Below are positions 1 to 64,000 of a stretch of DNA of 64,000 nucleotides, piece after piece. The position numbers and the translations under genes were made by a program. How positions within the stretch are numbered: the stretch's first letter is position 1; each line of letters starts with the position of its first letter. The notes under the pieces are model-generated. The model was not told the DNA's origin and ran no database searches. It saw nothing but the letters and a program-made list of their open reading frames with translations. This stretch comes from Ilex aquifolium (Eukaryota; Streptophyta; Magnoliopsida; Aquifoliales; Aquifoliaceae), in contig OX637409.1 in the NCBI GenBank assembly GCA_951799425.1, positions 20,014,460-20,078,459 of the forward strand. The letters are read 5' to 3'.

Positions 1-1189
1 GGCCTCGCCATCCATAGGGACGTTAACTGTCTCACCATTCCACTTCACAACAAGAGCATCAAGGTTGTCATCCCAGTGTGAGATTTTCTTTGCTGCAAGG
101 ACAAGAGTGTGAGTGTCGAACATAACTGAGAGGGCTTGAACCCATGTAAAGTCACGAGTCCTCCCCTCCGGTCGGATTCCAATGAAGTGGGCATTGATGT
201 GTAGGTTATCATCTGAGACAATAGCAAAGTCTCCCCCCTTGGCTCCATGGAAGTAGAACATCACACCATCACCACCAACAAACCTAGGATCATAACACAG
301 AGAGCCATATCCATGGCAATTGGGCCTTCTCCCTGACAAGGAATTTGAATTCTCTCTCAAGATCAGAACATTTTTATATTCTCTCACTTTCGGAAGCTAG
401 AAAACATTCTTCTTTAGGTTATGGGAAATCGCACATATCTTAAACAACACAGGTTTTATGCTCCTCAAGACGTGTGAACTTATGTCTTGCCCATTATTTG
501 ACTACCCGTGCAAGTTGTTGTTAGAATGTATTAAAAGGTTAACTTCAAGAGGACTTGGAGCCAATTCTTTTTACAGCAGTTCTACTGTATCAACTTTTAA
601 CCTTACCGTTCATTTCAATTTCTATTCCTTTTTTCTGTGATTTTTCATGTTCGTGTTTGCCTTTTGGACCTGTTTAGTACGTCAATCATGTATGGGTTGA
701 ACTAGTTTTGACATGAAACGAACGGGTTGGCACGATACGATTGTCAGACATATTAAATATGAAGTCCAATAATGAAAACGAGAGGGTTTAGGCCAGGAGG
801 TATTAAAATGAGTAAGTAGACTTACACTTGCAAGTGACTTCACACCTGCTGCTGCAGTCAACAAAACATCCCTTTCTCTTCCTGTTGTTCTTGGGCTTCC
901 TTTGAGGACACTGAGCTGGGCACGTTAGGGTCGTGTTGTAACAAGCCCCTCTAGCTCCGCAGAGAGCTCGTTCCTCCTCCGTCCCTGGTAGCGGTTTCAA
1001 ATTGCGGTAATGGGTTGAAGCAGCATCGTTAGGCAGCTTCTTTCGATTATTATTATTATTGTTGTTGTTGTTGTTGCCGTTTCCGTTCCCATTGTTACCA
1101 CCATTGCCTTGACCTTGGACAAAGGTGGCTTCCATGGAGATGAATATAAGAAGGAAAGCCACGAAAATGCATGATTTTCTCTTATCCAT
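1..1189 (-). CDS. Root-cap / LEA-like secreted protein, 3' end outside window
   Basis: Two exons are visible: 1189..826 and 332..<1; the intron 825..333 has a GTAAGT donor and a CAG acceptor, and the reading frame runs on past the window edge. The start at 1189 (MDKRKSC) was chosen over upstream in-frame ATGs because it places a hydrophobic signal peptide (CIFVAFLLIFISMEATFVQG) at the N-terminus. Next come a Gly/Asn-rich stretch with ten consecutive Asn, a Cys-rich block (CGARGACYNTTLTCPAQC, then CFVDCSSRCEVTCKC), and in exon 2 the diagnostic PNCHGYGSLCYDPRFVGGDG and VMFYFHGAKGGDFAIVSDDN motifs. These match the plant root-cap family (Pfam root_cap type), a secreted group whose biochemical role is poorly known. 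The Cys-rich block suggests disulfide bonding outside the cell. Family assignment is firm; function is not. Confidence 0.88.
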
Positions 1190-2658
1190 CTCTAAATTGC
1201 TGCGCTTCTTCTTTGTGTTGCCCCTTCTTGTGTTGATTTGTGGTATGAAGGGAAACATGGATATAATGGGACTAGAGTGTCCTTTAGAAAGCACGACTCT
1301 GGTGATTAGGCCTTGGAGTTCGGCTTAATTCTTGTGAGTTTAACTTGCTCTGATGAATAAACAGCTAAGAAATACTTCACTTTCTGTTCTTGGGGCGATG
1401 GGTTTGACTTTATGGGTATGCCTTTTTTGAATTGAAATTCTCTCTATTACATTTTTTTTTCAATTTCTTTTTTTTTTTTGGTTCAATAGTTAGGGTATCC
1501 ATATCACTTTTTCTCAATTTCACTCAAATGATAAAATCATTCACTGTGTATGAGTGAAAGACCCACTAGTAAATGGTGGGTTTTATGAGTATTAAGGATA
1601 GAAGATTTATTATTAAATGAAATTGAATTAAAGTATAATGAAAATGGTCTAGATCTGCTTTTTTTATTTTGAAATGTTGGAAATCGTCAAACTTTAGTTT
1701 TAGTATTTGGTTGAGTTAATAAGAAGCAAAGTTCTTGGGACACTCAGACTTTGTCAATTGAAAGTGATTTTTTTTCCAGGCGAAAGCTAAGTCTAGGAAT
1801 AGGGTATGCTTTATGCTTAAAAGAGGCCGAAGCAAAGGAATTCATTTGATTCTAGGTCGATGGGTCAAGTAGAAAAATAGCAGAAGAATTTGATTAGAGT
1901 GTTCACTCTGGAAGAATCCTTGGTCTTAAAGGGAAGAAAACAGGCAATAGCGCGATACCAAAAAGAAAGCTAAGCGCGCAGATAGAGAGCAAAGCAGAAA
2001 GAGTCCAAATGCAAAAAAAGGCAGAGTGCGAAGCTTGTGGTCCGTTTCTTTCCCCTTTCATTTTACCCTTTAAAGATTTTTTTTTTTTTTTTTTATCTCA
2101 TATCATATTCTAAAATTATATTAGCCTTAGCAATTTGTCCCCAGTGATGAACGACATGTAATTTCTTATTTTTTATTATCTAACTATGATGAGTGTAATC
2201 TGAGATAATTAATCTTTATAGAGAAAGACTACGGTACCAAAAACAGTATCATATCAAAAGTTATAATATTTTAAGGTCAAGTTACAATTTTTTAGAGCCT
2301 AAGTCACAACTCAAAAGTCAAAGGATATAATCAATCACAATTCCAAAGGACATTTAATATTTATGAAATGTTGTTATAAATTTTAAAAGTCAAGTTACTA
2401 TCCTTAAAAGTGAAGTTACAATTCATAAAAGAAGTGTTGCAAGTGATTGAAGTATTCATGATCAATCACAACATCTAGTGGTCGATAATGAATTACTCCA
2501 AACAATTGTAATTTCATCTTTAAAATGTGTAATTTGACTTTTAAAAATAATTCCTTTTCTCGTTTAGTGGATGGGCGTCTTTGTGACATAGATGAGTTTT
2601 TTCTATCCTTGAAAGAATTAAATCAAAATTTAAAATTTCTCAGGGTAAAATGTCATCT
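1190..2658. other. Intergenic spacer upstream of the root-cap gene
   Basis: No coding region is supported. It contains poly-T runs near 1455 and 2080. At about 1780-2050 there is a purine-rich, GC-richer patch whose composition differs from its AT-rich neighbours and resembles plant mitochondrial DNA (see findings). From 2220 to 2590 lies an AT-rich stretch with repeated 'aagttac'-like words, possibly an old MITE. Confidence 0.4.
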
Positions 2659-2673
2659 TTTTTTAATTAGTAA

Positions 2674-2814
2674 AAAAGGTGTACCTAGTGCACAAGGCTC
2701 TCGCCATTACAGAGTCTGAGGAATGTTAGATGTACGCAATCTTACCCCTGCAACCAAAGAGACTGTTTTTGTGACTCGAACCGTGGAATAACCTTACCAT
2801 TGCGCTAATACCTG
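2674..2814 (-). mobile_element. tRNA-derived SINE (Au/S1-like) with target-site duplication
   Basis: Read on the minus strand this 141 bp piece has an RNA polymerase III box A-like word (TAGCGCAATGGTAAGG) and a box B (GGTTCGAGTC), followed by the body typical of plant Au-like SINEs (tctctttggttgcaggggta). It is flanked by a 15 bp target-site duplication, ttttttaattagtaa at 2659-2673 and ttttttaatgagtaa at 2815-2829, with one mismatch. The duplication defines both ends. Confidence 0.85.
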
Positions 2815-3089
2815 TTTTTTAATGAGTAATACTACTTGAAATTAATTTGCTAACCTAATAACTCATAATTATTAAATTGACAGTGGACCTCAATATTTAT
2901 GAGGACACCGCTACCAATCCAATGATTATGATAAATTAGATTAACAAATTAGATGTAAATAATATTTTCGTTTTTTAATACTCTGGCTAGGATCTGAACT
3001 GGCCGAGTAAAGAGCCAGAAATGGGGGGTAATAGGGCAAATTCTATTGCGAACACAGCAATCATGGAACTTTTCTTGGCATGGGAGGGG

Positions 3090-3721
3090 CATCACCAGCC
3101 TGGTATAGACTGTCATATGCTTTGCCATTAACGTTACGCAACGTCTATCATGCCTTGGATCCCATGACCTCAATTCAAACCTAAATAGATCCTTAGGAAA
3201 AATAAATCGAAAACCATATTAAAATTCTCATCTCACTTATAATTCAATTAAAAGAACCCAACAAAGAAATTGCTTTTTCTCATCTTTTCAATGCTCAAAA
3301 CTAAGGTAAATCCATTGAGATTGTATGGTTACCAGGATAGTAGGAGACCTAAGACTGATTTATTGCCGATTTGACTTTTATTAATCCTCTTTTTTTTTTG
3401 GTTTAACGGCTAATTGACACGCATCTCGACTAATTCCCTCTCTGATCTGGTCAAAGGCAAACCATCTACGTTAGAATTAAGTTATTCATGAGGGATCTTT
3501 ATAGTCTAGCTCAAAGAGGTTACCAAGATTCGAAATTCATGACGTTTGAGTTTACAGTTCTTCTCTATTATCACATTTATAACTCTTGAATTGGTATATT
3601 CTTTTATATCGTGTAGTTTCCCTGGATCGAGCCAAGTATCACAACTTTTTCTACCCATCCTCTTGAATTGGTATATTGTCTGTTTTGTTCCGTGTTTGAA
3701 TTTCACTTGACTATCTACGAC
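3090..3721 (+). repeat. Long direct repeat, copy A, left of the giant MULE
   Basis: About 632 bp, from catcaccagcctggtatag to ctatctacgac, repeated in the same orientation at 14753-15389 with roughly a dozen differences by eye (about 98% identity). Its right end abuts the left terminal inverted repeat of the 3720-14743 element. It contains a minus-strand SINE (3388-3590). No long open frame is convincing here. Confidence 0.9.
3388..3590 (-). mobile_element. SINE copy, second tRNA-derived family (in direct repeat A)
   Basis: On the minus strand the sequence has a degenerate box B region (tttcgaatcttggtaac), the body word ctaacgtagatggtttgcc, then gaattagtcgagatgcgtgt and an A-rich tail at about 3390. 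The same body occurs at 15050-15250, 16745-16915, 21190-21420 and 31135-31320, so it is a dispersed family. Ends are approximate. Confidence 0.65.
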
Positions 3722-3867
3722 CAATGTACAGTGGATTTAAAACTTAATTACCAAAATACAGCCGTTTTGAACATAATTACCATTCTACGGCACTTTTTAA
3801 AAACGGACTCAAGGAATCCGTCTTCTTATGAAAGCGGAATCACGAGATACGAATTCAATGAAAAGCG
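3720..3867 (+). repeat. Left terminal inverted repeat of the giant MULE
   Basis: Matches the reverse complement of 14597-14743 across about 148 bp, including the shared words acagccgttttgaacataat and gaatccgtcttcttatgaaa. A few substitutions separate the arms. Confidence 0.9.
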
Positions 3868-4015
3868 TAATTGGAAAGTCCGAATTCAGAAAGTTTTTAT
3901 TAGTAAAAGCGTATTCCTAAAATCCGTTTTAAACAAAGTAATCGGATGATACAATTACGTTTTCAAACATAAAGCGTAATCTTTAAATCCGCTTTATAAA
4001 ATGAATCGGATATAC
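3868..4015 (+). repeat. Left subterminal short-repeat region
   Basis: Directly inside the left terminal repeat, short words such as aaagcgtaat, aaatccgcttt and aatcggat recur about every 25-35 bp. They match, in more degenerate form, the right-hand array at 14265-14596. Subterminal motif arrays are typical transposase-binding regions in plant DNA transposons; that role here is inference. Confidence 0.65.
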
Positions 4016-4435
4016 CAAACCCACTTTCATTCGAATATACAATCAGGCGCCCTCTCTGTTATTTTCTCTAAACACGTTCATCAGGTCTCTCTCCTCTCTT
4101 CTTCTTCTCTCTTCTCTCTGTGGAAGGCACCTCCTATCTCTTCTCTGTGTGATCACTGTGATGCTTCTTCTTGTCTCATCTAATTTTTCTTTGCTTTGGC
4201 TATCCCCTAAGCTCAGCCCTAACTGAGCGTAGCCCTAAGCTTGTTCGAAGAAGCCAAGTGAAGCCTTCTGCAATATTCGGCTGTGAGATTCGACTGAGGT
4301 ACCTTCTGAGCCCTAATTCCAGGCATGAGATTCTTAATAGGGCCTAGGTTACTCAGTGTTTTGTCAAATGGCACAGTGGACTGGTACACACCCGTGGGCT
4401 AGCTCTGAAGCTAGGAGAAGACAGGGCTTCACGTG

Positions 4436-4625
4436 TTGAACAGGAAGCTTTCTATATCCCCATTGCCCATTCCCCATCCCAAGTTAAGAAATCCCCCCCC
4501 CAAATTCAAGCTCGACAATTTTCCCCATTGCCCATTCACCATCCCAAGTTCAGAAATCCCCAAATTCAAGCTTTCTATATCCCCACTGGCCATTCCCCAT
4601 CCCAAGTTCAGAAATCCCCAATTCA
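4436..4625 (+). repeat. Minisatellite of about 60-75 bp units
   Basis: Three imperfect units share ccattccccatcccaagtt, agaaatccccaaattcaagc and ttctatatcccca. Apparent open frames on both strands here arise from the repeat and are not treated as genes. Confidence 0.75.
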
Positions 4626-6589
4626 ACTCAAAATTTCCATCCTCATTGCCCATATCCTTGAACTGCATCCTTAATTCAGAAAATTACAATGTGAAGGTAA
4701 ATTTAATTTTTTGAATTTTATTCACAATATCCTAGTGTATACTGAATGCTATTTTTGGATTAAATTATGAATATTGTTGTGTGCATTTGGAAAATTGATC
4801 TGTGTTTTGAGTAAATTGTTTTTGGATGTTCTGTTAGAAGTTGTGTTTTCTAGATTTGTTATTGGTGGTTGTGTTTTAAAACTGGGCTTGTGTTTTAAAA
4901 CTGGATGCTTGTTTGTGCTGGATGAGGGGTGGATGTGATGAGATGAATGGTTGTGGTTTAAAAAATGGTTGTGGCGCTTGGAAAAACAGCAGGCATGTTC
5001 TGGTTTAAGTGGTGAACAGGTCTGGAGAAAATGGTGAGAATAAAAATGAAAAAGGTAAGGCAAAACAGTTTAAAAAGTTTTCATTTTTTGGTGATATAAC
5101 AGTAACAATAGTAAGGATGAGTAACAATAACCTAACTTTTCTTCACTTACTGTAAGTCATTGATAAGAATGACTTGTACAAGTGACCGACACAAAATACA
5201 CTACATGATGTTATCTATGGATCATAAGTTGCACCTGTCTAAGGAGTTGCTGCAGTTGTTGAATTAACTGTATCACCTTCTTCTTTTAGGAAACTTGTGC
5301 TATTATGAGTATCCATAGAAAAGCAAAATGGGGAAAATATCACCCATAAGTGGTGTGGCGTTTCTTACAAAAATGGGATGTCAGAAAATTGTATTGATGA
5401 AGAATTTTCATTTGGGGAACAAAGATATTAAGTCATGTTTATTGCTGGAAGTAGTGTGTAGAAGATTGGAACAAAGCTCTATTTTTTTTATTAGTTCTCA
5501 GTAGGTGTAAAGTCTTTATTAGTAGTGTACTCACATTGTCAGCCGAGCTCAAGAATCATAGAGTTTTTCAAATCTCCTGTTGTTTTGATCATTTCTGAAC
5601 TAGGGGTTAGTTTAGTTTTACGAAAATAGTGCATTATTTGGAAAAACTGCGTTTAGCTGTTAATCACAGCGACTGTCCCTACCACCATTGCCTTTGCTAC
5701 CATATCTTAGAGAATTTTTTATATTATTGTAATTGATAGTGTGAATGGGTAAATGACGCCACCTTTCGTGTCCATTGGAAGCTTGCACGATTCTGCCTAT
5801 AATAAGCAATTGCGACTTTCTATTTAGATGATAATAGTAATATCATTGATAGACTGCAAATAGTGCATTATTTGGTAAAAGTCAGGCTACCTTTAACTGT
5901 TTACATGATAACAACAAGTCAGCAAGTGTCCCGAGGATCATGGCAAAGTCTACAGGCCCTGCACTGGCTTTGCTACTATATCTAAGAGGACTTTTGATAT
6001 GGTTACTGCCAATTATATCTGTCTTTGTTGTCTATTTTAGCATTTTATTACATACTTAACTCTGCCATGAGTGCCACTGCCTTAAAAACCAACACCTTCA
6101 CTGTCACCAATGCTAATGGCCACAACCAACATTGTCACCATTACCATTCTTATTATATAGACTTCATTTTATTGATACACACATTCGATAAAGGGTGTGG
6201 TGTAGTGATTGTAAATTTTATTCCCAAGTTAGTTTGATCATATATACTTTATTTAACATTAGTCGGGGCTTATAGGTTTTAATGTTTTATATATTTATTT
6301 AGAGTGTTATTCTTAAGTCTTAATTTTCCAACCATAGAGTTGATATTTCCCATCATGCTATAATTTTGATCCTTCGAAGATAGGAATATGCTATATATGA
6401 TTTTATGAGGGAACACTGTCTGTAGTAATATAAAAATGATGCAGATTTGTAGCTAGCTCTTTCATGTATTCCTCACGTGTACTTGGGTTGTATCCTTCTT
6501 CTGATAGGAACCTTATACGAAATATTATCAATCAGCAAGAAAAATGTTGCTTCAGTTGTTGAATTAACTGTATCACCTCCTCCTTTGAT
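4626..6589. other. Internal non-coding part of the giant MULE
   Basis: AT-rich DNA with no convincing reading frame. Short related segments recur within it: near 5630 and 5855 ('gtgcattatttgg' with nearby 'gtttagctgtta' / 'tttaactgttta'), and near 5250 and 6550 ('cagttgttgaattaactgta'). This suggests internal duplication. Part of it may be the transposase promoter and leader, but no specific element can be supported. Confidence 0.4.
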
Positions 6590-6910
6590 CAGTAGCAGAA
6601 ATCATCTCCAATCCATCACAGCAACTAGGCAGCATGCATCTCCAAACAGCTAAATATGCCTTATACACCCCTACAACACCAATATAGCATAGCTAAACTG
6701 CTTCCAAACCCAAACGCAACCCTTTTTTAGGCAGCAACAGTGGCAGAAAGTCCAGTTCAACAACCATCCTGCAATGCCTTATTTGCCAAACTGTCTGCCA
6801 CAGATTTTGGCTCCCTGAAAATATGTCTTACCTGAAACTCCATCCTACCAACTTGCTCTCTAATTTGAGACATAAACTACCCAGCAGGACGATGCACAAC
6901 CAAAATTCTC
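6590..6910 (-). pseudogene. LINE reverse-transcriptase RNase H-domain remnant
   Basis: Reading the minus strand from about 6895 gives MSQIREQVGRMEFQVRH, then IFREPKSVADSLANKALQDG. The 'REPKSVADSLANKA' word is the hallmark of the C-terminal RNase H (RVT_3-like) domain of plant L1-type LINEs, where it usually reads RExNxVADxLAN. Stop codons interrupt the frame on both sides, so only a decayed fragment remains, nested in the MULE. Confidence 0.7.
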
Positions 6911-7445
6911 TAATTTGAGACATAAACCTAATAGTTTTTTATCTATTTGGTTGAATTAAAAGGAAGTTTTTAACATACTTTAATGTAGGTAATGTGAAAC
7001 TTAGTATAGTTATAGTTTGGAAAACTTTGGTGCTTTTTTGAATCAAACTTGACTGCTTAGAAATTGTTGTAAATGTTAGACGTTAAAAATGAGTATAAGT
7101 CCAAGATAAACACATGACAGTGTATGAACCGGAATATTTTTTTTTTTTGGAATATGTGTTAAAAAATCAACAACGAAATACTCCGCATGAGAGAACAACT
7201 GTAACTATTTATTTGAATATATTTGTTATATAGCTGTGAATTTAACCGGAATATGTAATATGAAATGATTTGCTAACTTATATGTATATTACATCGAATG
7301 AGTATCCACTGTTGGTTTTTCTATGAAATGTTTTAACTTAGTAATGATGTTTATAGGTTTAAAAGTACAAAATGTCACGCAACTTCAACAATGTAGTTTA
7401 AATATAAAAATTTTATGATATCAAATTTTATATTGAAGGTATAAA

Positions 7446-9131
7446 ATGTCGAGGAGACGCGCCACAGTAATGTGCTATTGGGGAGAAAATATTGTATACA
7501 ATGAAGGTTATATATCGTATACTGGAAAGCCTCAACATTGTATAAAGTTAAAACACGGAACAACATATGAGAAATTGTTGACAACCATGTACACAAAAAT
7601 GCAGCTGGACAGTTCAACATCACGACTAAAACTAATCTGTCGTTTCCTGTCATTTTTGGGGGATCGCATGCAACAGTACGTAGAATTTGAAATTACAAAT
7701 GATGACGGTGTGGCGGGGATGTTGAATGCTATATTTGAGAACCAATCATTGAATAGTATTGACTTGTACATACAAGCCGAGAACATCTAACAGTTACCTC
7801 AACCAATGGTCAATGATTATGGTCCATATATCCAATTGCTTACACAACAAAGCGACAATCCATGTCCCAGTGACCAGACATTAGTTAACTCTTACTATGG
7901 TGAAGGGAATACTCAATATGCGCATGAGTTTATGGCTGACGATAACTTTGCAGCAGAGTTTAATTCGGGGCATGGAATTCTTGAAGCTGAGCCGTATGTC
8001 CCAGAATTGCATATAGGGCCTAGTACGCAGACGTCGATATTTTTGGGATACACCACAGGTTCTTCGAATGTTGGTATCCAATCTAATACTGAAACTAGGA
8101 CCGATGTCATTCGCAATCTGGTTCAGTTAGACGTTGATGTGTTGGCGAACAATGGAATGCGTGTCGTTGATCGTGCGGAAGCCATAGACGATGAGGATGA
8201 GGAGATTACATTGATGGCCGATGTTGAAAACATTAATGATGATTGTGACGTACATGGCCCATCAGTTATTGGGGAAGACACTATTCGTATGCATGAGCCA
8301 TCGTTCGCCTACTTCATCAATGATGAACATCCCCAATTGTTTGACCCTAACAATCAAACAAGAGCTCTGTTGTGTGATGCTGATCGGCCTGAGTTAGCCA
8401 TCGGCCTCATCTTCAAGGGTAAAATGGAATTGCAAGATGCAGTGAAAATTTATTCAATTAACAATCATGTCCAATTCGAGGTTGTTGAGAGTGAAAAAAA
8501 GTTACTGGCTGTGCGGTGTAGAAAATACCACACCGGTTGTAAGTGGAGGCTTCGTGCTTGTCAAAAGAAAACGCACGGGATGTTTCAAATTATAAAATAT
8601 GAAGGCCTACACACTTGTCTGCATGTTTCGGCAGCCCAGGACCATGTGCAATTAGATTCACAATTTGTTGCACGCCGAATAAAAGACCTTGTGAGTGGAG
8701 ATCCATCTCTAAAGGTTGTTTTGATAATAAAACACATTGCCACTGTGTATAAGTACAATATATCGTATCGGAAAGCATGGAAAGCAAAACAAACAGCGCT
8801 AGCTATGATTTTTGGTGATTGGGATGAATCATATTCTATTTTACCGAAATTCTTTACTGCACTGCAAAAGTATAACCATGGCATAATAGTCAGATGGCAG
8901 GTGCCCGACCTTGGAAATGGGAAGGCTGAATTCGACAAAGTCTTTTGGGCATTTAAACCGTGTATTGACGGTTTTCGTCACTGTCGTCCAGTTATAAGTA
9001 TCGATGCCACATTCCTGTATGGGAAGTTCAAGGGTAAGCTGTTAATTGCTACGGGTCTCGACGAAAATCATCAGATTTATCCTCTCGCCTTTGCAATAGT
9101 CGATGAGGAAAGCATACATTACAGGACATGA
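7446..9131 (+). pseudogene. MuDR/MULE transposase, one nonsense codon and truncated catalytic domain
   Basis: The frame opens at 7446 (MSRRRATVMCYWGE) with a PB1-like N-terminal domain of about 114 residues, hits TAA at 7788-7790, and continues in the same frame from 7791 to 9131. After an acidic linker come the MuDR DNA-binding domain (GLIFKGKMELQDAVKIYSIN, with CRKYHTGCKWRLRA and GLHTC zinc ligands) and the start of the MULE catalytic domain (VISIDATFLYGKFKGKLLIA, then YPLAFAIVDEES). The first catalytic Asp is present (SIDAT). The frame then stops at 9131 as sequence changes to a PMD gene. The downstream catalytic Asp and Glu and the C-terminal SWIM zinc finger are absent. Such transposases normally cut at the terminal inverted repeats; this copy cannot encode a full enzyme. 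Confidence 0.9.
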
Positions 9132-11554
9132 CACTACTTTCTGGACTCCCCATTGACGGTGACGCAGTAACCGGTGTTGACACATATCGTACCGTACAGG
9201 AATGGCAGGATTACTGTGACATGCATCTAGGCATTAGACCTCCAGCCACTGCTATCTCTGGATCTCGACTCAAGATTACCGCTTTGGCTGCTATTTTAGC
9301 TGAGCCACTCCGAGCAGATGCTGATGTGATCACCATTGATCGATATGCCCGTGCCTACATTTTGCTTCTCATTGGAGCTTACATTTTTTCAGACAAGTCC
9401 ATGAACAAGGTTGGTCTTATGTACTTACAGCATCTTGAGGACCTAGATGCTTCTGGGAGACTAAGTTGGGGTAGTGCTGCGCTAGCATGCTTGTACCGTG
9501 AGATGTGTCGAGCCACTGCCCCAGACACATCCGACATTGGAGGACCGCTACTTATCTTACAGGTATTGTTTCCTGTACATGTAATTATAAGTTACGTTAC
9601 GGTGGAGGACCATTAAAAATTATGTTACATTAAATTGAATAGTTGTGGGCATGGGAGCGGTTTACGCATATCCGGCCAGAGAGAGTACTTCCGCATCAGG
9701 CAGCAGCGGCAGATATACCAGATGCGATTCACGTTCTAAATGGCGATGTTGATGGGATAGCTGCAGAAGTACCCGCTGCTGCTGAGGAGATTGCTGAGCA
9801 ACATGAGCCATTACCTAGGGGACCTTTGGGTTGTAGGTGTGTAATGTAGAATTACAAGTTGGTCGTACTTAATTAATTTGTAAGCATTGATAGAAATGAA
9901 ATGTTTTTATTTCCAGGTGGAATGTGCGTATGACATCTTACGTACACAGCCCTAGACACGTCCTCAGACATTACAGAGATCAGCTGGACCAGATGCGCGA
10001 TGAGCAGGTTGTAACTGTACACAAACGTCGCGTACAATATAATGCCAAATACAATATAATGCAAAACAAGTTTAAACTAAAATTTATATTACATTTTTTT
10101 TTTTGTAGATGGTGTGGATGTCATATACTGCAGATGTCTTAGCAGACTTACCAGATTACTGCATTGTTGGGAGCGATGTATGGATGACGCGGGCCCCACT
10201 AATATGCTTTCCAGTTATAGAGTGGCTTTTTCCTGATCGTGTCATGCGACAGTTCGGATTGCGACAGGACATACCTGAGTCATGCGATACTGGCTCTGCT
10301 CTGCATGCTACTGATCGTCGCGGCAGGGGTGGTTATGACTAGAGACTTGTCCATCAGTCTTGTGTCGATGTCTGGCTCCATCGGCGAGATCATGTCATTG
10401 TGGGGGAGGCACCTGCATCTGTGACTGATTTGGGTATTCGCACGTACATGGATTGGTATGGCCGTATCACTCGACGATTGATCGGACCACCATTGGATAG
10501 GCCACGTATTGGATTTCAGCCTATGGCTAGCATTGTCGAGATATTGGTAAGCTAATAGCTAACTGCAATTGTCATTATAAGCATTATTTACATTTACAGA
10601 TATGTTATTGTGCTAATGTAACTGTTATTTACATTTACAGGAGCATACACTTGAACAGGTTCACCAGATAGCAGAAGATGCCCTTAAGGATGGTACAGAC
10701 GCAACACATGTACAGGCACTACGGGCCACTCAATCACTTACCTCCACTTGTCTCGAGGCGGTTCGAGAAGACCATCGTCTCCATAGTACCGTCCAACCCC
10801 AGCCTCCACCTATACCCCATACTGCACCACGTGCACCAGCTGATGTACCTACGCGGCCTCAAGGTATTGTTATACGACGACCCAGACCTACACGTCACCG
10901 ACCAGAAGTACGTGTAGATGTCGGTCTCGACACAGTACCTGACACGAGTGTACCAGAGCCTACAGCAGCACCCAGTGGACCTCATCATCCACATACACCG
11001 TCCAGATTACGTGTAGAGCCACTGTCCACGTCGAGTCTCCCCCATACATCACCACATACTGCACCCCATCCACCACCATTGACCGATACATCCGTGTCAT
11101 CTGAGTATACCGCAGAGCATGTTTCACTTTTGCCAAGAGCAGACACATACACACCAGGTGGGTCAGGAGTTACATTGCCCAGCCATCCTATCAGTCACGA
11201 TGCATTGGTGACATCACCACCGACACATGTGCATACTTCACAGCCAGTAGATGATGTCTCGCAGGCTGATGTTGCGACTCCGTCAGGTGTACATAGGTCA
11301 CATCATCGAGCTACGACTCCACTTGCCCATATTATTTCACTAGTTCGAGGTCGAGGTGGTCGATTTCAAGGTGTTAGAGGTCGGGGTGGTAGAGGACGGG
11401 TGGTCGAGGCATAGGCAGAGGCAGAGGCAGTGGCGGAGGCGGAGATACTATTCCAGTCGTAGATCCGGTCTCACAGGTCATTGATGGGGATCCTTCACAT
11501 TTAGAAGCACAGCGGCCGAAACGGCTGAGGAAGAAGCCGTCTTGTGGGACTTAG
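9112..11554 (+). pseudogene. Plant mobile domain (PMD, MAIN-like) gene, 5'-truncated, two lesions
   Basis: Five exons fit GT-AG splicing: ~9112-9562, 9643-9836, 9917-10007, 10109-10546, 10641-11554. PMD motifs in order are TLQDMTLLSGLPIDGDAV, GSAALACLYREMCRA, LWAWERFTHIRPER, PDYCIVGSDVW, LICFPVIEWLFPDRVMRQFG and ALHATDRRGRGG. The Pro/Thr-rich tail ends in an Arg/Gly region and RPKRLRKKPSCGT, a usual MAIN-like C-terminus. Lesions: TAG at 10340-10342, where relatives have Trp, and a one-base deletion near 11395-11402 that shifts the frame before the true stop at 11552-11554. The PMD N-terminus is missing because the gene is joined directly to the transposase. PMD proteins of host type (MAIN, MAIL1) act in transposon silencing and genome stability; versions carried on MULE and Ty3/gypsy elements are known. 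Confidence 0.88.
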
Positions 11555-12032
11555 TTTTATTATGTTGTATCATTTTTTGAATTCTATTTTCACATGTATG
11601 TAAATTTAGTAGTTTGTATCTATCATTGTTGGTTGTTTGGGTGGAGTGTTTCTGGTTGTGCAATTCACTGTTTGTGATGGTGGTGGTGGTGGTTGTGGTG
11701 CGTATGATATTGTGGTTGACTTTGTTGTTATATTGATATTGTGCATTACATGACAATTTTTATTGTGGTATGACTGAGATTTAAGGGAAACTCTGCCAAA
11801 ATTTTTTAAAAATTCCTATATTTTCTATTGTTCAACACTTCAATTGTTATGATAACATAATATAAAGAACAATACAATATTTTTTAGAACTACACATTGA
11901 CAGTACACCTAAACTAGAACAACACAATACTACAAACATATACGCATGTCTATAACAAACGACACACATTATTAAAAGCCAATGAGGATAATCAAACATA
12001 TGCATAACTGGATATTCATGAATGCATCTTCA
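11555..12032. other. Spacer between PMD gene and the minus-strand ORF
   Basis: AT-rich, with a GGT/GTT-rich patch at about 11620-11700. It lies between the convergent 3' ends of the PMD gene and the minus-strand frame and probably holds both transcript ends. Nothing else is recognised. Confidence 0.4.
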
Positions 12033-12470
12033 TCATGAGAAATTTTCTTCATCCGACATTTCAACGTCCGAAACACATCCTGTTTCCGTTGACAGCTGTA
12101 AGCACAAACGTGCTTCGTCAATCAAACCTTCTGCAGCACGGTTGCCTGCGATGCGGCGGAGGTTGTACCGAGATTGACGTATTGTCATACGGTTGTTTTC
12201 ACCTCGCATACGCCACAATGCAGCTTCCAACTTTTCTGGTGTGTCAATGGGCATATTAATGGCAATTTCTCGCGGCCTCCTTATGTTGGAAATGCGTAAA
12301 TCTTCACTTAGAACTTGTCTCTCATTCAAACGATATTGTCATTCCTCCCTCATTCTTATCACTGACCTCTGTGAGAAACGTAAACGAGAATTTACTGGAT
12401 AGAAGAATTCATCCTCTAACACCCAATGATAACCCATACTTTCAAACACCATGCGTGGACTGTAACTCAT
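12033..12470 (-). pseudogene. Unrecognised element-borne ORF with one in-frame stop
   Basis: From ATG at 12470 the frame runs 145 codons to the stop at 12033, broken only by TGA at 12341-12339 (codon 44; one transition from CGA, Arg). The first part reads MSYSPRMVFESMGYHWVLED and the rest is Arg-rich (RMTIRQSRYNLRRIAGNRAA) ending in an acidic tail (SDVEMSDEENFS). I do not recognise a family. The basic middle and acidic end would suit a nucleic-acid or chromatin contact, but that is speculation. It converges on the PMD gene and diverges from the 13125 frame. Confidence 0.5.
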
Positions 12471-12689
12471 GCTTGCACTTGGTAAGTATATATGTGAATA
12501 GAGCAACACAAACAATGAATTTATAGTGTTATTCTAACGGTAGTCTTGGTCATTGTTTTGCCAACTTTGGAAAAAAAATGATGATTTAGTTAAATTTGCA
12601 ACAGTTTTGATTTGTCCCATCACTGAACGTTGCACATCACTATCAGTGTTAAGTCGTCAGTTATGATTTCACAAAACACTGATTTAACG

Positions 12690-13025
12690 TACTAACAGTG
12701 TTATGTCATCAGTGCCTGATTTGTCAGAACACTGTATCATTATCTAGTCACTATCATTGTTTACTTCTCAATGTATGTAGACTAAATATTATACACAACA
12801 CTATTAGTACGTTAGTATCAGTGTTATGTCATCAGCGTCTGATTTTTCAGAACACTGTATCATTGTCTCGTCGCTATCTCAATTAATGAACACTAAAATA
12901 ATTTACACAACACTGTTAGTACGTTGGTATCAGTGTTATGTTATCAAACGACTCATTTATCACAACACTGTTTCATTGTCTAGTCGTTATCATTGTTTAT
13001 CTCTCAATGTATGTTCACTCCAATA
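12690..13025 (+). repeat. Tandem array of ~110-125 bp units between divergent ORFs
   Basis: The word cagtgttatgtcatcag recurs at about 12696, 12819 and 12931, followed each time by 'cagaacactgtatcattgtc' or a close variant and 'tctcaatgtatg'. A degenerate unit precedes at about 12620. The array lies in the shared upstream region of the frames at 12470 (minus) and 13125 (plus). Confidence 0.85.
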
Positions 13026-13124
13026 TTTTATTACTCAGTTCAATTACTTCAATATTTAAATAAGTTACATTTATGTTTGCATACAGATACATAACTGCAG
13101 TGTAAACCCTACATACCCACACCA

Positions 13125-13778
13125 ATGTCATCAACAATTGGGTCTCCAAGCCAAACAAACGATGACTCATTCCCAATCAACCACTGTCATCATGAGACAT
13201 TTTCTTCATTCAATTCACCCGAACCCGGTAATTACACAGATCCCCATGGAGTAACATGGTATGGAAATTTGTGTTTCTTTAAGAATGAACCAATCAACAT
13301 TCATAACTCATTTACTGAAGTCGGTCATGTGATGATTGGACCTGCAACCTTTGTTCCGCCTCTAGAGTTTTATTATCACCTACCGGGGCCAAGTTGGTTG
13401 AAATCTTATTTCAAGCGCTGTGAGCTTGAAGTATACTGTCGTTGGCATGGATTACGAGTGCTACAGACACGTTCAGCTGAAATGTATGTGGAATGGTGCA
13501 CGGATAACTACAATGATATAAATGAAAGACTAGCTCTTGAGAATGATCAGATGGAACGACGTCTACATCGATTCCACCTTATTACAAAAGCAAAGATTGA
13601 ACATTCACACCCTGAAGACACTATTAATACAATACTGTCTGATCCATCATTGACATCTGACAATGAACTTTCTGATTTTGAAGATTCAACTGATGATGAT
13701 CATTATGAAAAATTTCTCCCTGCTAGTCTATGCATACATGGCACATCACTATGCTGTCGGAAATATGATTGTCGTTAG
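13125..13778 (+). CDS. Unrecognised 217-residue protein encoded by the giant MULE
   Basis: An intact single-exon frame. Residues 1-60 are Ser/Asn/His-rich. The middle (residues ~45-145) is Trp/Tyr/Phe-rich and looks globular (TWYGNLCFFKNEPINIHNS, EFYYHLPGPSWLKSYFKR, CRWHGLRVLQTRSAEMYVEW). Next is a charged, probably helical stretch (ALENDQMERRLHRFHLITKA), then an acidic Ser/Asp tail and a Cys-containing end (GTSLCCRKYDCR). No signal peptide or membrane segment is seen. I do not recognise the family. It lies inside the inverted repeats downstream of the PMD gene and diverges from the 12470 frame, so it may be an accessory MULE gene. Intactness over 217 codons next to broken genes argues for recent function, but chance persistence is possible. 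Confidence 0.55.
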   Translation: MSSTIGSPSQTNDDSFPINHCHHETFSSFNSPEPGNYTDPHGVTWYGNLCFFKNEPINIHNSFTEVGHVMIGPATFVPPLEFYYHLPGPSWLKSYFKRCELEVYCRWHGLRVLQTRSAEMYVEWCTDNYNDINERLALENDQMERRLHRFHLITKAKIEHSHPEDTINTILSDPSLTSDNELSDFEDSTDDDHYEKFLPASLCIHGTSLCCRKYDCR

Positions 13779-14264
13779 ACATATTCTAACTAATATGTCA
13801 GTATTCTGTCGTTTTAAATAAAATCTTACAGTTACATTTCAATTTCAATAGAAGACTTAAATAAATTTCACTTTGAATTTTTTTTGAAATGTTTTATCGC
13901 AAAAAAAAAAAAAAAATCTCTTTCCCCCATAATTAGGGTTTCTTGCTTGGGTTTAGGGGGTACGATTTGTATTCTCTTTTTTTTTGGGATGGGTGATTAG
14001 GGAGGGATGGGTACGATGGGTATCCTATTTGTAAATTAAAAAACGTGCACTAAATAGTTTTATTAATTTTTGTTTTTAATATGGGAAGGTAAGGACATTT
14101 TTCTCTTGTGGGGCTACTACGTAGACATAGTTACACTCGTGTTATATTATTTTTTAATTTTGTTCTGTATACAAAATAAATAGTCTCAAGCGGTAGTTAT
14201 CTCATTTTTGGGACTTTTTTTTTTCATATTGACAGCACCATATCAACGGATGTATGCTAAATAA

Positions 14265-14596
14265 ATATGTCTTCAAGAATTCGGATTCAAGACATCCGCT
14301 TTCATTGAAAAGCGGTACTGTTAAATCCGCTTTTAGTAAAAAGCGGTACTACCAATTCCGCTTTTCAATGAAAGCAGATTTATTGATTCCGATTTTAATG
14401 GGCCACACACTGCTTAAATTGGGTACAGAGAATTGCGCCTACATAAGAAAGCGGACTCTGTGATTCCGCTTTATCAATGAATTCGGATTCTGTGATTCCG
14501 CTTTTTCAGTGAAATTGGGTACAGAGAATTGCGCCTACATAAGAATTCGGACTCTGTGATTCCGCTTTATCAGTGAATTCGGACTCTGTGATTCCG
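14265..14596 (+). repeat. Right subterminal array of ATTCCGCTTT-type motifs
   Basis: At least ten short words of the form gattccgctttt or its complement aaaagcgga recur, and a unit of about 70 bp (gggtacagagaattgcgcct, then gcggactctgtgattccgct) is present twice. The array ends at the right terminal inverted repeat. Such arrays commonly bind transposase in CACTA and MULE elements; binding here is inferred. Confidence 0.85.
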
Positions 14597-14743
14597 CTTT
14601 TTCGATGAATTCGTATCTCGTGATTCCGCTTTCATAAGAAGACGGATTCCTTAAGTCCGCTTTTAAAAAGTGTCGTAGATTGGTAATTATGTTCAAAACG
14701 GCTGTATTTTAGTAATTAAGTTTTAAATCTACTGTACATTGGT
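14597..14743 (-). repeat. Right terminal inverted repeat of the giant MULE
   Basis: Reverse complement of 3720-3867 with a handful of substitutions; ends with ctgtacattggt. The flanking taatagactc does not match the nine bases left of the element, so no clean MULE target duplication is visible. Confidence 0.9.
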
Positions 14744-14752
14744 AATAGACTC

Positions 14753-15389
14753 CATCACCAGCCTGGTATAGAATGTCATATGCTTTGCCATTAACGTTAC
14801 GCAACGTCTATCATGCCTTGGATCCCATGACCTCAATTCAAACCTAAATAGATCCTTAGGAAAAACAAATCGAAAACCATATTAAAATTCTCATCTCACT
14901 TATAATTCAATTAAAAAAAGAACCCAACAAAGAAATTGCTTTTTCTCATCTTTTCAATGCTCAAAACTAAGGTAAATCCATTGAGATTGTATGGTTACCA
15001 GGATAGTAGGAGACCTAAGACTGATTTATTGCCGATTTGACTTTTTATTAATCCTCTTTTTTTTTTTGGTTTAACGGCTAATTGACGCGCACCTCGACTA
15101 ATTCCCTCTCTGATCTGGTCAAAGGCAAACCATCTACGTTAGAATTAACTTATTCATGAGGGATCCTTATAGTCTAGCTCTAAGAGGTTACCAAGATTCG
15201 AAATTCATGACGTTTGAGTTTACAGTTCTTCTCTATTATCACATTTATAACTCTTGAATTGGTATATTCTTTTATATCGTGTAGTTTCCCTAGATCGAGC
15301 CAAGTATCACAACTTTTTCTACCCATCCTCTTGAATTGGTATATTGTCTGTTTTGTTCCTTGTTTGAATTTCACTTGACTATCTACGAC
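14753..15389 (+). repeat. Long direct repeat, copy B, right of the giant MULE
   Basis: Same orientation as 3090-3721. Differences from copy A are single substitutions and small length changes in homopolymers (for example 'aattaaaaaaagaaccc' against 'aattaaaagaaccc'). Beyond 15389 the sequence continues as unique DNA (tctattgtgtgtgttcgg). Confidence 0.9.
15050..15250 (-). mobile_element. SINE copy, second family (in direct repeat B)
   Basis: The partner of the SINE at 3388-3590; it shares the body word gaattagtcgaggtgcgcgt on the minus strand and the adjoining A-rich tail. It was duplicated together with the surrounding direct repeat rather than inserted independently. Confidence 0.65.
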
Positions 15390-16744
15390 TCTATTGTGTG
15401 TGTTCGGAGTAGAAGTTTTGTATAAATGTATCGTCATACTATTAAGTATTTTGATTTAAGTTCTCCATTGATAACAAATGGTTATCCATTCAGATGAGGA
15501 AATCTGATTTAAAAAACAGAAAGATTAGCCTCTCGGACTCATCATCTTGTGGCCAAAAGCAGGGAGAGAATGCAAAAGGAATTGGCATTTTTTTTTTCTC
15601 TTTTCCTTACATTAGACATAGAATTGATGTCATCCAAGGCTGCATTGTAAATCATTAAAGGGTCGTTTGTTTAGCAAGATATTGCTAAAAAATGCAAGAA
15701 AGAAAAAATTTTAAAATTTTACATGTGTTTGTTTAGCATGAAATAGAAAATGATAGAAAAAATAATTTTCTTCCACACTTAGATTTTTTCACATTTAACT
15801 AACTTTTTTTTTCTAACAAAAAAATTGTGTTCAATGACCTAACTTCTCATTGTATCCTTATTTTTTAAAAAATATTCAATTAGTTATTAATATTAAAAAA
15901 ATTTGTACAAATTAGACTAATCATATAATTTGGTCTAGAGATCAGGATTTAAGTTGATTCTTGTCTCTGAATTAGATTAGGAGCCAATTTTTTTAAAATT
16001 TGAATAATAATAAATATTTTTTTCTTCTTTAGACTGAGTTAAAATAATTAAGGATAATGTAGACAATTAGAAAAAAATTTTTGTAACTTTTCTATACAAT
16101 GAAATTATTTTTAAAAAAATTTAGAAGTTTGGGTAACCAAATACATGAAATATATTTTCTTTCACTTTTTTTTTTTAACTTCACTTTCAATCTTTTTCAT
16201 TTTCAATAATCTTTTTCTGCCCTTAAAGGAGCCCCGGGGGGTGGGGTGATGGATTGGAGAGACATGTAAAACTTGATTTGGTACAACTTTCTCCGATGGA
16301 TAAAATCAAATTTATGCTCAAATCTCCTTAAAAAAATTTCATGTTGTCCCAAAACCCAAACTTTTATGTTGAAATAAGTAGTCTGTTGTTTCACGGGAAG
16401 GAGCAACTTCTGGTTCGCAGTGAAGATGGCAGATCTGCAACGAAGAGGAGCGAAGATGGGCAGATCTAGAGGAGTGATCAAACAATCCTGGTTCGCAGTA
16501 AAGATGAGCAGATCTAAAGCGAAGAAGAAGGATCTGCGGTTTCCATGGGAAGGAGATCAGATCTACAACTTCCATGGGCAGATCTACAGTGAAGATGGCG
16601 GGAAAGCTTGGTTCGCAGACCACATAGAGAAGAAAAGGGTTTTTTTGGCTCAAAAAATTTTGAGTAAAAGATTTGGTACTCCTTCAATTTGAGGCAAGAA
16701 AAGAGTTTCTTTGTATAAATTTGAGTGAAAGATTGAAGAGGTTT
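15390..16744. other. Intergenic AT-rich DNA with a possible hAT-like MITE
   Basis: From about 15660 (gggtcgtttgtttagca) to about 16150 (ggtaaccaaatac) an AT-rich stretch has degenerate complementary ends, as in some hAT-type MITEs; ends are not certain. At 16405-16610 the words 'gaagatgggcagatct', 'ggttcgcagt' and 'ccatggg' repeat at irregular spacing. Open frames here come from those repeats. No gene is supported. Confidence 0.35.
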
Positions 16745-16914
16745 TTTTAGGCTGGAAATGGTACAAAGACGAACTGTAAATTTAGATATTTTTAATTCGA
16801 ATTTTGGCAATTTCTTATAGTCGAGACCATAAAAAATTTATCGTTCATGAATACCTTAATCTTGACATAGATGACTTACTTTTGACTGGACTATACAAGA
16901 GATTAATCCAAGCA
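16745..16914 (+). mobile_element. SINE copy, second family
   Basis: Shares with the other copies 'gaactgtaaattt', 'attcgaattttggcaattt', 'cttgacatagatgactta' and 'gagattaatccaagcag'. It is more decayed than the copies at 3.4 and 31.1 kb and has no clear flanking duplication. Confidence 0.6.
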
Positions 16915-17525
16915 GAGTAATGCTAGATTGACCAAAATTAGGGACCAAAATTAAGGACCAAATGACATGGCAGTCTAATCAGCATTCTAAACCAGCTGTC
17001 ATGTCATTTAATAAAAAGATTAATATTTGGGCCAAAACCTTTTCAACTTTTCCACTGCCACCGTCAATACCCACCTTCCTCTCTCTCTCTTTCTCTTCGC
17101 ACTGTGACCTCTTTCTCTCTACACTCCCTGCTATTGTACGCCTCCGACAAAGTGGCGACAGGCTTCTTCTTCGCCGGTAAGAAAGAGTTGAACCCAATGA
17201 CTAAATCATCATACCCATCAAACAGCTTCTTCACAGTTGAACATCTTGGGAAGACGTGATTCAGCGTAGCATTACTCCTGGGTGGTTTTCTTCTTTGGCA
17301 GAGAAGAAAGAAAGGGGAGGGCAGAGACTAGAGGACGTAAGCAAGAGAGAGAGAGAGAGAGGAAGGTGGGTATTGACGGTGGAAGTGGGGAAGTTGAAAA
17401 GGTTTTGGCTCAAATATTAATCTTTTTATTAAATGACATGACAGCTGATTTGGAATGCTGATTAGGTTGCAATGTCATTTGGTCCATAATTTTGGTTTCT
17501 ATTTTTTGTCAGCCTAGCATTACTC
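16915..17525. mobile_element. Foldback MITE, 611 bp, probably MULE-type
   Basis: The two halves are nearly complementary: gagtaatgctag at the left pairs with ctagcattactc at the right, and the inner arms pair through agattaatatttgggccaaa / ggctcaaatattaatctttt and through gtcaatacccaccttcctct / ggaaggtgggtattgac. The flanks atccaagca (16906-16914) and atccaagtg (17526-17534) look like a 9 bp target duplication with two changes, which suits a Mutator-type MITE. It has no coding capacity. Confidence 0.8.
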
Positions 17526-17534
17526 ATCCAAGTG

Positions 17535-20057
17535 TATATAAGCTGACTTAAATACCATTAACCGTCGAAACAAAAAATAAAATAAAATAGCCAGATCATC
17601 CTTTACTTCATGTAGAAAAAGGCTTGTTTTGTTGGAGCAGCTTTTGTTCAATGACAACTAAAAAGGCGAAGGCTCTTGCTTGCTGTTCAGTGTTTCTATA
17701 ACTTAGCGGTAAACCACGATAAAACGGGGTTAATTGTTTTACTAAAACTACTTACATTTTCTTTCGATCAATGAAAATGTAAAATTTATTATTTTCATAA
17801 TTAATGATTACAAATGAATCCGTACAAGATCTATTACTATAAATTATTTTTTGATGTGATTTTTTGGTGCCTTAATTTTTGTTTATGAAGCAAACAGTTT
17901 GTCCAGACCAGAGATGTTGTGGGATCGCCCTGTAAATTAATTAGTAAATTTGAGGAAGGTTAAGTATACGTAATTTTACCCTAACTTAATTCTTGTTCAT
18001 GGGTTATGATGGTGTTCGAAATTAACTGGACCCAACTACAGAACAATCTGGGGTGTGACTTAAGGAGTGTGAACGTGTGTATGTTACAAGTAGTGTGTTA
18101 AATGTTAAATGTAAGATGAAGACAATAGTATGAGTGGTTCACCCTAATCGAAAGACTAATGTTACAGCCACTGTAACTCTGTAAGAGACTTTTGCTCCTC
18201 GAGAGTTGTATTACTTAGGAAAGAAGATTATTGTTACAGCCTTACAGGGTATTTGGCTGGAAGCTTTTACCAGAATGATGCATAGGTTACTACTAGGTCC
18301 CTTTTTTGTGGTATCATTAGCTATATATATACATCTCGTTGCTAGGGTTTCGTGGTGATTCTTTTTCTAGTTGATTCTGTTATTCCCTCTGCGTTTGTCT
18401 TGTTCTTGGAGCCGTGGTCCCTGACATCTCTCTGCACCCACTCCTTGTTGAATGTAGTACATGATCCACCTCCACTACCGATGAGTTTTCGTCCATTATG
18501 ATTGTCAGGTATTGTCCCCTTATCCTTTGTCCACCTGTTGCGGTACAGCTTTTGATGAGTAGCTTGCTATCGAGCTCCCAATTTTCAAGTTGATATCTGT
18601 ACTGAGCTTGACTATGACAAGTTGTCACCTATGCCAAGTTGGTTTATTGCGGACTTCTATCGAGCTGGGCCGCAGTCCAGTTCGGGCCCAATGAGCGCTA
18701 TCTGGATGAGGCGCTTGGGTCGTTTTAAATAAGCCCAAAAGATTTTGGGCTCTAAAGGAGGCCCAAACTTAAATCTATCAACATCAAATTATTATTTTGG
18801 TTTTCTTTTTACAGCTTTGCATGCCTAGAAATGTTGAATATATAAAAATAATATTAGTTGTCGCTCCGTGTAATGCACAAAAATTATAATTCTCTTTCAC
18901 CCATTTCCACCCCCATGTGCAACCCCATGGCCACCCTACCTTAATGGTATTAGGAAATTAGTCATAAATGTGCTAAATTAATTTTTTTTTTTTTTAAAAA
19001 TTGAAAATTAAATAGTTAACAAAAAATGGTGAGAAATTTAAATGTGAATTAGTAGTCGAAGATATAGTGAGAGCCGTTACATAGGCAACATATAAGACAA
19101 GCTCCAATGAAGACCCAAACTCTTACCAAATTTGAGTTAAAAAAAAAGGTAAAAAACTTGATTTGATATAGACCTCTTCAATGGAAAAACTAAAATTTAA
19201 AGAAAAAGAAACCATTTTTTTTAAATGAGGACAAACCCAAATTTAAAAGAGAGTAAATATGATCATTAGATCTTTAAAGGAGAGTGTAATCTCACTATTG
19301 GTGAAAATGGAATGGATTTAAGTCTCCCTTGATTTGGATTTAAAAAAAGATTTCCCTTCATTTGGTATGGGTATAAGTCTAACATTGAAAAATATTTTTA
19401 AGAGTTTTTTTACCCTTTTAAAAAAAAAAAGTACAAAAAATAGTAAGGGTTGGAGATGCTCTACAAATTTAGTTGGAGGGATTAATACATTAACAAATAT
19501 AAAGTTAAGGTAATTTAGTATTTAGTGAGAGAAGATTTCTCATGCTAATGCAAATTTATTATTAATTTTTTGGAAGTCGGTAGGTAGCCCTAATAGAATT
19601 AAAAAAAGAACTCACTCGCCAATTTGTTTTTGAATTAGGTTTCTATTGAAATGTCAAAGCAATAGACATAACTAATGTCCTTTAAAATTGCAAAAATAAT
19701 AACAATGTCATCACGTAATTGAAAAGCCTATTCTAAAAAGTTACATTATCATAATGTACATTTTTTCTCTATAAACACAGATCATTAGACAGATACACTA
19801 AAAAAAATGACCTATTCTCGATTAACAAACTCATTAACTGTTAGTTCGCAGGTACATTAATATACATTTACTAATAGCAGCTAAATTCAGTATATCTCTG
19901 GAACAGATACATTGAGATGAGACGTTGGACAGACGTCTCTTCGATTAATTACACAATTAACACTATAATGAACATACATTTAAATTTTTTTATCTACCCT
20001 ATGGAAATACCTCTATAAATTGCGTATCAAAAAATCAGAACAGAAACACAGAAAATA
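17535..20057. other. Gene-poor spacer
   Basis: No gene is supported. A GC-richer block at about 18340-18780 contains an 82-codon minus-strand frame (18380-18628) with no recognisable domain. The rest is AT-rich with A/T homopolymers. Confidence 0.35.
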
Positions 20058-20303
20058 ATGAATCAATCAAGCGAGCAAAGAATACATAATAACATACAAA
20101 TGCTTACAGGTTTCCTTAACGAAGCACACGCCAAACAAGATCACATTCAAAAAGATATTGATCGTATGAAATCCCAACTGTACATGTTCAACAAATAACG
20201 AGACGAGTGGAAGAAAATGGTGAAAAAATTCAATAGAAAGCTATAAAAGGAGAGGAAGAAGACCAAAAAGCTTGAGGCAGAATTGGAGGATCTCAAAAAA
20301 TGA
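20058..20303 (+). pseudogene. Degenerate coiled-coil reading frame
   Basis: An 82-codon frame from ATG at 20058 to TGA at 20301, broken by two in-frame TAA codons. It would encode MNQSSEQRIHNNIQMLTGFL, then a charged helical run (QDHIQKDIDRMKSQLYMF) and a Lys/Glu-rich end (KKTKKLEAELEDLKK). Heptad-like spacing of Leu/Ile/Met suggests a coiled coil. It may be a decayed transposon protein; no family is recognised. Confidence 0.35.
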
Positions 20304-21185
20304 TCTTCTTTTGTCACAAGAGTAATGTATCTATCCTCAACAAAACTAAAAATTGAATATGAAAGATAATCACGCTCATAAACATTCATGATTACACACA
20401 CACACACACAAAATGCATTAACAAATGAAACAGGTGCGCAATTAATATATACGTGTTTATATAGGTACACAACATATCATATACGACGAACAATATACAC
20501 AATTATTCAGGTATATTATACGAATATATATACCCATGAGATATATACATCAATATTTAATTGAGAAGAAGATATATATACACCATTACAAGTACACAAG
20601 TACATAAAACCAAATACAATTCAAAATTACATAAATTATAATGAACATGTACCTAAACCTACTAACGAATACGTAAAACTTAACTGCTGCGATCTAATTT
20701 GTGTATCTACCAAATCAACACTTATGATAAACGATCGATATATTCTAAATTGTTTGGTTCACGAATTTGAAATTCAAAACTGATAGACAACACCATAAAA
20801 TTCTCAATAACAAACGTAAAAAAAAAAAAACTAACTATATTTTTGGCTGAAATTATGTGATGAGAGCAAAATGGATAATGAAAACACAATAACTGTCCAA
20901 CCTCTATACTTTCGCACCCACATAGGGATCACATGCAATTTTTTAAAAAATACGGAGAATCTTTTTATATATTAAAAATCCAATATAACTAAAATTAGTT
21001 TACTTACCAAAGAAGGGACCTAACCTAATTAACTAATATATTATTTTGGATGGGCTGAGCCATTTCATGGACCATGGCCCATAACACAGGCCCTAGCCTT
21101 GAATATTGCCTGGATTGTTTAGCCCAAGCCCAAAACATTAATCCCAACCCTTATTTCGCCCCTAAATTTCGTAAAATAATTCGGA
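20304..21185. other. AT-rich intergenic DNA
   Basis: Contains a short (CA)n run at about 20395-20410 and many 'tatata' words. No gene or element is supported. Confidence 0.4.
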
Positions 21186-21189
21186 ATAG

Positions 21190-21420
21190 TGGTGAACGAT
21201 GTAGAGAATAACCCTAATGAGTTGTTTAAATGGTGATAAAAATGAGTTTTAAATTCAGAAGTTTGAATCTTGACAACTTCTTGAGGCGTCATGAAATATA
21301 TATCCCTAATGAATACTCTAATCTCGACGTGGATAGTCTCCCTTTGACCAAGCAAGAAAGAGAATTAGTTGAAGTACACATAAATTAGTCCGGATAATCT
21401 GACCATTAAATGATTAAGCC
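21190..21420 (+). mobile_element. SINE copy, second family
   Basis: Shows a box A-like gttgtttaaatggtgat, a box B-like gtttgaatcttgacaac, and the family body ctcgacgtggatagtctccc and tttgaccaagcaag, then gaattagttgaag. It is one of the least decayed copies for the promoter boxes. Confidence 0.7.
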
Positions 21421-22833
21421 AAAAAAATTAAAAAGAACGATTTAGCGAGACACGAATGGGTCCCATCAACTTTTTAAAATGGGACCCACTGATCAAACGG
21501 TCTCCCTTAATTTGGGATGAAAATTTGAGTTAGAGATTTGGAATACATAGCATTGCTCTTAGTCTAATAACCACCGCTCCACTATTAAATCTTTGTGTGA
21601 CCAAAAACCCAAAAAAAAAATGGGTTGATGGAAATCTGATCCAATTGGGGCTAAACACATCTCTAAATCTGCCATACATCCTCAACTGCAAACGGTTATT
21701 GGGATGTGAATTAAATAGTTTTGGAACACGAGTTACACCCGACCCGACCCATTGAAGCCGTTTCGCGCGCACACCGCTTGTGTCAGCTTCTGTTGGTGGA
21801 ACATGTGTAGATACATATACAGTTTGTATCAACTCCAAACCCCTGATCATTCCGATTTCAGAGGACTGAGGAGCAAAGAAGATAGATTTGAACTCAATCT
21901 TAAGGTAAGAACTTTTCTGGGTTTTCCTCCAAAACGTCGAATTTTAAGTTCCTTCTTTCTTTTTTCAATTTGGGTTTGTAATGAAAATTTCAGCACAGGT
22001 AATATATTCATTGATTGACATCACTTCATTTGTCATTTCTTTTTTTAGCAATTATCTGCAGAAAATTAATAGGTTCAAAATTATTGTGCGAAAATTAGTG
22101 TCTTGGAGATTTTTTTTGTTGGTTTTAGTTAAGAGGTTCAAAATTATTCAAAGCTCTCTGTCCCATGCAAGGAGGATTGCGTTAGGTAGCCGACAGCTAA
22201 AGTAAAACTTTGCCGGATCCACCATGATAAGTCCAAATAATGATATTTGATTTGGTTTAGTTACTGTGGTATTCAAGCTGAGGGATGAGAAGAACTCATT
22301 ATGCTCACTGATCACCAACTTTGTCACTCGGATTCTATTTCTTTTGTTTTTAATTTTGAGAAATAAAGCTTGCCAATACTCAAAATTTTATGTAATTGTT
22401 AACTTATTTCTCAATCTCATTAACTTTTCAAGAATCCTGTTAAGTCCTAAACCTACATTAATTTTTTTTGTGATTTTTGAGGTTAAAACATGAGTTTGAG
22501 CCCAAGTCGTGCTTGAGAAACACTACTGGTCCAGGAATTGAGTTCAAAACTACATGGTTCTGGAGACAAAAGACCAACAAAAAAAAACACCCTTCTCAGG
22601 AAAACAATTCATTTTTGGCTTGTGATAGTAGTTCAAAGATAGGAAGCTAACCAGTTTATAGTATTTCTGATATACATGACTTTTTCTACAATTCCATGGT
22701 TATATTTCATGTCATTTTTAGAGTGAATACTCATAATTAATTGAAACTTTCTTTTAAGCGAAATTCTGAATGTGGTGGTTCTTCCTAAGACAATTAAATA
22801 AGATTTTGTGCAGGATAGAGGAGCATAGAGAAA

Positions 22834-24255
22834 ATGGGAAATCGTGGAAGCAGCCATGGGAACCAGATACGCAATGGTCAACCACAGCCCCCACTTACAC
22901 GACCTCCCCAACAAGAAGCAACTGTGCCTAATATATCACAGTACGCGAACACGAATCCTAATTCTCAGTACTACCCTGGATACTATCCAATGCCACCAGT
23001 GACGACCCCTCATGGCCATCATCATGGTGGCAGTCCCATCCCGAACCATGGGGGGACAAATGCGGTAAATGTGCAGCACCCTTGTGGTTCTGTTGCTCCT
23101 CCTGCTGTCCCATATATTGAGCATCAGAAAGTGGTGACCATTCGTAGTGATGTGAGTGTCAACAAGGACAGTCTGAGGGTGGAACCTGACGAGGAGAATC
23201 CTGGACACTTTCTTGTTGCTTTCACATTTAATGCAGACACTGAGGGAAGGTATATTTTATTTTCCTTTTTAGGCTTTATTTGGTTGCTGCGATTTTATAG
23301 GGAAAGAAATGATATCATTACAATGCTATAGAAGTTACTTCAACTTGAACAAATGAACATAAGGTATTAAATTTGAATTTCGTATATGGATTATGCTCTT
23401 ATATGTTGGAAAGATTAAGGGAGAGGGAATGAAAATTCTCAAACATACCTGTGAAAGGGTGTTATTTGTATTCATTTCCAAGGATTTTCTTTCCTTTTCT
23501 CCCCTTTAATCTCTAAATTCCAAACGATGACTCAATAGCACTTATGCAACTCGCAGATTCATAACACTGCCACTTCTATTTTAATGTGGTTGGAATTTGT
23601 TAGGCCGGCCATCTAGCACATATTGATGATCTTTCGGGCATGTGAGTGGTGATTAAGTTAGAAATTAGTTATTGGACTATTATTTATGTGCAACTTAACA
23701 AATCGAGTTAAAACGATGCTACACCCTTCCAATATTTTAGTTTTCCTGATGGAGACACAATTTTCTCATCCTATTGATCGAATTGATTTGTACTTATTTC
23801 TCTCTCTCTCTCTCTCTCTCTCCTTGGTAAAGAAACCTCCATTATTTCCAATATATGATTATCCAACTTTTTCTGTGAATATCTTGATTTGGCTTACAGT
23901 TAAGCTCATGTAGAAAATTGCAGGTTCAGGGATCTGGGAATATTATGTGATTTATACATCTGTCTTTTGGTTGATTATTGGAAAAAATGCTTTGCCTTGT
24001 GTTTGATTATTGAATAAACTGTTAAGGGGAAGTGCTGTAAGTAATGTTTCTTTTTTATAATCACTCTGGTAATTGTGTTCTGCTTTTTGATTTTTTTATT
24101 TTATTTGGAGAATGCGTATATCTTATTCTCTCTTGACCCCATAGCGGCGCGAGCCTCATGTACTGCACAGACCTTTTTTTTTCTTTTAAGAGGCTACTCT
24201 TGCATATTTGTTCTACTGTATGCATTTTATTTTTGAGAAATTTCCATAACATAAC

Positions 24256-24328
<73 letters not shown>

Positions 24329-26254
24329 GTGCGTGGGTATGTAGGTGTAACTCTAGGCATTGCTATTTCCATATGTGTATGTTGCTGTGGATCGTTGGAG
24401 GTAACTATGTTAGTAAGGCTTAGATTCTTGTATGCATGGTGAAAGTTTTCCAACACCTATAGATATAGAATTATGTTTCTGCTTCTGCAATTTAGCAATT
24501 TACTTATAATTCTTCCACTCACAACTTCTTGGATCTGCTTATTTTTTTCGTCACATCATTATTTGTAAGGGTACTTTTTCCTCTTTTCTGCAAGCAGCAT
24601 CACTGTTTTCTTCTTTGCGAAAGAAGGCACAGACTGTAGCCTGATGGCTATGAAGGAAAGTCTGCTTCGACCTGTTACTGTTCCTTTTCAACAAGGTCAT
24701 GGTCAGAAGTTTAGACAACCTTCTGGAACTGGGATTGACTTCACAATGTTTAAAGAGACAGAATTAGAAAAAGAGAGTGATATAGAGGTTTATCCTTTGG
24801 CGGTCAGGGCCGAGGCATACCCATTGAATGAAGGCGAAGCAGAAGGAAATCCACCTGGAAATTCTCAAATCACCCTGGCAGTGTTTGAGAAAAAAGAGAA
24901 GGATGAACATCTAGTTCGAGTCAAGAATCAGATCCTTTGTGTTAGTGGGACGAGATATGGGCTTCAGGAGATATATGGGATTGGCAATTCAGTGGATGGT
25001 GATTTTGACGGAAATGATCCAGGTATAGAATGCGTCATCTGCTTGTCAGAGCCACGAGACACAACTGTGCTTCCATGCCGACACATGGTAATTACTAAAT
25101 TAAACTGGCAGATTTTAGGTGACCACTAGCAAAACGCTACATCAATTAGAGCCTGTAATATAGTTGAAAAATATAGAACAATAATTGAAAATAAATCTTG
25201 AGTTATTTATAGTGGTGAATTAGCGTGTAGAAGTTGAATGAATTATTGATTCATGTGATATAGAGAAATATACAAAATAGTGTCTAGAATAAGAAATAGG
25301 TAAGTAAAAGAGAACACATCAAAAAAGGTCACTCTATGGTAATGAAAAGAGATTGTTCAACAATATACCAAAAATCAATCTATCATAGAAGATTATGGGC
25401 AATCACAAATAACCTTTAATATGTGTCATTTGACCTTTAAAAATAATATTTTTTTGTGATTTATTCATAGTATTTTATAATCAATCATAATTTTTTGAGT
25501 TATAACTTGACCTGTACATATTATAATTTTACCATTAAATGCTATATTTTTCAATCGATATCTCCTCTGGTACCATAGACTTGCATAAAAAAATAACAAA
25601 AGATGAAGAAGAATATTATAGATTGAAAAATATAGGGCATCCTCTCATATGATACCCTAAGCAGCCGCTTTGCCTGCTTTGTGGCCTTGGTTAGGTCCGT
25701 GAGGATTTGTTTTGTTGACGTCTGTCAATGATTGGATCATGGTGGGGTTTAGGATTGTTAGTGACTAGAGTTATGTATTGGCATTAGGCCTGTCAATGGC
25801 AAAGTATATAGACCATTTGTGATATTCTGTGGAGTATATCATCAAAATCTGTCTTCCTCACGGGGGAGTAAGTTGAAAATCTGGATACTAATTTTACTTG
25901 AGTATCGAACATTGAACCACAAGCAGCATTGGCTTACATGTTACAAAGTCCCTTACTTCAAGGAGGAGAGCAGGAAGAAAAAACTTTTTACCTGTCCCTG
26001 TGTGCAAGTGTTTATTAGCTGTTATGTTCATTTATAAATTGTAGATATAACAAGCCAACTTGGAGATAGTTTTACTTCATTTGTACTAATCACTAGGATT
26101 TTGTTCATGTTATTGGGTGCAGTGCATGTGCAGTGGGTGTGCCAGGGTTTTGAGGCTCCAGACAAACCGATGCCCTATATGCAGGCAACCAGTTGAGCGG
26201 CTCATGGAGATTGAGGTGAACAATGAACATAGTGGTAACAGAACAGTAACATAG
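22834..26254 (+). CDS. LOG2/LUL-type RING E3 ubiquitin ligase
   Basis: Three coding exons, 22834-23249, 24598-25087 and 26123-26254, join to 345 codons plus stop. A 5' UTR intron (21905-22813, AAG|GTAAGA to TGCAG) is likely. MGN at the N-terminus is an N-myristoylation signal, as in LOG2. Residues 10-90 are Pro/His/Asn-rich. The DAR2-like middle domain follows ([60 protein letters not shown]). A C-terminal C3HC4 RING (residues ~281-330) has [20 protein letters not shown] and [11 protein letters not shown], with all eight ligands visible. Relatives (LOG2, LUL1-4) ubiquitinate membrane-associated partners; LOG2 works with GDU1 in amino-acid export and ABA responses. Which LUL paralogue this is cannot be decided here. 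Confidence 0.93.
24258..24328 (+). repeat. (CT)n microsatellite in an intron of the RING ligase
   Basis: About 35 uninterrupted CT units in the intron between the first and second coding exons. A second shorter CT run lies at 23801-23822 in the same intron. Confidence 0.97.
25088..26122. other. Second coding intron of the RING ligase, with AT-rich insertion
   Basis: Begins GTAATT and ends GGTGCAG. The segment from about 25140 to 25640 begins and ends with related words (gaaaaatatagaacaata... and gattgaaaaatatagggc) and resembles the AT-rich stretch at 2220-2590, so it may be a MITE. Boundaries are uncertain. Confidence 0.4.
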
Positions 26255-26427
26255 TCATTTGGCTGTCTTTTCTTTGCATACTCTCCTGTTCTTCCACATA
26301 GAATTATGCAGAGAGGAGGTAAGATGTAAAATGAAGATTCAGGTACTCTTTCCTTGTGTTCTTTCACTCACTTATGCCACCATTCGGTTTGTTGAAGTGG
26401 AATTGTTTTGGTTAACGAAGTTAACAA

Positions 26428-26679
26428 GTTTGACTTTTTATTTTAGCTAACAAATGTAAGTATGTATTGTTATTTAGGTTCAGGTTGCCCTGTACAAGTT
26501 TAATAATGTTTCTGTTGGCAAGGAGAGAATGAATACTGACCTCTATACTTCTATTGAGCCAAACTTGTTAGTATTCATTCTCTCCTTGCCAATAGAAACA
26601 TTACTAAACTTGTACAGGGCAACCTGAACCTAAATAACAATACATACTTACATTTGTTAGCTAAAATAAAAAGTCAAAC
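26428..26679 (+). repeat. Near-perfect hairpin, 109 bp arms and 34 bp loop
   Basis: 26428-26536 and 26571-26679 are reverse complements with about two mismatches over 109 bp (gtttgactttttattttagc pairs with gctaaaataaaaagtcaaac). The loop is 26537-26570. It begins 174 bp downstream of the RING ligase stop codon and probably lies in or just beyond its 3' UTR. Confidence 0.93.
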
Positions 26680-26697
26680 CACAAAATTTTATTATAA

Positions 26698-28682
26698 GAG
26701 CAACTCTAGTCCTGCTCAACAAAATAGTTACTCAAAATATATTTAAATATTGAATTCTTTATTTTAGTTAGCCACTTTTTTAAATTCACTCCAACCACGC
26801 TCTCTATTTTAGCCCACTAAATTAACTAACTTTCAACACAAAAGGAAAAAAACATAATCAAACTTCTCGGAGCACAAAAGGATAATCAAACATAATCAAA
26901 AAGGGCAAAAAAACATAATCAAACATAATCAAACTTTCCAATAATATAATCAAAAGTTAGAAAAAATCTGATTCCAGCACAAAAGGAAAAAAATAAACTT
27001 CTCAAAGGGGTTTTTGACAACAAAATAGCAGAGAGGGGAAGGGGTTTTTGGCAACAAAACAGGGAGCAAATCAATGGGAGGAGAGTGTTTTTTAGCAACA
27101 AAACAGCAAGAAGGGAGAGGGGTTTTCGACAAAAAAATAAGCAACAAAACTGATCACTAGCAACAGTCAACAACAACATATAGCAGCAAGAGGAAGGGGA
27201 GATGAATACCTGGTTCTGTACGCAACAGCAAGAAGTAGCAATAATTGGCGAGAAAATTTAGCCTTTCCAAATCTGGCGAGCAAATTTGACCTCCTAAATT
27301 TTGGCGAGCAAATTTGGCCTCCTAAATTCAACAACATTAGAGTTGCTATAAGGGGCTAACTATTTTACCTTTGGGCTAAATGATTCTCTGCATTCAGAGA
27401 GCCTCTTTGATTAGCTATTTTATATTTTGAGAGTCAAATCACTCTTTTTACACTCCAATAAACTAGCTATTTTATATTTTGTTAACATATTAAACTATGC
27501 AATATTTTTGACTTAAAATATTAATAATAATTAGATAAAATATAAAGCATAATTAAAGTAATTTTATAAAAATGACTTTTTAAAATAAAAAATGTAATAT
27601 TTTAATATATTTTGATTAGCTATTTGAAGAACACCTTTGGAACCATCTCCAATAAACTTACCATTATTATTCAATTCTCTATTTTAGAAAGTCAACTCCT
27701 AAAATTTAATTTCCAATAAACTCTCTATTTAAGCTCTCTATATTTAGAGAGTCAAACTTACTCTATATCCTATTTTTTTAGAATAAAAAAAAGATATCTT
27801 TGTCTTTTTTGTCCAAGACAGTCAATGTAAATATATATCAACTATGTAAAACCCACTTTTTTCCTTCGTTTGAACTTCCAAATAAATTTCCCAAAAAAAG
27901 CTAAATGTCTTCAAACTCCACATGCACAATATCAAAACATGACCATTAAATTATTGCTTCAATTTATTTCTATTGTTAATTAATTGACACTATTGATTCT
28001 ATTCCATATCAAGTACTCTCAATTGGCAATCATCCTTCAACTTGCTCACTAGTATATATATTGATTTTAAATTAATCAATAGATTTTTAAATAAGTTGGT
28101 GTATATATTTTGTATTTGGTTTGTATATCTCAGTTTAAAATAATTTATAAATTAATTTTTGTTAAAATATTGGAGGCAAAATAGGAGGAAAGTCAAATGT
28201 ATTCCCAAAAAGGATAAAATATAAAATGTTAAAAATAAAAAGTCTTATTGAAGTAGTGTTTAAAAATGAACTCTTTATTTTAACTTTTTTATAAAAAATA
28301 CTCTCTATTTTAAAAAAGATACTTTTTAAAATAGAAAACACTGTTAAAGATACTCTTAACCATTTTATTGATCCCAACACAAAAAAAATCTCTCTATCCC
28401 ACTCTCTACCAAAAATTCTATTGAGTTGAATTGATTTAAATTTTAGTTGAATTTTGAATTAAATATAACCATTAAAAATATAACAATGACATAATAGGCT
28501 ATGTGGTATTTTTGATTTAAATTATTGAAAATTAGTTGAAATTAATTAAAATAATTGATTAAAATAGAGAGTATAGTTGAAATAAAATTATAATAAAATT
28601 ATAAAAATAACTTTCTAAAATAAAGAATATAATTTTTAAATATTTTAAATAGTTAAAATGAAAAATTAGGTTAGAATTGCTC
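26698..28682. mobile_element. Composite of AT-rich MITEs with GAGCAACTC-type ends
   Basis: The left end is gagcaactctag. An inverted partner occurs at 27338-27347 (tagagttgct), giving a ~650 bp element, and another at 28677-28682 (gaattgctc). The outer pair is flanked by ttataa on both sides (26692-26697 and 28683-28688). Between them are repeated phrases such as 'ctctctattttag', 'ccaataaact' and 'agagagtcaaa', so several related or nested copies are present. The GAGCAACTC end matches the Harbinger-like element at 50171. No transposase is encoded. Confidence 0.65.
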
Positions 28683-28900
28683 TTATAAGCATCAAGTGTT
28701 ATGGTTTTATTGCATTCCGCGTTACCCAATAAGACTAGGGAATGTCACCCAAAAACATGAGAATGACTGAGAGGGATAGGAAAGACTGAACAGCATTTTT
28801 TAAACATCTCTAAGAAAATCCATCAAAATTTACAGGACTGCATAACCGTGGATTAGAACAAGTCTCAAAAGAACACTGCAGAATCTAAAACCAAACAGTC

Positions 28901-30476
28901 CTATTCATCATCAGAAATTGTCTCCACCTTCACTTCCTTCTCTGATGAAACTTCTTCATCTTGAACCTACATAACAAAGTTGAATGTACCATAGAACCCT
29001 AGAAGAAAAATTAAACAAAAAATGATCAAGTTAACAATAGTTATTATAAAAAAAACTTACATCTTCATTTTCATTTTCAGCATCATTATTAGACTCCAAT
29101 GCCTTCTGATATTCTGCCTTGAGCTCTGCAGCTCTTTCTGCATAAGGTTTCTTCTCCTGATTAACCATTGAAACTAGAAGAGTCAGACACTAACATTTTT
29201 GTATGAATAAATACAAGATTACAAAATCACAGTCAACTCACTTCATCTGTGAAGGATTTCCACTTCTCACCACCTTCCTTTGCAACCTTAATTTCATAAA
29301 CAAGTGTATGTCAAGACATTGAATTTATCAAAAACCCAAATGTAAATTGGTAATAAAATGTCCAAACTTGAATTTACCGTAGCAACACTCTTGCAATCTG
29401 GATTAGCCTCCTTGTATGTTTTCCTGAACTCTTCACTAAAACATAGCAAGATTGTGTCAAAACAATCTATATATAACTATATAACATAATGGACATGAGA
29501 GAGAGGGGCATTACAGGAAGAGGAAGAAGGCCGTAGTTGGGCGTTTTGGCAAGTTTGGATTTTTAGCTTTCTTTGCCTTTCGCTCTGTTGGTTGTGCCTT
29601 CCTCCTACATATATATAAGCATATCCAAATTCAGAAACCAAAACAAAGAGTCCTGAAGAGGGTCCAAAACCCAATTCATTGAAACATCAATTTGACTAAA
29701 ACAAAAGGGGAAGAAAAGAAGAAAAAAAAAAAGAAGGCGGCGGTCAAATTACTTCTCTGTTGGCTTTTTCTTCACCTCGGGGGGCTTCTCAATAACCTGG
29801 GAATCTGTAACAACAAAACTGGCAAGAATTAAAACACTAAACCCAATTTACTCGCACTGTACCAAAAATTAGAGTGATGTAGAAAACTTGGGTTTAATCA
29901 AGAGAGAGAAAATTATTACCCAAATTCATCTTGATTTTAGCATCGAGGCTACAATTGTGGAAGCTGATTAACGCCACAGGTACATCTTTGTTGCATTCTT
30001 CACTGCATATTATTGAGAAGAAAACAGAGTTACAGATAGAATCAGTGGTGGCGCATTATTGACCTACCCATCACATACCAAACCCACATATTTGGCATAA
30101 TGCTCACAAAAAGAATTGCCAGAAGGAAAAGAAAAGGATTAACAGATAAAATCTTTAAATTAAAAAGAAATTAACAAACAACCCAAAGAAACTCCTCTCG
30201 AATCTCGATTAGAATAAAAAGAGAACTTCATATTTTGCAGACAATCTACAAAAAACCATGTGAACGTCAATCTAAATCTAAAATCTGGGTTTGTGGAGAG
30301 AGAGAGAGAGAATACCATCGAGCAAAGGCACTGCCGTCTTTGGCACGCACGACCGAAGAGGAAGAGGAAGAGGAAGCGGAAGCGGAAGCGGAAGCCGGAG
30401 CAGGCTCTACCTCGACCCTCTTCCTCACTCTGGTTGGATTCGAAGACTTAGACTTGGATGCTCCACTTCCCGCCAT
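28901..30476 (-). CDS. HMGB7-like high-mobility-group box protein
   Basis: Eight exons join in frame: 30476-30316, 30002-29920, 29804-29753, 29604-29515, 29435-29378, 29286-29242, 29156-29061, 28966-28901, giving 216 residues. The N-terminus (MAGSGASKSKSSNPTRVRKR) is basic and is followed by an Ala/Ser repeat. The block RAKDGSAFARCEECNKDVPV plus ALISFHNCSLDAKIK is the signature of the Arabidopsis HMGB7 subgroup. A Lys-rich linker leads to one HMG box (residues ~117-185: LPKRPTTAFFLFLEEFRKTY, then GGEKWKSFTDEEKKPYAERA). The tail is acidic (ENENEDVQDEEVSSEKE). HMGB proteins bend DNA and act as nuclear chromatin architects. The conserved Cys-containing N-terminal block is specific to this subgroup and its role is not settled. 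Confidence 0.93.
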
Positions 30477-31134
30477 TTCTCACCCACCCACAAAACACTC
30501 AAATCCACAGAGAGATTCACAGAGAAGTTTCAGTCTCTGGACGCAGAGGAAAGGTAATGGAGGAAAGGAATGGTGGGTGTGGGCTTAAGAAGAAGAAGGA
30601 GAAGAAGACGGAGGGAAATTTAATCAAATTATAGCTTTTCACATTGGCGCCATTAAAATCTAAGAGCCGCGGGAAAGAAAATGGGTCTGGTTTTCTATTT
30701 TGATGCTGGAAATTATTCACACGGATCGATGACTTGTTCAATTTTTCTACCGTTAGATTGTTGGGTATTCTTTCTGGACGGTTACGATTCGATTAGTTTT
30801 CCTTCACTTTGCGCTGCTACCCCTCACTCCACTTGACTCCTAAAATAGTAAATGGTACTTCCTATTTAGCCACTTTATTAGGAGGGCTGTCCATGGGCCG
30901 GTCAGCCCTTGGTGGGTTTTGAAAAATGACCCGTGGATTCATTTGGATTAAAAAAAATGAGAAAAATGTTATTTGTATCTAAAATGTTAACTTGGGTTGT
31001 TAATTTAATCAATCATAACAATTGAATTGATAAAGCGCCCAACAAATATGGGGACTTAAATTAATAACAGTGATTGATCAAGTCAATATTTTTAGTAGAA
31101 GTACCACTGCTCTTAAAAAAATCAACCTAATAAT

Positions 31135-31320
31135 CTCAATGATAGTTCAAATGGTAACAGGGACGAGCTGTAAATTCAGACATCCTGAATTCGATTTTTA
31201 GCAATCCTTAGGGTTAAGTCTACCCTATTCTTAGCGTGGATGACATGCATTTGACCGGACTAAGTAAGAGATTAGTCAAGATACAATTTAGTTGACACAT
31301 CCCTACCTGTTGGAAAAAAA
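31135..31320 (+). mobile_element. SINE copy, second family
   Basis: Contains a box A-like gatagttcaaatggtaac, box B-like ctgaattcgatttt, body ttagcgtggatgacatgc and atttgaccggactaagtaag, agattagtcaagat, and an A-rich tail from about 31313. It lies downstream of no gene on either strand within 600 bp. Confidence 0.7.
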
Positions 31321-32339
31321 AAAATTAACCTAATGTTGTAAGCGGCCCATGGGCCAATTCGTTTCAAGGTTTCAGAAATGCATCAATTTTAACTTCTAAT
31401 GGTGTTCGAGAGAGATTGCTTTATTTATGTAATTTAAACTGACGATGGTGTGAGAAATTTCCTCTTTAAACGGATGATGGTGGGAGAAAATGATAGACCT
31501 CAAGGTTGTTCGGTGTCAATCGGGGGGAAACAATCGACTAAGTGTTCAGGTAGAGGTGGCAATCATATCGTATCGGGTCATTTCGGGTTTGTGTTTGTCT
31601 ATTTAGTTTCGTGTCATGTTCATGTTGATTCATATAATTTATAAATAAAAAATTTAACGCTCAATTTTATGTCTAAAATTTCACTATCACTTAATCGAGC
31701 AAATGCTCATATTTTTTTCATAAACTAAAAATTAACTTAATCAATATAATAATAAAAATATCTTTTTTTGTACAATAATTAGATCACTACTTGATAAAAT
31801 ATAATAAAAATGAGTAAAAAATATCTTTCTTTTTTTTTCGAGAAATGACCAACTCTAACCCACTAATTTCGTATCCATTTCAAATCGTGTTTTTGTGTTA
31901 TGTCAGAAATTATCACCTCTAATCCAAAGTGCGAAAATGAGCAGTCTAGAAAATATTTGCGGGTTACTTTAGACGTGTGTTTGGGTAGGTGGGATTTCAA
32001 GAGAAGAATGTCTAATTTGGTTTGTGTATTTTTTAGGCGAAACTTGTAGGACTGATGCATCTTGCAACAAACATGTCTTCAATCATTCTAAGTAAGGATT
32101 AAAAATTCGTTTTAAAACAACGAAAAGATCTTCATTTTCAAAGAGATCGAAATAAATCAGTGATAGAATCAAAATTTTAATATTTCGATGTGTTTCGTAA
32201 TATTAAAATACTAGTTATTACCCGTATCTGAAGGCACGAAGTAATAAAAAAATGGTTAACAATAAACATACTTAAATTCACACCAAAAATCAAATCACAA
32301 ATATAGATGAGAGAGAAATAAATTTAAGCACCGGTTATA
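31321..32339. other. Intergenic DNA
   Basis: AT-rich and without a supported gene. A short G/C-balanced segment at 31450-31620 is open on the plus strand for 64 codons but shows no domain. Confidence 0.4.
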
Positions 32340-33256
32340 GTGGGGCTAAGCGTTGGTAGTAGTGGTGGGCGGTAGTGATGGTAGTGGAAGACGGTGATGG
32401 TTTTGGTGGGTGGCAACGACCATGATGATGGTGGCAGTCGTGGGTGGCAATGGTGGTGGTGGGTTTGGGGAGATGATGGTGGTAGTGATAGTTATGGGTA
32501 ACTGCGGTGGTGGTGGTGGGCAACGATAGTGGTGGTGGGGCGACGACGGTGGTTGTGGGCGACAGTGTGATAGGTGGTGGTAGTATGTGTGGTGGGGATG
32601 AGTGACAGTGGGTGGCGGCAGTGGTGGACGATGATGGGTGGTTAATAGTGGTAGGTGTGGTGAGGGTGAGTGACAGTAGGTGACGGCGATGGTGGACGAT
32701 AACTAGTGGTGGTGGGTTATGGTAGTAGGTGGTGGTGGGTGTTGACGGTGGTAATGGTAATAAATATAAGAATGAGATTACGATGATGGTGGGTGGTGGC
32801 GGTGGACGACGGTGGTAGCAATCGGTGGAGGGTGGTGATGGTGTTGGAAGTGGCGACAACGACGGTGGTGGTGGTAGTGGTGATGGTCTTGGGGGGGGGG
32901 GGGGTGGGATGGTAGGGGTGATGGTGGGACAGTGACGGTGGTGGTAAGGTGGCGGTGGTCGTGGTAGGGGTGATGGTGGGACAGTGATGGTGTTGGTAGG
33001 GTGGCGACAGCGATGGGGATATTAGTGGTGGTAGAGTTGCGGCAGCGATGGTGGGACAATAGGGGTAGTGGTAGTGCTAATGGTGGTGGTGGGGCGATTG
33101 TGGTGATTGTGATGGGTGTGATGGTGATGGTGGGGTAGCTACAGTGGTGGTGGTGGTGGGATGGCGACGGTGGTGGGTAGTGGTGATGGTGATGGTGGGG
33201 CGGTGGGGGATAGTTGTGTTGGTGGGGTGACGGTGGTAGTGGTGGTAGTGGGACGG
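32340..33256 (+). repeat. 0.9 kb GGT/GAT-rich low-complexity tract
   Basis: The plus strand is almost all G, T and A in short words (ggtggtgg, gtagtgg, gatggtg), with C nearly confined to cgacgg- and ggcgg-type words. The minus-strand frames are Pro/His/Thr/Ser-only in composition, overlap in different frames and lack any domain, so they are artefacts. Runs of GG at short spacing give high G-quadruplex potential. A G12-type run occurs near 32890. Confidence 0.9.
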
Positions 33257-35592
33257 GTCCAAACACAATTTTTAATTTTTTTTTAAAGTATTTATGAGAA
33301 GTTATAAGTTTTAAAAATGCTTTTAAAAAATCACTCCAAATACAACCTTATAAACTTATTTTGCCTATTAAATTTGGGGTGTTAATATTAGCCATCGGAT
33401 TAATTTTAAAATAAAATTTAAAGAAATATCAACCACGAAAAGCAAAAGTCATTTTGTTTATCTTTTAAGATTTGAATTGTATTATACTTTATTATATAGA
33501 TATTTACACAATTGTTTTGAAATATTTCAGAGTGTGTCAAGATGCATTGGTATATTTCGATCAATATTTTAAAAAAATAATTCTCAAATTTTTTATCCGT
33601 TTTTCATTATATTTTCAAAACAAATCAAAATAATTTCAAAACAGGTCTTAACATTTTTATTTTCTAAGTGACTAAAACGAAATTTTCATCTTTAATTACA
33701 ATATTTGTTTGTTGCTATTCAAAATATGCTACATGGGTCCAATTCAAAATGTGAAGTAGGGTATGGTAGTAAATTTTTTATATAACACAGTCCGTAACAC
33801 GACACCGACCTTACCTAAAAATATTGCGATTAATTGATATTGTAATGAATGGGTTAGGTCAATTTTATGATACGAATAACCTGATTTTGACAAGCTAAAT
33901 TTATGTAATAGCAACTCCAACCAAAATCTCAAATGGCAAATGGAGTTTTCAACAATAATATTTGATAGTAGTTTTATCTCCGACCAATATGTCGAATATC
34001 TAGTTGACAATAGGCTAAATTTGACATATCAATTTTGATATGTCAAATCTTTTACAAAGTATTATTTTATTGATCATAAAAGTTTTTAATGCATGGACCC
34101 CCACTAGATGTAGTCATTTATGGCAAAAGTTGCCAAACAAAATTTATAGGCGTTGGGCATGCATGGACCACCACTATAAAACTATCTATTGTGCTAGTAA
34201 ATTTTAAACTTTTTTGAATATAATCAATTTATTTTGCCCCTTTTTTTGTTTTTTATTTCTTTTCTCAATCACACAATAGATTTCCAATACTCTCAATTTT
34301 TTGATTTTTCAATACAACAATCGCAATTTTCTGGTGAAATCTGAAATCACTGATATATCGGTTAGAGTACTAATGAGGTGAATATATTATATTTTACATG
34401 TCAAAATGTCACATAAGTCTTCAAATCCAAATTTGACATCTCAATTTCAACATCTCCATTTGGAGATTCCCTAATTGACATTAGAATTTCAGTAACTAGG
34501 CAAATAGCATTGATCAGATTGAATAGAAAGACTGTGTGGAATATAAGGATTTGAATTTTTATTGAAGATGGTCTTAGACCGAGCTTATCCTTTACTTATA
34601 GATGGAATACGAGCCGGTTTGGATATAATTGGATTTGACTTATCTTTTTATCTTTATCCATTTTTTTTTATAGAGTATGGACTTTTTAATTTGTTTCAAT
34701 TTGGGTTCTTATTTCTGAAACCATGTTCTTTTAATGTAAAAAGAATGTTTGTAAGATACATTTTATTTATTTATTTTTATTGAATTCATTGAAATTATAA
34801 TCTATAAGATAAAAAAATAACAGGAAAAAAGTTAAGAATAAATTCAAAAAACCGATTTAGATAATTTGATTTGTTTATAGAAAATCAATTAGGAAAAAAA
34901 ATGTATGATATTCCATTAATAATAAGACGATGAATAGAGTAAGATCAAAATTAATTATGTATCATACAAATAAAAATAAGGGAGAATCAAACCGAAGACC
35001 TTCATGTAACATGTAGAGTCACTCACCCAATGAGATAGAATTGGAATCCTCGTACCCACACTTCAAAATCCCCATAAAACTATTTCCTATCTTGTGGTTT
35101 TTTTTTAATTACATGGTGTCCAGACTTGTACCGACTATTCTCTCGAGTTTAGCGATTGACCACTGTGATTTGAGTTGGTCTAGAAAATGTCTCCAAATGA
35201 ACAAGAATGACTAGCCCTTAGGAAATATGAAAAAAAATTGAATTTAAGATCTTTAAATTATTAAATAACAGACACAACTACTAAAGGATTGGCCATCAAC
35301 CACCTCTAAAGATTTATATGGTGGTTCTTTTATAGATTCTTAATGTATATCTATTTTTTTGGGAAATTTGGAGGTCGATTCCTCTATAAGGACTTATTTG
35401 GACTTAAGTCCGTAAAAAAAAATTATTTTTTATGAAGTTCATTTTTTGTCAATTTTACTAGACTATCCATTCCTTTAGAAGTAAAATAAAACTAAAAATT
35501 AAAAACTCCTAAATTTTAGAAGTTTGACTAATATTAAAACAAAAATTCTCTCATATCTATCTATATTCATATAAAGGTTAGGATTATATATC

Positions 35593-35593
35593 T

Positions 35594-35633
<40 letters not shown>
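35593..35633 (+). repeat. (CA)n(TA)n compound microsatellite
   Basis: About 14 CA units run directly into about 7 AT units. Confidence 0.95.
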
Positions 35634-36389
35634 GTAACATTAAAAATAAAAAAATAATAACATTTAAATACAAAAAAAAGTTACTATTGTTATTTTTGAA
35701 CATTAAACAAAAATTGAAAATATCTATCTATATGCTCAATAAACAAAATAGCAACATTGAACATTAAACAAAATTGAAAATAAAAATAGTAACATTCAAA
35801 CTCATAACTAGAGGAAGAAGCCTCAAATTCTTCAACATCCAAAAAAGTAACACCGAAAAAGTAATAACATGTTCAATAAAAAATAGTAACATGAAAAAAA
35901 AATAGTAACATGATCAACAAAAAATGTAATAACATGAAACATTGAAAAAAATTGGAGATTATTTATCAAAAAATCAAAATAAAATTAAGGATCAAACTAA
36001 TAATACATTGAGCAAGTTTTTCAACTTTTTTTCGAAAACCAACGAAATAGAAGTTTATGATGAACAGAATGCAATAGAAGATATGGTAATTGTTGATGAT
36101 GTTTAAAACTCTACTGATTTTGATGCTATGGAGAAAGAAATAATATCTAATGAGAAAAATTTGTTGTACTAGAGTGATGATTTTCTTCTAAGAAGAGAGA
36201 ATTTGAATCTTATTTCATATATTTTCAAAGACACTCCCTCTATTTTTTGAATCTTCACTGAAACTCTCTATCAGATTAAAAATGTTAACTAAAATGCAAT
36301 TTTATTAAATTACCAAAGATATATTTTAGAAAAAATTTCATCCACACCCTCTCTAGATATGCATATCTTCAATGAGATCCCTTCTATTT

Positions 36390-36850
36390 TTTAATTTTTT
36401 TACAGATTAAAATTCGGACCAATTAAAATTCGATTCGAGCTAATTAAAATTATTTTTTATGTATTAAAATTCATGTCGATTAAAAATTATATTTTTTTAC
36501 GTATTAAAATTTGAATCGATTAAAATTTAATCGACTCGATTAAAAATTCGGTTCGAATCAAACTTTAATCAACTTGAATCGAATTTTAATTAATACGAAT
36601 TTTAAAAATATAAATTTTAATCGACTTTAAACGAATTTTAATCGGCGCTAACAATTAAGGTAGAACTCAAATCGGTTCGAATTTTAATACGTAAAAAAAA
36701 AAGAAATTTTAATAAGCTCAATTTTTAATACGTTAAAAAAGTAAAATTTAATTAGTTTGAATCTAATTTTAATCGACTCAAATTTTAATATGTAGAAAAA
36801 TAAAATTTAATAAATTCAAATTTTATGTAGAAAAATTGTTTAGGTTTATG
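36390..36850. repeat. Degenerate palindromic AT-rich array
   Basis: Words such as aattaaaattcgattcgag, attaaaattcgaatcgattaa and their complements (aatttaatcgactcgat, tcgaattttaat) alternate on both strands for about 450 bp. It is probably an old foldback element or a local expansion; it has no coding content. Confidence 0.6.
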
Positions 36851-37229
36851 TAGGGATAATTTTGATATTTTAGATGAATTTTTTTTGTTAGAAACGATAA
36901 TTTAAAGACATGGAAAGTCAGTGATATTTAAATATAAATTAAAAAGAGTGTCAGTGATGTTTCGGATAATAAAAAAGTGTCCTTAAATATATATAGTAAA
37001 CTAGAAAATGTGTGAATGAAATTTTTTCAAAATAAAAAAACATTGAAACATGGTCGAACCTTAACTCTACAACAAAATTTTAATAAATATATTACTGAAA
37101 TTTATTCTCACCGGTAAAGAATGTAACAAATAACACCTCCGGTCCAGACTCTCACTGTCACCGAATCTATGTATAACGATACCAACAGATTCATACGTAT
37201 AAATATATATGTAGCATGTATGTACGTAT

Positions 37230-37769
37230 CTAGAGAAAATCTCCCCTGACGGCGTGCCGGTACTGAGATCGCCGGAGATTCTTTTGTCGCTTCTGGTACA
37301 CCATTGCCACAAACCCTACGACACACGCAGAGATGATGACACCGATCACTATCCCAGCCCTCTGTCCACCCTTCAACCCACTAGAGTCGTCACCATTGGC
37401 ATTCACTTCATTCTCATGACTGATGTCACTCGCATTCACCGGAGTCGAAGGTTTCTTAGACGTATGATCTGCGGGAGAAAGAGCCGGAGTCTGAGTTTTC
37501 TTAGATGTAGAATTAGCGGGAGGAGACGGAGAGAGATCTGAAGGCGGTGGCGCCAGAGGAGAACTGGTTGGCGGAGAAGTGAACGTAGCCCCTGCAGGCG
37601 GAGAAGTGAGCGGCGCTCCTGCTGCGTCTGGAGGCGGAGAGGGAGGCGAGTCGGCGGCGAGGTCCGTGGAAGGATTGGGTGAGATTTCAAGTGGGTCGGC
37701 GCAGAGGGAGCGTTGGACCAAGAAGAGTGAGAAGAGAATGACGACTGAAAGTAGATGAAGTTTCGCCAT
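37230..37769 (-). CDS. Arabinogalactan-like Pro-rich protein with a membrane anchor
   Basis: A single-exon frame of 179 residues from ATG at 37769. That start is chosen because it gives a signal peptide (MAKLHLLSVVILFSLFLVQR, cleaved near SLCA-DP). Residues ~25-110 are rich in Pro, Ser, Ala and Thr with SP, AP and PPP motifs (SPPSPPPDAAGAPLTSPPAG), the context for hydroxyproline and arabinogalactan addition. Residues ~140-160 form a transmembrane helix (AGIVIGVIISACVVGFVAMV), followed by a short basic tail (YQKRQKNLRRSQYRHAV). It therefore resembles the AGP-like single-pass wall-membrane proteins of plants rather than GPI-anchored AGPs. The ligand and exact role are unknown. An upstream leader probably extends to about 38100. 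Confidence 0.83.
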   Translation of the reverse strand: MAKLHLLSVVILFSLFLVQRSLCADPLEISPNPSTDLAADSPPSPPPDAAGAPLTSPPAGATFTSPPTSSPLAPPPSDLSPSPPANSTSKKTQTPALSPADHTSKKPSTPVNASDISHENEVNANGDDSSGLKGGQRAGIVIGVIISACVVGFVAMVYQKRQKNLRRSQYRHAVRGDFL

Positions 37770-39226
37770 TGTTAATGGGTTTAGTCCTTCACGATCTGCA
37801 AAGTAAATAGGAGATTCAGATCCGTAGATTAGTACAGAGATTAGTAGTGCAGAATTCAATTCTTGGGGAGAGAATGGTATTTGAATTCAAAAGGTTGGGA
37901 GATCGATCTGGGGAAGTAAAAGACGGTTGAAAAAGTGTGTAAGACAGAGAGAGGGTGGACCTTGGGAAGTGTGAGAAGAGAACGTGCCTGGACTGAAGAT
38001 ACGGAGAAGGGGAATGAAGAAGTGAGATCTGGGTGGAGAGAGAAGTAGTGTGATCGAAGGGACGAAAGGTTTCTCTTTGCCAAGATTGAAGAAGCAGAGA
38101 CCCGAATGAAAGGGAGTGAGAATCATGTATTGAAAGAAGGAAAGTGGTATTTGAATTTGAGGGATGCTACACCCGAATGAAGTCAAAAAAATTGAAACAT
38201 AAATACATAATATCTCTTGGATCAGTGGGTCCGTCAATTTTTTCAATAGGACCCACTCATCAAAGGGATGATATGCATTTGAGTTTTAATTTTTGGGTTT
38301 CATTTGGGTTATGTAGCATTTTTCGTTGAATTTAAATAGCAAAAGAAGAAGAAATTGGGTTTTGCTATTTTTGCATTTAATTTTTTAGCAAAGCCTACAA
38401 CAACCTTATTTAGTGATCTTATTATTCTTTTTTATTAAATTGATAGTGAACTCTATTATTAGTTAAGATCTACTATCAATTCAATAGTTATGATTCATCA
38501 CGTTATCAAATAAGATCACTAAATTAGATATAAATATCATTTCTCTTAATTTTTTGATCTTATTTATTAATTTAATATATCATAGTTATTAAATTGATAA
38601 TAAATTTCGAGACTCTCGATTAATAGTGAATGTCACTATCAATTCAATGACAAAAAATAACAAATTAAATTGAAATAGTATTGCTCATCTAATTAATACA
38701 ATTGTAAGATAAGTCAATCAACCTTGCATATTAGATTAATTCAATATAGATTAGGCAAGTTATGATTTTAGACTCGACGTGTAAATTTAATATAAAATTT
38801 GATATGGAATTAACAAATTTAGGTTAATTCTTGGTGGGTTCAATTCGTAAATGGGTGAATCCAATAAATTCATCAAACAAATATATTGACACGAATCCAA
38901 CTAAATACGATACGAAATCGTTACACACAACTTCGTACATGATCCAAACCTGACTATACTTATATGTGGTCGAGAATTTGAATATATTATCTATTGAAGG
39001 TGAGCTAGAATATAAATATAATTTCTTAAAATTCAAGTTTACCTAATTAATTCTAATGAGATTGGATTTTCATTTGAACGAATTACAATATGGAGTGCCG
39101 ACTTTAAAAACAAGATCTAGATTCGAGTTCTTAAAATAGCATTTGAATTTTGAAGTGCACATATTTGCACTAAATCATATTTTTGTCATCCATGAAGCTA
39201 TAATCTCCGAATGGAGGAGATATAAA
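37770..39226. other. Upstream region of the AGP-like gene and AT-rich spacer
   Basis: 37770-38110 holds pyrimidine-rich (minus-strand) leader sequence with a possible 5' UTR intron. From 38390 to 38700 the AT-rich phrases 'aattgatagt' and 'tcactatcaattcaat' recur in both orientations. No other gene is supported. Confidence 0.4.
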
Positions 39227-39240
39227 ACCTCGACATCCAA

Positions 39241-39470
39241 TCCCAAGGTTAGCTTAGTAGTTACTCGACCACCTGATAAGCGTTTTCACAGACGTAAGTC
39301 AGGGGTTCGAATATTTCACAAAACGTTCATCTTCTTTGGGGCCACCGTCCATAGATTTATTCCCTTGTGTAGAAAGACGACTTTGTACAAGATTCAGTAC
39401 TAATCTAATGAATGAGCGAGATAATATACTACTGTGATTTATTAGAATACTGGTTACCAAAAAAAAAAAC
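39241..39470 (+). mobile_element. SINE, third family, with 14 bp target-site duplication
   Basis: Contains a box A-like ggttagcttagtagttac, a box B (aggggttcgaatatttc) and a poly-A end at 39459-39469. The flanks acctcgacatccaa (39227-39240) and acctcgccatccaa (39471-39484) are a target duplication with one change, which fixes both ends. Confidence 0.85.
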
Positions 39471-39584
39471 ACCTCGCCATCCAAGTTATTTTGCGACATG
39501 AGAAGGAAGTGGAAGGCAAAGGCGTTAATAGAGGCGAAAGCAATGGAAAGCAACTTGAATGATGTACGTGGGGGGGGTTTGGGT

Positions 39585-39610
39585 GGGGGGGGGGGGGGGG
39601 GGGGGGGGGG
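39585..39610 (+). repeat. Homopolymer of 26 G
   Basis: An unbroken G run, preceded by shorter G runs from about 39570. Its true length is uncertain because such runs are hard to sequence. Confidence 0.8.
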
Positions 39611-41018
39611 TTGTATACATTCCCTCTCCAATATGTCTTTTTTTGGGAGAAATGGATGTTTAGATTAGTAATTAAGTATCATACATCATTTTTAGTTAGC
39701 ATACTCCCATAACATCAGCATTAAGTTGTTCTTTAATGCAATTACTAGGATAGACAAAAACATGGCAGCCTTCACCAACTTGGGCACCCTTCCTAGCCAG
39801 TAGATCTGCACTCTTGTTGGTCTCCCTCATCTCCTGCTTCATCCGGGTCTCCAATATGTCGTTGAAGAGTTATTTTCTTAGCATCCACATCTCTTCTAAT
39901 ATTTTTTTTTTTCTATTTTATTACATTTTTGTGGTAGACAGGAGCATGTATGAGTTGTTGAAGTTTTTCCAAAATAATAATTATCAGAGTTTTATGGAAA
40001 ACGATTGAAAGAGAATCTCACATTAGAAAGTTTGAAGAAAATAAAGACATTTATTAATAGACAGATGTCTATTACGTGTTTTTGCTTTAATGTTAAGAAT
40101 ACTAGTATGCATGAGGATGCACACGCACTTGACACTGTAAGCATCGTAGTGAGAAACAATCAGATCATAACCGTTGATTTATTATTTATTTTTCATTGAA
40201 CGGTCAATTTCACATATACATACGGTCAGATGGTTGATTTCATGTCTGATCATTTGATTATCATCAATAACCACATTACATACAATGATGGCAAGATCTA
40301 GAATGTAGATTGCTAAAAAGTGTGATCAATAGTTATTTTAAAATGTGATTGTTAAAAACAGTTTATTTTAAAACTTTACATGTCTATAAATTATAATATT
40401 TCGTTAATTTTAATACTATTTCGTTTGATTGTCGTGTTCTAATATAGGATATTAAATTAAGAAATTAAAGACTATTCCCAATAACACAATAAAACATAAG
40501 ATTAAGTGAATGATAAAAACATTATTATATATTCATTCTAATGCCTTGTGTGGTAAGATGTTAGACTAAGAGTAGAATAACATTTATTTAGGTAAGAGGA
40601 TAACATTTATTCAGTTTAATCCCAATGGATTTGAAATTTCTGACCTCAATGTATTGACCTTCAATGAAGGATAAAACGATGGCTTTATGCCAGCAAAAGC
40701 TCTCCAACATGTTAACCTCCCACAGCAAGCTATACCAACTTTCTTCTAAACTATATATTCTTTCCAGGTTCCAGATAGTAAGGGCAGACATACACCTATC
40801 TTGCATGTGTGCTCCAAAATGCAATGCAGTTGGAGAAAGAAGAAAAGTCAATGAGGGAGACATTATGGAGTTAAAAACTTGAAAGCCTAAATCCTATACT
40901 GAAAAGAAATAAAACTAAAATCAGACTCACTTCTCAGTCAATCTAGTTTCATCTATCTACTATTGCCCTACTTGTTTGTGATGGTAGTTAGGGAGGCACC
41001 TAACATACCATACAATCC
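39611..41018. other. Spacer and 3' flank of the PDI gene
   Basis: No gene is supported. Frames of 60-90 codons at 39814-40199 and 40588-40882 show no domain. The PDI 3' UTR probably occupies the last few hundred bases. Confidence 0.4.
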
Positions 41019-44000
41019 TCATAATTCGTCCTTCACATCATTGATGCTGCTCTTGATGCTTTCTTTGGCTTCTGAGCTCTCGGGTGTCTTGGCTTCTGAG
41101 CTCTCGGGTTTCTTGGCTTCAGAGCTCTCGGGTGTCGGACTTGAACCTGGTTTCTGGAGCTTGAAAGGAATTGATGCATGTTTCTTGAGGAATTTGTAGA
41201 ATCCCACCACTGTACGATCAGCGTCGACAGTAATCTGCCAGACCACAGAAACATGAGAATGTAAAGCGAATACAATACACAAAACCAGAATGTAAAAAGG
41301 TGGTGAAGTTCACCGGATTAGATTTTTCAAACCCACTTACAGGATCAATGCTCTTGTTTCCTGCTGGGAAGAAAAGAATTGTGGGGAATCCATCAGCCTG
41401 TTTAAACAACAAACAGGTTTAGTTGGAACAATTTCTTCCAGATGTGGGTTTTACTCCCCTAAATCCAACAATAAATGAAGTATTGAAGCATCAGTGCAAG
41501 GGGATTCATCATCACAAATAGCACTTGTCTTAATTAGATGAAATCGGATAGTGGAAACAAAGGCTTCCACTGGTGTTGGGTAATCCATGTTAAGCATTAG
41601 CAGATACACCAAACGCAATTATCAGTGTTAATTGTATCGCACTGTACGAATGGAAACCCATAATCCAAAATACCAAGTTCAATGTCAAGCTAGCAGAACA
41701 TTTCAGAGTTCAATCAGCAGGTTGACTTTCAAATTACCTTTGCCCTGGGGTGTTCGTTTGTTGTTCCATCCATTTTGGCAACAACAAGAGAGTCAATACC
41801 ATGTAAATGTTCGGCAAGCTTGTCGTATATTGGCTCCAATGCTTGGCAATGCCCACACCAGGGTGCATAGATCTGAACAGAAAGTTTAAACACATACAAT
41901 ATTCCAGCACAAAGTGAAGGATCAATAACAGCACATTGTACATGGCCTGAAAATTGCTTGGAATGGTACCTCAAGCAGAACATCTTTTGACTCATCCAAA
42001 ACGAGTTCATCGAAGTTATTCCCAACCACGATCGTCACATCCTCATCATTCTATGAATTTCAACAGACGAAATAGAAGTTGGATAAGCAGGATCAGATAA
42101 CAACTAATCTACTAGAAAAGGATATAACAACTCACTGTCTCAGGAAGTGGGTCTGACTTATAGAAAGGTTTCAGCTTGTCTTCTATGAAATCCTCCCCGA
42201 AAACCTGAGGGATGAAAGAGAAACAAATATTAACAAATGATCAGTTGCAGTTACCTCTTGCCAAGAACTTTGGGACTTGAGAGAACCAAAAAAAAAAAAT
42301 GCTAATTTGCTGAACTCCTGACACCTTTCCCAACATCAAGAAAGACATAAAAAAGAGAAGCAAACAAAAAAAAAGTAGGGGATCCAACCTTAATTTTATC
42401 CAGGGTCAATTCCCCGTCAAGTATATACTTCTTACCGTCATCACTTCCTGTATACCCAATAATCTGCATAAAAGTATATTGACCATTAAAAATTAGTCTC
42501 ACCTCATATCAACTCGATCTTAGCTCAAATGACAACAGACATGCATGAGGTTCATGACAAACTTAAAGAAGGTCATAGAGAAGTTTTACTTTTGAAGCAT
42601 CCCCGGTGACGCCAAAAAAATCTGACACAGGTCGTCCAACGTCTTCATTGTCCATTTCAACGTAGACAAAGATAAGCTGTGAATAGCAGTCGGCAATATG
42701 TAATATTAGTGTACAAATTTATAAGTTAGAACTCTAAGTGGACTAGTGGAGTGTTGCACATGCGTGTAACAAGTAAGACATCAAAAGTGCAACAAAGATG
42801 GGCAGAATTTTTCTTGCCCATCAACATATCAAGATTCAAGAGTCGGATACAAGACATCCACTTTGTGCAAAAAATGTCAACTGTTTACAGAATGTATGCA
42901 GTCTACTCCAACACCCTCAATCTGTGCAATTATGTATTTTATTGCTAAAAGATGTTAAAAAGTACCTAAAAAAGGAAGTTAAGAATTAAAAATCAAAGGA
43001 AAAGAAAAAAAAAGGTTCAAGTAAACAGGATCCACTAGGAGCCACAAGCATTAAACATTAGTTTTTGCATAGTTCTGTTCACTATATCATTACGACTCAA
43101 GAACATAATACCCATTTTCAGCTTTTGTCATCATCATCGTCAATTACCTTCCCCTTGAAAAATTTAGCAGCTTCTTCAAATGTTGGGACAACCTTCTCAT
43201 AATCATTTGAATTGGCGAACAGCAATAGCTGTAAGCACAAAACAATGGATACGTTAAAACCATAATATGAAAGTGTTAACTCCTAAATAGTAAAGTGCAC
43301 TTCTATATTCTTCCAAACTTACGAGCAATTATAAGATACACATATCCCATATTACCTGTTTCTTAATTGGACTATCAAATATCAAAGGCGCACTTTCTCT
43401 ACTAAAAGTGGTCACCAAAGGAAGCTTGTTGGCTAACACAAACTCAGCTATTGCAGACTTGATGAATTGACCATCTGTGAACACAATTTTGGACATGGGT
43501 ATGTAGCTATATCCAAATATAACAATATTATGATTCCAAACTCTTAGAGCAGTAAATGAACAAACAAACCATAATGGGCCTCTTTCTCAGCCTCCTTCTT
43601 TAACATGACCAAAGCAGGCCGTTTAACATTGGGATCCACATGGAAAAACTTTGCCACATCAGGATTCACTGTTTGATAGAAGTTGACATCATCTTCAAGT
43701 CTCGAAGCAGCAGCAAGCTCCTCACTCTCAGGACCCTGTAATTAATAGGAGTATAAGACAAACCACAAATGGAGGAGTAATGCAGATATAAATAGAATTT
43801 TGATACAGCAAACTGCTTGGCAGCACTATGAATTTAGATAAATTGAAGGATTAATACTGGTAAGAGAAGTTCTATATCAATTGATCAACTCAATAAAACC
43901 AGCAAGATGAAGCTCGTATCTCCCAAACAAACAGAAGAAAGCGCCTGGGCCAACTGGTCAGACGATAACTACAGCTGCTGTAGACCACAGTCCTCGGGAT

Positions 44001-47000
44001 TACAAAGATGACAAGAATTCTTCAACTTCCATTAAAATATAGTTGAAAAGAAATCAGTCTCTGCTAGACTGCAGGACACTTTCATCTAGACTAATTTAAC
44101 AACAAACTCTATTATCTTGTTCATTTGAAGTGATGCTCTATCAGTTGCAGGAAAAAAGAAAAGAAAATCTCTTCAAGAGATATTCCATCTAGATAGGTTA
44201 GAGAACTCGAGTACCTAAACATAAATAACAACGGAAAATGTGAAAAAAGCAAGTTCGTGCGATCAACTTCTATGTTTGAAATTATGCAATATTTGATGCT
44301 ATAATATTTAATAACATAGCATACAGAAAGCGAAAAATACAACATTTCATAAAATCCCCAATTAAACCAAAATTGCATAAAAAACATACCGTTGAAAAGA
44401 AGCTTCTTTAGCTCTCACTTATTAGTTTAGGGACACATCTTTGTCTTTAATAACAGTTAAAAGAAGGGTAAATTGCACAAATAGTCCTTGAGGTTTACTA
44501 CTAGTTGAACTTTGATCCTTAAAGTTTTAATTTCATCAATGTAGTCCTCAAAGTTGTTTACAAATTGGACCAATGTAGTCGTTGACACTGTTGACACTAC
44601 CTGCCGTTTAAATAATAGAAGGAAAATGTCATGTGCTTGGCACATGAGGGTATTAAGGGACCTTTTTGGTATTTTACAATAATTCCTCCATCCAAACAAC
44701 ATTATTCCCTATTTGAACCATATTAAACATGGACCCAAACACACCTCTTCTCCTTCATCTGTTTTTTCCTTCTTTTCTATCTCTTTGTCTGGCTCACACA
44801 CAAATTCACTATGTCTCTCTCCTTCCAATTAGCTCTCCTTTTGCATCAATCTCTCTCTCTCTCTTTCTCTCTCTCAAACCGAAAGCATCTTCTCTATTTC
44901 TCTTTTTGTGTCAAACACTAGCACAATCACAAAACCAAACGCAAACACAAATATTTACATATTTACATAACAAATACAATCTCCGTATCTCTCTTTCTTT
45001 CCTAAAAATACTATATCTGTCTTGATCCTGCACCAACGCACAATACCCAATGCATAATCTCACAAATTCCTAATTTTTCATGAATTTCACGAGCAATTAA
45101 GTTCCAAGTCATGGCACCACATTGACATTGCTAATAAGTCAGATTTGATATTACAGTGGTGAAGTCTTTCAGACAGAGAGGGATGGTGATGTTGGTTGCT
45201 GATATCGGGATGGTGCTCAGGGGTATCTGTGGGAATGGTGAGGATGAGGATGTGGTTGCCATTAGTAGGGGACTGCCGACTAGAAAGCACGTATCTGATA
45301 CGATACGGAAACGGGGATACAACAAAATTTAAAAAGATAGGACACGGGTACGACAAGGATACGGCTATTAAAACAATATAATATATTTTTTAAATAATAA
45401 TAGAGCTGTAATATATTAAAAGTAAAACATATATTATAACAATATTAATAATAAGGCCTAACAAATATTATTTTTTTGATTAAAATTGAAATAGATCAAA
45501 TTAAATATCTACCATTTTCATCAAATATCATGACATCTATTCACATTCATAGTATATAAGTTACATAACAAAAAATATATTAAAAAAAATAAAAATCACA
45601 CTCTTAATAGTTAAAAGTTATTTTTTTAATAAAAAAATTGTTGGACGTGTCCTATACGTATCTCAGCCGTGTCCTGGCCGTGTCCGACTAAGTTCACTAT
45701 TCAAGACACTTTTAGCCGTATCGGACACATGTCTGACCGTATCCTGGCCATGTCCGTGTTGGACATGTGTCCGACACTGCCACAGCTCCCCTGTGGAAGT
45801 ATCCATGCTTCCTAGACTGCCGACAATATCCATGGTTGGGGTAGGGGTGGGTAGGCTTTTGTCCGAGACATCCGGCTTTTCCATTTATGCCCTTTGCTTT
45901 TGGATGCAAAACGACATATATGCTCCTTATAACCCTTATAGGCCAGGCACATGATATTTTCTGTTAATTATTTAAACGATAGTTAGTGTCGGGGACTACA
46001 TTGGTTCAATGTGTAACTTTGAGGACAAAATTGACGAAATTAAAATTCATGGACTATTTGTGCAATTTACCCTTAAAAAGAAATTTCAGGGGCCTTGGAC
46101 ATAAAAGAATATGAGAAATATAATCCACACTCCAGTCTTTCTCTGTCACCCAACTACACAAGTCATATAGCTAATCTTTTCTTCTTTTTCCTTTGGACTT
46201 AAGTAAGATAGCTAACTGGGGGCAACAACGAAAGTGAGTGAGTAAATAGTAAATACCACCAATGAATCAAGAAAGCCCAAAACAACTTTATCCAAGGAGG
46301 TCAATATGCGCTCTGCGTCCTCTACTGTGGTTATGTTATATATACTAGGTCCTATCTTCTTCTTGATCCAGGTTACTATGCCATCCCTGCACAATAACAT
46401 AAACTGTTCAGCTTTCCAAATATGCATATCTTAACACAAGCAACAATAACAAACTTATCTATTCTATACTTCCTTGAGTTTGAACACTCTTCTCAAAGTA
46501 AACAAAAAAGCACTTCTCAATGTTGTTCCCTTAGATTTGAGTCATTTGACTGCCCTCACTGCATATGTGATGATGATCAAAGTGAAATTTTAATAAGGAC
46601 GAAAAGATACATGACACTAGACCATGTTTAAAGTTATGTAATCATCCCAAGTTAACTGGAAAAGATACAATTGAATTTTTGAACATAACGTGTAAGATGG
46701 CAGCCATTTCCCTGAATGCCTACGTTCAAGATTATAGACTTGCACCTCGAAATGATATGCAAAACATAATTTTACTTCTCACTAAGTGATATAAAATATA
46801 GGCCGGTCCATTCATTTTCTATGAATACAAGGAAAAACCCATTCGTGAATTCAATTAAGATGAACAATTTCATTTCTTAATAACAGATTAAAGAAGCAAC
46901 ACTTTTTCGATAGCTTTGACAAAGCAAAGCACCATTTCAACCAAATTAGTAAATGGACGATATTACAATAACAATACACTAAGTAATTGTTACATGCCTA

Positions 47001-49254
47001 TTTTTCTAAAAGTTTGTACATCTATATAAATTTCAGATTTTTATTAAGTTGTTTAGTTAATATGTTAGTGGTTTTATGTTAGTGGGTAGTTATTTAGGTA
47101 GTCGAGTAATGGGGTGAGTTAGTTATTTACAAGTTGCTATCTTCTTGTACTCAAAGACATTACTATCAATGGAAATGATATGTGAAATTTGTAATGAACT
47201 TTCTTATGAAGATTGCGGAGGTTAGGCACCTTGAATTAAACCATCAGAGGTTTCCAACCCCCCTCGAAGCGGGTCTTTTCTTCCCTTATTCTATTTTTTA
47301 TTTTGCTTATATTTCTCTAAAAGTGTGCACATAACAATTGGTATCAGAGAAGACACTCCTATTAATGGCTACCTCATTAGAGATTTTGAAGTTGATGCAA
47401 GATAAATTTCAAGAAGGATTAAAAAAATTAATCGAGGAAAATCAACGCATACTAGAAGGCTTCAACAGAGTTCAAAAATTCCTTCGAGAGAGAATTTAAA
47501 TGTCAGTCAAACAAGATCCCGTGCAAAAAAACGTGAACACTTAGATGAACCTAGAGATGAAGAACAAAATGGGGCTCAAAAAGCATCGGGCACTTCAACA
47601 CAATGAGGCATTAAGATAAGAAGATAAGGAATATTTACTAGTGGGACACAATCCTACGCCACCACATGAGAAACAAGGCAGTCAATGGAGGTGCATCAAA
47701 CATCAGTTGTGCTTGGACTTTGGCATCGAAGAGCCCACTGATCAAGTGAGTGGAGGTGTTCATCATGTTCACTGTTACGAGGATATGGAAGTGGGTTGGT
47801 CTCTTCCTTCCTTTTGTACACAATAAATCAAACTTTGAGGACAAAATTTGTTAAAAAGGGGAATAGAATGTTACATGCCTATTTTTCTAAATGTTTGTAC
47901 ATCTATATAAATTTTAGATTTTTATTAGAAAGTTGTTTAGTTAATTTTTAATGGTTTTATGTTAGTGGGTGTTATTTAGGTAGTGGAGTAATGGGGTAAG
48001 TTAGTTATTTGCAAGTTGCTATCGTCTTGTATTTAAAGACATTACTATCAATGGAAATGGTATGTTGAATTTGTAATGAACTTTCTTATGAAGGTTATGG
48101 AGGTTGGGTTCACCTCGAATTGAACCACCGGGGGTTTCCAACCCCCTCGAAGTGGGCCTTTTCTTCCCTTATTCTATTTTCGTTTTGTTTATATTTCCCT
48201 AAAAGTGTGCACATAACAGTAGTGTTGAGGTACCAGCTATATCTCTGGTTTCTAAAAGGGTAGCAAATTATGAACAATCCATTTTTTTTTCTCTTTTTTG
48301 GTAAGTGGTAATAAGTGCTACCAAACCTCATTCCTTCCACTTTAGCATCAATAAAATAATGTTCTTCCAACAGTTTGACTCAGGTTAGCCGAAATTCCAC
48401 ATTTGCTTTAAATTTTGTTTCCCTCGATCCCCAAAAAAAAAAAAATAGAAAAATGATATTCGAATCTAATCTGGGACCCTAAGGGAACTCGCAAATAATC
48501 TAATAGCTACATAAGATCAAAACTTTCGTTAATTTACTTTTCCTACCATCGCTCATAACCCAAAAGTTCATCTAATCCCAAACCGAGATCCTCAATTCAA
48601 AATCCACCATCACGTGTGTGTATATGTGTGCGTGTGGGTGTGAATGTAAATATTCAGACATATAAGAGAGAGAGAAGGGACTAACTTGGAGCGTTGGCCA
48701 GTATACGGCTTGGGATTACCATCAACAAAGAAATACAAAGTAGGAAACCCTTGAACCTCATACTGCTCCGTCGACTCACTCTCCTCCGTCGCATCCACTT
48801 TCGCCAGCATCACCTTAGCTCCCTTCAGCTCCGTCGCCGCCGCGGCGTACTCCGGCGCTAGAGCGTTACAATGTCCACACCACGGTGCATAAAACTCCAC
48901 CATCACATACTGATTACTCTCTATGAAATCACTGAAATTTCCGTCCGTCAAAACGAAGACGTCCTTGTCGTCGATTTTAGGAATCGAGTACTCATCCTCG
49001 TGGTCGAATTCGTCGTAGTTTCCCAAGTCCTCGTCGTCGTCGTCGTCTTCAGGGTCCATTTCATGGAAGGGATCCAAGTACTTAGGGCGTTCCAATGAGG
49101 CGTCGAATTCTTCCTCGGCTTCAAGGTATCTGAGATCTTCGTCGTCATTTGAGTCGGCTTTGGAGTCTGATGGTTTGGAGAGAGATGGAGTGGTGAGGAG
49201 AGAGAAAAGAAGAAGAGCTGAGATTGAGAGGATGACGACGATTCGGCTCGACAT
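41019..49254 (-). CDS. PDIL1-4-like protein disulfide isomerase, ER lumen
   Basis: Twelve exons join to 594 residues: 49254-48686, 46386-46257, 43735-43570, 43474-43356, 43228-43148, 42676-42590, 42463-42389, 42204-42136, 42050-41970, 41872-41738, 41397-41341, 41234-41019. It has a signal peptide (residues 1-26), an acidic N-terminal extension (DPEDDDDDEDLGNYDEF), a first thioredoxin domain with FYAPWCGHC (CGHC 126-129), two redox-inactive b/b' domains, a second catalytic domain with IYAPWCGHC (CGHC ~465-468), and the ER-retention end VKDEL. A repeated PESSEAK motif precedes it. Length, exon count and acidic extension fit the PDIL1-3/1-4 subgroup. It forms and rearranges disulfides in secretory proteins. 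Introns 1 (2.3 kb) and 2 (2.5 kb) are large because of transposon insertions. Confidence 0.95.
44466..46072. mobile_element. MULE-type non-autonomous element in PDI intron 2
   Basis: The ends gggtaaattgcacaaatagt and actatttgtgcaatttaccc are inverted, and the arms stay related for roughly 150 bp. Flanks ttaaaagaa (44457-44465) and ttaaaaaga (46073-46081) look like a 9 bp target duplication with a slip in the A run, as expected for Mutator-type elements. Inside are a CT-rich stretch (44840-44870) and, at 45650-45780, imperfect repeats around gtgtcctggccgtgtccg. No transposase is encoded. Confidence 0.85.
46988..48218 (+). mobile_element. TRIM-like miniature LTR retrotransposon in PDI intron 1
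   Basis: Two direct LTRs, 46988-47336 (349 bp) and 47869-48218 (350 bp), start TGTTACATGCC and end CACATAACA. Right after the 5' LTR comes a methionine-tRNA primer-binding site (ttggtatcagaga), and before the 3' LTR a polypurine tract (aaaaaggggaata). The 532 bp interior holds only a 43-codon gag-like frame starting MATSLEILKLMQDKFQEGLK. Flanks gtaat and gtagt are a 5 bp target duplication with one change. It has no pol genes, so it must rely on enzymes in trans. Confidence 0.92.
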
Positions 49255-49257
49255 TTT

Positions 49258-49313
49258 TTGCCGCGAATTTTCTCAGATCTGAGAGGTGAGACTACGAGTT
49301 CACTGAGGTCACG

Positions 49314-49345
<32 letters not shown>

Positions 49346-49480
49346 GCGGAACGGTTTCTATAGTGCGTATGGTATGGACGCAGCGTGGTTTGTTAGTTTG
49401 TGTCCTTCTAAAGTTCTCATGGCAACAATTTAGCAACGTATTTGATTAGACATCTAATCAACGCTAATGAATATCATTAG
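49258..49480 (-). repeat. PDI 5' leader/proximal promoter, repeat unit 1
   Basis: Upstream DNA of the PDI start codon. Phrases ctgagaggtgagactacgag, ttcactgaggtcacggagag, ttgttagtttgtgtccttct and gattagacatctaatcaacg reappear in diverged form at 49680-49876 and 56075-56410. A (GA)n run lies at 49312-49340, which in the transcript orientation is a CT-rich leader. Confidence 0.8.
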
Positions 49481-49679
49481 ACCAAATGTCTATTGATACA
49501 TGTTTCATGTCTCGAGTGTACTCTTGGCTACTATTTATAATGTTAAAAAATAATAATAAAAGAATTATAAGTATTCTAATATATTGTTAATGAACTCATA
49601 ATTTATAAATTTTAAATTTTTTAGTGAATATTAGTTCTAACACATGTATATTAGATATTAAAGTAATAGACTTCTTCTC

Positions 49680-49876
49680 CACGAGATCACCAAGATCTCA
49701 GAGGCGAAACTACAACGAGTTTACTAAAGTTAAAAGTGAGAGAAAGTAGTATCAAAGATGAAGGCTTTAGTCTAATTGTAAGGACACCGTTTGTCGGCCT
49801 TTATTAAAGATTCTTACAGCAAAACCTTAAAAAGTAGTCTTCTAGAGTACTATGAAACAAGAAATGTGTTTTAACC
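49680..49876 (-). repeat. PDI upstream repeat unit 2, interrupted by transposons
   Basis: Contains ctcagaggcgaaactacaac, gagtttactaaagttaaaag and attcttacagcaaaacctta, parallel to units 1 and 3. The unit resumes at 52314-52344 and again at 55816-55930, so two separate insertions (49877-52313 and 52345-55815) split it. Confidence 0.75.
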
Positions 49877-50170
49877 CATGGGCGGAGCCAGTTATAGGCC
49901 AGAGCGGGCACTGGCCCACCCTAAAAGAAAAAGTTTTTTTAATTACCTACATGTATGATAGATGCTTTATGAATTAATTCACGGGTGATGCCCACCCCCG
50001 AGTCCATGAACCAACAATACTTAGAGGTGCTCACACTCATGATCCATGAAAATTCCTTTTATTTATTCATCTTATTCATATATACCTCTTCGATCACCAC
50101 ACAAACCAACAAGACTTTGAGACAGAATATGAAAACAGAGGAAAGAATAATTGAAGAAGACCAATGCTAA

Positions 50171-52000
50171 GAGCAACTCCAAGGGGCTATCTAAACCAAA
50201 CCTTTTAGCTATTTTAGATAGCCTCACCTTAAAACATCACTCCAACGGACTAGCTAAAGCCCTATCTATTTCCCATAGCCCATTTTTCGCTCGCTACGCG
50301 TAGCTAGCCAGTCACGCTCGCCTCTTGCTGCCTCTCTCCTTGCTGCCTCGCTCCGCCTCTCTCCTTGCTGCCTCTCTCCTTCATCGATCGATTTCTCTCC
50401 ATCCTTCATCGATCAGACCACCAGATTTCTCCAGACCACCATCGATCGAACTTAATCTCAGACCGATTTCTCCAGACCAGAGGCACACAGAGGCAGCAAT
50501 CGACCACCAGACCACCATCGATCCTTGGGTTCAGACCACCATCGATCCTTGGGTTCTCCTCTTTCTCCTTGGGTTCAGACCACCATCGATCGATCAGACC
50601 ACCATTGCTCGAATCCAGAGTATATGCATATATATTCTGACACTTTCTCCCTCCACACCCCATTCTCCCTTTCTCTGTTTTCTCCCATATGTGATCTGGG
50701 TATTTTGAGATTGGACCATTTCTGGGATTTCTTGCTGGTGATTGTGTTGGTATGTTTCAGTTATTCAAATTTTGATGAATTTTGGTGCTTTGTGACTTGA
50801 AGATTAATGGGTTTCGGTTTATGGAATTGGTTTGATGTTGGTTTGATTAATGAATTGGTTTGATATTGAATGGTTTGAAGATTAATGAATTGGTTTGATA
50901 TTGAATGGGTTTCGGTTTATGGAATTGGTTTGATTAATGAATTGGTTTGATATTGAATGGTTTGAAGATTAATGAATTGGTTTGATATTGAATGGGTTTC
51001 GGTTTATGGAATTGGTTTGATATTGGTTTGATTAATGAATTGGTTTGATATTGAATGGTTTGAAGATTAATGAATTGGTTTGATATTGAATGGGTTTCGG
51101 TTTATGTTTCAGTTATGGAATTGATGACATTATTAATAGGTTCTGATCATGTTTTCTGATATTGAATGGGTTTCGGTTGGGAACCTAGCTGAGTATGAAC
51201 CACTTTGCTTCACAAATAGGTTCTGATCATTGCAAATAGCTGAGTATGCACCTGTTGTAGTCCTAGAAAACCAGGCTGCTGTGGAATATGAAAACGGAAG
51301 GATAGAAAATGAAATTCTGATAGATTGTGACTGGCCAACAGTCCACTGACCAACTGAGTATGCATCTTTTTCTATAAAATAGCTGAGTATGCATCTTTTT
51401 CTATTGCTTCACTGACCAGTAAAGAGTAAGAATGCTGACCTTTGTCTGTGTTTGAATTTTCTAGGTGAACATACCATCTAGCCTCTTTCCTTCCATTGAT
51501 CTTACTTACATTGAGGACAAGTACTCGGGCCTCTCAACACAAGCCCTTTTGAATGCACATAACCTGTTATTTTCTTTTGGTTGGTTGGAGAAAGGAGGGG
51601 TGGTGGTATATGAGCTTGTTACATTTGAACTGAATTTATCCCATAGTAGGTGAAGATATGCAGTTGCATTCTCAATTGTTTTTAACTTGATAGAAATTAT
51701 GCACTGAATTTCTCACCATAGGAAGTCACTTTGATAGGGCAACACTTCAAGAACATACTGTCCATAGTTATGTGGCGTAAACACGTCATCATGTGTTGTC
51801 ATCGATATGGTAATAACATGGTATACTACATAATATTTTATATTTTAATAATTAAGAGTTAGTTGAAGTTAGTTGAAGTGGTTAGCTAAAATAGATAGCG
51901 TTGTTGGAGTGAGTTTGAAAAAGTGGGTAGCTAAAGTAGATAATGGAATAAAAAAATATATTTTGGCTAGCTAGTTTAGATAGCCTCCTTGGAGTTGCTC
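50171..52000. mobile_element. PIF/Harbinger-like non-autonomous element, 1.83 kb
   Basis: The inverted ends are gagcaactccaaggggctat and tagcctccttggagttgctc, flanked by TAA on both sides (50168-50170 and 52001-52003), the usual three-base PIF/Harbinger target duplication. The interior begins with a gene-like CT-rich leader full of 'cagaccaccatcgatc' repeats, then a tandem array (50810-51110), then a 62-codon frame (51465-51653: NIPSSLFPSIDLTYIEDKYS). No transposase is present. The interior may hold captured host sequence. Confidence 0.8.
50810..51110 (+). repeat. Tandem array in the Harbinger-like element
   Basis: The phrases gaattggtttgatattgaat, gggtttcggtttatgg and tttgaagattaat are reshuffled in higher-order repeats of about 110 bp. 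Confidence 0.85.
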
Positions 52001-53743
52001 TAAGATGGTAAGTGTGACTCTTCGGCAATTGCAACCCTCTGGTGACTTTTTTAGAAAGAGATTAATTGTAAAGGGATATAATTAGTCTCATTTTTTTTTT
52101 TATGTAAAATGGGTAATTAGATTTTTTTTTTATTATTTTTAATTACACCCAACATATATTGGCTTTTGGCCATTTGGGTTTAGCAAAGTTTTAGGAATTA
52201 AATATGATTTTCAAAATTTACTTTGTATCATTTACTTTAGTCAGTTGAAAGGAAAAAAATATAATTTTCAATTTAAGTGTCCACCCTTATATTAATTTCT
52301 GGCTCCGCCCCTGTCTCAACCAATTACAAAAACAATATTGTTATTGATGGTGTAATTTACGTGGCTGTGTAGCAGAGCTTGAGGCTCAAAAGAGAGAAAT
52401 GGATTAAAAATTTATTAGGAATGATAATGGGAATTCACTAGGACATTCAGTCGAAGCTACAAGGCTCGTAGTGGTGAATAACCAATCACATAAACAACAA
52501 CCATTAATTAAAATCGATAGACAAGAGATTTATATTGGTTCATCAGCTTAAAAGTTTGGTTAGTTTACTCTAATGCAATCTCTTGCTCTTATGGGGGGTT
52601 TTCTATCATTTGGGGAAGAAGATTACAAGACTACAAAGAATCTATTCTCAAATCTTAGATCCTTTACAAAGCAAGGGATCAGTCTCTATTATAGTGTGTA
52701 GGAGCTTCGCGTAATCATCGTGATCCCTTCGTAGCTGTCGTGATCTTTGCATAACAGCCGTGATCTTTACGTAATTGCGGGGATCCTTGCGTAATTAACG
52801 TGATCTTCTTGGGATTGGTACAATCCATGTGCCAAGAATTTTTGGCCGTTAGAGGCTATATTCTCTAGGCATGACATGACCTTCTGGAATGTGTGAGCTA
52901 TCGTTGTCACAGTGTGTATGAGGGTCACGTTGATGATGATTCCCGATCTGCACCAATAAGGTGGGGAAACCTGAGTTGGGACGTCTGAGCTGGAAGACCT
53001 GAGCTGGTGTAACGACATGGGGAGCTAGGGATTAGGAGCTCAGCTTGTTCACTCGATTTTTGTTGTGTCGAACTGGAACTCAGATTCTGACATTATCATG
53101 TGGGCCCCTGTTGGCGCATGTCTCCGAGATTCTTCTGAGCCGAGCTTAACCTTGGATAATTTTTAGTATCATCAGTTGTCCCCTAGTCCTGAGCCAAGTT
53201 TGCCTTGCCTGACGTGGATTGGGAATGACCTGCACTTTTGGTTGTGGACAACTCTTCTCGTATTTTACTTGAGATATTGCTTAATATTGCTTCTTTAATA
53301 CTTCTTGTATAAAAGGCCAAGCCTAAGGTCTGTATGGCCCCCTTGACTTGGGCTTATCGAAAATTTATGAGCTGAGAGCTCATCGTATGTTTTTGAGCTG
53401 AAAAACTCATCTTGAGTTTATAAGCTTAAGAGCTCATCGTATATTTATGAGCTAAATAACTCATCTTGAGTTTATGAGCTGGAGAGCTTATCTTGAGTTT
53501 ATGAGCTTAAGAACTCATCGTATGTTTATGAGCTTAAGGGTTCGTCGCGTTCTCTAAATGAATGAGTTGAATCTTTCATTCATTGATGGAGAATCTTTAC
53601 AAAGAACCTCTCATCTTCTACTTTCCAGCCTCACCTCACTACTGGTAAAATCTCTTTAAATGATTTGTGCTCCACGAGTGAGGTAGGGTTTTTCCTTCTT
53701 TAGTTTGCAACTCATAGTTTTTTTGGCCTAACCACCTTTGTGA

Positions 53744-54424
53744 TTACGTACATTTCTTTCTAGGGCTCCGATCTTTCCTCTTTTCCTTCTCCCTATAAGT
53801 AGAGGAGTTTCCAACTTTTAAGAGGAGAGATTCTTCTCCATTGATGTACTTCTCTACTTTTGCCAACATCTTGGCCATACTGGCTTCAGGGTTCTTGGCA
53901 ATCAAAAATAATAAATCCTTCGATTGGACCCCCAACCTGGTGATAAAGGTTGTGAGGGCGAACTTCTCATCAAGGGCAACCACTTTTAAGGACTTCGAGT
54001 TGAATTTCAGAACATAGCTCCGTAGTGATTCGTTTGGACCCTGCTTTACACTCAGCATGTGGTAGGAAGACTTTCGGTAAGTTTGGGCCCCTATGAAGTG
54101 GGATAGGAATGAAATGGAGAGTTCTCTAAAAGAGGAAATCAAAGCTGGAGCTAGCCTATTGAACCAATCTAAGGCTGAGCCCTTCAGGGTGATGGCGAAG
54201 GCCCGACAGTGCACTGGATCGTGGTATGCATGCAATTCCAACTGATTCTTGTACGTGTTGAGGTGGTCCATGTGATCTTTCGTCCCATCAAATATTTTGA
54301 TCTGAGTAATTTTGAATTTTTGAAGAAGAGGAAAATGTAGCACCTCAAAAGTGAATAATGACTTTGTTTGTTGAGCCAGAGCATCCATAGTCATCGGAGT
54401 TTTGCTTTTCACTGCTTCCTTCAT
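53744..54424 (-). CDS. Retrotransposon gag protein
   Basis: An open 226-codon frame. It carries the retrotrans_gag core, seen as YKNQLELHAYHDPVHCRAFA, TLKGSALDWFNRLAPALISS and KQGPNESLRSYVLKFNSKSL, ending in a Lys/Arg-rich tail (REKEKRKDRSPRKKCT). Gag assembles the retroelement particle. It is intact over the core but has no downstream zinc knuckle or pol frame, so it is either a remnant or acts in trans for a non-autonomous family. Confidence 0.88.
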   Translation of the reverse strand: MKEAVKSKTPMTMDALAQQTKSLFTFEVLHFPLLQKFKITQIKIFDGTKDHMDHLNTYKNQLELHAYHDPVHCRAFAITLKGSALDWFNRLAPALISSFRELSISFLSHFIGAQTYRKSSYHMLSVKQGPNESLRSYVLKFNSKSLKVVALDEKFALTTFITRLGVQSKDLLFLIAKNPEASMAKMLAKVEKYINGEESLLLKVGNSSTYREKEKRKDRSPRKKCT

Positions 54425-54429
54425 GTGGC

Positions 54430-55000
54430 TTAGCTCCTACTGGATCTCTCTGAAACATCGCTCCTAGAATTGATTCCTCCCATTTTGTTGGGGAGGAGCT
54501 GGGACGCGCTCGTCTCTACAGACTCCTTTGATTTGACTTTAGACTTTATCTTCCTCCCCATTTTTCAGCACTTTGCGATGCACGTTATTAGCAGAGTGAC
54601 TGAGATCATTCTTTTCTGCAATCTCCTTCAAGGGATTTTGACGATGATGTTTCCCATGCTGGGGATTATCCTGGGCTAGTTGTGCCCTCTAGAGATTTTG
54701 AGTGCGGATAAGAGTTACTAGATCCTCACTTTGCTTAAGGAGATGCTCATTGGCTTGACGCAGCACTTTTACTTCATTGTTTGGAGGGGAATATGCCATT
54801 GGCAGATTGTCTTCTTAGTTCAGCAGAGGGTTTGCTAAAATTCTCTGCTGTCCCACAACATTGACTTCTTGCTGGTTCTGCAAACGTAGTAGATTTTCCT
54901 GAGTTTTCTCATGTTGTGCGTAAAGACCATCAATTACTGAATGTATCAGTATAATTTTAGTAGGAATCGAAAATAACCTTTCCTACAGACAACACCAAAC
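54430..55000. other. Leader region of the gag-only retrotransposon
   Basis: In the element's own direction (minus) this follows the primer-binding site. It is mostly diverged gag-leader sequence with short Gln/Asn-rich minus-strand frames interrupted by stops; nothing else is recognised. Confidence 0.45.
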
Positions 55001-56074
55001 TGATGATGTAATTTACGCGGTTGTGTAACAGAGCTCGGGGCTCAAAATGGGGAAATTGATTAAAGATTTATTAGGGATGATAATGGGGATTCACTAGGAC
55101 ATCCAGTCGGAGCTACCAGGCTCATAGTGGTGAATAGCCAATCACAGAGACAACAGCCATCAATTGAAATTGATAGACAAGAGATTTATAGTGGTTCACT
55201 AGCTCAGAAGCTTGATTAATCCACTCTAATGTAGTCTCTTGCACTTGGGGGGGGGGGGGAGGTTTCTGTTATTTGGGGAAGAAGATTACAAGGCTACAAA
55301 GAACCTATTCTCAAATCTTAGATCCTTTACAAAGCGAGGGATCAGTCCTTATTTATAATGTGTAGGAGTTTCACGTAATCAACGTGATCCCTGCGTAACC
55401 GTCGTGGTCCTTATGTAATAACAGGGATCCTTGCGTAATCAACGTGATCTTCTTGGAGTTGGTACGACCCATGTGCCGAGAATCTTTGGTTAGGGGCTAT
55501 ATTCCCTAGGCGTGACGTGACCTTCTAAAAAGTGTGAGCTGTCATTGTCACAGTGTGCACAAGGGTCACGTTGATGGTGATTCCTAATCTGCGGCAATAA
55601 GGTGAGAGACCAGAGCTGGGAGGTCCGAGCTGGAAGACCTGAGCTGGTGTAACGACATGGGGAGCTAGGGATTAGGAGCTCAGCTTGTTCACCCGATTTT
55701 AGTTGTCTCGAACTGGAACCCAGATTTTGACGTTATCATGTGGGCCCCTATTGGGGGCATGTCTCCGAGCTGCTTTTGGGCCGAGTTTAACCTTGGATAA
55801 TTTTTAGTATCATCAATTATATTTATCAATAATTTTATTGGTTAAATCAATCATTACTATGTATTTTATTCAATGTTAAGATTAGACATCTAATTTATGG
55901 TGATCTTAATTCTCTATGAAGTGCACTTTTGATTGCAATATATTATGTTAAAAAAATAATAAAAGACTTGAAAGCGTTCTAATAAATTGTTAATGGACTC
56001 ACTATTTATAAATTTAAATTTTTAGGTAAGCATTAATTTTAGACATATATATTGAACATTGAATCACTGAACTT

Positions 56075-56410
56075 TCTATCCACAAGGTCATTCAGGTAAG
56101 GCATGAGAGGTGAAACTACAAAGAGTTCACTAAGGTCATAGTGAGACGGAGAGAGATTTGGTAGGAAATGAGTTTATAGAGTGCCTGGGATGAAGGCAGC
56201 ATGACAATATCTAGTTGTAACGATGTCGTTTGTTAGTGTCCTTCAAAGGTTCTTATAGCAAAAACTTAAAAAGTAGTCTCTTGTAGTGGGTGTTTCAGCC
56301 ACTTACAAAAATAATATTTATTATATTTATCAATAATTTTGTTGGCCGAATCAATTATTACTATTTGATGAATAATGTATTCTGTTCAATATTGAGATTA
56401 GACTTCTAAT
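56075..56410 (-). repeat. PDI upstream repeat unit 3
   Basis: Repeats gagaggtgaaactacaaag, agttcactaaggtcatagtg, ggagagagatttggtagg, gtcgtttgttagtgtccttc and aaacttaaaaagtagtctc in the same order as units 1 and 2, followed by gtgtttcagcc and ttacaaaaataatatttat, which is the uninterrupted version of both insertion sites in unit 2. Confidence 0.8.
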
Positions 56411-56424
56411 CGTTGATCTTAACC

Positions 56425-57000
56425 CTATGTTTGGTATGAAGGAAAGTTAGGTAAATGGAAAAATGAAGATGAAAAATAGGGGTGGAAGAAAAGTGTTTCC
56501 ATTGTTTGGTTTCAAGAGAAAAGAGGATGGAATGGAAAAAGGGTGGAAAACTTATCCATACCGTTAACCATTTTTTATCCTCCCAAAATTGGGGGGAAAG
56601 TGGAGTGAAATGTGTATAATTACCACCATGCCCTATTGAGACTTCCACATCCTTCCAAATGCTTGCATACTCTATGTTCTTTTTTCTTGAAAATGGCCAT
56701 GTGTAATGGAATTTGGTTATGGGGTATAATAAATGTTCACATAAATATAAGAACATATATAAAAAAAATTCTAAAAGGACATTATAGTAAAATTAGTAGA
56801 TAATAGATTTTTTTGTTTCTTTTATTGCTACCAAACAAAATAATAAAAAATTTAATTCTTCATTTTTTCATCCATCATACCAAACAAATAGGATGAAAAA
56901 TAAGTTTCCTTTCCCTATGGATGGAAAGCCCATTTCTTTCATTTTTCTTTCCTCTATTTTTTTCATCTTTCCTACCAAACGGATAGTATTGTTAATTATT
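56425..57000. mobile_element. Possible hAT-type MITE
   Basis: The left end ctatgtttggtatgaagg and right end ctaccaaacggatag are roughly complementary, and internal mirrored phrases (ggatggaaagcccatttc / gaaaagaggatggaatgg) support a foldback layout. The target duplication is not clear. Confidence 0.5.
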
Positions 57001-58094
57001 ATTCAGTTCTTAGTTCTTGCATTTTCAAACACATGATTGAAATGTGTAATATTTCAATACTCTATTTAGTCATATATTTTGTTCATCTATACTGTCTATT
57101 ATCCAATACAATCCCTCTTTTACTAATACGGCAACCAAATAAGCCCATGGGGGAACTTTTCTCCCCATGAGTGGGTAACAGGCCGTGCCGGACCTACATT
57201 ACCGGCTGGGTAGGTTAGTCGGGTCATTGACACTTCCTTCCCTAGCTTTGCAGGGCATTTTTCTCACACCCCTCATCCTAGACCAGACCCTGTTCATCAT
57301 GTGATTATTTTGGCTCTTATTGCCATAAGCTCTCTTCATATGGTGCTTCTATTGGCCTATGATACAATCAAATGTCATCTGCATGCTTAAAGGCATCATC
57401 CTCTTCCTGTTCCTAACCGTTATACCTTCTTTTGCAATGATTTTATTTTGGGATTCCACGCTTCGAAAAGTCTTTAAAAATGGGTCTGTATTAGCCTCTG
57501 TGTTCCAAAAAAAACGTGCTACGCCCGCCCCCTTTGTAGTAGATGAGATTAGGATGAAAGAGCTTTCTTTCATTAACATTCATAACTCAACTAACAAAAT
57601 CTGAATGTAAACCATGGGTCCAGGTGCATAAACCCATAGCCCTAACTAGGTAAAATCTCATAAATTTTGTGCGTGTATGTGCACACCCCCCCTCGGGGTT
57701 TTTTTTTTGGAGAGGGTGGGGGGTGGGGGGCAGATTGAATGGCGAAGAACGTGAATCGTGGAACAGCAATAGATACATACTAATAGGCATGGCATGTATA
57801 TCAATTTTAGTAGAGGCAATGTTACACAAAGAAGAAAAAGTTTAAGGAAATAAATCATACACTGGTAAACAGGGAAAAATGTTGCAAGATGATGCCTTTC
57901 TGCTTTTCAAAGCAGGTAAGCTCTAAATATTTATACTCTTCAACCGATTTATTTGTATAACGAAATATTTATACACTTGAATTTCCTTTGTGGTCTCTAT
58001 AGCTCTTTAATAATTCAATGAAAAAATGATACCAAGCTATAAGAAAAAAAAGGAGACTGCAGACCAGAAAAAGGTTGGGGGGGGGGGGGGGGGG
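57001..58094. other. Spacer downstream of the receptor-like kinase
   Basis: No gene is supported. A region of even composition at 57180-57600 is open on both strands for about 80 codons without any domain. G/C homopolymers occur at 57685-57730, and a run of 17 G at 58078-58094 adjoins the kinase stop codon. Confidence 0.4.
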
Positions 58095-61000
58095 TCATTT
58101 GAAGAGCTCACTCCCTAGAGTAACATTGCCAATACCCTCACTTAGATCAGAACATAAATGACCAATTTCCATCTCCTGAATCTTTTCCAGTTGTTTTACA
58201 ACATTATTCATCGCTGGTCTTCTCGTTCCAATATCTACACATAACAATGCCAACTCCATCATCTGTGCCACAGCTTGCATTGAGTGATCGTTTACTGTCT
58301 TGTCAACAAAGTTGTCGAGACCATTGAGACCCTTGGCCTTCACAGTGAAGAAATGGATTTATTAGCATCCAGAGACATGTAAACAAACAGCAAACTTCTA
58401 TTATGCATCTTCTCAACCCTTAATAGGGTCCAAAATAGAGCAGAATGTCAAACAAGACCTGTCTCACGAAAACGAATAGTTTGCTGATGGAATAGTTGAA
58501 GTAAGTTGAGCTGAATTATAACACAATCATAATGCAAAAGAGAACCTAACATATGAGTTTGATGGGATTTGCTTACCTGTAGTACTAGATTTTCCTCCAC
58601 ACCTGATTCGTTCCTGCCAAGTGCTTGACGACCACTGATCAACTCTAGTAAGAAGACCCCGAAACTGTACACATCACTTCTCTCTGAAAACTCCTTGGCT
58701 GATCTTAACCTTACAAAGAAAGATGCATAAGTCAGACATTAGCATAATGGAATTTAACTTCTAAACTCCAACCAAGTGAAGTTTCGTGTATGATATGTTT
58801 ATAAATACAATTTATAGTTGGCTCAAAGCAAAGAAAATCATGAAAGGTAGCACTCAAATTCAATAATTTATACATATAAACAGGGAACTACTGGAGATTG
58901 CGTTAGCAACTTAGTCAAGTGCTTTGTAACCATTACCCATATCTCAAGATACAGCAAACCTCTCTCTCTACCAGACACCAGTCTGTGGGTGTGTTTTCCA
59001 GGAGACTCAACTAACTTTCATGTGGATATGCCAGTTTAAGAAATGTTTGGTATTTCACCAAACATGCTTCAAAGTTAGAATACTTACTCCGGGTCAACAA
59101 AGCAATCAATTGCTGAAGATGATCCAGCATGATAGCCCTCAGCCAGCAATTTTTGAAGTCCAAAATCAGAAACCTTGCAAGTAAAATTTTCATCCACAAG
59201 CATGTTTCTCGTTTTGAAGCGCATGTGCAGGACAGGAGGCATCAAACTGTGAAGATGCTCAAGTCCTGATCCAAGATATGTATGTAAAGTGTCAAAACTA
59301 TTTGTATCTACTGTAAATAGTGGGACGAAAAATGAAACAGCCTGCTAACCTTTTGCTGCACCCAAAGCAATTAATAACCTCTGCCGCATATCTAGCTTTC
59401 CAATAGGTAGACCTTCACCATCTAAAAAAGGCAACTGCATTTAGAAAGAAAGATAGAAATATCTATATATGCGTATCAGATAACAAGTGAGAGATAGAGA
59501 GTACCATACAGATGGTTTCCAACATTTCCATTTGGGAGATATTCATACACAAGCAACTGCTGGTGGTTCTCTTCACAGTAACCAATAAGCTTGACAAGAT
59601 GCTTATGGTGGACACGAGCTATGTGCTTTACCTTGAACAAGTAAAACAAGTCAGCATACTCATCCTTTATGCTGCAGACAGACCACTCAAAACAGAAAGA
59701 TTATCAATGCAATAGTAGCAGTTTCTCCAAGCAAATTTCCAAAAAAGGAATTAATGGCTTAACTATTGGAAAAGTTATAGAAACAATCAATAGTTGGAGA
59801 AAACTGAGAACATTTTCTTCTTTAGAATTTAGTAAGTTAGATTTACCTCGTGAACAAAAAACTGAATCGGATACTGTATGTGTCTCTTGATGGCCACAAT
59901 AGATCCATCTTCAAGCAATCCTTTGTAAACTAAACCAAATGCACCTCCTCCTATAATATTACCCCAACTAAAATTGCCCGTAGCATTCTCCAGCTCTGAA
60001 ATAGTAAATGGCCTCAGATTCTGTGTATTGAGAACAGAGAGAGCTACAGCATCCGGGGAAGCAAACCCTCTTTCCCACTCGACTGAAAGAAAATAACATT
60101 TACGCATATAAGTGAAACTCATCCAGTAGCCCCCTACAAGTAAAACTCATTTAGTAGCCCAACCATAACCTTAAGTATGCTCAGGACTCAGGAGCATCCT
60201 GCATCAAAACTACGTGATGAGTCATCCTATACGTCATATAGCATCAGCATTTCACTCTTATGTCCATACCAGAAAAGCAATTCAATTTTTTACTATATTT
60301 TCCATGTAGAACACAAACTAGATAAAAGAATAAAATTACCAGTAGGTGATGGCTCAGAAGAAGCCGTATCAGATGCTCTCCTTATTAATCTTTTTAGGCG
60401 CATCAAGCAGAAGTACACAGTTGCTACAATTACTACCACAATCAAAGCAGCAGCAACACCACCAATAATGGCAGATAATTTCTGTTTGCTTGGTTTCTTC
60501 TCATCAACTTCTTGTACTGGTGTGAATGTTGGAACATTGGTACCCTCATCCAGTTTTGACTTGATTCTTGTGGTTCTTGACCTGAAAAAATTTTCTTGTA
60601 ATCAAGTGTGGAAAAGAGACAACTATTGACGCAGAAGGTTACAATGATTATGCTAGTCCGCGAAAAAAATCAAATAGATTGTGGGACACTAGACACAGGG
60701 TAATACTCCAAGAGATTATTTAAGTTCATTTCTGGTGAAAAGAAAAAGACACAATTCTGAATATTTTAGAAAATTACCATGGATGAGTAAAGAAGATGGA
60801 TTGCATCCATGGTCCAACAAGAAAACTATATTACCATACGATTATAGACAAAATGAAGTCCTCATACTGGTGTCCTACAAGGCAAAAGAGACAAAAAAAA
60901 TGTCCTGTGACCTAGTTGACATGAGAGGAAATATTGCAGTTAGAACTTATGAATCATAGCTTTATCTTATTTGACATAGAACTTTCTTGTCTTAGCTAGG

Positions 61001-62750
61001 TCATGCAAATGATTCTCCTCTCCATCATTAGTATGAACAAAGTAACTTACTCATCTCGGAACCTCTCGCTTCCCCATGACCCTCCTTATTCTGTAACCGG
61101 AAAGGGATGCTATTCTGCATAACTAATATAGGGAATTATGTTCAACCATTAGGCTTTTTAGTTAATCCCTTCGGATGCTCGTGATATATACTATAGATGT
61201 AAGTTTGTATATGTTTGTTTAAATGACTGAAATACATATTACATACAATGAGGCGGAATATTGATGCCACTGGATCAGTAAACAAGACCTTCCTATAAGC
61301 AAGTTCACAAGTAACAACATTTAACATCTTATATAGAAATATTTTCTCCTCCGACAGATTTCCACATGCAGCTAACCAGGTGCTTGGAGCCGATGTACAC
61401 CTGGTTGAGACCTAAAAAAGTTCATGGGGGTGTTGACATGCATGTATATACATAGCAAGCTTGCACACACAGGAAATCTAATTCTAAATTGTTGTACTAT
61501 GTTCATAGTAATAGTATGCATTGCAAGTAGTAGTTATCGCTTATCTTCCGTCTTGTCTAGGTTCTTCTGCTGCACTCTGTAGTCTGATAAAGGGTTAGTA
61601 TAATTGAATTTCAGAGCATACATGACATCCATGACATTAAGAAATGACATGCTGGCCTATGATTCAATTGAATACATGGCCAGATAACAAAATTGGGTGA
61701 CCAAGGAACTCCATGTAGCTGAACCCAGAAAGCCTTTCAGGCTTTGCTGTTGCCTGCTTCTTGGACCAGTTAATGGATTTCTGTCTTTCTGGTTACATAC
61801 AAATACAACCATGAATAAACAGTGAGGAGAGATGAAGAGGAAACTTACAATGAAACAACACTCAGATCTTTCAGCTTATAACAGTTGACACACTCCCATT
61901 GTCTCCCTGCGGGGTATTTCCCAATCCTAGCAAACTCTCGAGAATTGGCAACTGTGCTTTTGAAAGCAAGTAAAGCTTCAACTACAGGAATGGAAACAAG
62001 AAATCAAATCCTTCTGTGGCAACTTTATGTGACAATAATGGGAAAAATATTTGGCAATCATCGACGAGAGTCTAGTTGTTTCAGAAAAATTCATGGTTTT
62101 GTGAAGCAATAGTAGGTTTACTTCTTGCAGACAAACACATTTTTCATACAACCAGACTCACCTGCTTGTGAAAAGGAAATTTAACCACAGTGCATTTTAT
62201 GCAACACATCTGCACACTAGAGATAAGCACATAGGAACACATAGAGCACTTTAAGGTGGAAATATATAATTCACTTCAAATATCGGATTTTATGCTGAAG
62301 CCAGCCTGTGATGGATTAACCGCACCAGTCTATTTGGAATATCTTTCCAAATACGAATTGAATGCATCCGTTTTGGATGATTCACAAATCTAGGATGTCC
62401 ATTGTCCAATGTAGCAGTCATTAATACAGTCCCGAAGGCACCAAAAAGAAACATGTTTAAGTATAATTCAAGGCAAATGATTGTACAGTTTCAATACTAA
62501 GAGCATGCTATATTGTGCCTAAAGAAATATTCGAATAATGCTTTCCAGTTCGTCCAGATTTATACCAATACAAAATCAACAAAAAATACTATCTCAATCT
62601 GCAAGTTCCATATCACATTGCGATAGGAAGATTCAAACTATGATTTCCAAAAGGAAAAAAAAAAAAAGAACACCTACCATGTAGTTTGTGGGGCTCGAAT
62701 AGCTGAATCAATATAAGCAGCGGCAGCTGTCGCCACCAGAACAATGGCAT
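58095..62750 (-). CDS. Receptor-like kinase, short ectodomain, catalytic Asp missing
   Basis: Nine exons join to 478 residues: 62750-62678, 61981-61849, 60581-60340, 60082-59847, 59631-59505, 59421-59350, 59265-59088, 58709-58577, 58337-58095. The start at 62750 is preferred because it gives a signal peptide ([20 protein letters not shown]) and the only matching splice phase. The ectodomain is only ~78 residues ([16 protein letters not shown], then [15 protein letters not shown]). A transmembrane helix ([20 protein letters not shown]) follows, then a kinase domain: P-loop [11 protein letters not shown] (~194), Lys215 in [24 protein letters not shown] at 328-330. Where HRD is expected the sequence reads [11 protein letters not shown] (308-310), so the catalytic Asp is Arg. 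It is probably a pseudokinase signalling at the plasma membrane. The ligand is unknown. Confidence 0.87.
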
Positions 62751-64000
62751 TGTCAAAAAGCATCAATCTTCTGAAGTACCCAACAACCGATAAATTTCTA
62801 ACAATTTTTGGGCCTCTAGGGGTGTTTCCATTGGACCCAAATTCTGAAATGCGCTTAGCCCCTTAATCGTCTGAAAATGCAAAGAATACAAAACTCATAA
62901 TTGCTATATGAAATCAGGCAAGTCAACCTCACTGATATGAAGAAGAAGTGTTTGTTGGTGGCAAAGAATTCAATAAAATGTGCAACAAAATATAAAAGAA
63001 CTTCATACATAGTTAACAATTGCTACTTTTTCTTTGCTGGGCTAAGTATCAACAATTGTCCAACTACCAGAGAGCAAGCAAACATAAAGGATAAACTCAA
63101 CAAAGCCTTATCCCAACCTTTTTGGATCGGCTTGCAAGCAAACATAAAAGATACGAGGAAAAAAATATGTTCGGATTTGAAAATAAAACTATGTAAATGC
63201 CACAGTAACCACTGAACTTACCAATAGATGCAATGAAGATAAAATTTCTTGGTACCCATAGAGTTCAAATCCCCATGAGGATGTTACAGTTTGCAATCTT
63301 CAAATCAAACACCACTTTCTAATGGTAGAGGTTTGGTGTGGAGAAGATGGAAAAGTAGAACAAGAGCTTATCAATGATTCTGACAAAATGAGATACAACC
63401 TCTTAATCAAGTTAAAGAAAAATTATTGGTTCTAGTTGAATAGAATTCCAGCTAAGGTTTCTAAAGTTTAGGTAAAAGAAAAGAAAACAAGACATAGAAA
63501 AAGCTGACCATAGGAACCTTGTCTTTTTCTGAAATAGTCAGAAACATACCAGTTTTTCTTCAAAAGCCTTAAACCCCACAAATTCTGGTTTGTCAGGAAA
63601 AAGAACACAAATTTCAAATCCCAAAAGATTCCCAGGAATCCCAAAAAGTTAAAGCAAGCAGAATGCACACAGCAAATAAATGTAAACAATCAGATAATTC
63701 CAGAGTTTCATAATTCAATAGCCAATACATTAAAAAAAAAAAAACTCTATATGTGTCTTTTAACAGGTGAAAAAAAGAGGTACAATACCGAAAAGTACGT
63801 TAATCGGACCCTGTTGTTGCAGTTTTAATCCAAATTCATGAACTTGATCCTCCAATCTTCTCCCAGAATACCTCTGAATTCTCTAGACAACTGAGTAATG
63901 CCACACTGTGGAAACTAAATTCTGTCATTTTGTTAAAAACTTGGTCTAATCATTTTTCTTAAAATTAAAAAGAGGGACTCTATATTAAACTCAAGAGAAG
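62751..64000. other. Upstream region of the receptor-like kinase
   Basis: A minus-strand frame at about 62764-62875 (acceptor-like ttttcag, then TIKGLSAFQNLGPMETPLEA) may be 5' leader rather than coding, since it ends in a stop before the chosen start. The remainder is AT-rich; its 70-100 codon frames have no domain. The promoter probably lies here but no specific site can be named. Confidence 0.4.

Follow-up and report, generated by a model that had tools for sequence, protein, structure and literature searches.

A Defective PMD-Carrying Mutator-Like Element in Ilex aquifolium and Its Lineage of Large Transposons with Subfamily-Specific Palindrome Arrays

Results

The window, a 64,000-nucleotide stretch of Ilex aquifolium DNA, contains at positions 3720-14752 a defective copy of a Mutator-like element (MULE), the features of which are collected in Table 1. 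The original prediction of an element with inverted ends of about 150 bp, a MuDR-type transposase, a five-exon PMD gene, two divergent frames and subterminal arrays was partly confirmed, with corrections. The inverted ends were found (3714-3864 and 14599-14749, 151 nt, 93% complementary), the right boundary of the element had to be moved to 14752, and the left end was shown to lack the first 9 bp of the family terminus.

Table 1. Coordinates of the features at the element locus (positions in the window).
Feature	Position	Strand	Remarks
Left copy of flanking duplication	3089..3720	+	Opens with CATCACCAGC, presumed original 10-bp target duplication
Left terminal inverted repeat	3720..3864	+	Outermost GAGTCTATT missing
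Left subterminal array	3800..4027	+	Six units AAAGCGG-11-CCGCTTT, 1-3 mismatches; overlaps inverted repeat
Transposase remnant	7446..9116	+	N-terminal domain, stop at 7788-7790, DBD_Tnp_Mut, 41/99 MULE domain positions
Internal deletion junction	9110..9122		About 2.25 kb missing versus copy C20: transposase C-terminus, ORFe, PMD N-terminus
PMD gene, N-terminally truncated	9117..11411	+	Five exons
PMD exons (approximate)	9117-9562, 9643-9836, 9917-10007, 10109-10546, 10641-11411	+	
ORFc, small accessory protein	12033..12470	-	Premature TGA at 12339-12341
Repeats between divergent ORFc and ORFd	12634..13019		Contain motif CAGTGT(2-4)GTCA
ORFd, 217-aa accessory protein	13125..13778	+	Open in the window copy
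Right subterminal array	14278..14663	+	Ten units, 0-3 mismatches, mostly 31-32 bp apart
Right terminal inverted repeat	14599..14752	-	Complete; terminates in AATAGACTC
Right copy of flanking duplication	14753..15389	+	Original downstream flank

The transposase matched the MuDR and MULE domains as predicted, but it is not intact: besides the stop codon, PF10551 was matched over positions 1-41 of 99 only, PF03108 was matched and the zinc finger was not. With copy C20 as the reference, the deletion point was placed near 9116, where the deletion fuses the truncated transposase to the truncated PMD. The five PMD exons join in frame at GT-AG borders, yet the gene lacks its N-terminus, carries a stop in exon 4 (10340-10342) and has its last exon out of frame past 11411. 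The PMD domain (PF10536) starts here at profile position 48 of 347, the exons matching positions 48-181 and 240-298, whereas the PMD of the relative C4c matches positions 1-181 and 240-347. Both divergent frames were found, that on the minus strand being broken by its TGA. CAGTGT, part of the repeats that lie between them, is by itself only mildly enriched. The defects of the copy thus comprise the missing 9 bp of the left end, the internal deletion, and stops in the transposase, PMD and ORFc frames; the transposase stop and the truncated domains rule out an intact autonomous element at this locus.

A complete counterpart of the transposase is present in the relative C12, which holds an open frame of 901 aa with PF10551 matched over positions 1-99 of 99, PF03108, SWIM and zf-CCHC_2. 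This copy has the DDE domain (PF10551), the MuDR DNA-binding domain and the zinc finger of the MULE superfamily. The ends of the elements, GA(G/A)TCTATTACC or GAGCTTTTCCCC, and their 9-10 bp duplications are not the termini and 3-bp duplications of CACTA (En/Spm) transposons. Both ends were located in 10 of 12 window-family loci, the family termini starting with GA(G/A)TCTATTACC; the terminal inverted repeats (TIRs) of maize MuDR begin with GAG.

The window copy has neither the 9-bp target duplication that had been expected nor an intact transposase; direct repeats of 632 bp stand on either side of the element instead (632 aligned columns with 16 mismatches and 5 gap columns). Sister copies do have short duplications: among the seven of the 12 window-family loci that could be scored by script, three agreed at 10/10, two at 9/10 and two at 8/10 positions, and in the two elements read from the outer subfamilies the duplications, of 9 and 10 bp, are perfect. 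The long repeats could be mistaken for LTR-like sequences, a reading ruled out as they are host flank starting at the presumed target duplication. The flank repeat is best explained by aberrant repair, in which roughly 620 bp of right flank would have been copied to rebuild the left end. A copy taken from the target duplication on the right would account for the CATCACCAGC start, the 9-bp loss and the shared AC joint. Two other origins of the repeat seem, taken together, rather unlikely to us, one in which the element landed where the two copies of an older tandem duplication met and one in which the insertion itself produced an exceptionally long target duplication; the order repeat, element, repeat is the layout expected of a long target duplication, but the right repeat opens with CATCACCAGC directly where the complete right TIR stops, the length of CATCACCAGC fits the 10-bp target duplication of the family, and the left TIR, short of precisely the 9 outermost bp, is joined via the short shared AC.

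Full-length relatives in the host genome carry the transposase, PMD, ORFc, ORFe and ORFd, and complete members of the lineage are large Mutator-like transposons of about 13-14 kb that form several subfamilies in the I. aquifolium genome. The predicted family is real: its MULEs are large, carry genes and share a gene set that recurs from copy to copy. A same-strand ORFd was present downstream within 20 kb at 48 of 50 transposase loci (merged from 55 rows; 50 matches scored of 2388 candidates; 86 of the 150 listed ORFd rows used). For 99 of the 150 listed ORFd matches an ORFc was found on the opposite strand at most 6 kb away, about 0.17 being expected by chance, and all 99 pairs were divergent (150 ORFd matches scored of 690 candidates, 150 ORFc matches of 774). 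The remaining 51 ORFd matches had no partner among the ORFc matches listed, which may reflect real loss or the limited length of that listing. The search for cargo without the ends and for ends without the cargo did not overturn the family, yet some copies carry a reduced gene set, such as the 4.2-kb C3b, in which both ends are present together with ORFc and ORFd and neither transposase nor PMD was matched.

In the outer subfamilies A18 and C4c, the gene set is kept at 45-62% identity. Mean dN/dS against the outer subfamilies was 0.31 for ORFd, 0.31 for ORFc, 0.20 for ORFe and 0.15 for PMD exon 4, with synonymous sites between subfamilies near saturation (mean dS 0.9-2.0); ORFe showed no constraint in the close family (dN/dS about 1.0) nor between A18 and C4c (0.92). 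Copies with a query coverage above 70% were kept, ORFc and ORFe hits below 45% identity and pairs with infinite dS were excluded, stop codons were skipped, and C3a and C4b were counted apart from the close family; the transposase and the N-terminal exon of PMD gave no value against the outer subfamilies. Capture of host sequences is frequent in MULEs, according to the available part of PMC6446971, and PMD and the two frames might have been host gene fragments taken up by chance by one MULE. This chance capture was rejected, its probability being next to negligible, on the recurrence of the gene set across subfamilies down to 45% transposase identity, on dN/dS below 1 between subfamilies, and on the linkage at 48 of 50 transposase loci and 99 of 150 listed ORFd matches.

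ORFc, ORFe and ORFd had no Pfam match above the cut-off (best stray E value 0.019), and comparison with solved structures by sequence and Foldseek searches gave nothing significant, so DNA binding by these small proteins has no support from homology. They are probably paralogues of one another: a profile of ORFc/e matched that of ORFd over 91 columns (probability 90, P 1.7e-6) in shallow alignments, and the order of helices is alike in the two predicted models, that of ORFd being poor (mean pLDDT 52). In the protein collection, we found three relatives of ORFd and 24 of ORFc/ORFe, on contigs that measure about 0.5-2.5 kb and offer no gene context. Eleven pattern matches to ORFc were obtained in the viral contigs scanned and none of them was a relative.

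The predicted subterminal arrays proved to be rigidly spaced palindromes, the sequence of which differs by subfamily. Sixteen palindrome-like units (up to 3 mismatches of 14) were counted, six at 3800-4027 and ten at 14278-14663, against one under the same rule in positions 20001-60000 of the window. The window-family half-site TCCGCTTT occurred 3-25 times per locus at all 12 loci versus shuffle means of 0.05-0.40. Its spacing was 11 in all 39 convergent pairs within 40 nt, and the opposite arm of the palindrome was conserved at 0.81 versus 0.59 for the spacer. The outer-type palindrome, AAAACGTCA-7-TGACGTTTT, is absent from the window and has 1179 sites in the genome (none for the reversed control); among spacings of 0-25, exactly 7 was seen at 1179 of 1211 sites. 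Changes at the half-site edges were paired at 35 of the first 50 listed sites versus 19.3 after shuffling, and in 21 of 34 distinct cores versus 12.7, the sites not being independent as arrays spread by tandem copying. No covariation of positions 2/6 and 3/5 of the 7-nt core was detected in the first 50 listed sites. The observed/expected ratio of CpG was 1.45 in the window array and 2.26 in the A18 array versus 0.66 and 0.72 in the interiors of the same elements, values that come from one array per type and a richness that is partly inherent in the motifs.

Plant TGA-bZIP sites have TGACGT as their core, and ACGTCA/TGACGT half-sites are common to all outer subfamilies read. The arrays might then recruit host transcription factors, the element borrowing host activators while its accessory proteins do something unrelated. 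We regard this as distinctly unlikely: the window family has another half-site, AAAGCGG, with another fixed spacing, and in the outer type the core varies from subfamily to subfamily, its edge changing in a coordinated way. Such variation is more readily expected of an element-specific reader that diversifies than of a host factor that stays the same.

Six of the first 50 listed outer-type sites had a listed ORFc or ORFd within 15 kb (0.28 expected at random). Ten close pairs of array sites, 0.6-4.5 kb apart and with no listed ORFd within 5 kb, were also found among these first 50 sites, the distances being measured against a subset of the ORFd matches listed. The L042 subfamily has arrays, but the 5.5 kb that were read contain no match to ORFd, hence ORFd is not the universal reader.

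Discussion

PMD-bearing MULEs are already known. The available part of PMC6446971 lists in its Table 1 plant MULEs carrying PMD as groups 42 and 45-50, the entry of group 42 being "unknown ORF and PMD (antisens)". Common to these elements, those of the accessible text of PMC5418596 and the lineage described here are a transposase with SWIM and/or CCHC finger, TIRs, 8-11 bp duplications and PMD. Members of PMD-C in PMC5418596 are fused to MULE transposases, whereas PMD is here a separate gene in the orientation of the transposase. The three small proteins and the palindromic subterminal arrays are not mentioned for PMD-carrying MULEs in the available parts of PMC6446971 and PMC5418596, and our literature searches found no description of the set of transposase, PMD, ORFc, ORFe and ORFd or of such arrays.

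Three known systems are comparable, as far as the available portions of the sources go. Maize MuDR (mudrA, mudrB) likewise has a MuDR-type transposase, an accessory gene, TIRs and 8-11 bp target duplications (PMC6446971); the present lineage differs in having more accessory genes, PMD and subterminal arrays. The VANDAL elements of Arabidopsis with VANC are Mutator-like, encode accessory proteins and carry arrays of short subfamily-specific motifs in non-coding DNA (PMC5735166, PMC10398659), and such arrays were found here as well. The VANC21 motif, in contrast, is a 9-base sequence in one orientation, located in introns and upstream regions, and the TIRs of VANDALs are degenerate (PMC5735166, PMC10398659), while the lineage has rigid palindromes near both ends beside long, well conserved TIRs. 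In the CACTA elements En/Spm and Tgmt* with TnpA, an element protein reads subterminal repeats that are cis-determinants of transposition, and the motif varies among subfamilies (PMC2613891); activation by TnpA correlates with demethylation (PMC10398659). These belong to another superfamily with 3-bp target duplications and offer an analogy only.

We propose, with about even confidence, that an element-encoded dimer of this lineage, of which the window holds a defective copy, binds the palindromes, aids mobilisation and probably counteracts silencing. The dimer would consist of one or more element proteins, for which ORFc, ORFe and ORFd, alone or together with PMD, are the likeliest candidates, and the bound palindromes would mark the element's own ends. 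Such marking may assist the transposase and shield the CG-rich ends from silencing, and PMD, the host relatives of which act in transcriptional control and silencing, may couple the bound ends to chromatin. Anti-silencing through arrays has precedents in the available text of PMC5735166 and PMC10398659. In a more specific version, which we regard as less likely than not, the three paralogous proteins, as dimers and possibly heterodimers, would together with PMD read a self-recognition code written in the half-site edges of each subfamily and leave open and mobile none but the ends of the element itself, a Mutator-class system of anti-silencing and mobilisation separate from VANC.

The reader of the palindromes could also be the transposase itself, with ORFc/ORFe/ORFd and PMD as transposition cofactors that have no role in silencing. 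The left array overlaps the TIR, the array pairs with no listed ORFd nearby suggest that non-autonomous copies need the arrays in cis, and the product of mudrB in MuDR is apparently needed for integration (PMC6446971, available part). Table 1 of the same source gives, in its accessible part, one or two ORFs per plant group, which three conserved extra proteins and PMD exceed, and the CpG richness of the arrays hints at low methylation. On balance, we find this reading somewhat unlikely.

The original interpretation, a family of giant gene-carrying MULEs, is partly supported; an influence of PMD and the accessory proteins on silencing or mobility is what we infer, and for MULE-encoded PMD such an influence was already suggested in the accessible part of PMC5418596. 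To explain the presence of PMD genes in MULEs, that text suggests an anti-silencing role. If an element protein does read the palindromes, the lineage may be a second case, beside VANC, of a transposon regulator co-evolving with its own sites. It provides defined proteins under selection and a DNA site present in more than 1000 copies in one genome and arranged by subfamily, and with these binding, self-recognition and silencing become directly testable.

Copies of the Family in the Host Genome

A search of the 800-Mb genome of origin with the left end gave at least 42 places (40 of the 370 candidates scored), many of those listed forming facing pairs, which bears out the original prediction of a family of large gene-carrying Mutator-like elements (MULEs). 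Both ends were present in 10 of the 12 window-family loci read, the window counted. At the seven loci scoreable by script, target duplications matched at 10/10 bases in three, 9/10 in two, and 8/10 in two; the chance of a match at all bases or all but one was 0.0005 at random window places. Four full-layout copies (C20, C5, C13, and C4a, about 13.2–14.1 kb) carried stops or frame breaks. Copy C12 encoded an open 901-aa transposase with MULE (profile 1-99/99), DBD_Tnp_Mut, SWIM, and zinc knuckle domains, ORFe and the first PMD exons being absent from the stretch read. Other sizes comprised 4.2-kb, 9.3-kb, and 10-kb forms and the 19.9-kb copy C3a. The 17.6-kb palindromic double element C16 (G000:C16:17070812-17088461; L015, L016) consisted of two inverted half-copies, both containing transposase parts, PMD, ORFc, and ORFd, and had ends on its outer sides. 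Groups of open frames with equal or near-equal scores, for ORFd in G000 C18, C20, C9, C12, and C14 and for ORFc in G000 C2, C7, and C15, suggest recently amplified subfamilies.

The Window Element and Its Flanks

The inverted ends, predicted at about 150 bp, were confirmed (151 nt paired, 93%), but the predicted genes stood only in part. The MuDR-type transposase frame, which begins at 7446, is interrupted by a stop (7788-7790) and ends inside the MULE domain, of whose 99 profile positions it covers 1-41; compared with C20, about 2.25 kb has been deleted at the junction near 9116. The PMD gene does have five GT-AG exons joined in frame, bar a stop at 10340-10342, but its match starts at profile position 48 and the frame is gone after 11411. 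Of the two divergent frames, ORFd is open and ORFc is interrupted. ORFe, present between the transposase and PMD in full-layout copies, is gone from the window copy.

Features of the window
Feature	Position	Strand	Remark
Element	3720-14752		
Flanking repeat, left copy	3089-3720		
Flanking repeat, right copy	14753-15389		
ORFc	12033-12470	minus	TGA at 12339-12341
ORFd	13125-13778		open frame
Fold-back, 611 bp	16915-17525		183-nt arms, 91% complementary; probably a short non-autonomous element
G over C skew	32001-34000		strong, 0.50 over 2 kb
Short tandem array	50838-51106		periods 35-98 bases
Short tandem array	53352-53538		periods 54-81 bases

By comparison with sister copies, the family ends start GA(G/A)TCTATTACC. 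The right end of the window element is whole (AATAGACTC at 14744-14752) and the left end lacks its outermost 9 bp. Target duplications, proposed at 9 bp, were found in sister copies but not at the window copy, where a 632-bp repeat on both sides takes the place of the 9–10 bp duplication (16 mismatches and 5 gap columns over an alignment of 632 columns). These flanks could have come from a tandem repeat already present or from a very long target duplication. The right flank copy starts CATCACCAGC, abutting the complete right end; the left flank copy starts with the same ten bases, and the best-preserved sister copies have target duplications of this length. The repeat looks like the trace of aberrant repair after a left-end break, templated via the 10-bp target duplication. 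In this simplest history, the element would have inserted in the ordinary way; after a later break at its left end, the broken flank would have invaded the right-hand copy via the 10-bp duplication, about 620 bp of right flank would have been copied, and the product would have been rejoined to the element through a two-base match with the loss of 9 bp.

A Linked and Conserved Gene Set

Two outer-subfamily elements, A18 and C4c, had open transposase frames (903 and 921 residues) and the gene order transposase, PMD, ORFc (reverse), ORFe, ORFd. Identity was 45–46% for the transposase, 53% for the N-terminal PMD exon (to which the A18 PMD match was limited), 59% for PMD exon 4 (C4c only), 60% for ORFc, 62% for ORFe, and 49–51% for ORFd; C4c had zero stops in the frames counted for dN/dS. 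In the further subfamily L042, ORFc and ORFe were present, with no ORFd match within the 5.5 kb read.

The gene set recurred as predicted. Among the matches listed, ORFd lay downstream on the same strand within 20 kb at 48 of 50 distinct transposase loci, 39 of the 48 at a distance of 5.3–8.0 kb. An ORFc on the opposite strand was located within 6 kb of 99 of the 150 listed ORFd (chance expectation 0.17), divergent in 99/99, and a listed ORFd was near 69 of the 71 first listed ORFc rows. The 51 listed ORFd with no listed partner may reflect its loss or a partner beyond the matches listed. When the close family was compared with the outer subfamilies, mean dN/dS was 0.31 for ORFd, 0.31 for ORFc, 0.20 for ORFe, and 0.15 for PMD exon 4; inside the close family, where the values take in decaying copies, it was 0.42, 0.60, 1.0, and 0.40, respectively, and 0.46 for the transposase.

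ORFc, ORFe, and ORFd gave no Pfam match over the cut-off and no significant match among solved structures. ORFc and ORFe are paralogues (28–37%), and profile comparison linked both with ORFd (probability 90, P 1.7e-6, 91 columns), with an ENxxM core and, at the C-terminus, an SDxxxSD tail in common. The model of an ORFc relative was a helical hairpin (mean pLDDT 74), and the low-confidence ORFd model (mean pLDDT 52) had its helices in a similar order. A common origin of the three is likely, although the alignments behind it are shallow.

A second repeated motif, CAGTGT(2-4)GTCA, occurred chiefly between the accessory genes (window 12634-13019, A18, C4c, L042, and the outer locus L041), 2–6 times per outer locus vs 0–0.1 in shuffles. 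It was present 1–3 times in 10 of 12 window-family loci and absent from C3a and C4b; it may be a promoter signal in common.

Subterminal Palindrome Arrays

The predicted subterminal arrays proved to consist, in the window family, of AAAGCGG-11-CCGCTTT units, mostly every 31–32 bp and mostly close to the ends. The half-site TCCGCTTT was present 3–25 times per locus in 12/12 window-family loci, two of them with one end read only (shuffle means 0.05–0.40). The outer half-site AATGACGTTT occurred 18 times in A18, 13 times in C4c, and in 0/12 window-family loci. In the window family, each of the 39 convergent pairs lying within 40 nt had spacing 11; A18 and C4c together had 19 pairs at spacing 3 between ACGTCATT and AATGACGT, and 13 further pairs (spacing 30 or 36) span to the next unit. 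When 185 distinct sites were aligned on one half, conservation was 0.81 in the opposite arm, 0.59 in the spacer, and 0.52–0.55 in the flanks.

Genome-wide, AAAGCGGA-TCCGCTTT at any spacing of 0–25 occurred 232 times vs 4 in the reversed control, with identical length in 46 of 50 listed sites. The outer palindrome AAAACGTCA-7-TGACGTTTT had 1179 sites vs 0 in the reversed control, and spacing 7 accounted for 1179 of the 1211 outer-type sites when 0–25 was allowed. Its seven-base core varies among the elements read. The first and last core bases were complementary in 35 of the 50 first listed sites (shuffled mean 19.3; 0/5000 shuffles reached 35) and in 21 of 34 distinct cores (12.7 shuffled; 7/5000 shuffles); positions 2/6 and 3/5 showed no joint change in the first 50 listed sites.

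Six of the 50 first listed outer-type sites had a listed ORFc or ORFd within 15 kb (0.28 expected at random). Among the first 50 listed window-type sites, 11 had a listed ORFd no farther than 5 kb away, and 10 pairs, 0.6–4.5 kb apart, had none, as expected of short derivatives keeping only the ends, in which the arrays would be required in cis. CpG observed/expected, in which the array excess is partly intrinsic to the motif, reached 1.45 in the window right array vs 0.66 inside the element, and 2.26 in the right array of A18 vs 0.72 inside.

Discussion

Plant MULEs widely carry PMD (PMC6446971 Table 1), and an anti-silencing use of captured PMD has been proposed (PMC5418596). The host PMD proteins MAIN and MAIL1 are described as acting in silencing (PMC5418596) and in the expression of genes whose promoters carry a motif (PMC7156037). 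Searches of open-licence full texts turned up no description of the ORFc, ORFe, and ORFd proteins or the palindromic arrays.

The family combines linked genes whose dN/dS between subfamilies is below 1 with the ends, rigid dyad sites, and subfamily-specific sites. A dimer of an element-encoded protein would read the palindromes and leave just such a trace, fixed spacing and a paired change at the half-site edge. The best candidates for this reader are the proteins of the ORFc/ORFe/ORFd group, being conserved, linked, and without other explanation. Precedents are reported for VANC of VANDAL elements, which binds subfamily-specific arrays, a trait shared by the palindromes here, and induces methylation loss (PMC5735166; PMC10398659), and for TnpA of CACTA elements, which recognizes repeats that are likewise subterminal (PMC2613891). 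The likely outcome of the predicted binding is that the element would mark its own ends for mobilization and for release from silencing.
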